Below, piece by piece: positions 1-42,978 of a DNA stretch of 42,978 bases. This stretch comes from a virus. The position numbers and the translations under genes are program-made. The notes under the pieces are model-generated. The model was given only the letters and a program-made list of their open reading frames with translations. It was not told where the DNA came from and made no database searches. Each line of letters starts with the position of its first letter. Position 1 is the stretch's first letter. The DNA is taken from IMG/VR virus record IMGVR_UViG_3300002835_000379, positions 1 to 42,978 of that record. One strand, given 5' to 3'.

Positions 1-35
1 ACTGGTGTATTTAATACTGATGTAGATTCTGTCAT
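1..35 (-). CDS. Partial CDS at the left edge, probable head-tail or tail gene
   Basis: A reading frame starts with ATG at 35-33 and runs off the left edge of the window. The ATG overlaps the TGA stop of the preceding gene (ATGA), a typical sign of translational coupling. Eleven codons are visible (MTESTSVLNTP). Its place after the connector and neck genes would suit a tail terminator or another head-tail joining protein, but there is too little sequence to assign it. Confidence 0.5.
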   Translation of the reverse strand, partial: MTESTSVLNTP

Positions 36-706
36 TTAATTGCCCCCGCATTTGCTACCCATTGATATCCAGCCTTAAGTCCAACAGATCTACCGCCACG
101 CTTTCCTGCATTTAGATTTTTTGAATAAACCTTTGGATATTTAAAGTATTGTTTAAGGCCACTTGACTCTAAGAATGACTGTCTAAAGTAAACACCAAAA
201 AAATTAGAAATAACATTTTTAAATTGTCCCTCTGTTTGTCCTCCAGGATTTTCAACCCTAACTTCTCTTGAAGTAAATATTTCTTCTCCGTTTATTTCAA
301 ACCTTAATGCCTGTGCCTTTGTTGGTTTAATTGTTACGCCAATACCTTTTTCCATAACTTCTGCTTTATTGTAAAATGGAACATTGGATCCATTTTTAAT
401 CGATGTAGATTGTTTTAATGATGATCTGAATGTTAGACCAATGTTACTAATTGTAAAGTCAATGTCAAATAATCTTGCTTCTGGACTTCCAGTTTTGTGC
501 CATTCGTATACGTGATGTAATAACTCTGGAGATACTCTTGCGTTAGCATCCACAAACTGTCCTGCTAATTCTGATATTTGTGGTCCTAGTGCTGCATACA
601 TAGCCTTCTTACCACGACCAATTCCATCGATGAAACCAATTGAATAATTCATTATGTTATTCATCTCTTTTTCAAACTGTCTACTATTAAACTTTATCCT
701 TAACAT
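32..706 (-). CDS. Neck / head-tail joining protein candidate (HK97 gp10-like by position)
   Basis: This 224-aa protein is the fourth gene after the capsid gene in the head-completion run. It has no signal peptide or membrane segment and no catalytic motif that I can see. The C-terminus is basic and glycine-rich (around GKRGGRSVGLKAG). Its ATG overlaps the upstream stop as TAATG, and its own stop overlaps the next start as ATGA, so it is translated as part of a coupled set. Order (adaptor, closure, this gene) and size match the neck or tail-completion position of HK97-type phages. That role is inferred from position only. Confidence 0.5.
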   Translation of the reverse strand: MLRIKFNSRQFEKEMNNIMNYSIGFIDGIGRGKKAMYAALGPQISELAGQFVDANARVSPELLHHVYEWHKTGSPEARLFDIDFTISNIGLTFRSSLKQSTSIKNGSNVPFYNKAEVMEKGIGVTIKPTKAQALRFEINGEEIFTSREVRVENPGGQTEGQFKNVISNFFGVYFRQSFLESSGLKQYFKYPKVYSKNLNAGKRGGRSVGLKAGYQWVANAGAIK

Positions 707-1155
707 TAAACATCTACCGCCTGATTTTCAGATCTACGAATAATTAATTTATAATATTCTGTATTTCCGAAAGGTCCTGTAAATGGATCCTGTGTTGCTA
801 TTTCAAATATTGTGGACTTGCCTGCACGAGGACCTGAAGTTTCTGTGTATACCTCATTACAATTTTTGTCACGAATGTTTGTAATAATAACATTGGTGAT
901 TGAGTTACGAGCCTCTAAACTCGACACTCTAATGTCAGTTTTAGCACGTCCAAGTAGTATCTTATCCTGTGTAATATTGATGTTTGGCATTACTTCTTCT
1001 TTAAATGCTGTACCTGCTGGAGCAAAGGAACATGCGATTGTGCGATCTAAAATCCAAGTCTTTTTGACTTCTCCGTAAATACCCTGTTCAACTATTGGGT
1101 GATAAACATCTGCTTGCATTGGAAATGCGAAGTCTGGAGTTTCGCATATTACCAT
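706..1155 (-). CDS. Head-closure / stopper-like protein
   Basis: A 149-aa protein rich in beta-forming residues with no transmembrane segment. It follows the connector gene with a TAATG overlap and precedes the gp10-like gene with another TAATG overlap. Small beta-barrel head-closure proteins (SPP1 gp16 / HK97 gp7 type) occupy this position and have similar length. I see no diagnostic motif, so the call rests on order and size. It is expected to be a structural protein at the portal-tail joint. Confidence 0.5.
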   Translation of the reverse strand: MVICETPDFAFPMQADVYHPIVEQGIYGEVKKTWILDRTIACSFAPAGTAFKEEVMPNINITQDKILLGRAKTDIRVSSLEARNSITNVIITNIRDKNCNEVYTETSGPRAGKSTIFEIATQDPFTGPFGNTEYYKLIIRRSENQAVDV

Positions 1156-2033
1156 TATAGAACCCCGACGAACTCAATCGGTTTACGATACTTATCTAAT
1201 ATCTTATCGACTAATAAATTTCCAGTGCCGTCAAATACAGCCTTATCAAACTGAATTCTAAATTGGTCTGTATTGTACGAACCAATATATCTCTTGTAAT
1301 AATCTAACTTTCCACAATCAATATCGTGTATTAATAACTCTGTTGCTCTTACTATATCTGATGGAACCTTATGATATCCAACCTCTAGTTCTATCTTATA
1401 ATCCCAACCTCTTGGAAAACCTCGTTCTGAAAAAAGAAAATCTAAATAATCTGTAGGTGATCCAGGATAAAGAATTGGGTTTGATTCATTACGATTAACC
1501 AAATCTGGATACTTTGTTGTAACAGCAGATCCATCAGAAGTTATTTCAAACACAAATGTAGAGTTTTCTACATCATCTGCATCATAAACTAAAACATTGT
1601 TTTCATAAACCTTTAAAATCTTTTTTGCATTTACCCAAATAGGAATGTAGTCTAATCCCAAACCAGTTGTCTCAATTGTCTTTTTTCTAAAATAGAAATC
1701 TACATCACAAACCGAATCTATTATTGCTCTTGCTAATTCTTCGTTCTTTCTGTATGCCTGTACCTCTGTAGCGGTTGATCCATTGTCATTTGGGTTTGAG
1801 TATGGTCTTACTACGTCTACATATGTATCCTCTCCGTCTACCGTGATTTTATACTGAGTATCATATTTTGAGGATAATGGGATGGTTACTTTGCCTGATG
1901 CATCAGATGTAACTTCACCCGTTGTTTCTAAAGAGTCCGCCATATCGGTAATAGCGTATTCATACTCTGTAGTTGCTAAAGCAACATCAAGCGTAACGCT
2001 TAAATTATATGGCGGAACTCTTAGAACTTCCAT
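1155..2033 (-). CDS. Head-tail connector (adaptor) protein with N-terminal beta domain
   Basis: A 292-aa protein. Residues 1 to about 85 look like a small beta-sandwich of the kind found on virion surface proteins. The rest has the look of a head-tail adaptor: a helical stretch around ARAIIDSVCDVDFYFRKKT, then a beta region, then a C-terminal helical part containing TELLIHDIDCGKLDYYKRYI. Adaptors of the SPP1 gp15 / HK97 gp6 class are usually about 100-150 aa, so the N-terminal addition is unusual. It starts directly after the stop of the acidic gene upstream and ends in a TAATG overlap with the closure gene. Confidence 0.55.
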   Translation of the reverse strand: MEVLRVPPYNLSVTLDVALATTEYEYAITDMADSLETTGEVTSDASGKVTIPLSSKYDTQYKITVDGEDTYVDVVRPYSNPNDNGSTATEVQAYRKNEELARAIIDSVCDVDFYFRKKTIETTGLGLDYIPIWVNAKKILKVYENNVLVYDADDVENSTFVFEITSDGSAVTTKYPDLVNRNESNPILYPGSPTDYLDFLFSERGFPRGWDYKIELEVGYHKVPSDIVRATELLIHDIDCGKLDYYKRYIGSYNTDQFRIQFDKAVFDGTGNLLVDKILDKYRKPIEFVGVL

Positions 2034-2492
2034 TTAGTTGCCAAACTCCTTGGCTACTTCTTCTGGTGTAGCAAGTCTGACATGGCTACGTGTTAACCAT
2101 TTTTCAGCCTGCTCTGGTGTAACGATGTTGTATCCACGATATACCTTGCCAACTGAACTCCAACTTACATTCTTTGTAGAGTAAATTGCTACTGTCTTTT
2201 TTGACTTCGTTGGAGAAGCATTAACAGCCTGCTTGACTGGACGTGGTGTTTCAGCAACACCGATAACGCCATTTTCTATTGATCCTACAGCCTGAACTGT
2301 ATCACTTGAAGATGCGCTAAGATCTGCTGTTGTAATAGCATCAGAAGACTCTGGTACTTCAGAAACTGATGCCTCAACATTATTTTCTTGAGCAACCGCC
2401 TCAACATTAGTTGATGGCTGATTGTTTTCTAACTTATACTTTTCCCAAGCGTTTAGTTCCTGGGGTTGTTCTGCATTATTGTTTTCTTCCAT
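2034..2492 (-). CDS. Acidic Glu/Ala/Ser-rich small virion-associated protein
   Basis: A 152-aa protein. Residues 1 to about 80 are acidic and low-complexity (Glu, Ala, Ser, Val). The C-terminal 60 residues are more ordered and include a YRGYNIVTPEQAEKWLTRSHVR segment, reminiscent of short domains in head-tail operons whose role is unknown. It is the first gene after the capsid terminator and has its own promoter (TATAAT at 2512-2517) and a strong AAGGAGGT ribosome site before ATG 2492. Function unknown; a role in head completion is inferred from position. Confidence 0.6.
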   Translation of the reverse strand: MEENNNAEQPQELNAWEKYKLENNQPSTNVEAVAQENNVEASVSEVPESSDAITTADLSASSSDTVQAVGSIENGVIGVAETPRPVKQAVNASPTKSKKTVAIYSTKNVSWSSVGKVYRGYNIVTPEQAEKWLTRSHVRLATPEEVAKEFGN

Positions 2493-2511
2493 TATTTACC
2501 TCCTTGTGACT

Positions 2512-2520
2512 ATTATAACA
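2512..2520 (-). promoter_or_regulatory. Extended -10 promoter (TGTTATAAT) for the head-completion genes
   Basis: The minus strand reads TGT-TATAAT here, followed by a short leader with an AAGGAGGT ribosome site before ATG 2492. It lies immediately after the capsid terminator, so the connector genes appear to be restarted independently of capsid transcription. Confidence 0.6.
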
Positions 2521-2525
2521 GAATA

Positions 2526-2569
2526 ATAAAAAGTTAAGAGGGGGAGGAGAATTAACCCCTTCCCCCTCT
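2526..2569 (-). terminator. Rho-independent terminator after the major capsid gene
   Basis: Arms 2537-2545 and 2561-2569 (AGAGGGGGA / TCCCCCTCT) pair perfectly over 9 bp. Four further pairs, one of them a G-U, extend the stem around a TTAATT loop. The minus-strand transcript continues into a U-rich run (complement of 2526-2533). It is one of the strongest GC-rich hairpins in the window, as expected behind a highly expressed capsid gene. Confidence 0.85.
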
Positions 2570-2589
2570 CAAAGGTTACTGCTTACAGA

Positions 2590-3729
2590 TTATGCATCTG
2601 CTGCAGAGTCTGCCCATGCGATTGCATCTTCTTCTTCCCATTGGATACCGAAGCGAACGAATACAGTATATTCAATTGTATCCTTCTTCGCAACGTATTC
2701 ACGGTTTACGATGATATCACGCTGGAAGCCCCATACACGGTTCTGTGGGAATGTCAAGTCGACATAACCTGCAGGGTAGTAAGGAACTTCTTGGACATCG
2801 ATACCTAGAACACGAGTTGTACGTGCTCCACCGAATGTCTGACCAGCACCGTCTAAGTAAGACTGTGTGTTGGCGTATGTATTACCATTCTTGCCAAGTG
2901 CTTCAGCGATAGCATCTGAAAGAGTACCGTTATTCTTAACGATACCTGCGAATGCATCTGTACCTACATAGAACTTAAGGTTATTCTTAAGTGCACGGTA
3001 CTTGCGTGGCATAGCGAGAATGATGTCCTGCATTACTGCAGGTGTCCAAGCATTGTCAGCAACAGTGATTGCTGCTTCATGCGAGTCTCCATTGTCCTTG
3101 TGCTTCTTGATGAAGCCAGGCATAATAGAAAGGAATGGCGCTGTTGCACCATCACCGTTGATAGCAAGATCTTCAATGTCATTTGCGAATGCATTTGTCA
3201 TCAAGCGAACTAGATGATCTTCTAATGCACCACCCTCGACATTGTCTTCTAGTGCTTCAGCAGATACTTCCCAATCTAGACGAATCTTCTTGGTTGTAAG
3301 TTCTACCTTTGAGAATGTAGCACCAGTGTTTGTATAGTTTCCAACTGCTTGAGCAGCAGCACGAATTACACGCTCACCGACGTTGATCTTCTCTAATTCC
3401 ATGGTGTTTGCTCTCATCGTCACACGACGACCATCTTGAGCGAGAACTGTAGCATCCCAAACGTAGTCAATAAAACGACGTGCCTGTTCAGGGCGTAGGA
3501 TTCCGCTTGCAGCATCACCCGAAGGGTTTACGGCATTAGGACCAGTGGTAACACCAAGGTTAGCGTTAGGAATATTTCCTAGTGCGCCACCATCAGTATA
3601 ATTGCCAGGGATATTTGAGCCTGCTTCAGAACCTGATGCGAATGCACCTTGTCCTTGATATAAACCTGGTGTTGTTCCACCGAGTTCGCCTGCTTCTCCT
3701 GGCTGGTTTTTCTTAATTTCTTCCGACAT
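2590..3729 (-). CDS. Major capsid protein, HK97 fold
   Basis: A 379-aa protein. I place the start at ATG 3729 because AGGAGGTGA lies just upstream; the open frame extends 29 codons further but without such a site. Residues 1 to about 75 are Gly/Asn/Ala-rich and disordered, as in an N-terminal delta or arm region. The remainder resembles actinophage capsid proteins, with a conserved-looking block around RFIDYVWDATVLAQDGRRVT and an acidic C-terminus. The gene follows a prohead protease with nested scaffold and precedes a strong terminator, the standard HK97-type order. Very likely the main shell protein; no fused decoration domain is obvious. Confidence 0.88.
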   Translation of the reverse strand: MSEEIKKNQPGEAGELGGTTPGLYQGQGAFASGSEAGSNIPGNYTDGGALGNIPNANLGVTTGPNAVNPSGDAASGILRPEQARRFIDYVWDATVLAQDGRRVTMRANTMELEKINVGERVIRAAAQAVGNYTNTGATFSKVELTTKKIRLDWEVSAEALEDNVEGGALEDHLVRLMTNAFANDIEDLAINGDGATAPFLSIMPGFIKKHKDNGDSHEAAITVADNAWTPAVMQDIILAMPRKYRALKNNLKFYVGTDAFAGIVKNNGTLSDAIAEALGKNGNTYANTQSYLDGAGQTFGGARTTRVLGIDVQEVPYYPAGYVDLTFPQNRVWGFQRDIIVNREYVAKKDTIEYTVFVRFGIQWEEEDAIAWADSAADA

Positions 3730-3757
3730 ATTGTCACCTCCTAAGTGATTCTGCTTA

Positions 3758-4342
3758 TTAATTACTAAATAAGTCGGCTGTTTTGAGGAAACGTCCGCCC
3801 CATAGGGATTTTTCAACCATTTCTGGTTGATCCTGTACGATCTCGCCTAGATCGCCAGACTTTCGGAAAGCAGTGTCTGCTTCTACTGCGTCTACTCTCT
3901 TTCCAAACTTGTCAACATGTTCAACTGTTGCAGCAATGTCTTTGGCGACTGCATCAAGTGAACTCTTTACTGCTGCTGTATCGACCTTTGTGGACTTAAG
4001 CATTTCTACTTCTGCCTGCAAAGACTTTACAGTTTCAACTAAATCGCTAAAGGCTGATGTAATTGTATTCTTGATTTCTGCAACTGCTTCAACAATTGCT
4101 TCATCTGACTTAGATACTTCTGCTGCAACTTCTGCTGCTGGTGCTTCAACTGATTCTTCAGCCTTTGCAACTTCTTCTGTTGGAGTCTCTTCAGACTTTT
4201 CAACAGTATCTTCTGCTACTGCAACCTCTTCAGATTTTTCAGTAACTTCTGCAACAGGAGTTTCAACTACGGCATCTGCCTCTGGAGCGATTTCTTCTGA
4301 CTTAGTAACTTCGGTTTCTTCAACCTTTGTCTTTTTTGCCAT
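3758..4342 (-). CDS. Nested scaffolding protein from an internal start
   Basis: Inside the protease gene, in the same frame, codon 251 is an ATG (4342-4340) preceded by AAGGAGGAT with about 6 nt spacing, a near-perfect ribosome site. Translation from it gives a 194-aa acidic protein starting MAKKTKVEET, with Glu/Ala repeats then a coiled coil (around TVKSLQAEVEMLKS). This matches the lambda C/Nu3 arrangement, in which free scaffold is made from within the protease gene. The sequence shows the site; separate production is inferred. Confidence 0.7.
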   Translation of the reverse strand: MAKKTKVEETEVTKSEEIAPEADAVVETPVAEVTEKSEEVAVAEDTVEKSEETPTEEVAKAEESVEAPAAEVAAEVSKSDEAIVEAVAEIKNTITSAFSDLVETVKSLQAEVEMLKSTKVDTAAVKSSLDAVAKDIAATVEHVDKFGKRVDAVEADTAFRKSGDLGEIVQDQPEMVEKSLWGGRFLKTADLFSN

Positions 4343-5092
4343 AGGATTATCCTCCTTCTTAATCTTAGCATCAATGCCTTTAGCACTATCTACTAAGAAT
4401 TTGACTATATCCATTTTTTCATTATCCGTTTTTTCAACGAACCCTATATTCTTCATTTCATTTCCGTTAACTGGACTTGTTACAGATTCTTCTTCTGACA
4501 CCATAACCAAACCAGACTCTTCATCATAAAAAACATTTTCTAATGAAACATCTTGTCCCTTAACAACATCTACTCCATCTACCTTTTCAACTTGCATAAT
4601 GTTTGCAAACTGATTTGCTGGAGAATCAACTAACGATAACTCAACAAGATCATAATCTTTAATAATTCTAATTGTGGAATCTGACTTCTCATCGTAACCG
4701 TCATCCCACTTATTCATACGACCACCAATAGAAAATCCTGTTAGTGTACCGTCCAAAACTTTTTCCCATGTATCTTGTGCACCCTTTGATACATATGCTG
4801 AAACAAAAACACCAGAATAAAACTTTTTAGATTCTGGATCAAAGTATCTATCTTCTTTAAAATTAACCATCTTGCCAACTGCTAGTGGCTGATGCATCTC
4901 ACGAATGTTTCCACGAAACTTTGAGAATGCTTTCATTGATGCTTCTGCTGTTACAATATCGCCTTGCTTATCAACGTTATCAAGAGATGCAAAACCAGAG
5001 ACGATACGTCTCTCCTTATCAACCTTCGCAAATGGAAGGGAAAGTCTTACTGAGTCGCCAGTGGTATCCCAATGGGCTTTAGATATAGTCAT
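3758..5092 (-). CDS. Prohead maturation protease fused to a scaffold domain
   Basis: A 444-aa protein. Residues 1 to about 170 form an HK97-type (U35/XkdF-like) serine protease: H67 in REMHQ, S121 in TGFSIGG, and E151 in DLVELSLVD correspond to the His-Ser-acid set of this family. Residues about 250-444 are Glu/Ala/Val-rich and predicted coiled coil, as in a scaffold or delta domain. It cleaves the scaffold and capsid N-terminus during head maturation. A TATAAT at 5103-5108 lies 10 nt before the ATG with no ribosome site, suggesting a very short leader. A strong internal start at 4342 would make the scaffold separately. Confidence 0.85.
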   Translation of the reverse strand: MTISKAHWDTTGDSVRLSLPFAKVDKERRIVSGFASLDNVDKQGDIVTAEASMKAFSKFRGNIREMHQPLAVGKMVNFKEDRYFDPESKKFYSGVFVSAYVSKGAQDTWEKVLDGTLTGFSIGGRMNKWDDGYDEKSDSTIRIIKDYDLVELSLVDSPANQFANIMQVEKVDGVDVVKGQDVSLENVFYDEESGLVMVSEEESVTSPVNGNEMKNIGFVEKTDNEKMDIVKFLVDSAKGIDAKIKKEDNPMAKKTKVEETEVTKSEEIAPEADAVVETPVAEVTEKSEEVAVAEDTVEKSEETPTEEVAKAEESVEAPAAEVAAEVSKSDEAIVEAVAEIKNTITSAFSDLVETVKSLQAEVEMLKSTKVDTAAVKSSLDAVAKDIAATVEHVDKFGKRVDAVEADTAFRKSGDLGEIVQDQPEMVEKSLWGGRFLKTADLFSN

Positions 5093-5102
5093 ACTAGAAT
5101 AT

Positions 5103-5108
5103 ATTATA
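5103..5108 (-). promoter_or_regulatory. TATAAT -10 box upstream of the protease gene
   Basis: The minus strand carries TATAAT between the portal stop and the protease ATG (5092), with 10 nt between box and start codon and no Shine-Dalgarno sequence. A transcript from here would have a leader of about 3 nt. It could boost protease, scaffold and capsid over portal. Confidence 0.45.
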
Positions 5109-5132
5109 GAGCCTTTTTTTGCGATATCTCAA

Positions 5133-6731
5133 TTACTGAGATGATCGCCCCTCACCCTTTGGGTTTCTTCCACTAATTGTGGCTGACCCATCGGACTGGT
5201 TATTTGTTCTTTCTCCATCCCGTGCTCTGTCAGCATTGTCGTTGGCTGCTTGCTCTGGTTTAGGATTGAACGGCTCGTCCCCTCCTTCCCTTTGAGGAAG
5301 TCCTAATGCAGATCTTGCTTCGTTTGGAAGCATTACCTGAGTCTTTACATATCTTTCTAAAATCTGAGACTGAGCAATTTCATCTGTAAGGGTTAGTTCC
5401 TTAAACTTAAGAACTAAAATATCAGTCTTTTCTTTAATTATTTTATTAATAATTTTTTCAATTTCTCTTTGTGCTGGTCTTGATACCTGCTCTTTAAAGG
5501 TACGGTCTTGAGCAAGTGCTGCTGCAATTGAACCTGCATCTCCGCCACCTATCTTTGATAGTGGTACTTGGTGTGCAATTAAAACATCATCACGATTTTG
5601 TTTTCTATACCTTTCAAATGAACCTTCTTGGACACCGTTTTCAATTGGTTCCATTTTGAATTCAACCTTGTTGGTATCTGTATCTCCTGGAAGAGGGATG
5701 TAGAGAGTTCTGTGTGACTGACCCTTTAGACTTGTCTGTAAAAACCTAAACATTTTATCTTCAGCATCTGCCGAAAGTCGAGCACCCTTTAGGGTCACAA
5801 CATAACGAGGGACAGCCTTATTGCTAAAGTAGTCGATGTTATATTGTGACGCTAACTGGTCTCCATGGAGCGAGTTTATTGCCGACATTATATCTGGTAC
5901 ACCATAAAAAGTATTTAAAGGCGAGTACTGTTTAAAGTGTATTATTTCATTTGGTCTTGGATCCGACGCAACTGGATTCGGATTTTTTGCACCAAAATTT
6001 CTAAAATAGACAACCTTATTTCCGATTATCTGAACATAGCCATCTTTCAATCTACGAACACGCATTGTAGTTGCTGGTATATGACCTACATATCCAATCT
6101 CTCCACGAGTGGTTCTTCCAATTTCAAGGTACCCGTTTCCGATTGCTTGCACATCTGTGTAAACCTTCATCATTGTTGTTGTAAAAGAATCATCATCGTT
6201 TAATGATTCTAGCCATTCGTGCATTTCAATCTTTGCACGTTCAATTCTATTTCTTGCTCTTGCTACTTGTTCTGTATCTTTATTTGACTCTAAACGAAGC
6301 ATTGTACTTGGTGCAACTTCAAAGTCATAACCTAATCCAACAATGTTTTCTACTTTGGCATCAATCGCAGCATGGTTAGCAAATGATGTATCATAATAAT
6401 TTGCAAGTTCATAAACATTCCAAGGTGGGGTAATTACATCAAATAAACCATAGCCATTTCTGTATACTGTTCCAGGATTAATCTCTTTTGACTTTGCGTC
6501 TCCAAGTCCGTGTTGCTCTGCTCTTGCGCTATCAATATAACCTTGTCCTGGAGCGTTTGCTGACTTTTCCATAAAACGTGATGTTCTTCTTTTAAAGTTA
6601 TTGTCCAAACCAGAATATGACTTTAGTTCTGTCCATGTCTTGTTGAATGGATCTGATGTTTTAAAAGAGTCAGTTGGCTCTATAAGATTATCAATACTTG
6701 CTCTAAGAATATACTCTTGATCTTCTGACAT
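5133..6731 (-). CDS. Portal protein
   Basis: A 532-aa protein with the layout of PBSX/HK97-type portals. It forms the dodecameric ring at one capsid vertex through which DNA is packaged and to which the tail attaches. Recognisable parts are IIHFKQYSPLNTFYGVPDIM (the portal wing/stem entry motif), the following NIDYFSNKAVPRYVVTLKG, and a Gln/Glu-rich C-terminal helix region (FKEQVSRPAQREIEKIINKI). The C-terminal 60 residues are polar and disordered. It sits directly before the prohead protease, and its ATG overlaps the upstream stop as TAATG. Confidence 0.88.
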   Translation of the reverse strand: MSEDQEYILRASIDNLIEPTDSFKTSDPFNKTWTELKSYSGLDNNFKRRTSRFMEKSANAPGQGYIDSARAEQHGLGDAKSKEINPGTVYRNGYGLFDVITPPWNVYELANYYDTSFANHAAIDAKVENIVGLGYDFEVAPSTMLRLESNKDTEQVARARNRIERAKIEMHEWLESLNDDDSFTTTMMKVYTDVQAIGNGYLEIGRTTRGEIGYVGHIPATTMRVRRLKDGYVQIIGNKVVYFRNFGAKNPNPVASDPRPNEIIHFKQYSPLNTFYGVPDIMSAINSLHGDQLASQYNIDYFSNKAVPRYVVTLKGARLSADAEDKMFRFLQTSLKGQSHRTLYIPLPGDTDTNKVEFKMEPIENGVQEGSFERYRKQNRDDVLIAHQVPLSKIGGGDAGSIAAALAQDRTFKEQVSRPAQREIEKIINKIIKEKTDILVLKFKELTLTDEIAQSQILERYVKTQVMLPNEARSALGLPQREGGDEPFNPKPEQAANDNADRARDGERTNNQSDGSATISGRNPKGEGRSSQ

Positions 6732-7135
6732 TATTCTTCGTCTCCATACTTTGCAATAGTATCTTTTGCTGCCTGTACTGCTCCAAGGTCATTTAGGTTA
6801 GGAATTAATCCAGCCTTCATTCTATCTACTTGTTCGCTGTACTCTTCATCAGTAACTCTTCCCATACCCGCAAAAAAATATGGCTCCCCATCTGGCTCTC
6901 CATAATATGCTGCTGCTTGCTTTAATTCTGCAATTCTTGCAAGATCACCCTTCATTGATGGAATGTTTAATATGTTCCCGTTTCCATCAGTAAACCACTT
7001 ACCGTTAGACTTTTTCCAAACATAAATACCCCAATCATACTGCTTATCGATTAGTGTAACCTTGGTTTCGCCTATCTGGCCAGGCATTCTTGGCTTGCCT
7101 TTTTTGTCAAAAAGTGGCTGATCTTTATGTTTCAT
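6731..7135 (-). CDS. Conserved-looking protein of unknown function upstream of portal
   Basis: A 134-aa soluble protein. I choose ATG 7135, which lies 7 nt after a TGG-TATACT promoter box (leaderless-type start); a GTG two codons earlier is an alternative. It has a compact N-terminal half with aromatic residues (YDWGIYVWKKSNGKWF) and a charged helical C-terminal half. The gene occupies the place where a terminase or packaging accessory gene often precedes portal, but the sequence does not resemble a terminase. It is coupled to portal by TAATG. Function unknown. Confidence 0.55.
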   Translation of the reverse strand: MKHKDQPLFDKKGKPRMPGQIGETKVTLIDKQYDWGIYVWKKSNGKWFTDGNGNILNIPSMKGDLARIAELKQAAAYYGEPDGEPYFFAGMGRVTDEEYSEQVDRMKAGLIPNLNDLGAVQAAKDTIAKYGDEE

Positions 7136-7142
7136 AACCACC

Positions 7143-7151
7143 AGTATACCA
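7143..7151 (-). promoter_or_regulatory. Extended -10 promoter (TGGTATACT), leaderless type
   Basis: The minus strand reads TGG-TATACT with 7 nt to ATG 7135, so the start codon falls near the expected transcription start. A 6-bp inverted repeat (CAGTAT / ATACTG) overlaps the box and could be an operator. It would drive the 134-aa gene and portal. Confidence 0.55.
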
Positions 7152-7153
7152 TA

Positions 7154-10100
7154 TCATACTGCAGATGACGTAGACTGTTGCCACAAAACGTTTTGGTATA
7201 TATTGTATTCGCATTCGCCAATACCAAAAACCTTGTCTGTGCCAGTTATTATTTTATTTGTTCCTACGTAACTCTTATATACATCTTCTGGATCTACCCC
7301 ATAATAACTGATTGAAGACTGCACCAGAACACCGTTCCATAGGAAAAACTCTGGTACCCAATACTCCCAGTCTAAAGTTAGAGGGCCAGATCTCTTTACC
7401 TGGAACCAAGGTCGCTTAGAAACCTTTTGAACTTCTTGCAGGTTGGTAGATTGGTAATAAGATATATTATTAAATAATAATGGTCCGTTTAATTTTATAG
7501 ATCCAAACACTCCAGAAATATCAAGAAGATTAGAAAAGGAAATACCAAGAAACGCCCACTGCTTAATGGTCAGGACTGGATCTTTGACAATCTTACCATT
7601 TAGATAAAATGCTATTCCATTTTCTATTCTTCCAGTTAATGCATTAACTCCGTAGATCTTTCCTCTTTGTCCAGTTTGATCATTGGCAACTATGTAAAAT
7701 CTAATGTATGAGTTTTTTGCTTCAATTTCAAATATCTGTTGTGGCGCATATGGGAAGTAGTCTTCATCAAATCTAACTGCAAGTTGCATAGCCATAATCT
7801 TATCAAAGTCAGAAGTTTGATTTTCATTTATTGGAATGAGTAAACCTCTGTTGATTAAAGGATCTTGTTTACCTCTAACCTGAATACCGCTTGTTCTTGT
7901 CATATATAAGTATGGCGATGTATTTTTATAAATACTGTAAGGATTTTTTCCTTTGTAGTTATAGTAAATTCCAGACTTTTTATACGGATACATTTTTACA
8001 TAAGGACTTGTTCCTATTGGATTGCTATTATTATTAAAAGCCTGAGAGCAATATTCTAGTTTCTTAAGTTTAACTTTGTTTCTTAAAATATTTTTTACTT
8101 TAAACTCTAGGTGAGTTACCAAAGAAAGTTCATTGAAATCTACATTAGACGGAGGATAAATAATCATATTATCTATGACTTCGTACTTACTGCTTATCCA
8201 ATTGCTGCCTGGCTCTACAGTTCCTTCTTTTGCTGCTGGTTCAATATGTGTAAAGAAAGAACTACTTTGAGTTGCTCCTGCTTGAGTATATTGGAAACTT
8301 ACAAAAGATCTTACAAGAGATTCGCTAGTATCATACTTATAGGTTCTAGTTACATTATATTGTAAATCTTCATAATCTCGATATCCAGTAAACAAAAAAT
8401 TATCTAAAGAATCGTATGTTCTCTTTTTAGGATAATTAAACTTATTATAAAGTTCTGCATAACTCCATTCGGTTGGATCTGTTTCTATTTCAAAAAACTT
8501 AGATGGCGCTGGATAGTTTATATTAAACTGTAAGAAGTCTAGATCGTATACTCTGTCTCCTTCTGAATCATCAACAAATTGTGCATAATATGTTAATGGC
8601 TGATAATCTTCCCAATACCCAACTGTATCTATATCAAGTTGATATTCATCAAAATATCTTGATGCAACTAATGTATAACTAGCAGTATGATCTAATATTT
8701 TATCAAAAAGCATTAATCCAGCAGTTCCACCATTAGCAATATAATCCCAGAGTTGCTGATTGTACAATCCTCCATCTAAAGTAATAGAGTGTATGTAGTC
8801 TTCAATTGTGTCATAATCTGATGGAAGTCCATCTGCCCCAAATGCTGGTGCAATTAAAGAATGATTTCTAGCATTTGAAAGTCCAACTTTATAAATATTT
8901 CCATCAAACCAAGAAGCAAAATTTTCATCATTTCCAATATAAAGTTTGCACTGTGAAATATTGCCAAGTATCGCTGCTACTTCTCCTCCATACCATCTAA
9001 TTAAATTTTCAATATGAAAACCAGCATAGAACTTTTCGCCAGTTATTACTTCTATATTTTCATGCTCAATTTCTGTAGGCGGATTATCTCCAAACTTTAC
9101 AACATATGTAATCTTTTTTGCATCTTGATAAAGATATATATGGAAGTAATTTTGATTAGGGTCTATAACCTTAAACAAAGTCATAGGCTGCTCAACACCA
9201 TTAATATATCTTGGAGATCCAGTTTTCTTAAAAACACCGTAGATACTTTTAACCTCTTGTGCTAAGAAATTTAAATTATTAAAGTATAGTTGGGCACAAT
9301 AGTCAGAGTTTGGTCTTACCTTAAAATATTCATCTCCTAATTCAGAAGGCAACTCAGAGTTTATAGATAGCCAGTCGTTGTAATATGAACTGCTGTTTGC
9401 TCCTTGATAATTAATTAAAAATTCTGGAAGACCGTAGTCTGGCGTAGAAAGCATATTATTTTCAGAATTTAAATTATCATTTATCCCTTGATTCCAATTT
9501 CCTATATCTGGATAAGAGTAGTTATTTGAATAATCAGCAAATGCATAATCAATAAGCAAAGACTGCCCACTGTATGCTGTATTTATATTATCTGGTGCCT
9601 GAACACCCTGGCCAAAAACGAGTCTTCTTTTGGCTACAATGTTAGAAACTTTATATGGGTATATTCCTACACAGTCTACCTCTATTGGTGATACGTCTTC
9701 ATATGACCAAAAACCAAGCCATTCTTTTGTAGAATTAAATTCTAAATCAGCAGTTTTATATGATAAAGATAATACCTCTTCTCCGTTTATATAAAGTTTT
9801 GAAGAGTTATCTAAATATAAAATATGAACAAGCATTGGTCTTGTCCATTCCCCGATGTAATGTGACGCCGACTTGCTTCCTATCTTTAAAACTAAAAATG
9901 GACCATCTACATACAAGCCACTGTCGTTTACTAAACTTCCAAATATTTTTTTAGGTTCTGTGGCATTACAATTTATTCTTAGCCACATCTCAACTGTATA
10001 TGTTCTATACTTTCCATTATCATTTAAAAATCCTTCAGAGGGAACAATTAGAGATGGCTTACCGTCGTTTGGAGTTATGACTGTGCAGTTTGCGGTACCG

Positions 10101-10855
10101 TAAACCATTGGTGCTCCAACATTTTTAGCAACAAGAGAATTTTTCTTAATAAGATAGTACCCAGTGTTTTCCTCTAACCCATATGATCTTGCTGGATATC
10201 CATACTCAGTTTCACTAAATATTCCAGTCGGTATTTGCACTGGAGTAATTCCTAAAGATGTTGATGCAAATTCTTCTGACCATTGCCCAAGGGTTAAGCC
10301 ATTTACTAAAACTGTGTTTTCTTCAGAATCAGAGTATCCTCCAAGGAAGTTTGCTTTAAATACTAATCTCATTTCACCGCTAATATTTGGTACAGCAAAG
10401 GAATTAGAAAGAAACATCCACTTTTCCATTATTGTTGTGTTAAATATTTTTGTCTTTTTTACCCAGTCACCTAGTGGTACATCGTAATACTCATAACCAA
10501 TTTCATAACCAGTTATATAAGCACTATTTGAATATACATAAACACCTATACAAAAAGTTCCTAAGTCTTTATTTATATCAGAGAAATCTAAAATGCTTGA
10601 ACTAACGCATGAGAAAGAACCGCTATCAGATGATATCACGTTTCCAGATATTTTAGTTACACTAGAGTTTGTAAAAGGCTCCCCAATTACTCCTAATGCT
10701 TCCTCAACGGAGCATCCCTCTGTAGCCCAACTATAAATGTTTCTATCAGCGTCAGATATTAATGATAAATAGTCTGCGCTATCATCTAAAGACCAAAGAG
10801 CAATTGGATGTTCTGCGAAGGCTTTTTCTGCATATAGGTTAGATTGGATAGACAT
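7154..10855 (-). CDS. Large LamG/concanavalin-like minor structural (fibre or tail) protein
   Basis: A 1233-aa virion protein, the longest gene here. It opens with AFAEHPIALWSLDDSADYLSL, typical of large actinophage minor tail proteins carrying LamG-type jelly-roll domains. Several later blocks repeat the pattern of such domains (for example TVEMWLRINC, FYAGFHIENLIRW, WAFLGISFSNLL, each followed by a surface-area or length description style of beta-strands). These domains usually bind glycans, so a receptor-binding role is likely. No signal peptide or coiled coil is evident. It lies between the ribonucleotide reductase and the head module and has its own promoter. Confidence 0.7.
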   Translation of the reverse strand: MSIQSNLYAEKAFAEHPIALWSLDDSADYLSLISDADRNIYSWATEGCSVEEALGVIGEPFTNSSVTKISGNVISSDSGSFSCVSSSILDFSDINKDLGTFCIGVYVYSNSAYITGYEIGYEYYDVPLGDWVKKTKIFNTTIMEKWMFLSNSFAVPNISGEMRLVFKANFLGGYSDSEENTVLVNGLTLGQWSEEFASTSLGITPVQIPTGIFSETEYGYPARSYGLEENTGYYLIKKNSLVAKNVGAPMVYGTANCTVITPNDGKPSLIVPSEGFLNDNGKYRTYTVEMWLRINCNATEPKKIFGSLVNDSGLYVDGPFLVLKIGSKSASHYIGEWTRPMLVHILYLDNSSKLYINGEEVLSLSYKTADLEFNSTKEWLGFWSYEDVSPIEVDCVGIYPYKVSNIVAKRRLVFGQGVQAPDNINTAYSGQSLLIDYAFADYSNNYSYPDIGNWNQGINDNLNSENNMLSTPDYGLPEFLINYQGANSSSYYNDWLSINSELPSELGDEYFKVRPNSDYCAQLYFNNLNFLAQEVKSIYGVFKKTGSPRYINGVEQPMTLFKVIDPNQNYFHIYLYQDAKKITYVVKFGDNPPTEIEHENIEVITGEKFYAGFHIENLIRWYGGEVAAILGNISQCKLYIGNDENFASWFDGNIYKVGLSNARNHSLIAPAFGADGLPSDYDTIEDYIHSITLDGGLYNQQLWDYIANGGTAGLMLFDKILDHTASYTLVASRYFDEYQLDIDTVGYWEDYQPLTYYAQFVDDSEGDRVYDLDFLQFNINYPAPSKFFEIETDPTEWSYAELYNKFNYPKKRTYDSLDNFLFTGYRDYEDLQYNVTRTYKYDTSESLVRSFVSFQYTQAGATQSSSFFTHIEPAAKEGTVEPGSNWISSKYEVIDNMIIYPPSNVDFNELSLVTHLEFKVKNILRNKVKLKKLEYCSQAFNNNSNPIGTSPYVKMYPYKKSGIYYNYKGKNPYSIYKNTSPYLYMTRTSGIQVRGKQDPLINRGLLIPINENQTSDFDKIMAMQLAVRFDEDYFPYAPQQIFEIEAKNSYIRFYIVANDQTGQRGKIYGVNALTGRIENGIAFYLNGKIVKDPVLTIKQWAFLGISFSNLLDISGVFGSIKLNGPLLFNNISYYQSTNLQEVQKVSKRPWFQVKRSGPLTLDWEYWVPEFFLWNGVLVQSSISYYGVDPEDVYKSYVGTNKIITGTDKVFGIGECEYNIYQNVLWQQSTSSAV

Positions 10856-10864
10856 TATGAGTCT

Positions 10865-10873
10865 ATTTTATCA
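10865..10873 (-). promoter_or_regulatory. Extended -10 promoter (TGATAAAAT) for the LamG-like gene
   Basis: The minus strand has TGA-TAAAAT ending 9 nt before ATG 10855, with no ribosome site between. The predicted leader is only two or three nucleotides. The box lies just after the stop of the ribonucleotide reductase. Confidence 0.5.
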
Positions 10874-10875
10874 TA

Positions 10876-12906
10876 CTACGAGATTTTTATTTCGCAAACG
10901 TCTGTAGTACAGTACATTTCGCCCTGTGCCTCCAGATTTTCTGCTCCGTCATAAATAGCAGACCAATCAATCTTTTTGATCTCTCCAATATAACTATCGT
11001 ATTCTTCTTTAGTTATTTGAGTATATGGCTGCTGAGGATATGTGTGATTTCCCATCGGCAAGAATGAAACAGCCTTTAGTTGTCCTTCGTACATATGTAA
11101 GGCAGGCGCTACATGCTTTGCTTCAGTTTCTTTGTCAAATGAAAGCGTTACAGAAACGCCATTATCTGACCAGTATTTCTGAGCAGTAGCAGCAAGCGCA
11201 ATCTTCTCAAATAATGTAACATCTTTTTCAGATCTTGGATGTCCAGAATGAACTGGGAAATAAACGACAGTTGTATTCGCAGATACAAGGTCAGCCTCCA
11301 TCTTATATCCAGCAGCCTTGAACAAGTGAATCATTGGGTCGGTATTCCCAAAGCGAATTGCTCTCAAGAAATAATCTCCGCCTGGTGCCCAGTGTACTCC
11401 TGGAGTTGCGCCAGAAAGAATTGATACAGACCCTGATGGCTTAACAGTTGTGACTCTAATGGACTCACGAACACACAACCATTCAGAATAAGAATGATCA
11501 TATTTACGGATAGTCTTATATCCTTCGTCCATCCATTCTCTCACAACAGGCAAGCCAAATTTGTCTGAGAAGGATGCAATGCCTGTAAGTGATGTACCAA
11601 TACGACGATTACGCTGCATGATTCCATTTGTCTGTTGCCAGTGTGTAGGAATCAAAGTTACCGTCTTACCATATAGGTAAGCAAACTTGAGTGTCCGCAG
11701 GAAGTCTTCCTTGGATTCATGACGATTTAAGTGCACTTCTACAAGTGTACATAGTTCGTATGATTCCAATGGCTGCTCCGCACACGGATTGAAGCCCATA
11801 ACACGATAGTCTTTGCCATCCTTTGGATCTGCTAAACGACCATAGTTACGTGCTACATCAAGCCAGATAAATCCTGGTTCTCCGTTATCAACGATTAGGT
11901 CTACGTAGTCTTCGTACTTTGTACCTACCGTCGCAGCAATGGAGTTGTTAGACATCCATGCCCAACCTGGATTTTCTGGATCAAATGAATTACGCTCTGG
12001 AAAAACCTCAGCGTTCTTCAAATTCATAAAATCTTGATCTTCTGCTGCACCCAAAGCAAGGGTGGCAGACCTTCTAACATTTCCTGATACAACGCATGTA
12101 CCAATAAGATTAACTATATCTACTATTGCTCTTGAGTCAAGGGTTTCTCCTGCTCTACCGCCGATTACAGCCTTGATCTGCTTGTGCAACTGTATAAGTG
12201 GTGCAGGACCGCTTGCTGTACCGCCAAAACCCTTAATAGGGGCACCTAAAGGCCTAATGAGGTCATAGTTAAAGTCCTGGATATACATATTAGGCTTTAA
12301 GTATGAATTAATGAGTAATCTAACAGACTCTACCCAGCCCTCACGAGTATCTGGTATTTCATATACCTGTGGTGGTTCTGTAGGATCATAAATGTTTAGA
12401 TTTTTCTCCCCGCCCAAAGTGTCAAACCCTACACCCACACCCATCATTAATGCATCCATAACCCAGCCAAACAATTGTCCTGGATCATTGCGATCTATGT
12501 CTTTTGTAGAAACCATCGCACAATTCTGTAGTGCAGCAGAGTTTTTCTTTTCCATTGTTAGTGGAGTTCCAAATGCCCACATACCACGTCCTGGTGGAGT
12601 CCACTTAAGTTCAAACATTCTTTGATATGCTTCTTTTGCTGATGACTGCGCCTTATAGTCATTCCATGGTAGTCTGTTTTCTTTAGCATGATTCTTCTGG
12701 GCTGAGTACATACCCTCGATTACTCTGCGACAAACCTCATGCCATCTTTCCTTAGTTCCATCTTCCTTCATACGGGAGTAGGTACGGATAAATGTAATCT
12801 CTCCTAATGAATTACCACCTGCATCTGTAAAACCAAATGGCGCTTCCTTTGTTTTATACTCATTTATGAACTCTTCAGACAAACGAAAACTAAAAAAATC
12901 AGACAT
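10876..12906 (-). CDS. nrdJ: Adenosylcobalamin-dependent (class II) ribonucleoside-triphosphate reductase
   Basis: A 676-aa monomeric class II reductase that turns ribonucleotides into deoxyribonucleotides using vitamin B12 coenzyme, supplying precursors for phage DNA synthesis. The active-site block FNPCAEQPLESYELC holds N373, thiyl Cys C375, E377 and partner C386. The 11-residue spacing equals C408/C419 of the Lactobacillus leichmannii enzyme. C129 (NCAMVST) matches its other active-site Cys, and C666/C671 (CTTDVC) its C-terminal redox pair. No intein or break is visible, and it is somewhat shorter than the 739-aa Lactobacillus protein. The start follows TAAGGAGA. It is unusual to find it among virion genes. 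Confidence 0.93.
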   Translation of the reverse strand: MSDFFSFRLSEEFINEYKTKEAPFGFTDAGGNSLGEITFIRTYSRMKEDGTKERWHEVCRRVIEGMYSAQKNHAKENRLPWNDYKAQSSAKEAYQRMFELKWTPPGRGMWAFGTPLTMEKKNSAALQNCAMVSTKDIDRNDPGQLFGWVMDALMMGVGVGFDTLGGEKNLNIYDPTEPPQVYEIPDTREGWVESVRLLINSYLKPNMYIQDFNYDLIRPLGAPIKGFGGTASGPAPLIQLHKQIKAVIGGRAGETLDSRAIVDIVNLIGTCVVSGNVRRSATLALGAAEDQDFMNLKNAEVFPERNSFDPENPGWAWMSNNSIAATVGTKYEDYVDLIVDNGEPGFIWLDVARNYGRLADPKDGKDYRVMGFNPCAEQPLESYELCTLVEVHLNRHESKEDFLRTLKFAYLYGKTVTLIPTHWQQTNGIMQRNRRIGTSLTGIASFSDKFGLPVVREWMDEGYKTIRKYDHSYSEWLCVRESIRVTTVKPSGSVSILSGATPGVHWAPGGDYFLRAIRFGNTDPMIHLFKAAGYKMEADLVSANTTVVYFPVHSGHPRSEKDVTLFEKIALAATAQKYWSDNGVSVTLSFDKETEAKHVAPALHMYEGQLKAVSFLPMGNHTYPQQPYTQITKEEYDSYIGEIKKIDWSAIYDGAENLEAQGEMYCTTDVCEIKIS

Positions 12907-12938
12907 TGTTTTTCTCCTTAAGAAACTGTAATTAGTAA

Positions 12939-12947
12939 AGTATACCA
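12939..12947 (-). promoter_or_regulatory. Extended -10 promoter (TGGTATACT) for the ribonucleotide reductase
   Basis: TGG-TATACT on the minus strand lies about 32 nt before ATG 12906, with a TAAGGAGA ribosome site in the leader. No good -35 is visible. An AT-rich inverted repeat abuts its upstream side (12947-12971). Confidence 0.55.
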
Positions 12948-12971
12948 GAGTTTTTGTTTTTATAAAACTCT
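12947..12971. repeat. Inverted repeat between the SDR and ribonucleotide reductase genes
   Basis: AGAGTTTT (12947-12954) and AAAACTCT (12964-12971) form an 8-bp perfect inverted repeat with a 9-nt spacer. It could be a weak terminator for the oxygenase/SDR operon or an operator touching the reductase promoter. It is poor in GC and lacks a clear U-run on the minus strand, so an operator is at least as likely. Confidence 0.4.
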
Positions 12972-12993
12972 AATGCTATTATTGAGGGTTAGA

Positions 12994-13662
12994 TTACGCA
13001 AACTTACTACTCAATACATGATTCATTTCAATATGATTAATATTAAAGTGAGATGGTAATTCTGAAACCCAAAGAATTGAATTGGCAAGATCTTCTGCAG
13101 TTAAGGCACAATCTCTTTTCTCAATTTGAGTATCTATTGTGCCTGGACAAATTTCAGTTACTTTAATTTTATATTCAGAAAACTCCATCCTCATAGTATC
13201 CACTAGAGCCATCTGACCTCTTTTGGCATTAGTATAATTACCTCCGCCACGATATGGGATCTTGCCACCCAAAGAACTTATAAAAATGATAGTTGGAGAT
13301 TCTGACTTTTGTAATGCTGGTACAAAAAGTTGAGAAAGATACATTGGGCCAGATACATTAATCTCATAGGCTATTCTAAAGTTGTCCATTGTTTCTCTTA
13401 TAATACTTGTTGGTCCTGACCCACCGCCAGCATTATTAACTAAAAGGTCTAATGTTATATCTTTATATTTTTCATAAAATTCTTTAATTGCATTTGGCTG
13501 AGTTATATCTAATTGATAAACCTCGACATTATCAGAAACTAACTTAGAAATGTTTTCTAGATTACGAGATAATGCAATTACCTTATATCCATTTTCAGAT
13601 AAAAGTTTAACGGTTGCATAACCTACACCTTTGCTTGCACCAGTAACTATGGCTGTTTTCAC
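12994..13662 (-). CDS. Short-chain dehydrogenase/reductase
   Basis: A 222-aa classical SDR that should catalyse an NAD(P)-dependent alcohol/ketone reaction in the cytoplasm; the substrate is unknown. The nucleotide-binding motif TGASKGVG is at residues 7-14, NNAG at 76-79, and the catalytic set N102, S129/S130, Y143 and K147 (YTNAK) is intact. It is the last gene of the 2OG-oxygenase operon, with ATG directly at the end of the preceding oxygenase gene. It could reduce or rearrange a carbonyl made by those enzymes, which is a guess from context only. Confidence 0.88.
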   Translation of the reverse strand: MKTAIVTGASKGVGYATVKLLSENGYKVIALSRNLENISKLVSDNVEVYQLDITQPNAIKEFYEKYKDITLDLLVNNAGGGSGPTSIIRETMDNFRIAYEINVSGPMYLSQLFVPALQKSESPTIIFISSLGGKIPYRGGGNYTNAKRGQMALVDTMRMEFSEYKIKVTEICPGTIDTQIEKRDCALTAEDLANSILWVSELPSHFNINHIEMNHVLSSKFA

Positions 13663-14393
13663 TACATACCTTGCTGTTGGTTAAGTTGCATGTTGTTGTG
13701 AATCCAGTGACCTGGAACCATATACTTAACACCAGATTTTACTGTATGCGCTGTATGAAAATATGGCGCTTCTGCTGGGAAAATAATAACGCTATTTGCT
13801 TTTGGCTTTATTCCAAAATCTATTGCATTGTTTGCAACAGCATCATCATAATCTAAATTAACTGGTGGGGCACCATGAACCCATCCGTCTTTGCTGTTCC
13901 ATCCACCATCATAATTTTTTAATTGAAATGATATCTCTCCACCTTCACAATCATCATTTAGGTACATGACTAGAGAGTATCTCAAAGTCTTATCCCCATC
14001 TAACTGATCGAAGTGTGCACCCATTGCCATTCCAGTATAGTATTTTTTAATATTAAAGGTTGGGAATAGTCTTGGTTCGTCAAAATCACCCAGGGACTCT
14101 GCATAATCCTTACATACATTATATAAAGTTGTCATGACTGCATCATAAATATACTTGCTTTTTTCTCCAACTATACCGCCAGACTTTGAGATAGCATCTA
14201 TATCAAAAGTTTTTGTCTCTCCATAAATAAAATCTTTGTCATTGGAAGATGTCCATTTTTGCCAAAGATTAACCTTGGTGTCATCATAAAACTCCATAGT
14301 TTCTAATTCATTTAAAGTTTTTAAAAACACATCAAAGTTATCTATTGCGTCTGTATAATAATATACTTTTGGATCTAGTATTTCTTTATTCAT
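13662..14393 (-). CDS. 2OG-Fe(II) oxygenase, prolyl-4-hydroxylase type
   Basis: A 243-aa double-stranded beta-helix dioxygenase that should couple 2-oxoglutarate decarboxylation to hydroxylation of an unknown substrate. Iron ligands are H127-F-D129 and H213, with K223 ten residues later as the 2-oxoglutarate anchor; Lys is typical of P4H-type enzymes. The core motif YLNDDCEGGEISF is present. It differs from its neighbours by an insertion between the GGEI strand and the distal His (residues 160-200). Its ATG lies right after the stop of the preceding oxygenase, with only a weak AGG upstream, so translation is probably coupled. Confidence 0.88.
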   Translation of the reverse strand: MNKEILDPKVYYYTDAIDNFDVFLKTLNELETMEFYDDTKVNLWQKWTSSNDKDFIYGETKTFDIDAISKSGGIVGEKSKYIYDAVMTTLYNVCKDYAESLGDFDEPRLFPTFNIKKYYTGMAMGAHFDQLDGDKTLRYSLVMYLNDDCEGGEISFQLKNYDGGWNSKDGWVHGAPPVNLDYDDAVANNAIDFGIKPKANSVIIFPAEAPYFHTAHTVKSGVKYMVPGHWIHNNMQLNQQQGM

Positions 14394-14394
14394 T

Positions 14395-15054
14395 TTAATA
14401 CCTATTTCTTTCGTAATGACCTATTTCTTTTATAAAACCAACTATGACATATCTTATTGGCCCATCACCTACATGCTTTACTCCATGTTCATATTCTTCA
14501 TTTCCTGGAAAAAATAACAGGTCTCCTGGCTTTGGTCTCAACGCTATATCTTTGTTTGGAAAGAATAACTCTCCGTCAACATAATCATCATTAATGTATA
14601 TTATTGTTGCATAGTGTATTGATGGATCTGTATGCTGATCAGTATGTGATTTTAGTTCTACACCCTTTTGCATTCTTTGAATAGTGGCAAGCCCACTAAG
14701 TTCGAGTCCTGGAAAAGAAGGATGAATTATATCTGCGAGTCTTCCGTAAAAAACATTTTGTTCTGGATGGTGCTTAATGTTCAAATTTTTATCTACCCAA
14801 TTTTGAGTAATTTCAAATTTTCCTTCAGCGACTAAGTTATCAACATCTTCTCTGCCAAACTTTTCCAAACAAAATCTTTTTAAATTTCCCATATACTCTA
14901 CTTCCCAATCTTCTTGAGATGCAGCATTGATTACATTCCAAATAAAATCTAACTCTTCTTTTGTCAAAAAGTCTTTAATCCAAAGTAGTTCTGGAGTTAC
15001 CTCTTCAAACTCTAAGTTATTATTTCTTAAATTTTCTTTTAAAGAATCCATCAT
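14395..15054 (-). CDS. 2OG-Fe(II) oxygenase
   Basis: A 219-aa dioxygenase. I prefer ATG 15054, one base past the upstream stop, over the longer frame that begins inside the preceding gene. Metal ligands are H137-T-D139 (an alternative H141-T-D143 lies beside it) and H190; R201 is the likely 2-oxoglutarate anchor. The YINDDYVDGELFFP core and FFPGNEEYEHGV loop are typical of phage P4H-like enzymes. The N-terminal 110 residues are predicted helical and divergent, as expected of the substrate-specific part. Substrate unknown. Confidence 0.88.
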   Translation of the reverse strand: MMDSLKENLRNNNLEFEEVTPELLWIKDFLTKEELDFIWNVINAASQEDWEVEYMGNLKRFCLEKFGREDVDNLVAEGKFEITQNWVDKNLNIKHHPEQNVFYGRLADIIHPSFPGLELSGLATIQRMQKGVELKSHTDQHTDPSIHYATIIYINDDYVDGELFFPNKDIALRPKPGDLLFFPGNEEYEHGVKHVGDGPIRYVIVGFIKEIGHYERNRY

Positions 15055-15055
15055 C

Positions 15056-15808
15056 TTAAACAGCATCTCCCTTAAACAGATATTTATTTCCATCTTCGTC
15101 TATCTTATATCCATCTTTAAGAAGATTTTGCCACTCGGCTCTTTCAACTTCCTGCTTGGCTCTAGTCTCTCTCATCTCTTCTGCCCAAGCGTCTCTTAGT
15201 TCCTGTGGATATGCATCTTCTTCACGATCATCCCAGAATGAACCTATTGTGTACCTAACTCCACTAGTTATAAGAGTTACTTCATGCATATTGTTGAATC
15301 CCCCGTCAAAAGCAGCAAGCATTCCAACTTTAGGCTTTATGCTTATTTGTTGATCTGGGAAATGCAAAAGTCCGCCTTCAAAGGTATCATTTAGATATAA
15401 AAATGCAGCATATCTACTTCTAGTAAATGCTCCAGAATTTCCGTGTTCGTCTGTATTATCAGAATGCTTTCTTGCATAAGCCCCTGGCTCCCATTTCTGA
15501 GTATGATATCCAATTTGAGAAATTATCTTTGGGTCTAAATCATGAACACTGGCAACGGCATCTATGATACCTTTTTTAATTTGTGTAAAAATATCAGAAG
15601 GCAAACCTTCGGCAATTACATGTTCGTCGTTATCTTGTGGCAAAACAGAAGAATAAGATTCATAAAAGGATATAGGCATCCAACTAATCGTTCCTAGTTC
15701 TGCATGCTTATCTAAAACCTTTACAAGTTTAGCAGCAGTTTCAGAATCGATAAAGTTTTCATAAACGACTATATCTTTTGTTAGCCTATTTTTGTTATCT
15801 AAATTCAT
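15056..15808 (-). CDS. 2OG-Fe(II) oxygenase
   Basis: A 250-aa dioxygenase with ligands H115-S-D117 and H175 and 2-oxoglutarate Arg R185 in TSGVRYTIG. The usual YINDDYEGGE core appears as YLNDTFEGGLLHF. A charged C-terminal helix of about 50 residues (DAWAEEMRETRAKQEVERAEW) follows the fold and is not found in the neighbours. The start overlaps the end of the next gene upstream by 4 bp. Substrate unknown; divergence from its neighbours suggests a distinct target. Confidence 0.88.
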   Translation of the reverse strand: MNLDNKNRLTKDIVVYENFIDSETAAKLVKVLDKHAELGTISWMPISFYESYSSVLPQDNDEHVIAEGLPSDIFTQIKKGIIDAVASVHDLDPKIISQIGYHTQKWEPGAYARKHSDNTDEHGNSGAFTRSRYAAFLYLNDTFEGGLLHFPDQQISIKPKVGMLAAFDGGFNNMHEVTLITSGVRYTIGSFWDDREEDAYPQELRDAWAEEMRETRAKQEVERAEWQNLLKDGYKIDEDGNKYLFKGDAV

Positions 15809-16560
15809 TTCTTAATCCCCCTTTTTGGATCCCAAGATTTTACTTCTTCTTCTGTAGGGAAAATTCTATGGTACTTTACATTTGGGTCTGGCTTTACGTC
15901 TCCAGTATGTTCTAAAATTTCCCAGAAAAATGGACAGGTATATCTTAAAGATTTTGTAACTTCTGTTACTCCATGGACATAGTTCATGTCTCCTGGGAAA
16001 AAGTATGCCGAACCACGCTTTGGTTTAAATTGAACCTTTTGATATGGAAAGTATAATTCTCCACCCTCATAATCATCATTAATATAAAATAAACTTGAAA
16101 TGTCATAATATGGAAAATCGTTTGGCAGTCCAGCGTCTGATCCAAAATGCAATTCTTTGTCTGCGTGAGGCATTTGAAACTGTCCTGGATTCCACTTAAC
16201 AATTGTTTGTCCTGTAGGCTGTACCTTTACCTTAAAAAAATCTTCAATAATTGGCTGAAGTCTATTGAATAATCCTATTAGTACTGGAAGAATTTTTGGA
16301 TCATTTGCATCTAAAGACGGCGCCGTTGCAACTCTATCTTTCCAAAATTCAGAATCATAAATCACTGTTCCATTTTCATTTATATGGCTTTGAGTAACAT
16401 CCCAAATAGTTATGTTTCGTGCTGCTTTTTCTAAAAAGTCAACCTCTTCTTGAGTCATGAAATTTTCTAACTCAACTATATTTTCAGGACCATAGCCAAA
16501 AAACCCAGATGGGGTAATTGATGGATGTCTTATTACTTTTACTGCATCTTCTGGTATCAT
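15805..16560 (-). CDS. 2OG-Fe(II) oxygenase
   Basis: A 251-aa dioxygenase with ligands H132-A-D134 and H196 and 2-oxoglutarate Arg R206. The core YINDDYEGGELYFP and the FFPGDMNYVHGV turn are intact. It heads a sub-operon: ATG 16560 lies 6 nt after a TGATATAAT box with no ribosome site, so it is probably translated from a leaderless mRNA. It overlaps the next oxygenase gene by 4 bp. Substrate unknown. Confidence 0.9.
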   Translation of the reverse strand: MIPEDAVKVIRHPSITPSGFFGYGPENIVELENFMTQEEVDFLEKAARNITIWDVTQSHINENGTVIYDSEFWKDRVATAPSLDANDPKILPVLIGLFNRLQPIIEDFFKVKVQPTGQTIVKWNPGQFQMPHADKELHFGSDAGLPNDFPYYDISSLFYINDDYEGGELYFPYQKVQFKPKRGSAYFFPGDMNYVHGVTEVTKSLRYTCPFFWEILEHTGDVKPDPNVKYHRIFPTEEEVKSWDPKRGIKK

Positions 16561-16566
16561 ATTATT

Positions 16567-16575
16567 ATTATATCA
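16567..16575 (-). promoter_or_regulatory. Extended -10 promoter (TGATATAAT), leaderless type
   Basis: A perfect TGA-TATAAT on the minus strand ends 6 nt before ATG 16560. It overlaps the last codons of the DUF6065 gene and would launch the second half of the oxygenase operon (16560 down to 12994). Confidence 0.65.
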
Positions 16576-17280
16576 TCCTATAGTGTTATCTTTTACATAT
16601 AATTTTAATGTTTTTACTTCATGAGACCCTACAGACTCACCATTTTCATTTACAGCATTTCTATACCAATCAGTCCAGTTTCCAGATGAATTTAGTACCT
16701 GTGCTGCCTCTCCATAAGCAATGTTTGCATTTGTTCTAGATCTATCCTCATCTTTATATTCTACAATTTCAATTGTTGTATTGTTTAAATTTGTTAAAGA
16801 TATTGGAATAATTGTTGCAATAGGTGTTCCTGCTTTTATAATTGTCTCTACATTAGCCTTTTTTGCTTTAAGTGCAAGGGGCAATGGGTTATCATAAAAT
16901 GAAGTACTTATTACGCTGGACATAGTTTCAAAGTCATCATTAAAATAATTAACTGGATGTATGGTCCAAATACTAACATCTGGATCTGTTTTAAAAACTA
17001 AAGAAGTATTTAAACTTATTGAAGATTGACCTCTTCCAGAATATGAGCCTGACGGGCTTACAATCTTTACATGTTTGTCTGTCTGATCATTTATTCCATC
17101 CCATGTAAAAATTATATCCTCTGAGCATGAAAGATACCATCCTATAACGTTTGACTGAGTTACTGGAAAACATCTATATGCGTGATTTTCAGATGTTAAG
17201 TCCATCCAATCTCTTTTAATTGACATTGGCTCAATGTTAAAAATACATCCCTGCATTTTTTCAACAGTAATGTTAAACAT
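16573..17280 (-). CDS. DUF6065-family protein
   Basis: A 235-aa soluble protein. The stretch around residues 16-65, with KRDWMDLTSENHAYRCFPVT followed by NVIGWYLSC and a DGIND turn, is the signature I know from DUF6065 proteins. These are found in phages and bacteria, often near 2OG oxygenases, and have no established function. A later block ANVETIIKAGTPIATIIPIS resembles the paralogous gene at 17975-18754. It is coupled to the upstream oxygenase by a TAATG overlap. The cupin-like beta-rich pattern suggests small-ligand or metal binding, but no catalytic residues are evident. Confidence 0.75.
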   Translation of the reverse strand: MFNITVEKMQGCIFNIEPMSIKRDWMDLTSENHAYRCFPVTQSNVIGWYLSCSEDIIFTWDGINDQTDKHVKIVSPSGSYSGRGQSSISLNTSLVFKTDPDVSIWTIHPVNYFNDDFETMSSVISTSFYDNPLPLALKAKKANVETIIKAGTPIATIIPISLTNLNNTTIEIVEYKDEDRSRTNANIAYGEAAQVLNSSGNWTDWYRNAVNENGESVGSHEVKTLKLYVKDNTIG

Positions 17281-17963
17281 TATTCATTTGCCCACTTTGG
17301 ATCATACATATCTGGTGTATGATACTTTTTACTATAATCTAACATTGTTACAATTGAATACTTAGTTCCAGAATGTACTGGCATTGCTTGATGTGGATAC
17401 ATAAAGTTTGATGGGAAAACATACAGATCTCCAGCCTTTGGCTTTATGTTTAAGTTTTGCAATCTAAAATATAACTCTCCACCATCGTAGTCGTCATTAA
17501 TATATGCAACTAAAGAAACGGTGCAATTATAAGAGAACCCATGATCATGGTGTTCTTTAAAGTGTTGTCCTGGTCCATACTTGATAAAGTTAAATGCTTC
17601 CCAATATTTTAACGGCATAATGTTATAATCTCTACGATAATCATCTACTGCTGGAGCCTGTACGTCATAAACGTCTTGCCAAATTTTTTGAAGCAATAAA
17701 GAGTCCTTGCTTGGATCTGATTCAATATCAGTTTTCTTAAATTTAAAGTCATAGCAATCACGATAATCTGGCATTAATTGTTGATATCCTACATATGCTG
17801 GTAGCCAGTGATAAGGCTTTCCTTCTGGAGACAACTCGCCCCATGGCGCTGGAGATCCCAAAAGACTTTCCAATCTTTCTATAATATTTAATTCTGGTTT
17901 AATAACACCTCTATAGCAAGTAATTCCAAACCCTAATGATTCTTTTTCTGTCCAGGTTGACAT
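17280..17963 (-). CDS. 2OG-Fe(II) oxygenase, prolyl-4-hydroxylase type
   Basis: A 227-aa dioxygenase with ligands H138-H-D140 and H191 and 2-oxoglutarate Lys K201. The fold core reads AYINDDYDGGELYF, then KPKAGDLYVFPSN and SGTKYSIVTMLD. It is closest to the gene at 18744-19466: both have a YYEAFNF/KYWEAFNF strand and HxDHG. Those two are therefore probably duplicates. A clear AAAGGAGATATC ribosome site precedes ATG 17963. Lys at the 2-oxoglutarate site is the arrangement of prolyl-4-hydroxylases. Confidence 0.9.
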   Translation of the reverse strand: MSTWTEKESLGFGITCYRGVIKPELNIIERLESLLGSPAPWGELSPEGKPYHWLPAYVGYQQLMPDYRDCYDFKFKKTDIESDPSKDSLLLQKIWQDVYDVQAPAVDDYRRDYNIMPLKYWEAFNFIKYGPGQHFKEHHDHGFSYNCTVSLVAYINDDYDGGELYFRLQNLNIKPKAGDLYVFPSNFMYPHQAMPVHSGTKYSIVTMLDYSKKYHTPDMYDPKWANE

Positions 17964-17974
17964 GATATCTCCTT

Positions 17975-18754
17975 TTACTTATACTCTCTTCTTGTCCAAA
18001 TTTTATCTTTATATACCCCGCCATCTGGCTGGCGATAAATATTTGCGTTATCTACTATTTTAGCATATACTGTTGATGAATCTAAAATGTCAAGTTCATG
18101 CTCCCAATTTTCTCTTTTAAATGGAAGTATTTGTAGGTATGGAGTTCCTGCTGGAATAGTTCCTTCCCAGCCTTCAATAATAAAAAATGGAAAACTGCCC
18201 AATAACTCAACCTTATCTGAGTCTACCACTCCAGTAGTATTCATAAAAGGTAGATCAAATCTATTCATTGGAGTCATAAACAATGCACTATAGCCTTCTG
18301 GTAATTTCATTCCCCAATCTGGCATCCAGGCAAAATGATCTTTATAATATCCTTGCGGATGTTCAAATTGTGGCATTGGTGGCCTAGATGTACAAAAATC
18401 TCTATACATTTGATTTTCTATTATAAAATCTAAAGAGCCTTTACTATTTTTAGTAAATGTAATATCAGTTGGAGTTCTAAATACATAACCAGTCATGAAA
18501 GCATCCATGATTGCTGGACAAGCCTTCCATGTTGGGATCATTCCATAATCATCTGTAGTTCCAGATTTTGGAAATGGACAAACCTCTTTTGGAGCCTTGT
18601 AGTATTCTCCAGTTACTGGATTTTTAGCAAACCTATCAGCATCCTTATACCATTGAGGTATTTCTTTTTGTGTAGGAGTTGGAGCAGATTTACTTTCTTT
18701 TGTTAGCCAAGGACGATATGTTTTAAAGGATACTTTTTGATATTCATCGGCCAT
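17975..18754 (-). CDS. DUF6065-like beta-rich protein
   Basis: A 259-aa protein of the same general type as 16573-17280 and 40215-40973. The core reads ALFMTPMNRFDLPFMNTTG, then VVDSDKVELLGSFPFFI, then IPAGTPYLQILPFKRENW. The N-terminal part is Pro- and Lys-rich with IPQWYKDADRF. It has no transmembrane segment or signal. It is sandwiched between two P4H-type oxygenases and overlaps the upstream one by 11 bp, so it is probably made along with them. It may be an accessory or substrate-handling partner, but nothing in the sequence proves that. Confidence 0.65.
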   Translation of the reverse strand: MADEYQKVSFKTYRPWLTKESKSAPTPTQKEIPQWYKDADRFAKNPVTGEYYKAPKEVCPFPKSGTTDDYGMIPTWKACPAIMDAFMTGYVFRTPTDITFTKNSKGSLDFIIENQMYRDFCTSRPPMPQFEHPQGYYKDHFAWMPDWGMKLPEGYSALFMTPMNRFDLPFMNTTGVVDSDKVELLGSFPFFIIEGWEGTIPAGTPYLQILPFKRENWEHELDILDSSTVYAKIVDNANIYRQPDGGVYKDKIWTRREYK

Positions 18755-19466
18755 TCTGATGACCTAACTCATTAATATCAGTCATGATTACGACACAATA
18801 CTTTGTACCGCTCTTCATTGGAAGAGATGCATGCTCATAAATGTAGTTAGATGGGAATACAGCAATGTCTCCAATCTTTGGTGTAAGAGTATAGCCGTCT
18901 AATCTTGGAAATTGTATTTCTCCGCCTTCATAGTCATCATTAATATATATAACGGCAGAAACAGTTGCATTGTATGCTGGACCATGATCTGCGTGAATAT
19001 TGAAGTGTTTTCCTTCTCCTTCGTACTTTACAAAATTAAATGCTTCATAATAAATAACATTAATTCCCCAATAACGTGCATAGTCGTCTATGCAAAACTT
19101 TAATTTTTGATAAATTTCTTCATGTAGATCAATCAGTTCTCCATTGAACTCATCTCTGGGGCCTAAGTTTTCTTGCTTATATTTAAAGTCTACAGCATCT
19201 CTTGCTCTTTTAATTGGTGTTGTAGAGTTTGTGACTTGTGCCTCTGACCACTTGTATCTTCTTGTACCATCTAAATTTTCTTCAAGTATTTTGATATATC
19301 TGTCAGCATCATCCTTACTAAAAACATTTCTATAAACATTTAAACCAAGTCCAGGATTTTCTACAACTATGCCGTTTGGCAAAGTCTTTGTTGGATATCT
19401 GTTTGATGCGGTTTCTGAACGATCTTTTGTAAACCAGGGATTCTGGTTTTCATCATAAATTTCCAT
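18744..19466 (-). CDS. 2OG-Fe(II) oxygenase, prolyl-4-hydroxylase type
   Basis: A 240-aa dioxygenase, the first of the six-enzyme array and the closest to the FFP-repeat protein. Ligands are H158-A-D160 and H212; K222 ten residues later is the 2-oxoglutarate anchor. The core AVIYINDDYEGGEIQFP is textbook for the family. An AAAGG ribosome site precedes ATG 19466. It is a near paralog of 17280-17963. Nothing in the active site gives the substrate, but the Lys anchor and the position downstream of a proline-repeat protein fit protein prolyl hydroxylation. Confidence 0.9.
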   Translation of the reverse strand: MEIYDENQNPWFTKDRSETASNRYPTKTLPNGIVVENPGLGLNVYRNVFSKDDADRYIKILEENLDGTRRYKWSEAQVTNSTTPIKRARDAVDFKYKQENLGPRDEFNGELIDLHEEIYQKLKFCIDDYARYWGINVIYYEAFNFVKYEGEGKHFNIHADHGPAYNATVSAVIYINDDYEGGEIQFPRLDGYTLTPKIGDIAVFPSNYIYEHASLPMKSGTKYCVVIMTDINELGHQNGR

Positions 19467-19490
19467 ACGATTAACCTTTCAAAGTTAAAG

Positions 19491-19928
19491 TTATGCTATT
19501 GAACTAAAAGAGGTTCCGTCCCAATTATATGTTTGTCCGACATAAACAGTTTGTCTGTCTGGAATCTTTGCTAAGGTCATACCTGCAGCATTTGCAGCAG
19601 CAAACATTTCTGCCTTTGGACCTTCTGATGGCACAGCCACTCTTGCAACAACAACATTGTTGGATAAGAATGCATACAAATTAAAAGAATCTAATTGCTC
19701 CTGTGTAGCAGTTAATAAGTTAGGCCCTGCGATTCCCCCAGAAAATGATGAACCATTAAAAGTTGCTCCATGCAATGCTGTTTGCTTGTATGCACTTGCA
19801 TCCATTGATGAAATAGTTGCTCCAGTTGCATAGACTGTATCAAGATTATCCATTACCTCTGGCTTATTGTTTGAATATAATCCAATAACATCATAAGCAT
19901 CATTGTTTTCTACTATTATTGCATACAT
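19491..19928 (-). CDS. Small fibre-associated protein
   Basis: A 145-aa protein with a beta-rich, Ala/Gly/Ser-rich composition and no signal or membrane segment. It begins MYAIIVENNDAYDVIGLYSN and ends QTYNWDGTSFSSI, a W-D-G-T-S-F ending seen in phage tail-fibre and fibre-assembly proteins. It has its own TGCTATAAT promoter and an AAAGGAG ribosome site. It lies between the repeat protein and the oxygenases, so it may be a fibre cap or chaperone. I do not recognise the family. Confidence 0.55.
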   Translation of the reverse strand: MYAIIVENNDAYDVIGLYSNNKPEVMDNLDTVYATGATISSMDASAYKQTALHGATFNGSSFSGGIAGPNLLTATQEQLDSFNLYAFLSNNVVVARVAVPSEGPKAEMFAAANAAGMTLAKIPDRQTVYVGQTYNWDGTSFSSIA

Positions 19929-19951
19929 TAATAATCTCCTTTAGTACTTTT

Positions 19952-19960
19952 ATTATAGCA
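19952..19960 (-). promoter_or_regulatory. Extended -10 promoter (TGCTATAAT) for the oxygenase operon
   Basis: TGC-TATAAT on the minus strand sits between the terminator of the repeat protein and ATG 19928, with an AAAGGAG ribosome site in the leader. It would drive 19928 through the first half of the oxygenase array. Confidence 0.65.
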
Positions 19961-19972
19961 TATGTTATTTAA

Positions 19973-19998
19973 TGAGGGCATATCTTCATATACCCTCA
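19973..19998 (-). terminator. Hairpin terminator after the FFP-repeat gene
   Basis: The minus-strand RNA folds as an 11-bp stem (UGAGGGUAUAU / AUAUGCCCUCA, with one G-U pair) closed by a GAAG tetraloop. The following U-rich sequence is weak. It separates the repeat gene from the next promoter. Confidence 0.55.
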
Positions 19999-20004
19999 CT
20001 AATT

Positions 20005-20982
20005 TTAACAGGCGCACGATCTTCCTGGGCAACATACTGAACATCTCCAGCAATATCCGCAACTACAGCCTCCGCCTGTTGGGGCAGTTGGTGGTGGTGC
20101 GAAACTTGGTGGGAAGAATGGGAAGAACGGGAAGAATGGGAAGAACGGTGGGAAGAATGGGAAGAATGGGAAGTAAGGGAAGAACGGTGGGAAGAATGGG
20201 AAGAACGGGAAGAATGGGAAGAATGGTGGGAAGAACGGGAAGAATGGGAAGAACGGGAAGAACGGTGGGAAGAATGGGAAGAATGGGAAGAACGGAAAGA
20301 ACGGTGGGAAGAATGGGAAGAACGGGAAGAATGGGAAAAACGGCGGGAAGAATGGGAAGAACGGTGGTGTAGTGTTAACACTATTTGTAGTTACACCAGT
20401 TGATTCTCCACATGCATTTGTAATATAAATTGTATAAGTCTGTGATCCTGGACTTACTCCTGGATCATTAGCAGCATATGATGTTGCAGAAGGAGAAATA
20501 CCAGTATAACTTGATCCATCCGAACCAGTGATTCTGATTGATGTTAATGCGGTACCTCCAGTTGCTGATCCAGTTGGAAGAGTCCATGATATTGTATTTG
20601 TGTTAGCAGATGTAGCAGATGCTGAAACACCTGTAGGATTATTTGGTCTTGTTGTAACTGTTACTGCAGATGAAGTAGATGATGCAAGTGATGTTCCAGA
20701 AGCATTTGTTGCTGTTACTGTAAAAGTAGGCGTTGCTCCTGCAGCAATTCCAGTCACAGTAATTGGAGATGATGCTCCTGATGCTGACTGACCAGTACTT
20801 GCTGTAACAGTATAAGAGGTTGCTGGAGGTGATCCTGCAGGCAATGTAAAGGCAACTGATACAGCACCATCATTATATGCTCTACCGCTACATGTATTGG
20901 TTGGAACAACATCGATTGGTGGTTTTGGCTCCAAGAAGTCATTTGCTGCTTGGGACTTTTTTCCTACTTTTTTATTTGCCAT
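20005..20982 (-). CDS. Fibronectin-III / Phe-Phe-Pro repeat protein with Cys-rich tail
   Basis: A 325-aa probable virion surface protein. Residues about 25-205 are two fibronectin-type-III-like beta-sandwiches (typical TPTFTVTATNASG and TISWTLPTGSATGG pieces). Residues 206-291 are a low-complexity tract of Phe-Phe-Pro repeats in a 13-residue (39-nt) register. A short Pro/Ala/Thr linker leads to eight cysteines at 306, 308, 311, 314, 317, 318, 323 and 325. The same tail ends the proline-rich protein at 33321-35720. There is no Sec signal. The ribosome site is AAGGGGA. It is followed downstream by six 2OG oxygenase genes. Confidence 0.75.
   Translation of the reverse strand: MANKKVGKKSQAANDFLEPKPPIDVVPTNTCSGRAYNDGAVSVAFTLPAGSPPATSYTVTASTGQSASGASSPITVTGIAAGATPTFTVTATNASGTSLASSTSSAVTVTTRPNNPTGVSASATSANTNTISWTLPTGSATGGTALTSIRITGSDGSSYTGISPSATSYAANDPGVSPGSQTYTIYITNACGESTGVTTNSVNTTPPFFPFFPPFFPFFPFFPFFPPFFPFFPFFPFFPPFFPFFPFFPFFPPFFPFFPFFPFFPPFFPYFPFFPFFPPFFPFFPFFPFFPPSFAPPPTAPTGGGCSCGYCWRCSVCCPGRSCAC
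20109..20369. repeat. 39-nt tandem repeat tract encoding Phe-Phe-Pro repeats
   Basis: The plus strand is almost pure purine in this tract, built of GGGAAGAAT and GGGAAGAAC steps with a longer period of about 39 nt (13 codons) set by GGTGGG. On the minus strand it is read as Phe-Phe-Pro triplets punctuated by double Pro. All frames on both strands stay open, so apparent ORFs on the other strand are shadows. Copy number could change by slippage in steps of 39 nt without breaking the frame. Confidence 0.9.
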
Positions 20983-21006
20983 TACTTATTCCCCTTTTAC
21001 TTTAAA

Positions 21007-23220
21007 TTACTTAAGATCTCCATAAACAACCCAGGTATTTGCTGCTCTCTTCAAGAGAGTTGCAGATGACCATTGTGTACGTAGAGTTAATCCTGGAGTA
21101 GCATTTACTGTTACTCCGCCTGCTCCTGCAATTGCAACTGAGCCAGTGTTTGTCTGAAGAACATCGATAGAAGTTCCGACTGGGAAATTCAATGTTGAGT
21201 CTGCAGGAATTGTAACGTTTACTGCTGAACCACCAGTGTGAGAGACCTCAATAAGTGAGTCTCTTTCTGTTAATGCTCCAAGAGTATACGCTGCTGTTTT
21301 CTGAATAATTGGTGTGCGTGAAGGAACGCCTTCCTTTGTCTGTGTGCCATCTGAGAAGACTACACCAGATGAAGGTGTTACAGTTGTTGCCTCAAGTGCT
21401 GCAACCTTTAGATCATCAAGTGATCCCTGTGTAAAGTCTACTGTTGTTGAAGGCTCTGTAGTTACACCCTTAAACAACTTCCACTTAGCATCTGATACGT
21501 CTCTTACAAGACCTGCATGCTTTGCTGAACCATCGTTGTATGCTACAACAAGACCAAGGTCAACGGTGTTTGCTGAGTTTTGATGAGCAAGTTGAACCAT
21601 GTTGTCTTCGATTGTGATAGATGTTGCTGATGCTGCAAAGTTAGTACCGTTAACTGTAAAGTCTCCGTCTACTACAAGGTTTCCATCAACTTCTACGTTA
21701 CCTGTAAATGTTGCTCCTGCAAGTGATGCCTTTGCATCAAGTGCTGTCTGTGTAGCAGTTGAAACTGGCTTGTTGGCGTCAGATGTATTGTCTACGTTGC
21801 CAAGTCCAACCATCGACTTTGTGATACCTGAAACAGTACCTGTGAATGTTGGGTCTGCAAGAGGTGCCTTTAGGTCAAGTGCTGATCCTAGCCCATCAAT
21901 CTTTGTCATTTCAATTGCTGCTGATGCATTAATATCAGCATTAACAATTGTTCCGTTTTCAATCTTTGCAGATGTAACGGCTCCGTCAAGAATCTTTGCT
22001 GTTGTTACAGAGTCTCCAGCAAGTTTATCTGCAGTTACATTAGAGTCAACAATCTTTGCAGTTGTAACTGTATTGTCTGTTGGTGTTCTTGTATCTGATA
22101 AACGAGCATCATCTGTAAGAACAATGTCTGCAGTATTTGCAATTCCGTGTACGTTTGTTGTGTCTAGTCTATGATCTTCAATTTCTGAAGACAAGGCTAA
22201 TGCTGAGGTATCGTCAATTCCATGAACATTGGTTGTGTATGATCCGTGTGTTGAAACAGCATCATTTACATAAGATTCTGTTGCAAGATCACCTGTGTTG
22301 GTGATTCCGTGAACGTTTTGTGTCAATGAATTGTGAGTTCCTACTTCTCCAAGTGCTGCATTACCTGCTGCAGTGTCTGCGTATGACTTAGTCGCAAGAT
22401 CACCTGTATTGGCAATTCCGTGTATATTTTGTGTTAAATCATTGTGGTCATTAATTAAACTATCTGCATATCCCTTTGTTGCTGCATGAAGAGGTTCTGT
22501 TGGGGTGCCAGATAAGGTAAGGATACCTGTCATTGTATCTCCAGCCTTTGCAACCTTTTCTCCAACAGCAGCAGTTATAGTTACTGCAAAATCTTCATCA
22601 TCAGCAATTGCAGCAGAAAGTTCACTTAGTGTGTTAAGTAATTCTGGTGCTCCTGCAACAAGTGATGAGATTCTTCCTTGTACGAATTCTGTTGTAGCAA
22701 TCTTTGTTGTATTATCAGTACCAGTCTGAGTTGTGGCTACTGAGTTTGAGCCAAGATCTGCTGAAACTAATGTCTTATTTGTTAATTCTTGAGTACCTGT
22801 TAATGTAACAACAGTACTGTCAATGTCAAATTGATTTGTACCAGCGTTCCAATCAATACCTGCGCCAGCGAGTGTTGACTGATCTACTTCTGCGTTAGAA
22901 ACTGCATCTGAAACATCATCTAGAGTTGCAAGGTTTTGTGTGTTTGCAATACCGTGAACATTTGTGGTAGCGCTTACGTGATTAGAGAGATACTGTGGGT
23001 CATCACCAAGGGCTGCTGCAAGTTCATTAAGGGTGTCGAGTAACTCTGGGGCACCGCTTGCGTCTGTAAAATATTTAAGGGCAGACCATGTAGATGATCC
23101 GTTACCTATCTTAAATGCGCCTGTGTCGGTTTCAAAGCCGATTTCACCTGCTGCTAAAATTGGGTTTGCAGTATTCCACTGCTGTGCAGTTCCTCTGCGC
23201 TGTTGCATTCTTGTTGCCAT
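21007..23220 (-). CDS. Tail fibre with Mtd_N-like N-terminus and NVHGI repeats
   Basis: A 737-aa tail-fibre protein. Residues 1-50 (RMQQRRGTAQQW, then GEIGFETDTGAFKIGNGSSTW) are the attachment domain typical of phage fibres (Mtd_N-like). The middle holds at least five copies of a TTNVHGIANT / QNVHGITNT motif separated by about 20-30 residues, in a likely trimeric coiled-coil or beta-helix shaft. The C-terminal region is beta-rich and ends WVVYGDLK, an ending similar to fibre-tip domains. TGTTATAAT and AAGGAG lie upstream. Receptor recognition is the expected role. Confidence 0.82.
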   Translation of the reverse strand: MATRMQQRRGTAQQWNTANPILAAGEIGFETDTGAFKIGNGSSTWSALKYFTDASGAPELLDTLNELAAALGDDPQYLSNHVSATTNVHGIANTQNLATLDDVSDAVSNAEVDQSTLAGAGIDWNAGTNQFDIDSTVVTLTGTQELTNKTLVSADLGSNSVATTQTGTDNTTKIATTEFVQGRISSLVAGAPELLNTLSELSAAIADDEDFAVTITAAVGEKVAKAGDTMTGILTLSGTPTEPLHAATKGYADSLINDHNDLTQNIHGIANTGDLATKSYADTAAGNAALGEVGTHNSLTQNVHGITNTGDLATESYVNDAVSTHGSYTTNVHGIDDTSALALSSEIEDHRLDTTNVHGIANTADIVLTDDARLSDTRTPTDNTVTTAKIVDSNVTADKLAGDSVTTAKILDGAVTSAKIENGTIVNADINASAAIEMTKIDGLGSALDLKAPLADPTFTGTVSGITKSMVGLGNVDNTSDANKPVSTATQTALDAKASLAGATFTGNVEVDGNLVVDGDFTVNGTNFAASATSITIEDNMVQLAHQNSANTVDLGLVVAYNDGSAKHAGLVRDVSDAKWKLFKGVTTEPSTTVDFTQGSLDDLKVAALEATTVTPSSGVVFSDGTQTKEGVPSRTPIIQKTAAYTLGALTERDSLIEVSHTGGSAVNVTIPADSTLNFPVGTSIDVLQTNTGSVAIAGAGGVTVNATPGLTLRTQWSSATLLKRAANTWVVYGDLK

Positions 23221-23263
23221 TTATCTCTCCTTGTGGTATTTCTACCGTTTTATTTCTGTGCTT

Positions 23264-23272
23264 ATTATAACA
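23264..23272 (-). promoter_or_regulatory. Extended -10 promoter (TGTTATAAT) for the Mtd_N-like fibre gene
   Basis: TGT-TATAAT on the minus strand lies 44 nt before ATG 23220, with an AAGGAGAG ribosome site. The promoter overlaps the region just before the stop of the preceding fibre gene. Confidence 0.6.
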
Positions 23273-23279
23273 TCAGTTT

Positions 23280-23735
23280 TTAGTTGAAATTATCTACTGC
23301 ACTACCGCCATCGTAAACCAAAGTCCACGAGTTGGTGTTATAAGATCCGCCATCTACTGGAGAACCTTGTGGGTCATTAAAACTACCGCCAGTGACAAAC
23401 TGAGATACTATGAAACCAGTTCCATCAATTGCAGTATCGTGAATATGCTGGGGTAGATTTAATGTGTCATCAATTGATGCCATTGTCATCCATGAACCAG
23501 AATAATAAACATTAACTCTTGATGTTAATGTATCAAACCATAAATCACCATTTTCTGGTGTAGAGGGAGCGGTAGATCCGACAACCATGCCACTAGCCAA
23601 TGAATCGACATATGCCTTAGTAGCAGCATGTGTATCTAATGTAGGGGTCCCTACTGATACCGTTCCTCCGAACTCACCGCCACCAGTGACGATAAGTCCA
23701 TTTTTAACCTTGAAGTCCTTGTTGACTGTTGCCAA
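23280..23735 (-). CDS. Short tail-fibre protein (paralog of the 23765 gene N-terminus)
   Basis: A 151-aa fibre protein. I choose the TTG at 23735 because it follows GAGGGAG at normal spacing and then gives MATVNKDFKVKNGLIV, matching the MAVVNKDFKVKNGLIV start of the next gene upstream. A GTG three codons earlier is the alternative. The region around THAATKAYVDSLASG is the usual fibre-hub motif. The C-terminal part is Gly- and Asp-rich and has no recognisable tip domain. It is probably a short or truncated fibre that arose by duplication. Confidence 0.7.
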   Translation of the reverse strand: MATVNKDFKVKNGLIVTGGGEFGGTVSVGTPTLDTHAATKAYVDSLASGMVVGSTAPSTPENGDLWFDTLTSRVNVYYSGSWMTMASIDDTLNLPQHIHDTAIDGTGFIVSQFVTGGSFNDPQGSPVDGGSYNTNSWTLVYDGGSAVDNFN

Positions 23736-23764
23736 GATTACCACTCCCTCTTTTGTTTAATTTT

Positions 23765-25645
23765 TTATGCTAAAAGTGTTCCAACAACAAGAACTGTAGA
23801 GTTATTGTTTCCTGTTGTAACACGAAGACGAGCATTTGTTCCATCAATATCTGCAGAAACAGATCCCAATGAACCATTTGTTCCAACCATTGCATATTCT
23901 GTAATGGCTATGTTGTTTGATGTATCCAATGTTAAGATAACCTTTGAAACATCTGTGTGTGTTCCATATGCAATCTTAACAAGGAATTCTGCCGAACGAT
24001 ATGAAGCGTGTGGCCATGCAAATGCTGTGTGTGTACTTGCTGTTGGTACATCATGTGTTGCAGCAACTTGCTTTGCTACAGAAGCAATATCTATTGCATC
24101 AAAGTCTGGAATAACTGCTTCAAGAGCAGATACTGCACGAGCATTTGTGAAGTAGAGATTTGTTGAACCTTCTGCAAGATCATCTGTATCAGAATCTGCA
24201 ACACCGTTTTCTGCAGTAATTGTTAGATTATCTGATCCGTCCTTTGTGATGACAATATTTGTCTTCGTTGCGTTTGCAAGAAGTGTTGCTGCCTCTGCCT
24301 TAGCACGAGCAGCAGTGTAGTAAAGGTTTGTACCTTCTTCAATGTCTGTTGTTGTAAGAGCATTGATTGCATTATTAATTGCATCATTACGATCTTCAAC
24401 TTCATCAGCGATCTTTCCATCTGTGTATATATTTGCATTTTGTTCTGCAGTAAGTGCTACACCATTAGCGTATCCTTCATAAGCAGAGGTAATTGCAATT
24501 TCACGAGCATCTGTATGAGCAATTGCTGCTTGTTCTGCTGCTGCTGCAACACCGTCTGCATACAAATTTGTAGCAGTAACACTTGTATCGATTGCAAATG
24601 TTGTGCCGTCAAGTGTTAGACCACTTCCAGCAAGGTATGTACCCTGACCTGAGAACTGTGTCCAAGACTGTCCAGCAAAACCAGTTAGATAATGATCAGC
24701 CTGTACCCATGCTGTAGAACCATAGTTGGTTCCTTCCATTACGAATACTGCTGCGCCAATAAGTTCTGATGCTGCATTTGCATCTTCTGGACGAGTAAGT
24801 GTCCAGTTTCCGCCAGTGCTATTAAAGACATAAATACCGCTATCTGCACCAGCGTTGTTGATAAGTACTCTGTATCCGCTATCTGCATCTCCTAGTGGGT
24901 CATGTCCATCAATAATTAACTGTGATGCTCCGCTACCAGATAGTACTGGAATCGCTGCATCGTATAGAAGATGAACTGCTTGCTTCCAGTTTAGGCCAGA
25001 AGATAGTCCGTCTGCATATGCCTTAGCATTATTTTCTGCTGTTGTGGCTGCTGCATCTGCATAGTTATTTGAACGAGTTACTTCTGCAGCAATTTCATCA
25101 TCTGTGTATGAATTGGCATCTGCAAGTGCTGCATTTGCCTTTGTTGTAGCATCTGATGCTGCATCTGCAATTGCATCATTCTTAGCAAGAAGAATTGCTG
25201 CATCACGAGCAGTTACTTCATCTTGGATTTCTGCATCTGTGTATTGCTGTGCTGCAAGAATTGCATCTGCCTCAGCATCTGCTGCTGCACCAATTGTGTC
25301 CCACAAACCAGTGTTTGCAGTTACTGCTCTTGCATCTGTAAAATATTTATTTGATGAACCTTCTGAAAGGTCATCTGTGTCGTGGTTTGAAAGTGAAGAA
25401 ACTGTACCAGTTACATCACCAACAAGGTCTGCTGTGATTTCTCCAGCAGCAAAGTTGCCTGAGCCATCACGCTTTACAACCTTGTTTGCTTCATTTGCTG
25501 ATGTGGCTGTTCCGCCAATCAGGTTGACGATATAGTTCTGATCGTCTGTTTTCTTTGTAAGAATGTCAAAATTATCAACTGTTGCGGTTGTGCCTTCAAC
25601 GATGAGACCATTCTTTACTTTAAAGTCTTTATTTACTACTGCCAT
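23765..25645 (-). CDS. Long alanine-rich tail fibre
   Basis: A 626-aa tail fibre. The N-terminus MAVVNKDFKVKNGLIVEGTT is an attachment motif shared with 23280-23735. The middle is strongly Ala/Asp-rich with repeated LSEGSSNKYFTDARA / LAEGSTNLYFTNARA blocks and long alanine helices, as in trimeric coiled-coil shafts. The last 80 residues (after HASYRSAEFLVKI) form a beta-rich tip very similar in pattern to the C-terminus of the 25661 gene. An AAGGAGATAAAAG ribosome site precedes ATG 25645. Receptor binding or shaft formation is likely. Confidence 0.8.
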   Translation of the reverse strand: MAVVNKDFKVKNGLIVEGTTATVDNFDILTKKTDDQNYIVNLIGGTATSANEANKVVKRDGSGNFAAGEITADLVGDVTGTVSSLSNHDTDDLSEGSSNKYFTDARAVTANTGLWDTIGAAADAEADAILAAQQYTDAEIQDEVTARDAAILLAKNDAIADAASDATTKANAALADANSYTDDEIAAEVTRSNNYADAAATTAENNAKAYADGLSSGLNWKQAVHLLYDAAIPVLSGSGASQLIIDGHDPLGDADSGYRVLINNAGADSGIYVFNSTGGNWTLTRPEDANAASELIGAAVFVMEGTNYGSTAWVQADHYLTGFAGQSWTQFSGQGTYLAGSGLTLDGTTFAIDTSVTATNLYADGVAAAAEQAAIAHTDAREIAITSAYEGYANGVALTAEQNANIYTDGKIADEVEDRNDAINNAINALTTTDIEEGTNLYYTAARAKAEAATLLANATKTNIVITKDGSDNLTITAENGVADSDTDDLAEGSTNLYFTNARAVSALEAVIPDFDAIDIASVAKQVAATHDVPTASTHTAFAWPHASYRSAEFLVKIAYGTHTDVSKVILTLDTSNNIAITEYAMVGTNGSLGSVSADIDGTNARLRVTTGNNNSTVLVVGTLLA

Positions 25646-25660
25646 CTTTTATCTCCTTAT

Positions 25661-26107
25661 TTACGCCTTAAGTCCAATTCGTGCATAACGAACTGTGACT
25701 GGCTTAATTGCTTGGTCTGGTGTAACAGTTAATGAAACTGTGTTTCCAACCCTAGAGACGCTAACGGTGCCAATATTCCCATCATTGTCTATCGTGCCAT
25801 ACTCAGAGACGCTTACATTTGTACCGTCCACCAAGATGGTCAACTCTGTTGCGTAGAACTTGTTGTCCCCTGCTGTGGTCTTTGATATTGAAACAATATA
25901 CTTAACCATACGCCACTCTGTGGCATCAAAGTTATCAATTATTGTGGCATTTTCAATACCATAAATTGTATTTTCATTATTACCCATTGATCCAAGATCT
26001 GTCGAACGGGCTGATGTTGAATCAATTAAATCTTCGTAGTCCTGTTGTGTAGGACGATCACCAGTTTGAAACTTGGTCTTTAGTGTTGGGATTGAGATTT
26101 TTGCCAT
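25661..26107 (-). CDS. Fibre-tip-like protein
   Basis: A 148-aa protein. Residues 1-60 are polar with a PTLKTKFQTGDRPTQQDYEDLID helix. The rest (from EWRMVKYIVSI) has the same strand pattern as the C-terminus of the long fibre gene downstream, with SEYGTIDNDGNIGTVSVSR matching its TEYAMVGTNGSLGSVSADI. It is therefore probably a related fibre-tip or fibre-assembly protein. ATG 26107 follows TATAAT by 6 nt without a ribosome site, a leaderless-type start. Confidence 0.65.
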   Translation of the reverse strand: MAKISIPTLKTKFQTGDRPTQQDYEDLIDSTSARSTDLGSMGNNENTIYGIENATIIDNFDATEWRMVKYIVSISKTTAGDNKFYATELTILVDGTNVSVSEYGTIDNDGNIGTVSVSRVGNTVSLTVTPDQAIKPVTVRYARIGLKA

Positions 26108-26113
26108 GTGCTT

Positions 26114-26119
26114 ATTATA
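26114..26119 (-). promoter_or_regulatory. TATAAT box, leaderless type
   Basis: TATAAT on the minus strand ends 6 nt before ATG 26107. There is no TGn extension here and a GGGAG lies upstream of the box, too far to serve the ATG. Confidence 0.55.
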
Positions 26120-26135
26120 ACTCCCTTTTTATATT

Positions 26136-26357
26136 TTAAAGAATCCAGTTACTAAAACCAATAACTTGTAGTGGAATTGGTGGGGGATTAGAAGCGCTGT
26201 ATCCTTCAATTTGTATAGATTTAAACCTTACCCTAAAAGGCAAGTCATGCTTAATTGTAACTGTTGGGTTAATTAATGTTATTTGCTTTACAGAGTAGTC
26301 AATTGGCTTTATATATTTGGTTTTATGTTGTGGGTTTGATAATGTTGCTCTTGCCAT
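26136..26357 (-). CDS. Small structural protein, unknown
   Basis: A 73-aa basic protein rich in Ile, Pro and Thr with beta propensity (VKQITLINPTVTIKHDLPFRVRF). It has no membrane segment. It is joined to the upstream LtfC-like gene by a TAATG overlap. The small size and place in the fibre block suggest a minor tail or baseplate piece. I do not recognise the family. Confidence 0.5.
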   Translation of the reverse strand: MARATLSNPQHKTKYIKPIDYSVKQITLINPTVTIKHDLPFRVRFKSIQIEGYSASNPPPIPLQVIGFSNWIL

Positions 26358-26761
26358 TAATCTGTTACATCTTCAAGAATCTTCATGCTACCCTGAGCAA
26401 CTGTCCATACTCTTGTAGCATCTGATAACTGAATATCAAAGATGTCTCCAGTTTGTAAAATAAAAGATTCCGAAGAAGTTAGCCAAACAGTAAACTCTCC
26501 AACCAAATCATCTGCATCTGCTGCTGGATATAAATCCATAATTAGCGTGGCATCATCTGTAATAATTCCAAGATCTGCTGTATTGTTTGGACGCTTAATC
26601 TTCATATTAATAGTCCAATCTGGAATAATTAAGGGTTGTCCTGCATCATCAACAACATAAACCTTAAATCCAGATGTATCTCCACGAACTACAGTCCAAA
26701 TAACTGTTGGTGGTTTTTCACCTATATCATATGAAGAAGCGGATCCACGAAAATTTGCCAT
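26357..26761 (-). CDS. LtfC-like beta-sandwich fibre protein
   Basis: A 134-aa protein. The TVIWTVVRGDTSGFKVYVVDD opening and a following WTINMKIKRP strand match the beta-sandwich seen in actinophage LtfC/p132/Gp6-like proteins. The gene at 39079-39477 has the same opening (LQWRVVRGDSATLKIEFFEND). It is likely a baseplate or fibre-attachment piece. ATG 26761 follows TGATATAAT by 6 nt with no ribosome site. Confidence 0.65.
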   Translation of the reverse strand: MANFRGSASSYDIGEKPPTVIWTVVRGDTSGFKVYVVDDAGQPLIIPDWTINMKIKRPNNTADLGIITDDATLIMDLYPAADADDLVGEFTVWLTSSESFILQTGDIFDIQLSDATRVWTVAQGSMKILEDVTD

Positions 26762-26767
26762 GTGTTG

Positions 26768-26776
26768 ATTATATCA
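26768..26776 (-). promoter_or_regulatory. Extended -10 promoter (TGATATAAT), leaderless type
   Basis: TGA-TATAAT on the minus strand ends 6 nt before ATG 26761, one of the clearest leaderless-type starts in the window. Confidence 0.65.
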
Positions 26777-26778
26777 TA

Positions 26779-27321
26779 TTAGGCTAATCCAGCCTTCAAT
26801 GCTCCCCATGTACCGTTGCCTTTTGCCTCAACAATAATTACACCATTTGTGGCATGTGCATATCCAACAATTCCTACTGCACCAGAACCCTCTGCTGGCC
26901 TTATCTTTGTCAAACCACCATCTGGTCTGCCAACGTATAGTACATCTCCTGTAACAAACGATGACGTATTTACATTTGCGAGAACTCCAGCAACAACAAC
27001 TTTGCCAATTGCATTATTGCTTAGTGATGTTTTTAATAAACCTAATACTGGCTTTACTGAGCCAGACGACCATAAATCTTCTGTATAGTGTTTTATTCCA
27101 GGAACGGTGTCTGAATAATTAAATATATAAACTGGAGTGCCTGCAGGTAATGTCAAACCACTAATATTTTTAACATCTATTTGTATAATTGAAACATCTA
27201 TAGATTCTAGTGACTCTTTTACATCTCCCGCCAATTGTTCTAGGTCTCCGTGTACGTTTACTGGGTCTGTAGACCTTGGAAATGCTATCTGAAATTGACC
27301 TGATGTCTGATTGGTTGCCAT
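26779..27321 (-). CDS. Fibre or baseplate protein with DUF2190-like beta repeats
   Basis: A 180-aa beta-rich protein. It contains KNISGLTLPAGTPVYIFNYS, SVKPVLGLLKTSL and TGDVLYVGRPDGGLTKIRP, a pattern common to phage capsid-decoration and fibre domains in which short beta-strands alternate with Gly turns. The C-terminus reads AHATNGVIIVEAKGNGTWG. It is the first gene after the divergent lysin and has its own TGGTATAAT promoter 9 nt before the ATG. The role is probably structural. Confidence 0.6.
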   Translation of the reverse strand: MATNQTSGQFQIAFPRSTDPVNVHGDLEQLAGDVKESLESIDVSIIQIDVKNISGLTLPAGTPVYIFNYSDTVPGIKHYTEDLWSSGSVKPVLGLLKTSLSNNAIGKVVVAGVLANVNTSSFVTGDVLYVGRPDGGLTKIRPAEGSGAVGIVGYAHATNGVIIVEAKGNGTWGALKAGLA

Positions 27322-27330
27322 AATATACTT

Positions 27331-27339
27331 ATTATACCA
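27331..27339 (-). promoter_or_regulatory. Extended -10 promoter (TGGTATAAT) divergent from the lysin
   Basis: TGG-TATAAT on the minus strand ends 9 nt before ATG 27321. It stands back to back with the plus-strand lysin promoter at 27352-27381; only 12 bp separate the nearest elements. Confidence 0.6.
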
Positions 27340-27351
27340 CTTTTAAGATAT

Positions 27352-27381
27352 TTGACATGGGTCTGAAATTCATGTTATACT
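27352..27381 (+). promoter_or_regulatory. Strong sigma-70-like promoter for the lysin
   Basis: TTGACA (27352-27357), an 18-nt spacer and TATACT (27376-27381) with TGT directly before it. It is the best full consensus promoter in the window and one of few on the plus strand. The expected transcript starts near 27388. Confidence 0.8.
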
Positions 27382-27391
27382 AGGAAGTAAC

Positions 27392-27416
27392 ATGACACCC
27401 TTTAACAAGGTGTCAT
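27392..27416 (+). promoter_or_regulatory. Stem-loop in the lysin mRNA leader
   Basis: ATGACACC (27392-27399) pairs perfectly with GGTGTCAT (27409-27416) across a 9-nt loop. It lies at the very 5' end of the predicted transcript, where hairpins often stabilise mRNA. It could also be an operator. It has no U-run, so it is not a normal terminator. Confidence 0.55.
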
Positions 27417-27437
27417 TCCGTTTCTAAGGAGGAAACT

Positions 27438-28001
27438 ATGATTACTTTTATGAATAATAATAAGAACATCATTGGCACACTCAGCATATTGGCTATGTTT
27501 GCAGTTTGGTCAAACGTGGCTAATGCTTCTGAAAACCGATTAGACGATAGTAAAACTATCGTGCTTGAAGAGACTATTGAGGCCACGCAAGTGGCCAAAA
27601 GTGTTTCTAAGGCTAAAGAAGATCAGTTAGAAAAATACAAAAATGCTGTAAATCTATCTGACAAAGACCTTAAAAATCTATTAGCATTAGTAGGTTTTGA
27701 AGGTCAAAAACTAAGGGAGGCTTGGGCTATTGCTAAAAAAGAATCTGGCGGTAGACCAATGGCGTTAAACCTTAGTAAAAGAACTGGAGATAGTTCTTAT
27801 GGCTTATTTCAAATAAATATGATTGGCGACCTTGGTCCTGAACGTAGAGATAAGTTTAATTTAGAGTCAAATTATGAGTTATTTAATCCAGTATTGAATG
27901 CTCAAGTTGCGTTCCACATGTCAAGAGGTGGTAAAAATTGGATTGCCTGGAAGGGCATTACTCCAAGAACAAAGCAACTAATGGGTGGATTCCCACAATA
28001 A
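27438..28001 (+). CDS. Exported lysozyme/transglycosylase-like lysin
   Basis: A 187-aa protein. The N-terminus (residues 1-30) looks like a Sec signal: a short Lys/Asn head, a hydrophobic core IIGTLSILAMFAVW, and cleavage expected after ANA (30/31). A charged helical linker (35-75) leads to a lysozyme-like domain: catalytic E102 in AIAKKESGGRP, then SSYGLFQIN (119-127), the motif of SLT-type transglycosylases. It should cut peptidoglycan outside the membrane, in lysis or at entry. AAGGAGG at 27426-27432 fixes the start. It is on the opposite strand to the neighbouring structural genes and overlaps the end of 27978-28871 by 24 bp. Confidence 0.85.
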   Translation: MITFMNNNKNIIGTLSILAMFAVWSNVANASENRLDDSKTIVLEETIEATQVAKSVSKAKEDQLEKYKNAVNLSDKDLKNLLALVGFEGQKLREAWAIAKKESGGRPMALNLSKRTGDSSYGLFQINMIGDLGPERRDKFNLESNYELFNPVLNAQVAFHMSRGGKNWIAWKGITPRTKQLMGGFPQ

Positions 28002-28871
28002 AACACCAGATGGATCCAGGGCTGCTACTTTATTTTTAAAGTGGTTATGCCTTGGATCCATTCCATGTTTTGCAGGCATTCCAATAACGCTATTGGTAGA
28101 TAAAAGTCCAGCAGACTGACTAAATGCAGAATTTCCAACTATTAAAACCTTAGCAGTTAACATAAAAATAAACGAACTATATGTATCCATGTCATTTCTT
28201 ATTATTACATTTGGGTATGCCTTTTTAAGTAAATCAAAGTTAATACTTGTGTGTGGATACTCTCCAGATTCATTTTGATATAAGTGTGGCTGTCTCCACA
28301 TACGCTCTTGGTTATACCCCCTTGGAGTAAAAGTATTATCATCAGAATCAGTGCAGATAATAACATCTGGGCTATCCATCTGACATTTATCTATAATTTC
28401 TGATATTTGTAACAAAACCTTTTCATAAAATTTATCCTCTACATACCTTGGATTTTCTGGTATAGCATTTCCTCGTCTAATGTGAATAACTATAGAGTTA
28501 TGAGTTTCGCCACTAAATTTATTAAAATGTATTGCTTCTTTTAAAAAATCAATATCGTCGTTTGTAGTTGCAAAGCCTGGAGCGGGTGCTCCTGCCCCAA
28601 CATTCTTGCATAAAGTTTTATATGGTATATGATTAAAATTAATATTTTGCCACGGATTGTATAAAACATTATTAAACTTATCCATTAAATTTTTATATTT
28701 TGGATCATCCTCACCATCAATACCATCAGATTTATGAATTAAAAACCAATCGATAGGTGTGTCCTTAAATATTTTTTTATGGTACTTAGCATATGACATA
28801 GCGTATATTTTTTTCCATAGCATTGCACCTAACCCATCCATGGTCTTAAATTCTTTTACAATATCTGTCAT
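27978..28871 (-). CDS. GT11-like glycosyltransferase (fucosyltransferase-like)
   Basis: A 297-aa protein. It has the GT11 donor motif as SIVIHIRRGN, the N-terminal GLGAMLWKKIYAMSYAKYHKK helix resembling the family's G-x-G-N-Q-x-F-Q helix, and a late VGNSAFSQSAGLLS matching the (S/G)NSxFSxWAA motif. GT11 enzymes usually transfer fucose or related 6-carbon L-sugars from GDP to an OH group. The usual Asp of HxRRxD is Asn here. I prefer ATG 28871, which makes an ATGA overlap with the previous gene; ATG 28877 is possible. It comes shortly after a GDP-sugar epimerase gene. Confidence 0.75.
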   Translation of the reverse strand: MTDIVKEFKTMDGLGAMLWKKIYAMSYAKYHKKIFKDTPIDWFLIHKSDGIDGEDDPKYKNLMDKFNNVLYNPWQNINFNHIPYKTLCKNVGAGAPAPGFATTNDDIDFLKEAIHFNKFSGETHNSIVIHIRRGNAIPENPRYVEDKFYEKVLLQISEIIDKCQMDSPDVIICTDSDDNTFTPRGYNQERMWRQPHLYQNESGEYPHTSINFDLLKKAYPNVIIRNDMDTYSSFIFMLTAKVLIVGNSAFSQSAGLLSTNSVIGMPAKHGMDPRHNHFKNKVAALDPSGVLLWESTH

Positions 28872-29824
28872 AGCCATCCCCTGGATGTTAATTCATTATA
28901 ATACATATCTTTCCAGTGCAGTTGTCTATGGATTCCAGGGTGTGGCCTATTTGATCCTGGACCCCATGGCCCCGCAAACTTATGATAGTCATATGCCATA
29001 TCAAAAATATCCATATGATTATCAAAATATTCTTGATGGCATTTTACAGAATCCCAATTTATCATCTTATATTGTGGCAATAACTTATCTTTTGTATCTC
29101 CATGAATATCAAATTCAAAATCCATGGGGAACTGTTTCCTAGTAGTGTCTGTAAAATAATTTTTAAAATTATTTTTTAAAAATGTTTCATTAGAATCTGT
29201 TAATGCATTTGACCATGTACTCCAAATAAGTTTAATACCTTGTGAATTACAAAAGGTTTCTAGCATTTTTATATGATCTAAATTTTGATAGTATACCCAC
29301 TCATAAGGCAAAATTTCTTGATAGTTCCACGGTGCCGTAACCTTGGTTTTTTTTGGTGAGTAATTAATATACCAATCTTGCATATATTCTGCATTTGGAG
29401 AAACAAAATAAAATCTTTCAAAATTTGCAAAATTACAAATAACAATTTCTGGTATATACTCATATTTATTTATTAATCCAAAAAAACTAGAAACTAACTT
29501 GTTTATTGCTGCTCCACTATATGATATATTCCCTATTAAATGTTTGCTATATCCTAATTCTTCTTGCAATAAATTAGACCATCTTAGATTTTCTGGAAGT
29601 CCCTGACCTAAAGTTAAAGAACAACCCAAAGCAATTACGTTTGGCTTTTGTGCAAAGTCTATAGACCTTAGACCATCATCATTCCATTGGTAACTATATT
29701 CTGGCCTAGGTATTTCTGCATGTGCTGCAATAATTGGATCATTGACTTTATACTTTCTGCTCTTAGTATTTTTATTATATCCAGTATGTGGTATTGGGCC
29801 AGGAATATATAAATCATCAAACAT
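28868..29824 (-). CDS. SGNH/GDSL-like hydrolase
   Basis: A 318-aa protein. The block IALGCSLTLGQGL gives nucleophile S69 in the GDS(L)-equivalent GCS; a later NISYSGAA holds the Gly of block II and NFANFER the Asn of block III. H295 in RPHPGIHRQ would be the catalytic His, but the residue three before it is Asn292 rather than the usual Asp. Family members remove O-acetyl or other acyl groups from sugars and lipids. Here it sits between two glycosyltransferase-like genes, so acetylation control on a glycan is plausible. ATG 29824 follows TGATATACT by 7 nt. Confidence 0.72.
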   Translation of the reverse strand: MFDDLYIPGPIPHTGYNKNTKSRKYKVNDPIIAAHAEIPRPEYSYQWNDDGLRSIDFAQKPNVIALGCSLTLGQGLPENLRWSNLLQEELGYSKHLIGNISYSGAAINKLVSSFFGLINKYEYIPEIVICNFANFERFYFVSPNAEYMQDWYINYSPKKTKVTAPWNYQEILPYEWVYYQNLDHIKMLETFCNSQGIKLIWSTWSNALTDSNETFLKNNFKNYFTDTTRKQFPMDFEFDIHGDTKDKLLPQYKMINWDSVKCHQEYFDNHMDIFDMAYDYHKFAGPWGPGSNRPHPGIHRQLHWKDMYYNELTSRGWL

Positions 29825-29831
29825 AAAAACT

Positions 29832-29840
29832 AGTATATCA
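29832..29840 (-). promoter_or_regulatory. Extended -10 promoter (TGATATACT), leaderless type
   Basis: TGA-TATACT on the minus strand ends 7 nt before ATG 29824. It restarts transcription for the SGNH hydrolase and the GT11-like gene. The 79-nt gap upstream is AT-rich with a short AGATTA/TAATCT inverted repeat but no clear terminator. Confidence 0.55.
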
Positions 29841-29903
29841 GATTAGACTTTTTAATCTTTCTATGTTTTTTCCACATTCGATACTTTAAGATTAATCTTT
29901 TTA

Positions 29904-30938
29904 TCATTTTAATTTAGACTCCTGCCACTCTCTCCACCACATCTTCCTACCGCCTTCTAGTGGGTATCCATTCCAAGAATACGGACTTCCTATTGCTTTT
30001 GGTGGATTATCAAAAAAGTCCCACGTTTCTATGCCCTTTTGATTTCGTACTCTATGTATATAGGCTGAATAAGTACTTCCAGAAGTACCAACAAAATTTA
30101 CAGAATCGTGCAAAACCAAATTGCAGATTAAACCAAAAACAACCTCATCCTGAAATGGCAACGACATAAAGTCATCTCTAAAATTATTGACTATATACTC
30201 ATCAAGCAATATAAACCTATGCTTATTATCTTGTATCATTTTATTTCCTGGTTCGCAGGTAGACACAACTATTGGCAATTTATTATTTTCATATATGCTT
30301 AACCAAGACTCAAACATACCTTGTGTTGTATCAAACATTTTGATATGATCTGAAAGCCTTAAATGCATTCCTTGAAAAGAACCTAAAGAGTTAGATATTT
30401 TTTTGGCTAAGTCTACATATACATCTTTAAATTTTACGGACTTTAGAGCATTATCTAGTTCTTGACTTCTATTGTAAAAGAATCTACTATACCATCCAAG
30501 TGTTTTTTTGAGATGAAGATTTTTGTCTAGTGGAATTCTTTGTCTTCCTTCGGCAAACAATAATTCATTTTCAGATATTTCATTTTCATTACTGTAATAA
30601 TACCCATTAAGAGTGTCATCAATTACAAACTCTTCTTGTTTAAAAAAATCAATCTTTGTATCTATAAAAGTTAAATCTTCATTAAAGTTTATTAAATCTA
30701 AAAGGTGTGGAAATTGATCTGGATTTGTAAAATCTTTTCGTTGTTCATTATGCCATCTACTTGGTGTAAAAATTGGAACATTTCTAGAGTTGTATAAATC
30801 GTCTCCTGCATTACTTACATAATGAACAATTAAATCTTTTTTTGTTTCATGTGCAAGTCCTACAGCCAACTCTAAACTCATAACCTGATTAATCATTCCA
30901 GTTGGATTGTATAACTGAAAAAATATTTTATTTGACAT
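29904..30938 (-). CDS. O-fucosyltransferase-like (POFUT/plant-type) glycosyltransferase
   Basis: A 344-aa protein. The segment SLGSFQGMHLRLSDH resembles the HxR donor-site motif, and NFVGTSGSTYSAYIHRVRN near residue 290 matches the late GSTxS...R block of O-fucosyltransferase-type enzymes. These use GDP-fucose, and the neighbouring epimerase makes related GDP-L-sugars. No signal or transmembrane segment is present, so it acts in the cytoplasm. It overlaps the epimerase gene by 11 bp. The acceptor is unknown; a hydroxylated fibre protein or a surface glycan are both possible. Confidence 0.7.
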   Translation of the reverse strand: MSNKIFFQLYNPTGMINQVMSLELAVGLAHETKKDLIVHYVSNAGDDLYNSRNVPIFTPSRWHNEQRKDFTNPDQFPHLLDLINFNEDLTFIDTKIDFFKQEEFVIDDTLNGYYYSNENEISENELLFAEGRQRIPLDKNLHLKKTLGWYSRFFYNRSQELDNALKSVKFKDVYVDLAKKISNSLGSFQGMHLRLSDHIKMFDTTQGMFESWLSIYENNKLPIVVSTCEPGNKMIQDNKHRFILLDEYIVNNFRDDFMSLPFQDEVVFGLICNLVLHDSVNFVGTSGSTYSAYIHRVRNQKGIETWDFFDNPPKAIGSPYSWNGYPLEGGRKMWWREWQESKLK

Positions 30939-31896
30939 TTTTAATTTGATCGCTTATCCAGTTATAGGTCTGTGTCAGACCATACTCTAGATCTTCGCTT
31001 GGCCTGTATCCCAAAACTTTTGTAATTAATTCGTTATGAGACGTTCTTGCATGCACACCAAGTGGTCCAGAAATATGCTTTTTATTTAGTTGCTTTCCTG
31101 CTATATTGCAAACAATATCTACTAATTCATTTATAGAAACATTTCTTTCTGAACCTATATTGATTGGATCAAAATAGTTTTCTTCTCTATAAAAATCTAT
31201 TGTAGCCTTAACTGCTTCATCTATATACAAGAATGAGCGATGCTGTTCTCCATTACCCCAGATTTCTATTTCATCTGTTGCCTTTGCTACCTTGCGACAA
31301 ATGGCTGCTGGTGCCTTTTCTTTACCGCCATCCCAAGTACCGTATGGGCCATACACGTTGTGATATCTTCCTATCTTATTTTTCATACCATAATTTCTAT
31401 TATATGCAAGATATAGTCGCTCACTAAAAAGTTTTTCCCAGCCATACTCTGTATCTGGTGCTGCAGGGTAAACAGAATCTTCTTTTGTATTTATACTTCC
31501 TGGATCCATCTGATTATACTCTGGATAGACACAAGCGGTAGATGAGAAAAATATAGACTTAATTCTTACTATTTCTGCCTGCTTCAAAACATTAACATTT
31601 ATTAATATTGAGTTACCCATAACTTCTGCATCATTATCGCCAGAGTTAATATACCCTGCTCCACCCATATCAGCAGCCAATTGATAAACTTCATCAAATT
31701 TTATTGGCATTACTTTTTTTACAACGTCTGGATTTCTTAAATCTCCAATTACAAAATCATCAGCATACGTCTTCCAATATTCTGGATATTTAAGATCTAC
31801 ACCACGAACCCAAAAACCTTGTTCTTTCAATTTTTTGACAAGATGACTTCCAATAAATCCTCCTGCGCCAAACACTATTGCTGTCTTTGATTCCAT
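30928..31896 (-). CDS. gme: GDP-mannose 3,5-epimerase
   Basis: A 322-aa extended SDR enzyme that interconverts GDP-D-mannose, GDP-L-galactose and GDP-L-gulose. NAD binding is by FGAGGFIG (9-16). AADMGGAGYI (75-84) and YHNVYGPYGTWDGGKEKAPA (178-197) are highly characteristic of GME rather than of GDP-fucose synthase. C122 (SSTACVYPE), Y151, K155 and K194 correspond to Arabidopsis GME C145, Y174, K178 and K217 at one constant offset of 23 (numbering from memory). CGGAGGAACA precedes ATG 31896. It likely feeds the glycosyltransferases downstream with GDP-L-galactose. Confidence 0.88.
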   Translation of the reverse strand: MESKTAIVFGAGGFIGSHLVKKLKEQGFWVRGVDLKYPEYWKTYADDFVIGDLRNPDVVKKVMPIKFDEVYQLAADMGGAGYINSGDNDAEVMGNSILINVNVLKQAEIVRIKSIFFSSTACVYPEYNQMDPGSINTKEDSVYPAAPDTEYGWEKLFSERLYLAYNRNYGMKNKIGRYHNVYGPYGTWDGGKEKAPAAICRKVAKATDEIEIWGNGEQHRSFLYIDEAVKATIDFYREENYFDPINIGSERNVSINELVDIVCNIAGKQLNKKHISGPLGVHARTSHNELITKVLGYRPSEDLEYGLTQTYNWISDQIKNVK

Positions 31897-32441
31897 TGTT
31901 CCTCCGTTATAGTTTTACGAATTACATCTAAGTACCCTGGACCCTTTTGTACCCACCAGTGATCTGGTTCAACAAAATGAAAAAATATCATTGCTACATT
32001 TCCAGAATCTGGGTTTGGAAATTTTTCTCTCCAATGCAACTGATCATTTCCATAATAAGCAAGGGCTTGATTTGGATATAATGTATATGCTTTATTTTCT
32101 ACAAATAAATCCCATGGCTCTGTTTGATAAACGCAAAAGTCTATAGTATAGGTACAAGCGTTATCATCTATATGCTTGTATAAATTTGCCTGCTTTCCTT
32201 CATAATGTGCAAAAAGAGAATATGATGGAATAAGGTTTTCACTGTTAAATTGTTTTCTAGCAATTGGTATTAACTTTTCTGCATAAGAGTCTATTAGTGA
32301 GTCATTAAAACAATACCTTCCAAAACCATCAGAATAGTCTTGTGGATTTTTTGGTTTATTTTTTAAATAGTTACTAAGTTCATAATATTCTTCTTCAGAA
32401 AAAACTTTATCCATAATAACTGGATCTTTAATCTGTATCAT
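31875..32441 (-). CDS. Divergent 2OG-Fe(II) oxygenase
   Basis: A 188-aa protein. ATG 32441 forms an ATGA overlap with the previous stop; the longer frame begins with TTG and is less likely. Ligands appear as H90-I-D92 (LYKHIDDNACTYTI) and H136 in GNDQLHWREKF. The usual INDDYEGGE core is missing and the Lys/Arg ten residues after the distal His is not evident, so 2-oxoglutarate binding may use another residue such as R138. The HWRE loop is one I associate with a separate phage branch of the superfamily. Substrate unknown; it is co-transcribed with the epimerase and GT genes. Confidence 0.72.
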   Translation of the reverse strand: MIQIKDPVIMDKVFSEEEYYELSNYLKNKPKNPQDYSDGFGRYCFNDSLIDSYAEKLIPIARKQFNSENLIPSYSLFAHYEGKQANLYKHIDDNACTYTIDFCVYQTEPWDLFVENKAYTLYPNQALAYYGNDQLHWREKFPNPDSGNVAMIFFHFVEPDHWWVQKGPGYLDVIRKTITEEQWNQRQQ

Positions 32442-33040
32442 CTTAACCAACTTACTACTGCATACCTTGTTCCACTAGTTACTGGAAGTACAGAATGATT
32501 GTATACATATGTTGATGGGAAAATAATTAATTCATTTTTTTCTGGTTTATGACTTACATTAAATCTTGGAAACTCTATCTCTCCACCTTCATAATCATCA
32601 TTCATGTAAAATATTGTAGACATTCTTCTATGATGATTCTTGTGGTCATCTATATGATTAGTAAATTTTTGACCAACGCCATATTTTAAAATACCATAGT
32701 CATCATGCCAAGTAGTCTCACATGAAAACATTGATCTATAGTCTATTTCTCTAGGATTAAATGCTTCAAAAAATATATTAGATAAATTTCCATAAAATGC
32801 ATCGCTAAAAGTCATAAAATCATCAACTATATAATCTTTATATGGTACACCTATAACTGATGTATCTCTAGCCTTAGTATCTACTTCAACACCGCCTTGG
32901 CCCTCTACCAGAGACTGATTCCATTCCACATTTAGTGATTCAGCGCCCTCTTCAATATCTTTTATTAAAGTAGATATGATATTGTCATCTAGTACATTCT
33001 TATAACAAACAATACCTGGAGCAATTTCATCTTTAATCAT
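32438..33040 (-). CDS. 2OG-Fe(II) oxygenase, prolyl-4-hydroxylase-like
   Basis: A 200-aa dioxygenase with ligands H129-I-D131 and H182; R192 is the 2-oxoglutarate anchor (SGTRYAVVSWLR, at the very C-terminus). The core IFYMNDDYEGGEIEFPRF is strongly P4H-like and close to that of 18744-19466. It lies two genes after the proline-rich fibre gene, and the stop of the zinc-ribbon gene is just before its ATG. It is a reasonable candidate for hydroxylating prolines in that fibre. No substrate is shown by the sequence itself. Confidence 0.9.
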   Translation of the reverse strand: MIKDEIAPGIVCYKNVLDDNIISTLIKDIEEGAESLNVEWNQSLVEGQGGVEVDTKARDTSVIGVPYKDYIVDDFMTFSDAFYGNLSNIFFEAFNPREIDYRSMFSCETTWHDDYGILKYGVGQKFTNHIDDHKNHHRRMSTIFYMNDDYEGGEIEFPRFNVSHKPEKNELIIFPSTYVYNHSVLPVTSGTRYAVVSWLR

Positions 33041-33041
33041 A

Positions 33042-33281
33042 TTACCACTTTTCTAGTGGACAAGTTGCATTTAGTAATTTAGTTTTAGCAAACATAAAAC
33101 ATCCACACTTTTTACATTGCTTTGTTAGTTTTATTAGTTCTGGACAGGATTGACAAATAGAATATCTTTCTTCTGCTACCTCTTTTGATGCCCACTCTGT
33201 TTCAGGGTTAATGAGATCCCATGGTCTAGTATCTCCAAGGCTTTCTTTATATTTTTGCCATACTGATTTTTCTTCTGACAT
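33042..33281 (-). CDS. Small zinc-ribbon protein (DUF6171-like)
   Basis: A 79-aa protein. Its C-terminal half has CQSCP, then CKKCGCFM, then ATCPLEKW: five to six cysteines in a CxxC...CxxCxC...CP pattern that should bind zinc. The plus-strand gene 41012-41212 shares almost all of it. The N-terminus is variable and Trp/Lys-rich (SVWQKYKESLGDTRPWDL). Such proteins accompany phage tail and DNA genes, with no known function that I can state. It is the first gene between the proline-rich fibre and the oxygenases, with an AGGG ribosome site. Confidence 0.75.
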   Translation of the reverse strand: MSEEKSVWQKYKESLGDTRPWDLINPETEWASKEVAEERYSICQSCPELIKLTKQCKKCGCFMFAKTKLLNATCPLEKW

Positions 33282-33312
33282 ATTTTCCCTACTTTTGTAT
33301 AGTTATTTATAC

Positions 33313-33318
33313 ATTATA
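33313..33318 (-). promoter_or_regulatory. TATAAT box upstream of the zinc-ribbon / glycosylation operon
   Basis: TATAAT on the minus strand lies 31 nt before ATG 33281, just after the stop of the proline-rich gene. A TATACA follows closely at 33296-33301, so which of the two is used is uncertain. Confidence 0.45.
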
Positions 33319-33320
33319 CA

Positions 33321-35720
33321 CTAACAAGCGCAAGTTCTTCCTGGGCAACATTCGCTACATCTCCAACAATATCCACAAGTACACTCTGTCGTTCCACCAG
33401 TTGGTGATGCAACAGGTGCTGCTGGGCTAGGTGCTACAGGTGCTGCTGGGCTAGGTGCTACAGGTGCTGCTGGGCTAGGTGCTACAGGTGCTGCTGGGCT
33501 AGGTGCTACAGGTGCTGCTGGGCTAGGTGCTACAGGTGCTGCTGGGCTAGGTGCTACAGGTGCTGCTGGGCTAGGTGCTACAGGTGCTGCTGGGCTAGGT
33601 GCTACAGGTGCTGCTGGGCTAGGTGCTACAGGTGCTGCTGGGCTAGGTGCTACAGGTGCTGCTGGGCTAGGTGCTACAGGTGCTGCTGGGCTAGGTGCTA
33701 CAGGTGCTGCTGGGCTAGGTGCTACAGGTGCTGCTGGGCTAGGTGCTACAGGTGCTGCTGGGCTAGGTGCTACAGGTGCTGCTGGGCTAGGTGCTACAGG
33801 TGCTGCTGGGCTAGGTGCTACAGGTGCTGCTGGGCTAGGTGCTACAGGTGCTGCTGGGCTAGGTGCAACTGGTGAAGGTGCTACAGGGGTTGACCATGGC
33901 TCTGAAGAACACTCACCGAATGTGCTGCTCCAATAATATCCACATGACTGACACTTAGACTGATTATATGACCAAGCCAAGTTTTCATCACATGATGCAA
34001 CAGGTGCAGGTGAAGGTGCTACAGGGGCAGGTGCTGGTGCTGGTGCAGGTGCTGGAGTTGGTGCTGGAGTTGGCACTGGTGTAATTGTTACTGGTACAGG
34101 TGCCACAGGGCTTGGTGCGACAGGACTTGGTGCAACTGGAGCAGGTGAAGTCCATGGAGTTGTTGAGCATTCGCCAAACTCATCTGAGTAGTAGTATCCA
34201 CATGATTGACACTTAGACTTATTGTATGCCCAAGCATCTGCAGGAACGCATGATGGTGCTACTGGTGCAGGAGCAGGTGCTGGTGCTGGAGCAGGTGCTG
34301 GTGCAGCAGGGGCTGGGGCAGGCGAAGGACTAGAACCCCATGGTTCTGTTGAACATTCACCAAATTCATCTGAGTAGTAGTATCCGCAAGCCTGGCACAT
34401 TGACTTAGTGTATGACCAAGCATCTGCAGGTACGCATGATGATGAAACTGGTGCTGGGGCAGGTGATGGAGATGATCCGCAACTTAGTGTAGGAATTGTT
34501 CCTCCAACTCCACTTTGTGTACTTGTTACAGATCCAGAACATTGGCTATTCATAGAATTAAATGCTAAAGTAAAGTCTACGCTACTTGTTCCAGTAACCT
34601 GCTGATTATTGGTGGAGCAACAACCTGTATACCAATAAGTAATTCCTGCTGGTGCAGGTGTTGGAGCAGGCGATGTTCCACTACAACTTGGTGTTCCATC
34701 TTGTGGTGTCGAACCACAGACCCATCCAATAGGTGGATATCCATTTGCATTTTCTTGAGCATCATATGCATCGGCACAAGAAGATGATGTTGAGAATGGT
34801 CCAACTGGATTATTGCTTAAATCACAATATCCAAAGTAATTTGTTACTCCTACTGGAGCAGGGGCTGGGGCAGGAGCAGGTACTGGTGCAGGAGCAGGTA
34901 CTGGTGCAGGAGCAGGTACTGGTGCAGGAGCAGGTACTGGTGCAGGGGCTACAGGTGCGACAGGTGCGACAGGTGCGACAGGTGGAGGTGCTACAGGAGC
35001 AGGGGCTACTGGGCTAGGTGCTACAGGTGAAGGTGCTACGGGAGCAGGTGAAGGTGCTGGGGCAACTGGAGCAGGAGCAACAGGAGCAGGTGCTATGGTT
35101 GATCCTTCATATACATCGCCAGTAACTAACCATGTATTAGTGTCTAACTTTATAACAGTAACTCTACCATATTGAGAATCAATATATGCTTCACTAGGAT
35201 TTTTGCTGAGAACTGTTGCAGATGAACTAATCAGTACTGTACCAGTTCCCAATCTAACTACATCAAACTTAAAACCATTTGCTATTGGCAATTCTGCGTT
35301 TGTTGGAAGGGCAATTGTAGAAGCAGAAGAACTGTCTACAGTAATTACTTTACCCGCATCATTTAAATCAATACTATAAGAACCTAACTTTGATACAACA
35401 TTTGAATACCCTGATACATTCTTCCATCCATTATGGTAATACTGTAATTGGTTTATTACAGTACCGCCAGTTGTAGATTGTCTTACAAAACAAACTGAAC
35501 CATCTACTGGGTTTGGTATAGCAATGTCACGAGTTTCTGGAGACTGAAAATTATTAATTCCTGCTCTTGATATTAAAACTTCTTCAAAAGTAACGGGGGA
35601 TGCAAAGGTTTGTGAAGCAGTCCAAGTATAAGAAGCATTAGTATTAATAGCACCACTGATGGCATACCATGTGCCATCCTTATAAATATATGCTACTTTA
35701 CCGTCACTATTAATTGGCAT
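33321..35720 (-). CDS. Proline-rich repeat fibre with cysteine modules and Cys-rich tail
   Basis: A 799-aa probable virion fibre. Residues 1 to about 205 form a beta-rich fibre domain ending WLVTGDVYEG. Then Ala/Val/Ser-Pro dipeptide repeats alternate with Cys domains. Two early Cys domains are at about 290-345 (YFGYCDLSNN) and 355-415 (YTGCCSTNNQ). Three copies follow of a module that starts C-x(5-6)-W-x-Y and continues CQxCGYYxS and FGECS. Next come 19 units of the octapeptide APVAPSPA and an eight-Cys tail (residues 780-799) matching that of 20005-20982. The composition resembles plant hydroxyproline-rich glycoproteins. It starts inside the stop region of a 38-aa ORF. Confidence 0.85.
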   Translation of the reverse strand: MPINSDGKVAYIYKDGTWYAISGAINTNASYTWTASQTFASPVTFEEVLISRAGINNFQSPETRDIAIPNPVDGSVCFVRQSTTGGTVINQLQYYHNGWKNVSGYSNVVSKLGSYSIDLNDAGKVITVDSSSASTIALPTNAELPIANGFKFDVVRLGTGTVLISSSATVLSKNPSEAYIDSQYGRVTVIKLDTNTWLVTGDVYEGSTIAPAPVAPAPVAPAPSPAPVAPSPVAPSPVAPAPVAPPPVAPVAPVAPVAPAPVPAPAPVPAPAPVPAPAPVPAPAPAPAPVGVTNYFGYCDLSNNPVGPFSTSSSCADAYDAQENANGYPPIGWVCGSTPQDGTPSCSGTSPAPTPAPAGITYWYTGCCSTNNQQVTGTSSVDFTLAFNSMNSQCSGSVTSTQSGVGGTIPTLSCGSSPSPAPAPVSSSCVPADAWSYTKSMCQACGYYYSDEFGECSTEPWGSSPSPAPAPAAPAPAPAPAPAPAPVAPSCVPADAWAYNKSKCQSCGYYYSDEFGECSTTPWTSPAPVAPSPVAPSPVAPVPVTITPVPTPAPTPAPAPAPAPAPVAPSPAPVASCDENLAWSYNQSKCQSCGYYWSSTFGECSSEPWSTPVAPSPVAPSPAAPVAPSPAAPVAPSPAAPVAPSPAAPVAPSPAAPVAPSPAAPVAPSPAAPVAPSPAAPVAPSPAAPVAPSPAAPVAPSPAAPVAPSPAAPVAPSPAAPVAPSPAAPVAPSPAAPVAPSPAAPVAPSPAAPVAPSPAAPVAPSPAAPVASPTGGTTECTCGYCWRCSECCPGRTCAC
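33409..33864. repeat. 24-bp tandem repeat, 19 units (18 identical)
   Basis: The plus-strand unit is GCTACAGGTGCTGCTGGGCTAGGT cut as GCTACAGGTGCT + GCTGGGCTAGGT (two halves of 12 bases). Units from 33433 to 33864 are 18 perfect copies; the first (33409-33432) has one changed base. It encodes PSPAAPVA repeatedly. Perfect identity means recent expansion or active homogenisation, and length can vary in frame. Confidence 0.95.
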
Positions 35721-35826
35721 CTGATGTCAACCCCAATGAACGTAATTCTGCTTCTGTTAATCCCAAAGCAACTAGTTTTGCTATGGCTCTTTCTTTTAGT
35801 ATTTGATTGGTTTGTTCGTTAGACAT
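35710..35826 (-). CDS. Small 38-aa ORF between fibre genes
   Basis: A complete short frame: ATG 35826 overlaps the upstream stop as TAATG, and the stop at 35710-35712 lies 10 bp inside the start of the proline-rich gene. The product starts MSNEQTNQILKERAIAKLVA and continues with a Leu/Glu-rich helix containing LTEAELRSLGL. Overlaps on both sides show that it is kept as a coupled gene. XkdX-type small proteins sit in a similar place in tail operons, but homology is not certain. Confidence 0.7.
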   Translation of the reverse strand: MSNEQTNQILKERAIAKLVALGLTEAELRSLGLTSDAN

Positions 35827-36260
35827 TATTCACCAATCACCCGCCATTCAAGTCCAGACCATACATATAGTTTGAGTGGTGAAGAATCTGAGTCTACCCA
35901 AAGAGTTCCAGACGTTAGGTTTTCTGTTGGGGCAGTTGTTGAGTATGTTGCTGTTCCATAGGTTGGAGCATTTCCAGTAACAGAGTCTCCATCTACCCAA
36001 ATATATCCATTAACCAATAGTGGTCCTGATGGTTCGTTATTAGACAATGCTGATCTGGCTGGATCTGATTCGATAACATCTATTCTTGTATCTAATGCCT
36101 TTATGTGTCCTGCCGTAGAATTTGCTATTAACTCTGATTCTGTTGCTGGTACTGTAGTTGTTCCATAATGATATAAGCGAAGGGCAGCCTGAATATCAGC
36201 AGCGTCCTCATAACCTGGGATCTGCGTTTTATAAACATTACCGATATCTTCAGAAGCCAC
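35826..36260 (-). CDS. Short fibre/baseplate protein with repeated W-V-D-S-D motif
   Basis: A 144-aa protein starting with GTG 36260 right after an in-frame TAG, with AAGGTGGTGAT upstream as a ribosome site. The second half has two related strands, YIWVDGDSVTGNAPTYG and GTLWVDSDSSPLKLYVW, a pattern common in actinophage fibre proteins. The N-terminal half is polar and includes AAALRLYHYGTTTVPATESELI-type helix residues. It is probably structural, at the base of the following fibre. Confidence 0.65.
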   Translation of the reverse strand: MASEDIGNVYKTQIPGYEDAADIQAALRLYHYGTTTVPATESELIANSTAGHIKALDTRIDVIESDPARSALSNNEPSGPLLVNGYIWVDGDSVTGNAPTYGTATYSTTAPTENLTSGTLWVDSDSSPLKLYVWSGLEWRVIGE

Positions 36261-36278
36261 CTAACATCACCACCTTAG

Positions 36279-36287
36279 ATTATACCA
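36279..36287 (-). promoter_or_regulatory. Extended -10 promoter (TGGTATAAT) for the proline-rich fibre operon
   Basis: TGG-TATAAT on the minus strand overlaps the stop of the upstream gene. A ribosome site and GTG 36260 follow after 18 nt. Confidence 0.6.
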
Positions 36288-36876
36288 CTCGTATATCGAA
36301 GTGTACGGTTCTTGTACCAGTATCTCCATCTGAAGATCCCAACGGTATCCAAGAGTTATCCTTATACTCCAATGCCTTTATTACTATAACTAAATTAATA
36401 AACTCTGTTTCTTCATCTACTACAACCGATATAGAGTCTATAGATGACGCTACTGGGTTTTGGTTTTCTATACTGTATGTGATATTAAAGTTTTCTGATT
36501 CTACTGTTGAAACCAATGACAATGGAAGGATATCTGTTACGTTAATTGTTTTTGTTGCAGTTCCTTCTATAAAACTCAATGCATAGTTTTTCTTTAATTC
36601 GTTTGGAAAAATTTTAAATACCTTTACCCATGTACCTCCGATAACTGGCACAGAAACATACTGGTATACATTTAGGTATTCGCTATCTAATGGATTTAAA
36701 TTAAAAAATAAATCATACGGCAATGGTGTTCCTTCAAAGACTTCTGAAGGCTTTCCCATATCTAAAAATATCTGACTTCCACGTTGTCCTTTTGCACCTA
36801 AGTCCAAGTCAACAGTTATTTCTGTTGGTGGACCTATAACTAAAAGATCGTCTGTAGAAAGTAAAACCTCACTCAT
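36280..36876 (-). CDS. Fibre protein with a short collagen-like N-terminal motif
   Basis: A 198-aa protein. The beginning (TEITVDLDLGAKGQRGSQIF, then LDMGKPSEVFEG) is the collagen-like head of a family common in actinophage fibre operons. The rest is beta-rich with a VNLNPLDSEYLNVYQYV-like strand and an acidic middle. It overlaps the upstream gene by 4 bp. The role is probably baseplate or fibre attachment. Confidence 0.65.
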   Translation of the reverse strand: MSEVLLSTDDLLVIGPPTEITVDLDLGAKGQRGSQIFLDMGKPSEVFEGTPLPYDLFFNLNPLDSEYLNVYQYVSVPVIGGTWVKVFKIFPNELKKNYALSFIEGTATKTINVTDILPLSLVSTVESENFNITYSIENQNPVASSIDSISVVVDEETEFINLVIVIKALEYKDNSWIPLGSSDGDTGTRTVHFDIRVV

Positions 36877-37244
36877 GCTGGCCTACTCACTTGATCAGTA
36901 ACAGAAACAGTTCCAGTAAGCAAAGTGTAAACATATGGATATGGAGTAGATGCTTTCTTTACTTCAACGTCATAATAATAGGTTTTAGTTGGATCTAGTT
37001 GTCCACCTGCTGCTGGTGTAATAGCACACTTTACATAGTTAGGAAAATCTTCTCCTCCAGTTAAAGTTGGAATTACTGAATAACATTCAATAAGAGTTGT
37101 TGCTCCTCTTGATTCACCAATTTTAAATTGAACCGTATAGTCTGTTAGGTCCATAGCAGAGCCTCCTGCTAGTTTAGGGTATATGTTAAACTCGTAGGTG
37201 TCACCCTTATAATAATTTATATTTAATTCTCCTGGAAATGCCAT
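36873..37244 (-). CDS. BppU-like baseplate/fibre Ig-fold protein
   Basis: A 123-aa beta-sandwich protein. The opening FPGELNINYYKGDTYEFNIY, the LTDYTVQFKIGESRGATTLI middle and TKTYYYDVEVKKASTPYPYV match the N-terminal Ig-like fold of BppU-type baseplate proteins. It starts from a GAGGAGGAACC ribosome site 15 nt after a TGGTATAAT promoter and is followed by a 4-bp overlap with the next gene. Confidence 0.65.
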   Translation of the reverse strand: MAFPGELNINYYKGDTYEFNIYPKLAGGSAMDLTDYTVQFKIGESRGATTLIECYSVIPTLTGGEDFPNYVKCAITPAAGGQLDPTKTYYYDVEVKKASTPYPYVYTLLTGTVSVTDQVSRPA

Positions 37245-37259
37245 GGTTCCTCCTCGTAA

Positions 37260-37268
37260 ATTATACCA
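37260..37268 (-). promoter_or_regulatory. Extended -10 promoter (TGGTATAAT) for the BppU-like gene
   Basis: TGG-TATAAT on the minus strand, 15 nt before ATG 37244, with a strong GAGGAGG in the leader. It overlaps the stop codon of the collagen-like gene. Confidence 0.6.
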
Positions 37269-37989
37269 CGCCGATGTATATAGAATTCAAAATTACAGAA
37301 GAGTCATAGTCTGTTCTAATCTGAGGGATAGCGCCAGAATTCCACATATCTTCATTCTCTATAAAAAAGTGCTGAGTAACATACATATTATAGACATATT
37401 GATATTTTAGTGAGGCTACAAACTGAGATATTTCGGTGGTAGATTTAGGGAAAAAGGTCCTAATCCAAACCTCAGTATTATTGTATTCAGTCGTCAATTC
37501 AAAGTTATAGGTTACAAATACCTGTGATCCTACATTTAAGCCATGAAAGTTAAGCATTCTTTGCTCTGCATTCCACAGGCTTGTGCATCCTTCTGGTAGA
37601 TATTTTTCATTGGTATCTTTACCCTTTGAATCTACCCAAAGACTTACCCACCCTTCGTCACCGTAACTTACTCCTAAATTTAATGGTTTTTTATTTAAGT
37701 TAAAATATCCTGCCCAGCCAGCCTGTTGTCCAGATGAAGACAAAGAACTTTTTCCATCCTTACCGTCTTTACCAGTTGCACCTTTTTCGCCTTTAGGACC
37801 CTGGCTACCGTCTTTTCCAGCAGGTCCTTGGGGTCCAACAGGCCCAGGCACTCCTGCAGGCCCCTGTGGCCCAGGAACGGGTATATAGTTGATTAATGTG
37901 TCAGAACCTGTTGTTTGTGTCTGTACGACTTGATCTGCGTAAGTTGATTTTTTAGCACCAGGGAAATCCATAGATTTAGAAACAGCCAT
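37261..37989 (-). CDS. Collagen-like fibre protein
   Basis: A 242-aa protein. Residues about 38-81 are Gly-X-Y repeats (PGPQGPAGVPGPVGPQGPAG, then KDGSQGPKGEKGATGKDGKD), which should form a trimeric collagen-like shaft. A beta-rich C-terminal domain of about 150 residues follows, probably the tip. The Pro-rich Y positions are possible targets for prolyl hydroxylases such as those encoded downstream. ATG 37989 is 6 nt after TGGGATAAT with no ribosome site. Confidence 0.78.
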   Translation of the reverse strand: MAVSKSMDFPGAKKSTYADQVVQTQTTGSDTLINYIPVPGPQGPAGVPGPVGPQGPAGKDGSQGPKGEKGATGKDGKDGKSSLSSSGQQAGWAGYFNLNKKPLNLGVSYGDEGWVSLWVDSKGKDTNEKYLPEGCTSLWNAEQRMLNFHGLNVGSQVFVTYNFELTTEYNNTEVWIRTFFPKSTTEISQFVASLKYQYVYNMYVTQHFFIENEDMWNSGAIPQIRTDYDSSVILNSIYIGVV

Positions 37990-37995
37990 GGTGAC

Positions 37996-38004
37996 ATTAT
38001 CCCA
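37996..38004 (-). promoter_or_regulatory. Extended -10 promoter (TGGGATAAT), leaderless type
   Basis: TGG-GATAAT on the minus strand ends 6 nt before ATG 37989. No Shine-Dalgarno sequence intervenes. Confidence 0.5.
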
Positions 38005-38009
38005 CAGTA

Positions 38010-38702
38010 TTATTCACAAATATATGAGAATGACATGTGGCATTTATCTGAAGTTGTTAAAACAAATGGTGAGTTGTGATCAAATGGCTCATCTTTTGCA
38101 GAACTTCCAATATTCCACATAGTAAAGGTAGTTGAGCCTGGAGATAGGTGTCCCTTAATACTGTAATGATCTATGCCTTGATTTACAACATCGTGTATTG
38201 ATCCACCATAAACATCTGTATGGTATTTTGATGCAAATGGAATAGTTAGTGAATACTGTCCAGTTCCAAAATTAGTAACGTTAGTAAATAAAACATCTAT
38301 TTGAACAGTTACTAAATTTCCAATCTTAATATAAGATCCAGTTGCTGGTGTTCCAGTAAAAGTTAAATCAGTTGCAGACCAAACTGGGCTGTAAGAATTA
38401 ATTGTAGTTGTACCAGTGTCTAGATTTGCATCTTGACCATCTATTCCATCTTCGCCTGGTTCTGCAATCGTTGTCCAATAAAAAGTTCCTGGTGGATATC
38501 CTGGATTAGGCTCACCAACTCTGTAATATGTTCCACCGTTATATGTAACTACATCTCCTGGTGAATAGTCTGCTCCATTGTCGTATGCTCCAACAAAATT
38601 CCAAAGAGCATCTGCTCCATCTGCACCTGCTGGACCTTGTGGACCTGTGGGACCTGGAATACCAGATCCATTTCCGCTACCAGGATGTGTAAACCGTGCC
38701 AC
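38010..38702 (-). CDS. Collagen-like fibre with CBM5/12-like carbohydrate-binding domain
   Basis: A 230-aa protein starting with GTG 38702, which overlaps the upstream TAG. Residues about 12-30 are Gly-X-Y repeats (PGPTGPQGPAGADGAD). Residues about 33-78 (WNFVGAYDNGADYSPGDVVTY, then NGGTYYRVGEPNPGYPPG) resemble a chitin-binding-type CBM5/12 module. A second short Gly-X-Y stretch and a C-terminal beta domain follow. It is likely a fibre that touches surface glycans. Confidence 0.75.
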   Translation of the reverse strand: MARFTHPGSGNGSGIPGPTGPQGPAGADGADALWNFVGAYDNGADYSPGDVVTYNGGTYYRVGEPNPGYPPGTFYWTTIAEPGEDGIDGQDANLDTGTTTINSYSPVWSATDLTFTGTPATGSYIKIGNLVTVQIDVLFTNVTNFGTGQYSLTIPFASKYHTDVYGGSIHDVVNQGIDHYSIKGHLSPGSTTFTMWNIGSSAKDEPFDHNSPFVLTTSDKCHMSFSYICE

Positions 38703-38983
38703 TAGTTTTGACTCTCCAAGCCAGTCTGCATTAATGCCAAGTTCATTGTTGTTGATCCAATTGCATACAATGCATCAACGCTTGGAAGTTCAAAAGATAT
38801 AGAGTGGTTTGGCATAATTCTAAAACCATAGTTGGCTGAAGAAACTGTGTCATCTCCACCAATATAAATATATCCAGCATCATTAACGTTTTGAAGTGTT
38901 ATATCCATGCCACCATGCTTACCATTTGGAGTAAGTCTAACTGGTGCTGTGCTTGTTAATGCTACTATAGAGTGTTGGGCCAT
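38702..38983 (-). CDS. Small beta-rich fibre-associated protein
   Basis: A 93-aa protein rich in beta-forming residues with Gly turns (TLQNVNDAGYIYIGGDDTVS). It follows a good TAGGAGATAATTA ribosome site that overlaps the stop of a 27-aa ORF, and overlaps the collagen-like gene by a TAGTG junction. It is probably a small virion protein; I do not recognise a named family. Confidence 0.6.
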   Translation of the reverse strand: MAQHSIVALTSTAPVRLTPNGKHGGMDITLQNVNDAGYIYIGGDDTVSSANYGFRIMPNHSISFELPSVDALYAIGSTTMNLALMQTGLESQN

Positions 38984-38995
38984 ATTAATTATCTC

Positions 38996-39079
38996 CTATT
39001 TAACCTTGTAGGTTTTTCCATTTATTTTTATTACTGATGGAATATTATCTTTCTTATCGCTTACCTTAATGACTGGCAT
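38996..39079 (-). CDS. Very small 27-aa ORF
   Basis: ATG 39079 overlaps the preceding stop as TAATG, and the TAG at 38996-38998 lies within the ribosome site of the next gene. The product begins MPVIKVSDKKDNI and ends with KINGKTYKVK. The tight junctions on both sides argue that it is a real translated gene rather than spacer. Function unknown. Confidence 0.6.
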   Translation of the reverse strand: MPVIKVSDKKDNIPSVIKINGKTYKVK

Positions 39080-39477
39080 TATAGGCTGCCTCCAGGAGTT
39101 ACATCTCCAAGTACATAAATTGTACCTATAACTGGAGTCCAGATAATATCATCCTGATCATCTGGTATCTGTACTTGTAGGTCAAATGGCAGTTCTGCAA
39201 CTGTTGACGAATATTTGGTTCCCCAATTTTCTGTTACTGAAGGAAGAGCGGTAACTGTAACATATCCGTCTGAGGCGCTGCAATCTAGTGCGTCTAATAC
39301 ATCTCCAGACTGATCATATGCTGTTGCTTTATAAGTCCATCCTTCAGTGCTGTAATATGTAGTTTCGTCATTTTCAAAAAATTCTATTTTTAGTGTTGCG
39401 CTATCTCCACGAACAACTCTCCATTGAAGTGACACTGGGTCAGCACCAAAAATTTCGGGAGAGCATAAGTTAGCCAT
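39079..39477 (-). CDS. LtfC-like beta-sandwich fibre protein
   Basis: A 132-aa protein paralogous to 26357-26761: LQWRVVRGDSATLKIEFFEND, then WTYKATAYDQSGDVLDALD, with a C-terminal IIWTPVIGTIYVLGDVTPGG. It is expected to be a fibre-attachment or baseplate piece. It leads the short-fibre operon and has a TGGTATAAT promoter 9 nt upstream of the ATG, next to an inverted repeat. Confidence 0.65.
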   Translation of the reverse strand: MANLCSPEIFGADPVSLQWRVVRGDSATLKIEFFENDETTYYSTEGWTYKATAYDQSGDVLDALDCSASDGYVTVTALPSVTENWGTKYSSTVAELPFDLQVQIPDDQDDIIWTPVIGTIYVLGDVTPGGSL

Positions 39478-39486
39478 AATAGAAAG

Positions 39487-39495
39487 ATTATACCA
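39487..39495 (-). promoter_or_regulatory. Extended -10 promoter (TGGTATAAT) for the short-fibre operon
   Basis: TGG-TATAAT on the minus strand ends 9 nt before ATG 39477. The inverted repeat at 39507-39551 overlaps where a -35 box would be (a weak TTGGGG at 39511-39516), so repressor control is possible. Confidence 0.6.
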
Positions 39496-39506
39496 TGAAA
39501 TATGGA

Positions 39507-39551
39507 CTTACCCCAAGATCGGTGGGTATGAGAGACAGATCAAGGGGTAAG
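39507..39551. repeat. Two-part inverted repeat (candidate operator or structured element)
   Basis: CTTACCCC (39507-39514) and GGGGTAAG (39544-39551) are perfectly complementary. Inside, after AA on each side, GATC (39517-39520) pairs with GATC (39538-39541) around a 17-nt loop. The symmetry is 8 bp + AA/AA + 4 bp. It could bind a dimeric regulator or form an RNA hairpin. It stands just upstream of the 39477 promoter. Confidence 0.6.
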
Positions 39552-39603
39552 CATTAAAAGTATATCATATTGGCATAAAACGGACATTAGTGTTTTATAT
39601 GAA

Positions 39604-39632
39604 TTGAACCAGAAAATAGTTTGTGGTATAGT
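39604..39632 (+). promoter_or_regulatory. Plus-strand promoter without an obvious gene
   Basis: TTGAAC (39604-39609), 17 nt and TATAGT (39627-39632) with TGG before it form a good sigma-70-like promoter on the plus strand. No plus-strand ORF follows within 1 kb, so it may make a small noncoding RNA or an antisense RNA to the holin-like gene. Confidence 0.5.
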
Positions 39633-39647
39633 TGTTACAGGGTTTGT

Positions 39648-39748
39648 GGGGACTTTGCACTAGAGATGCATTCTTACTTCCACCATTAGATGTAACAAAA
39701 AATCTATGGGGGGAGGGGGGGACTTTCCCTCAGAGATACTTATTACTT
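39648..39748. repeat. Imperfect direct repeats and a G6AG7 run in gene-free DNA
   Basis: GGGGACTTTGCACTAGAGAT (from 39648) and GGGGACTTTCCCTCAGAGAT (from 39718) start two copies of a roughly 31-nt repeat, 70 nt apart, each followed by a TTACTT. Between them is GGGGGGAGGGGGGG at 39708-39721, a striking G run in an AT-rich genome that could form a quadruplex. The whole 39478-39767 stretch holds no plausible gene; this and the adjacent promoter and inverted repeat are what it contains. Confidence 0.55.
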
Positions 39749-39767
39749 ATATATAATATATAGAGAA

Positions 39768-40067
39768 TTACTTACTATTCTTTGCTACAAAATCTAAAAG
39801 AATTTCATACATATGATCAAGTTTTTTCTGCATGTTGTTTTGTTCAACTTCTTCTTTTAACATGTGATCTTTAAGATGTGACACGTCTGACTCTAATCTA
39901 GTAATGGCATCTTTCATGCTTGATCCGCTATTTGGTTTGAACTCTGCTTTTATTTCGGCAAAATAATGCTTTACGAGCCACTTGATTGAAAATGCGATAC
40001 CAGACAAAATGGTAAACACACCAATTATAATTTCGAGTAATAAGGCTGTGCCTTCCGTGGCGAACAT
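39768..40067 (-). CDS. Holin-like single-TM protein with coiled coil
   Basis: A 99-aa protein from ATG 40067, which follows TGTTATAAT by 9 nt; the frame extends upstream but without a promoter or ribosome site. Residues about 7-32 (ALLLEIIIGVFTILSGIAFS) form one membrane helix, then a Lys/Glu-rich linker and a heptad-like coiled coil (VEQNNMQKKLDHMYEILLDF). Small one-TM proteins with a cytoplasmic coiled coil occur as holins in actinophages. Holin is the best guess, but a spanin-like or other membrane role is possible. Confidence 0.6.
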   Translation of the reverse strand: MFATEGTALLLEIIIGVFTILSGIAFSIKWLVKHYFAEIKAEFKPNSGSSMKDAITRLESDVSHLKDHMLKEEVEQNNMQKKLDHMYEILLDFVAKNSK

Positions 40068-40076
40068 AACAGGAAA

Positions 40077-40085
40077 ATTATAACA
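40077..40085 (-). promoter_or_regulatory. Extended -10 promoter (TGTTATAAT) for the holin-like gene
   Basis: TGT-TATAAT on the minus strand ends 9 nt before ATG 40067 and lies just after a terminator hairpin, so the holin-like gene appears to be its own transcription unit. Confidence 0.55.
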
Positions 40086-40094
40086 CGGTGTTTT

Positions 40095-40134
40095 TAAAAA
40101 AATAAAACTGAGTTCGGCGGGTGGCACTTCAGTT
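40095..40134 (-). terminator. Terminator downstream of the DUF6065-like gene
   Basis: AACTGA (40106-40111) pairs with TCAGTT (40129-40134) around a GC-rich loop, and the minus-strand transcript continues into TTATTTTTTT. On the plus strand a shorter U-run (ATTTTT) follows, so it may work in both directions. Confidence 0.6.
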
Positions 40135-40177
40135 CGAAATTTTTAACATCGGCGACAGAGATAATACGCATCCTCTA

Positions 40178-40193
40178 TGCTGCTCACGCAGCA
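40178..40193 (-). terminator. Small hairpin with GNRA loop after the DUF6065-like gene
   Basis: TGCTGC and GCAGCA pair perfectly over 6 bp with a 4-nt loop, read GUGA on the minus-strand RNA, a GNRA tetraloop. There is no U-run, so it may protect the 3' end or assist the terminator 40 nt further on rather than terminate alone. Confidence 0.4.
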
Positions 40194-40214
40194 AATATAT
40201 GCGAAGTTATCAGA

Positions 40215-40973
40215 TTAAGATGTTATAAGGTTTTTCTTTATTTCCTCTAATATCTGGTTTTGGCTATCTCTGCCTTCTGCTATTTCGTAGCGTTCTTCTA
40301 GAGTTAATCCTGAACCATCTCTTTTGATAGACCTTAAAAAAGACTGAGCCATTTCCCTAATTGTGTCAGTCATCATAAACTTTTGGAAAACTATTTTGTT
40401 ATCTGTCAATGCTTGGAAATAAAATAAATCATCGCCTTCATTAATTGTAAACTCAGTATTGTCGACAGGAACAAACCAATTTAACACAGCAGGACGATAC
40501 CATCTACCAATGTCAAACTCTCCGCTAATAAACATAGCATTTTTTGACGGGGAAGATGGAGGGTAATTAGGAGTCGACATTCTAATAGTTAATGGCTTAT
40601 CGGCGAACATAACATAGTTAACGTCATAGATAAGATCTATATATCCGTTTATGGCTGGTTTGCGAGATTGTCTAATAGTTACATTATTGCCGTAATTGTC
40701 TAATTCTCCTACGCCTCTATGTGCAATAGATTTTAAATACCCTTCTGGCCAAACACATTTATCGGACTTATTTGCTTTGAAGGTAAAAAGGTTTTTTAGA
40801 TAAGCACCAGAGGCTGGACATCCGAAAAACCCCATATCGGCATCATCTTTATTTTCTGGTATGTTATTAACAAAATAATTTTTTACTGGCTCTGGCTCTT
40901 TAAGAAACCATGTATCTGGGCTAGAGGGGTTTCTTAGTGATGATGACCAATAGATAGTTGTTATTTCCTTCAT
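40215..40973 (-). CDS. DUF6065-like beta-rich protein (third copy)
   Basis: A 252-aa protein with the same layout as 17975-18754: a PASGAYLKNLFTFKANKSDK opening block, a PLTIRMSTPNYPPSSPSKNA middle, and EFTINEGDDLFYFQALTDNK later. It ends in a charged helical tail (LTLEERYEIAEGRDSQNQIL). No 2OG oxygenase gene lies beside it. ATG 40973 follows TGCTATAAT by 6 nt. Function unknown; the repeated occurrence suggests a general role, perhaps in protein modification or virion assembly. Confidence 0.6.
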   Translation of the reverse strand: MKEITTIYWSSSLRNPSSPDTWFLKEPEPVKNYFVNNIPENKDDADMGFFGCPASGAYLKNLFTFKANKSDKCVWPEGYLKSIAHRGVGELDNYGNNVTIRQSRKPAINGYIDLIYDVNYVMFADKPLTIRMSTPNYPPSSPSKNAMFISGEFDIGRWYRPAVLNWFVPVDNTEFTINEGDDLFYFQALTDNKIVFQKFMMTDTIREMAQSFLRSIKRDGSGLTLEERYEIAEGRDSQNQILEEIKKNLITS

Positions 40974-40979
40974 ATATTG

Positions 40980-40988
40980 ATTATAGCA
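40980..40988 (-). promoter_or_regulatory. Extended -10 promoter (TGCTATAAT), leaderless type
   Basis: TGC-TATAAT on the minus strand ends 6 nt before ATG 40973 and faces the plus-strand promoter at 40997-41005 within a 38-bp gap between the two starts. Confidence 0.65.
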
Positions 40989-40996
40989 TTTGGCTG

Positions 40997-41005
40997 TGAT
41001 AGAAT
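40997..41005 (+). promoter_or_regulatory. Extended -10 promoter (TGATAGAAT), leaderless type
   Basis: TGA-TAGAAT on the plus strand ends 6 nt before ATG 41012, mirroring the minus-strand promoter next to it. Confidence 0.55.
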
Positions 41006-41011
41006 AGATAT

Positions 41012-41212
41012 ATGGGAGACGATGTTAAGTTTAGTGACTTGTTTGATCCTAATCAGCCAAGAAGCGATAGAGATTTAATTGAATCCCGCCTTGAAATATG
41101 CAATACGTGCGAACACTTTAATCGTCGTATGGTAAAATGTAAGAAATGTGGTTGTTTTATGAAACTTAAGACAACTTTAAGATCGGCTAAATGCCCTATA
41201 GGAAAGTGGTGA
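41012..41212 (+). CDS. Small zinc-ribbon protein (paralog of 33042-33281)
   Basis: A 66-aa protein with an acidic head (MGDDVKFSDLFDPNQPRSDR) and a zinc-ribbon tail: ICNTCEHF, then CKKCGCFMKLKTTL and AKCPIGKW. The Cys spacing and the CGCFMxxKT block match the minus-strand gene at 33042-33281. The start follows a leaderless-type promoter by 6 nt. It is the first of two plus-strand genes that end at a shared terminator. Function unknown. Confidence 0.75.
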   Translation: MGDDVKFSDLFDPNQPRSDRDLIESRLEICNTCEHFNRRMVKCKKCGCFMKLKTTLRSAKCPIGKW

Positions 41213-41215
41213 GAG

Positions 41216-41401
41216 ATGAATAAGGAAGAAGTTATTAAGTTAATGCTTGATAGCATGAATGCTGACAATAGAGAGTTGTGTAAGCAGGCTGGAATTAGTG
41301 ATTCAGATGCAGAAACACAAATTTCACAAAGTCAACCAACCTTAATCTTTATGTTCGGTAATATATACGACAAACTAAAGACTAACGGCGTTATTGCTTA
41401 A
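41216..41401 (+). CDS. Small protein of unknown function
   Basis: A 61-aa acidic protein (MNKEEVIKLMLDSMNADNRE start), predicted mostly helical, with a hydrophobic stretch PTLIFMFGNIYDKL near the C-terminus that is too short to be a membrane anchor. It follows the zinc-ribbon gene with a 3-bp gap and a GAGAG ribosome-like sequence. Its stop is just before a bidirectional terminator. No family recognised. Confidence 0.6.
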   Translation: MNKEEVIKLMLDSMNADNRELCKQAGISDSDAETQISQSQPTLIFMFGNIYDKLKTNGVIA

Positions 41402-41423
41402 TCTATTGTTTTAAAAAATAAAA

Positions 41424-41460
41424 AATACTCCAATAGTTATATGCTACTGGAGTATTATTT
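41424..41460. terminator. Bidirectional terminator between convergent genes
   Basis: AATACTCCAATAG (41424-41436) and CTACTGGAGTATT (41444-41456) form a 13-bp stem with a single mismatch around a TTATATG loop. A-rich sequence on the left and TATTTTATTT on the right give U-runs for both strands. It ends the plus-strand zinc-ribbon pair and the minus-strand peroxidase gene. Confidence 0.8.
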
Positions 41461-41463
41461 TAT

Positions 41464-42270
41464 TTACGCTAGTGAGATTGATTGTGAAGAAGACAACTGC
41501 TGTAATTCTGTATCAACATTTGGATTGATTGCAGCCTTAGCACCAGCAAGTAGTTCTTCGATATGTTGGCAAACAACTGCAAACTCTTCTTCGAAAATCT
41601 TTTGAGATCTTCCAAGACCCATTCCAGCAGTAGGTTGGTTTTCCTTTAATGTTGCTTCGATATCATAGTTAAGAGTTGTGCACTGATAGTGTTTTGCAAC
41701 ATAGCCATCTTTGTCAACCAAATACTTTTCAAAGTTACCGCCCATCCAGTCTCCATTGTCAAAACCTAGGTTAAGCCAATGTGAGTAGTAATCTTGTGAT
41801 TCTGTTGGTGTGTTTTCAGCAATATTTTTTGCCTTAAATTGTCTTTGGTGATCTTGAATTGTTAAATATAGATCGTGTGGAGGAAGGTTTTCTTTTCCTA
41901 ATCCATTGATACCAGGAGTTTCGCTAACCTTGTCATGTGGGACAGATCCTACCATTTCAGAAAAGCCGAATGTTGTTCCATAAACATCTTTTCCGTATGC
42001 TTGTGAGTCAGCACCACATGTGATACCTTCTGACCACTTACCCTTTGTAATTCCAGGACCGCAATAGTCGTTTGTTGGGATAGCAATTACTTGGAATCCT
42101 TGATCACCGTACTTGTCCTGAAGCATTTGTAGAACTTCCATTTGATTTGCATTTCCACAACCTACTGTTGTGTTAGCAATTAGGGTTACTTTACCCTTGT
42201 ATTGATTTAGAAAACCAGCCTCGCCTTCTGCTGAGTTCAAATCAATGTCGTATATAGATTTTAGTGTCAT
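41464..42270 (-). CDS. Glutathione-peroxidase-like thioredoxin-fold protein
   Basis: A 268-aa protein. The fold begins VTLIANTTVGCGNANQMEVL; C38 corresponds to the peroxidatic Cys of glutathione peroxidases (K-C-G-N-T-x-Q). YGDQGFQVIAIPTNDYCGPG follows like the FPCNQF strand, and GGNFEKYLVDKDGYVAKHY matches the NFEKFLV motif. There is an insertion of about 80 residues, so the protein is longer than the usual 160-200 aa. It could reduce hydroperoxides during infection; whether it uses thioredoxin or other thiols is unknown. A GAGGGGGG ribosome site precedes ATG 42270. Confidence 0.75.
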   Translation of the reverse strand: MTLKSIYDIDLNSAEGEAGFLNQYKGKVTLIANTTVGCGNANQMEVLQMLQDKYGDQGFQVIAIPTNDYCGPGITKGKWSEGITCGADSQAYGKDVYGTTFGFSEMVGSVPHDKVSETPGINGLGKENLPPHDLYLTIQDHQRQFKAKNIAENTPTESQDYYSHWLNLGFDNGDWMGGNFEKYLVDKDGYVAKHYQCTTLNYDIEATLKENQPTAGMGLGRSQKIFEEEFAVVCQHIEELLAGAKAAINPNVDTELQQLSSSQSISLA

Positions 42271-42293
42271 TTTATGACCCCCCTCATTTTTTA

Positions 42294-42413
42294 TTAAGAT
42301 TCTTGTACATTTACTTCAGGCTGTGCTTCTGCTGAAGTATCTGGCTTTGATCTATGAGGATCTGTACATGTGCAGCCAGCGCAGCACTTCTGTTCTAATG
42401 ATAATTCTGTCAT
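42294..42413 (-). CDS. Small Cys-rich peptide (39 aa)
   Basis: ATG 42413 lies 6 nt after TATAAT. The product starts MTELSLEQKCCAGCTCTDPH and has a polar C-terminus. The CCxxCxC cluster recurs in the next upstream gene (CCTECSC). Four Cys in eight residues suggest metal binding or a redox partner for the peroxidase-like protein encoded right after it. Confidence 0.65.
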   Translation of the reverse strand: MTELSLEQKCCAGCTCTDPHRSKPDTSAEAQPEVNVQES

Positions 42414-42419
42414 GATCGT

Positions 42420-42425
42420 ATTATA
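42420..42425 (-). promoter_or_regulatory. TATAAT box, leaderless type
   Basis: TATAAT on the minus strand ends 6 nt before ATG 42413. An AAGGAG upstream overlaps the box and is too far from the ATG for a normal ribosome site. Confidence 0.5.
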
Positions 42426-42430
42426 TCTCC

Positions 42431-42622
42431 TTATTTTGATTTACAGGAGCATTCAGTACAACACTCCTCTTGAAATAGTTTGAGTGCCAAACCATCGTTT
42501 TCGGGTCTGCCTAGGTCTTCCCAGAACTTTTCTCTGCCCATAGCGTCTGTCTCTGCTACTGGCTTTGACTCAAACTCAAAATTCTCATCCCAGGCGTTTT
42601 CTAGATTATCTAAGATTCCCAT
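42431..42622 (-). CDS. Small acidic protein with CCxxCxC tail
   Basis: A 63-aa protein: an acidic aromatic body (MGILDNLENAWDENFEFES, then REKFWEDLGRPENDG) and a C-terminal EECCTECSCKSK. ATG 42622 is 7 nt after TATAAT. It ends 9 bp before the promoter of the second Cys-rich peptide. The tail could bind a metal or serve as a redox site. Family unknown. Confidence 0.65.
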   Translation of the reverse strand: MGILDNLENAWDENFEFESKPVAETDAMGREKFWEDLGRPENDGLALKLFQEECCTECSCKSK

Positions 42623-42629
42623 GCTCTTT

Positions 42630-42635
42630 ATTATA
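42630..42635 (-). promoter_or_regulatory. TATAAT box, leaderless type
   Basis: TATAAT on the minus strand ends 7 nt before ATG 42622. The 156-nt gap upstream of this gene (42623-42778) is AT-rich and otherwise shows nothing I can name. Confidence 0.5.
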
Positions 42636-42778
42636 CACTAAATCTGAAAAATTTTTTATACCCCGTTTTTAGGAAAATCTGAATATTTTGCTAAAGTGTA
42701 TGATACGGAAAATAAAAACAATAATAGCAAAATAATAGTGAGCACATTTTTGGCCACGATCTTTTGGTTACATTGAGT

Positions 42779-42976
42779 TTATTCTAACTCATGCCTTGGC
42801 TTCTTGCCTACTACCCACCCATTGTGTATTCCTACAAGGGGTGCGTCAATACATACAGCAACCCCCTCCGTCAGTTGTGTTGGAAAGAAACCGATAAACT
42901 TCTCTACCGCTTGCTTGCTATAAAACGGGATAGTCTTGCTTTCACCCGTTACTGTTGTTAGTTTTACTTGTATCAT
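42779..42976 (-). CDS. Small protein of unknown function at the right edge
   Basis: A complete 65-aa frame (ATG at 42976-42974, TAA at 42779-42781). The product begins MIQVKLTTVTGESKTIPFYS and is a mixed alpha/beta soluble protein without cysteine clusters. Its upstream region lies outside the window, so its promoter and ribosome site cannot be judged. No family recognised. Confidence 0.5.
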   Translation of the reverse strand: MIQVKLTTVTGESKTIPFYSKQAVEKFIGFFPTQLTEGVAVCIDAPLVGIHNGWVVGKKPRHELE

Positions 42977-42978
42977 TT

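Follow-up and report, generated by a model that had tools for sequence, protein, structure and literature searches.

The 42,978-nt window analysed here comes from an uncultured water phage (IMG/VR record IMGVR_UViG_3300002835_000379) and carries, at positions 27978-35720, a cassette of eight ORFs that all lie on the minus strand, like every other gene described below except the plus-strand gene for a lysozyme-like protein (27438-28001) that marks the cassette boundary and served as anchor for a sample of loci not chosen by P4H. An earlier note on this DNA had described these eight ORFs, and an ORF check of the window bore out their coordinates, single strand and order. The first product is a proline-rich repeat fibre of 799 aa (33321-35720) with 159 prolines, mostly preceded by Ala (92) or Ser (35); its residues 112-203 resemble a minor-tail-protein domain (phrog_8780, 4.8e-9), and the remainder consists of A/S/V-P repeats with Cys-rich modules. 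Within this gene, a 24-bp tandem repeat (33408-33874; 19.5 copies, 99% match) encodes (VAPSPAAP)n with one Ser per eight residues, and the reading frame ends in a Cys-rich C-terminal tag, ...CxCGYCWRCxxCCPGxxCxC (33324-33404). A small zinc-ribbon protein follows (33042-33281; phrog_13558, 2.5e-16) and then a P4H-like 2OG-Fe(II) oxygenase (32438-33040) that matches PF13640 with E=4.1e-18 and 66.6 bits against a curated Pfam cut-off of 27. Its best PDB sequence match is a bacterial prolyl 4-hydroxylase (3itq, 1.1e-7), and procollagen-proline dioxygenase-type enzymes are among its best PDB relatives. The iron triad H129xD131 and H182 and the 2OG residue R192 are invariant in 6/6 aligned relatives, and equivalents of this HxD...H plus K/R set are present in all seven PF13640 proteins of the window. 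The next gene encodes a second, divergent oxygenase, OXY2 (31875-32450), with no Pfam or PDB sequence match; its structure model (pLDDT 79.9) suggests a 2OG-oxygenase fold, with Foldseek matches to ALKBH6 (1.7e-6) and to P3H1, Dictyostelium PHD and PBCV-1 P4H (TM about 0.5-0.6). The best PHROG of OXY2 bears the name "ferrochelatase".

Behind the oxygenases, the protein encoded at 30928-31896 is a plant-type GDP-mannose 3,5-epimerase (GME) that matches the Arabidopsis enzyme (2c59) with E=2.6e-84 compared to 7.5e-23 for the best non-GME chain, the characterised GME thus clearly outscoring other epimerases over the full length; we take its product to be GDP-L-galactose/gulose from what is known of the family. 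GME-like epimerases are found in many other phages, including cyanophages. Two probable glycosyltransferases are encoded at 29904-30938 (weakly O-FucT-like) and at 27978-28877 (with an HIRRG motif and weakly NodZ-like), and between them lies a possible SGNH-type hydrolase/acyltransferase (28868-29824), so named from a sequence motif only. The earlier labels for the repeat fibre, zinc ribbon, P4H-like oxygenase, divergent 2OG oxygenase (by model) and GME hold, whereas O-FucT (PF10250, E=0.12, and E=0.0026 for a 44% relative at locus L236) and GT11 (for which Pfam gives NodZ only, E=0.043) reach only sub-threshold Pfam scores and "SGNH" finds no Pfam match. The structure model of the 29904-30938 protein is poor (pLDDT 45). 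Hydroxyproline-specific glycosyltransferases of plants belong to families GT31 (galactosyl-) and GT95 (arabinosyltransferase); in Pfam, none of the plant families was matched by the window glycosyltransferases, which gave the sub-threshold O-FucT and NodZ similarities only, and PF11397 was absent from the 20 window proteins scanned. A search of 50,697 phage records turned up no enzyme closely related to those of the cassette.

A second proline-rich protein, overlooked in the earlier note together with its tag and the oxygenase genes behind it, is encoded at 20005-20982. Repeat and tag comparison revealed PPFFPFFPFF repeats and the same Cys-rich tag as in the 799-aa fibre, and its residues 206-325 are rich in Pro (0.33) and poor in Ser (0.03) and Thr (0.02). 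It is followed by a protein without assigned function that is retained in many relatives (19491-19928) and by an array of six PF13640 oxygenases (18744-19466, 17280-17963, 15805-16560, 15056-15808, 14395-15093 and 13662-14393) that is interspersed with a phrog_7084 protein (17975-18754) and a DUF6065/phrog_7084 protein (16573-17280) and ends with a short-chain dehydrogenase (12994-13662). The tag occurs at 34 ORF ends across 33 viral loci, and records with tagged proteins contain PF13640 in 29/29 cases compared to 2/50 control contigs. A proline-rich ORF lies upstream of array oxygenases of the 18744-19466 type in 62/75 loci; six of the 13 others sit at contig edges, and the seven away from edges have no proline-rich ORF by the rule applied. 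In the lysozyme-anchored sample, the slot of some Ser/Thr-poor PPFF fibres contains no oxygenase (L336, L402-404, L409, L411). The six-oxygenase array probably serves the PPFFPFF protein as a set of its own.

Comparison of related loci gives good support to a link of the oxygenase with the proline-rich fibre. Of 51 loci surveyed by P4H, 44 have a proline-rich ORF whose end lies 100-1600 b upstream (with 28 distinct C-termini); six of the remaining seven have less than 1 kb of contig upstream and are not assessable, and the seventh (L225) has 1.1 kb, giving 44/45 assessable loci against a background of 8/238 other same-strand ORFs of at least 200 aa. The upstream repeats share no sequence relationship, yet they are of X-P type (APSPAAPV, TPTP, AVTP, GPTP). 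In 50/51 loci the gene immediately preceding P4H codes for a zinc-ribbon relative, and the order fibre - zinc ribbon - P4H is constant. Distant P4H relatives (L252-254, 27%) and the homologue of cyanophage S-H9-1 have no proline-rich neighbour. In the lysozyme-anchored sample (80 loci, fibre callable in 57), X-P repeats are found in 24/24 fibres with P4H and 11/33 without (22/24 versus 8/33 at a stricter threshold; 19/19 versus 8/27 after removal of fibres with the same C-terminus), and in 30/30 fibres with P4H or OXY2 compared to 5/27 with neither. The 11 X-P fibres without P4H comprise six with OXY2, two with PF11397 only and three with neither (L368, L380, L387), the latter with borderline scores of 11-12. 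Across the 31 fibres listed from this sample, the X-P repeats poorest in Thr+Ser (0.02-0.12; L332, L335, L343, L358, L359) are all accompanied by P4H or OXY2. On the lysozyme tree, P4H and X-P repeats changed the same way in a mean of 2.4 cases, opposite in none and without difference in 3.6, an association that is not significant because supported independent changes are too few.

A PF11397-like gene lies immediately behind P4H in 7/51 P4H loci and within the cassette in 11/51 (Pfam E of 1.9e-36, 3.6e-36 and 2.3e-42 at L216, L225 and L251), and this placement makes it probable, in our view, that the cargo adds its sugars to the neighbouring fibre. We take the Skp1 hydroxyproline GlcNAc-transferase (GT60) to belong to PF11397. 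As described in PMC6939170, Gnt1 of GT60 adds GlcNAc to Skp1 hydroxyproline in dependence on PhyA, and the polypeptide GlcNAc-transferase of Trypanosoma cruzi is a member of GT60 as well. Both in the lysozyme-anchored sample and in a separate PF11397 scan, this family also occurs without P4H, and in the former it shows no association with X-P repeats (8/14 versus 27/43, p 0.76). In the scan (80 loci), a proline-rich ORF lies upstream at 8/13 loci with P4H (the other five sit 0.4-1.7 kb from a contig start), at 12/12 with OXY2 only and at 7/55 with neither, and TP fibres precede PF11397 in six loci with neither oxygenase. The co-occurrence that the earlier note had called for was thus mostly found, at 44/45 P4H loci and in all 24 P4H-associated fibres; part of what it had named as speaking against its proposal, the "vice versa", was found too, because the transferase and the X-P fibre (11/33) each occur without P4H.

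With reasonable though far from full confidence, we read the block as a swappable fibre-modification cassette by which the fibre is hydroxylated and sugars are then placed on the same fibre. The phage would make an extended, Cys-capped proline-rich fibre, presumably a tail fibre of the virion, and the P4H-like oxygenase would hydroxylate prolines of the X-P repeats, as suggested by its intact active site and the near-constant co-occurrence; that the fibre is hydroxylated is likely. OXY2 would assist P4H or stand in for it in some relatives. The variable genes behind P4H would build sugars and attach them to the fibre at hydroxyproline and/or Ser/Thr. In the weakest step, GME would feed GDP-L-hexose to the two probable glycosyltransferases. 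The outcome may be a stiff, sugar-coated stalk, different from phage to phage, with a role in adhesion or shielding. Of the joint pathway envisaged earlier on the plant model, the oxygenase-fibre link stands, and sugars are probably attached to that fibre as well. The plant-like detail of GDP-L-sugars on hydroxyproline fared less well given the weak glycosyltransferase labels, the wide distribution of GME-like epimerases and PF11397 without P4H; hydroxyproline as the linkage and an L-sugar as the decoration stay hypothetical. More tentatively, a large group of uncultured phages may build extensin/mucin-like stalks with hydroxyproline-linked sugars and enzyme sets matched to repeat type: P4H/OXY2 to small-residue X-P repeats, the six-oxygenase array to PPFFPFF and PF11397 without oxygenase to Thr-rich or TP fibres.

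The closest competitor, which we consider a serious if minority possibility, accepts hydroxylation of the fibre but places sugars, mucin-like, on Ser/Thr only and independently of it. Eight PF11397 loci of the lysozyme-anchored sample lack P4H and OXY2, and the Thr-rich fibres at three of them (L340, L393, L397) and TP fibres at two (L370, L371) fit this idea, as do the six TP fibres from the scan and the T. cruzi member of GT60 (PMC6939170). The remaining three loci (L347, L353, L395) carry another PF13640-like ORF. Against the idea, repeats nearly free of Ser/Thr coexist with P4H and glycosylation genes (L343, and L359 with DPDPDP and a PF11397-like gene), and the window repeat itself has only its single Ser per eight residues to offer. 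The substrate could also lie elsewhere: viral and bacterial collagen P4Hs act on collagen-like proteins, and upstream, 1.5-3 kb from the fibre gene, the phage encodes a collagen-like (GXY) tail fibre protein (37261-37989) and another protein in which a short stretch is collagen-like (38010-38702). If the oxygenases hydroxylated proline or lysine of these proteins, the proline-rich fibre would be a bystander; the procollagen-type relatives of P4H and the link between viral P4H and collagen in fibres drawn in PMC9301287 agree with this. We nevertheless consider it unlikely, as GXY genes occur at 12/14 loci with and 10/14 without P4H (28 loci extending 8.5 kb past lysozyme) and P4H tracks the adjoining X-P fibre instead, in the lysozyme-anchored sample as in the P4H survey.

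Similarly improbable in our view is that the cargo modifies host surface glycans or capsule for superinfection exclusion and adjoins the fibre merely as part of a shared hypervariable host-range island. PMC7824862 places cyanophage clusters of glycosyltransferases and 2OG oxygenases with systems that modify capsular polysaccharide, and the cargo does vary strongly between loci, but the fibre - zinc ribbon - P4H position is fixed and Gly-rich-stretch fibres in the same slot (L399, L406, L407) have none of the searched enzymes alongside. Such a pattern would not be expected from plain hitchhiking. We give very little credence to an action of the 2OG oxygenases on nucleic acids or on 2-oxoglutarate/nitrogen state, as proposed for cyanophage homologues in PMC3037559: the S-H9-1 homologue has hypothetical genes around it and a helicase gene about 3 kb away, but the linkage to proline-rich repeats would go unexplained, and it is prolyl hydroxylases that P4H matches best in the PDB.

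The favoured reading, a cassette that hydroxylates and glycosylates its own fibre, has partial parallels in known systems. The Skp1 Hyp-GlcNAc pathway (Dictyostelium, Toxoplasma PhyA-Gnt1) shares the succession of prolyl hydroxylase and PF11397/GT60-type gene seen at seven phage loci, but Skp1 is modified at one site whereas the phage target would be a long repeat fibre, and the scanned window proteins include no PF11397 member. Hyp-O-glycosylation of plant extensins and arabinogalactan proteins resembles the phage system in AP/SP/TP/VP repeats, a P4H-like enzyme and a plant-type GME, yet the phage has no matched plant hydroxyproline glycosyltransferase family and would work in bacterial cytoplasm without a secretory pathway. 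Virus-encoded 2OG hydroxylases for structural repeat proteins are represented by the PBCV-1 prolyl 4-hydroxylase (Eriksson 1999, as cited in PMC9301287) and by a Mimivirus collagen-modifying enzyme, but these viruses infect eukaryotes and their repeats are collagen-like or short peptide ones. Mycobacteriophages glycosylate virion proteins (capsid and tail tube) with enzymes of their own (Freeman 2023, as cited in PMC12619734), though prolyl hydroxylase and proline-rich fibre go unmentioned in that account.

Decoration by hydroxylation and then sugars is known from plants, algae and amoebae, and our searches found none for phages. Aquatic phages commonly carry 2OG oxygenases, which are numerous in 14/16 cyanophage genomes (PMC3037559), and viral use of prolyl 4-hydroxylase "remains cryptic" according to a Baltic Sea study (PMC9301287). 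The adjoining repeat fibre is a concrete substrate candidate for phage P4H, and the overall pattern points to the evolution in phages of a fibre decoration like that of plants or amoebae. Should this hold, compact enzyme sets would become available with which bacteria could produce hydroxylated, glycosylated proline-rich polymers, and the shaping of virus surfaces by phages that infect water bacteria would appear in a new light.

The window comprises 42,978 bases of a virus record, and the eight open reading frames that the earlier note had described as one block were borne out in place, order, and strand. The candidate fiber gene (33321-35720, minus strand) encodes a tail-type domain (phrog_8780) at residues 112-203, then A/S/V-P repeats broken by Cys-rich modules, and finally a Cys-rich end; its 24-bp repeat unit occurs in 19.5 nearly identical copies. 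In the same cassette, a zinc ribbon (33042-33281) precedes the P4H-like 2OG oxygenase (P4H; 32438-33040), whose label is upheld by a PF13640 match (4.1e-18) and an intact HxD...H...R motif, and the GDP-mannose 3,5-epimerase (GME; 30928-31896) is clearly a plant-type enzyme (match to 2c59 at 2.6e-84). The divergent second oxygenase (OXY2; 31875-32450) had no match in Pfam or PDB sequences; its predicted structure (pLDDT 79.9) groups among 2OG oxygenases, so that by fold it looks like one, as the earlier note had it. The transferase and hydrolase labels are tentative: the O-fucosyltransferase match is sub-threshold, the GT11-like protein has a weak NodZ match only, and the SGNH hydrolase has no match. 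Four further profiles (A2-A5) found no useful chain in the PDB.

The family annotated as "ferrochelatase" (PHROGs 2954/3531; cyanophage S-SM1) includes OXY2 and resembles 2OG oxygenases by predicted fold, so this name is probably a misannotation. The 2OG oxygenases of the window also match PHROGs labeled "DNA endonuclease (V)", a name that is likewise doubtful. A second small zinc-ribbon protein (41012-41212, plus strand) resembles the one of the cassette by eye, on the opposite strand and distant from it. Locus L373 of our viral contig scans carries two P4H genes in tandem with a zinc-ribbon match after each. The product of 41464-42270 resembles a glutathione-peroxidase/thioredoxin-fold protein.

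Searching viral contigs with P4H returned 51 relatives at 54% to 100% identity plus 3 at 27%. In 44 of these 51, representing 28 distinct C-termini, a proline-rich open reading frame ends 100 to 1600 bases upstream of P4H, against a background of 8/238 among other same-strand open reading frames of at least 200 aa. Six of the remaining seven loci have less than 1 kb of contig upstream, among them L245 with visible AVTP repeats, and in the seventh (L225) a zinc ribbon plus a further two oxygenase open reading frames take up the 1.1 kb upstream. The repeats beside these relatives are unrelated in sequence and have the pattern of small residues alternating with proline (X-P) in common. None of the three distant relatives has a proline-rich neighbor, which makes the association a property of the cassette and not of the oxygenase family at large.

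The lysozyme gene at the cassette border (27438-28001, plus strand) gave a sample not chosen by P4H, comprising the best 80 of 573 loci and thus not random; the fiber was callable in 57 of these, the other 23 being dropped before the count. In this sample, X-P repeats (at least 11 per 60 aa) were found in 24/24 fibers with P4H versus 11/33 without (Fisher 5.7e-8, relatedness ignored), in 22/24 versus 8/33 at 13 or more per 60 aa, and in 19/19 versus 8/27 once identical fiber C-termini were removed; with either P4H or OXY2 present the count was 30/30, versus 5/27 with neither. The co-occurrence of P4H and proline-rich fiber, a check suggested in the earlier note, holds for most P4H relatives, but not for the three distant ones or for the 11 X-P fibers that lack P4H in this sample. 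On the lysozyme tree, which offers 5 to 6 supported independent pairs, P4H and X-P repeats changed the same way in an average of 2.4 pairs, the opposite way in 0, and showed no difference in 3.6; the corresponding averages for P4H or OXY2 were 3.5, 0, and 1.5, becoming 4.3, 0, and 0.7 under the stricter threshold. These pairs are consistent with the association and are statistically not significant. The reading of the cassette as a collagen system is not supported, since collagen-like genes were about equally common in this sample with P4H (12/14) and without (10/14). Three of its fibers with Gly-rich stretches (L399, L406, and L407) came with none of the enzymes sought; the fiber of L398 is less Gly-rich than these.

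The earlier note missed another proline-rich protein, encoded at 20005-20982 with PPFFPFF repeats, which shares the Cys-rich end CGYCWRCxxCC with the fiber. DNA fitting CGYCWRC occurs twice in the window (mean in shuffles 0.00), and in viral contigs the same DNA pattern matches 101 times at 99 loci; 34 of these matches, at 33 loci, extend to CGYCW[RS]CxxCC, and the other 67 lack this motif. All 34 tagged open reading frames stop 11 to 12 residues past the motif, and all 34 tags follow proline-rich sequence (22% to 38% Pro over the previous 100 residues) with unrelated repeats. PF13640 oxygenases accompany the tagged proteins in 29/29 records (several nearly identical, from 32 of the 33 loci, leaving out L044 on the same contig as L043) versus 2/50 control contigs, with a match exceeding the cut-off in one of the two; the controls, 50 of the 66 non-tag loci, are unmatched for phage type and length. 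Gene order is conserved, with zinc ribbon and P4H or OXY2 behind APSP, TP, and PPDFNPV types and an oxygenase array behind the PPFF type; at L029, a tagged protein with both PPFF and TP repeats is found with zinc ribbon, OXY2, and GME and without P4H. A looser tag pattern gave no additional tagged proline-rich family among the 98 new viral contig matches listed. Some proline-containing fibers (L347, L353, L395, L368, L380, L387, L488-L490, and L492-L494) end in ...GILIHNK or ...NMVVHN, which resemble Hint/intein-type C-termini and suggest self-processing.

The PPFF protein is followed by an array of six PF13640 oxygenases together with two phrog_7084 proteins and one dehydrogenase. Counting P4H, the window encodes seven PF13640 proteins, and each of them keeps the active-site residues. 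The PPFF repeat unit beside this array (20108-20364) measures 39 bp (13 aa) and encodes five prolines. Relatives of the first array oxygenase were found at 75 loci, 62 of them with a proline-rich open reading frame upstream (at least 60 aa, short ends at contig starts counted as misses), mainly of the PPFF type; 6 of the other 13 lie at contig edges. At L391, six oxygenases occupy the lysozyme slot next to a PPFF protein.

The interval between P4H and lysozyme is variable and can hold OXY2, GME, O-fucosyltransferase-like, NodZ-like, PF11397, and GT61 (L226 and L246) transferases as well as cupins, radical SAM-SPASM proteins, epimerases, and one methyltransferase. PF11397, the family to which the GlcNAc-transferase acting on Skp1 hydroxyproline belongs, is matched at L216 (1.9e-36), L228 (1.3e-34), L211 (2.1e-34), L251 (2.3e-42), and L225 (3.6e-36); such a gene lies in the cassette of 11/51 P4H loci and directly after P4H in 7/51. 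According to PMC6939170, the Skp1 enzyme (GT60) requires earlier prolyl hydroxylation, and GT60 also contains the Trypanosoma cruzi polypeptide GlcNAc-transferase. Among the best 80 of 543 PF11397 loci, again not a random sample and sharing some contigs with the lysozyme scan, a proline-rich open reading frame lies upstream in 8/13 with P4H (the other five being 0.4 to 1.7 kb from the contig start), in 12/12 with OXY2 only, and in 7/55 with neither oxygenase, being absent from the other 48. Six of those seven encode TP repeats with 45% to 48% Thr/Ser, and OXY2 is present in 10 of 16 PF11397 loci with TP-type fibers and no P4H.

Among the best 80 of 573 lysozyme loci, eight have PF11397 without P4H or OXY2: three with Thr-rich fibers (L340, L393, and L397), two with TP fibers (L370 and L371), and three with a different PF13640-like open reading frame (L347, L353, and L395). 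The X-P repeats poorest in Thr and Ser (0.02 to 0.12 among 31 listed fibers) all come with P4H or OXY2 (L332, L335, L343, L358, and L359), and L359 combines DPDPDP repeats with P4H and a PF11397-like gene. This handful of fibers fits a division of labor in which repeats with Thr hydroxyls would need no oxygenase and those lacking hydroxyls have one. PPFF fibers without oxygenase within the slot (L336, L402-404, L409, and L411 in the same sample) argue against a strict rule of this kind.

Among 50,697 phage records, close relatives were found neither for P4H (P4H-like places in 368, all below 60% identity and at best 27% to 30%; neighborhood examined for two) nor for OXY2 (partial matches in 2) or PF11397 (3 at 23% to 26%). 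PF11397 relatives are very common in uncultured phages (at least 543 of the 600 stretches taken as candidates). Scanning 84,980 species of bacteria and archaea by pattern, with one genome per species, gave no P4H relative, and the lysozyme has only partial relatives in bacterial and archaeal genome contigs (43% to 54%; 13 loci, several phyla). The portal gene (5133-6731) is around 46% identical to that of large Streptomyces phages (Phredrick and Gilson), from which an actinobacterial host is a guess. The GC content of the window is just 32% to 42%.

Our analysis established gene order, families, active-site residues, and co-occurrence. In the mechanism that we consider most likely, P4H (and OXY2) would hydroxylate X-P prolines of a virion fiber, the cargo enzymes would add sugars to the same fiber on hydroxyproline and/or Ser/Thr, and GME would supply GDP-L-hexose to the local transferases. 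This action would resemble the Skp1 and plant hydroxyproline glycosylation routes; the transferases of the window are not assigned to the families of either route. Phage 2OG oxygenases have been linked to 2OG/nitrogen effects or DNA repair (PMC3037559) and to capsule-type clusters (PMC7824862), and their role is left open in PMC9301287; human prolyl hydroxylase EGLN3 was the most-hit human protein in the comparison with phage proteins by Phold (PMC12774648). No phage prolyl-hydroxylase or glycosylated-fiber system was found in the open-access literature searched, which does not prove absence. The product of the cassette may be a stiff, sugar-covered stalk for adhesion or shielding. According to PMC10202952, the first cultured freshwater Nanopelagicales phages encode glycosyltransferases and have a variable island that contains a tail fiber along with two collagen-like proteins; these phages might suit a search for such fiber modification.
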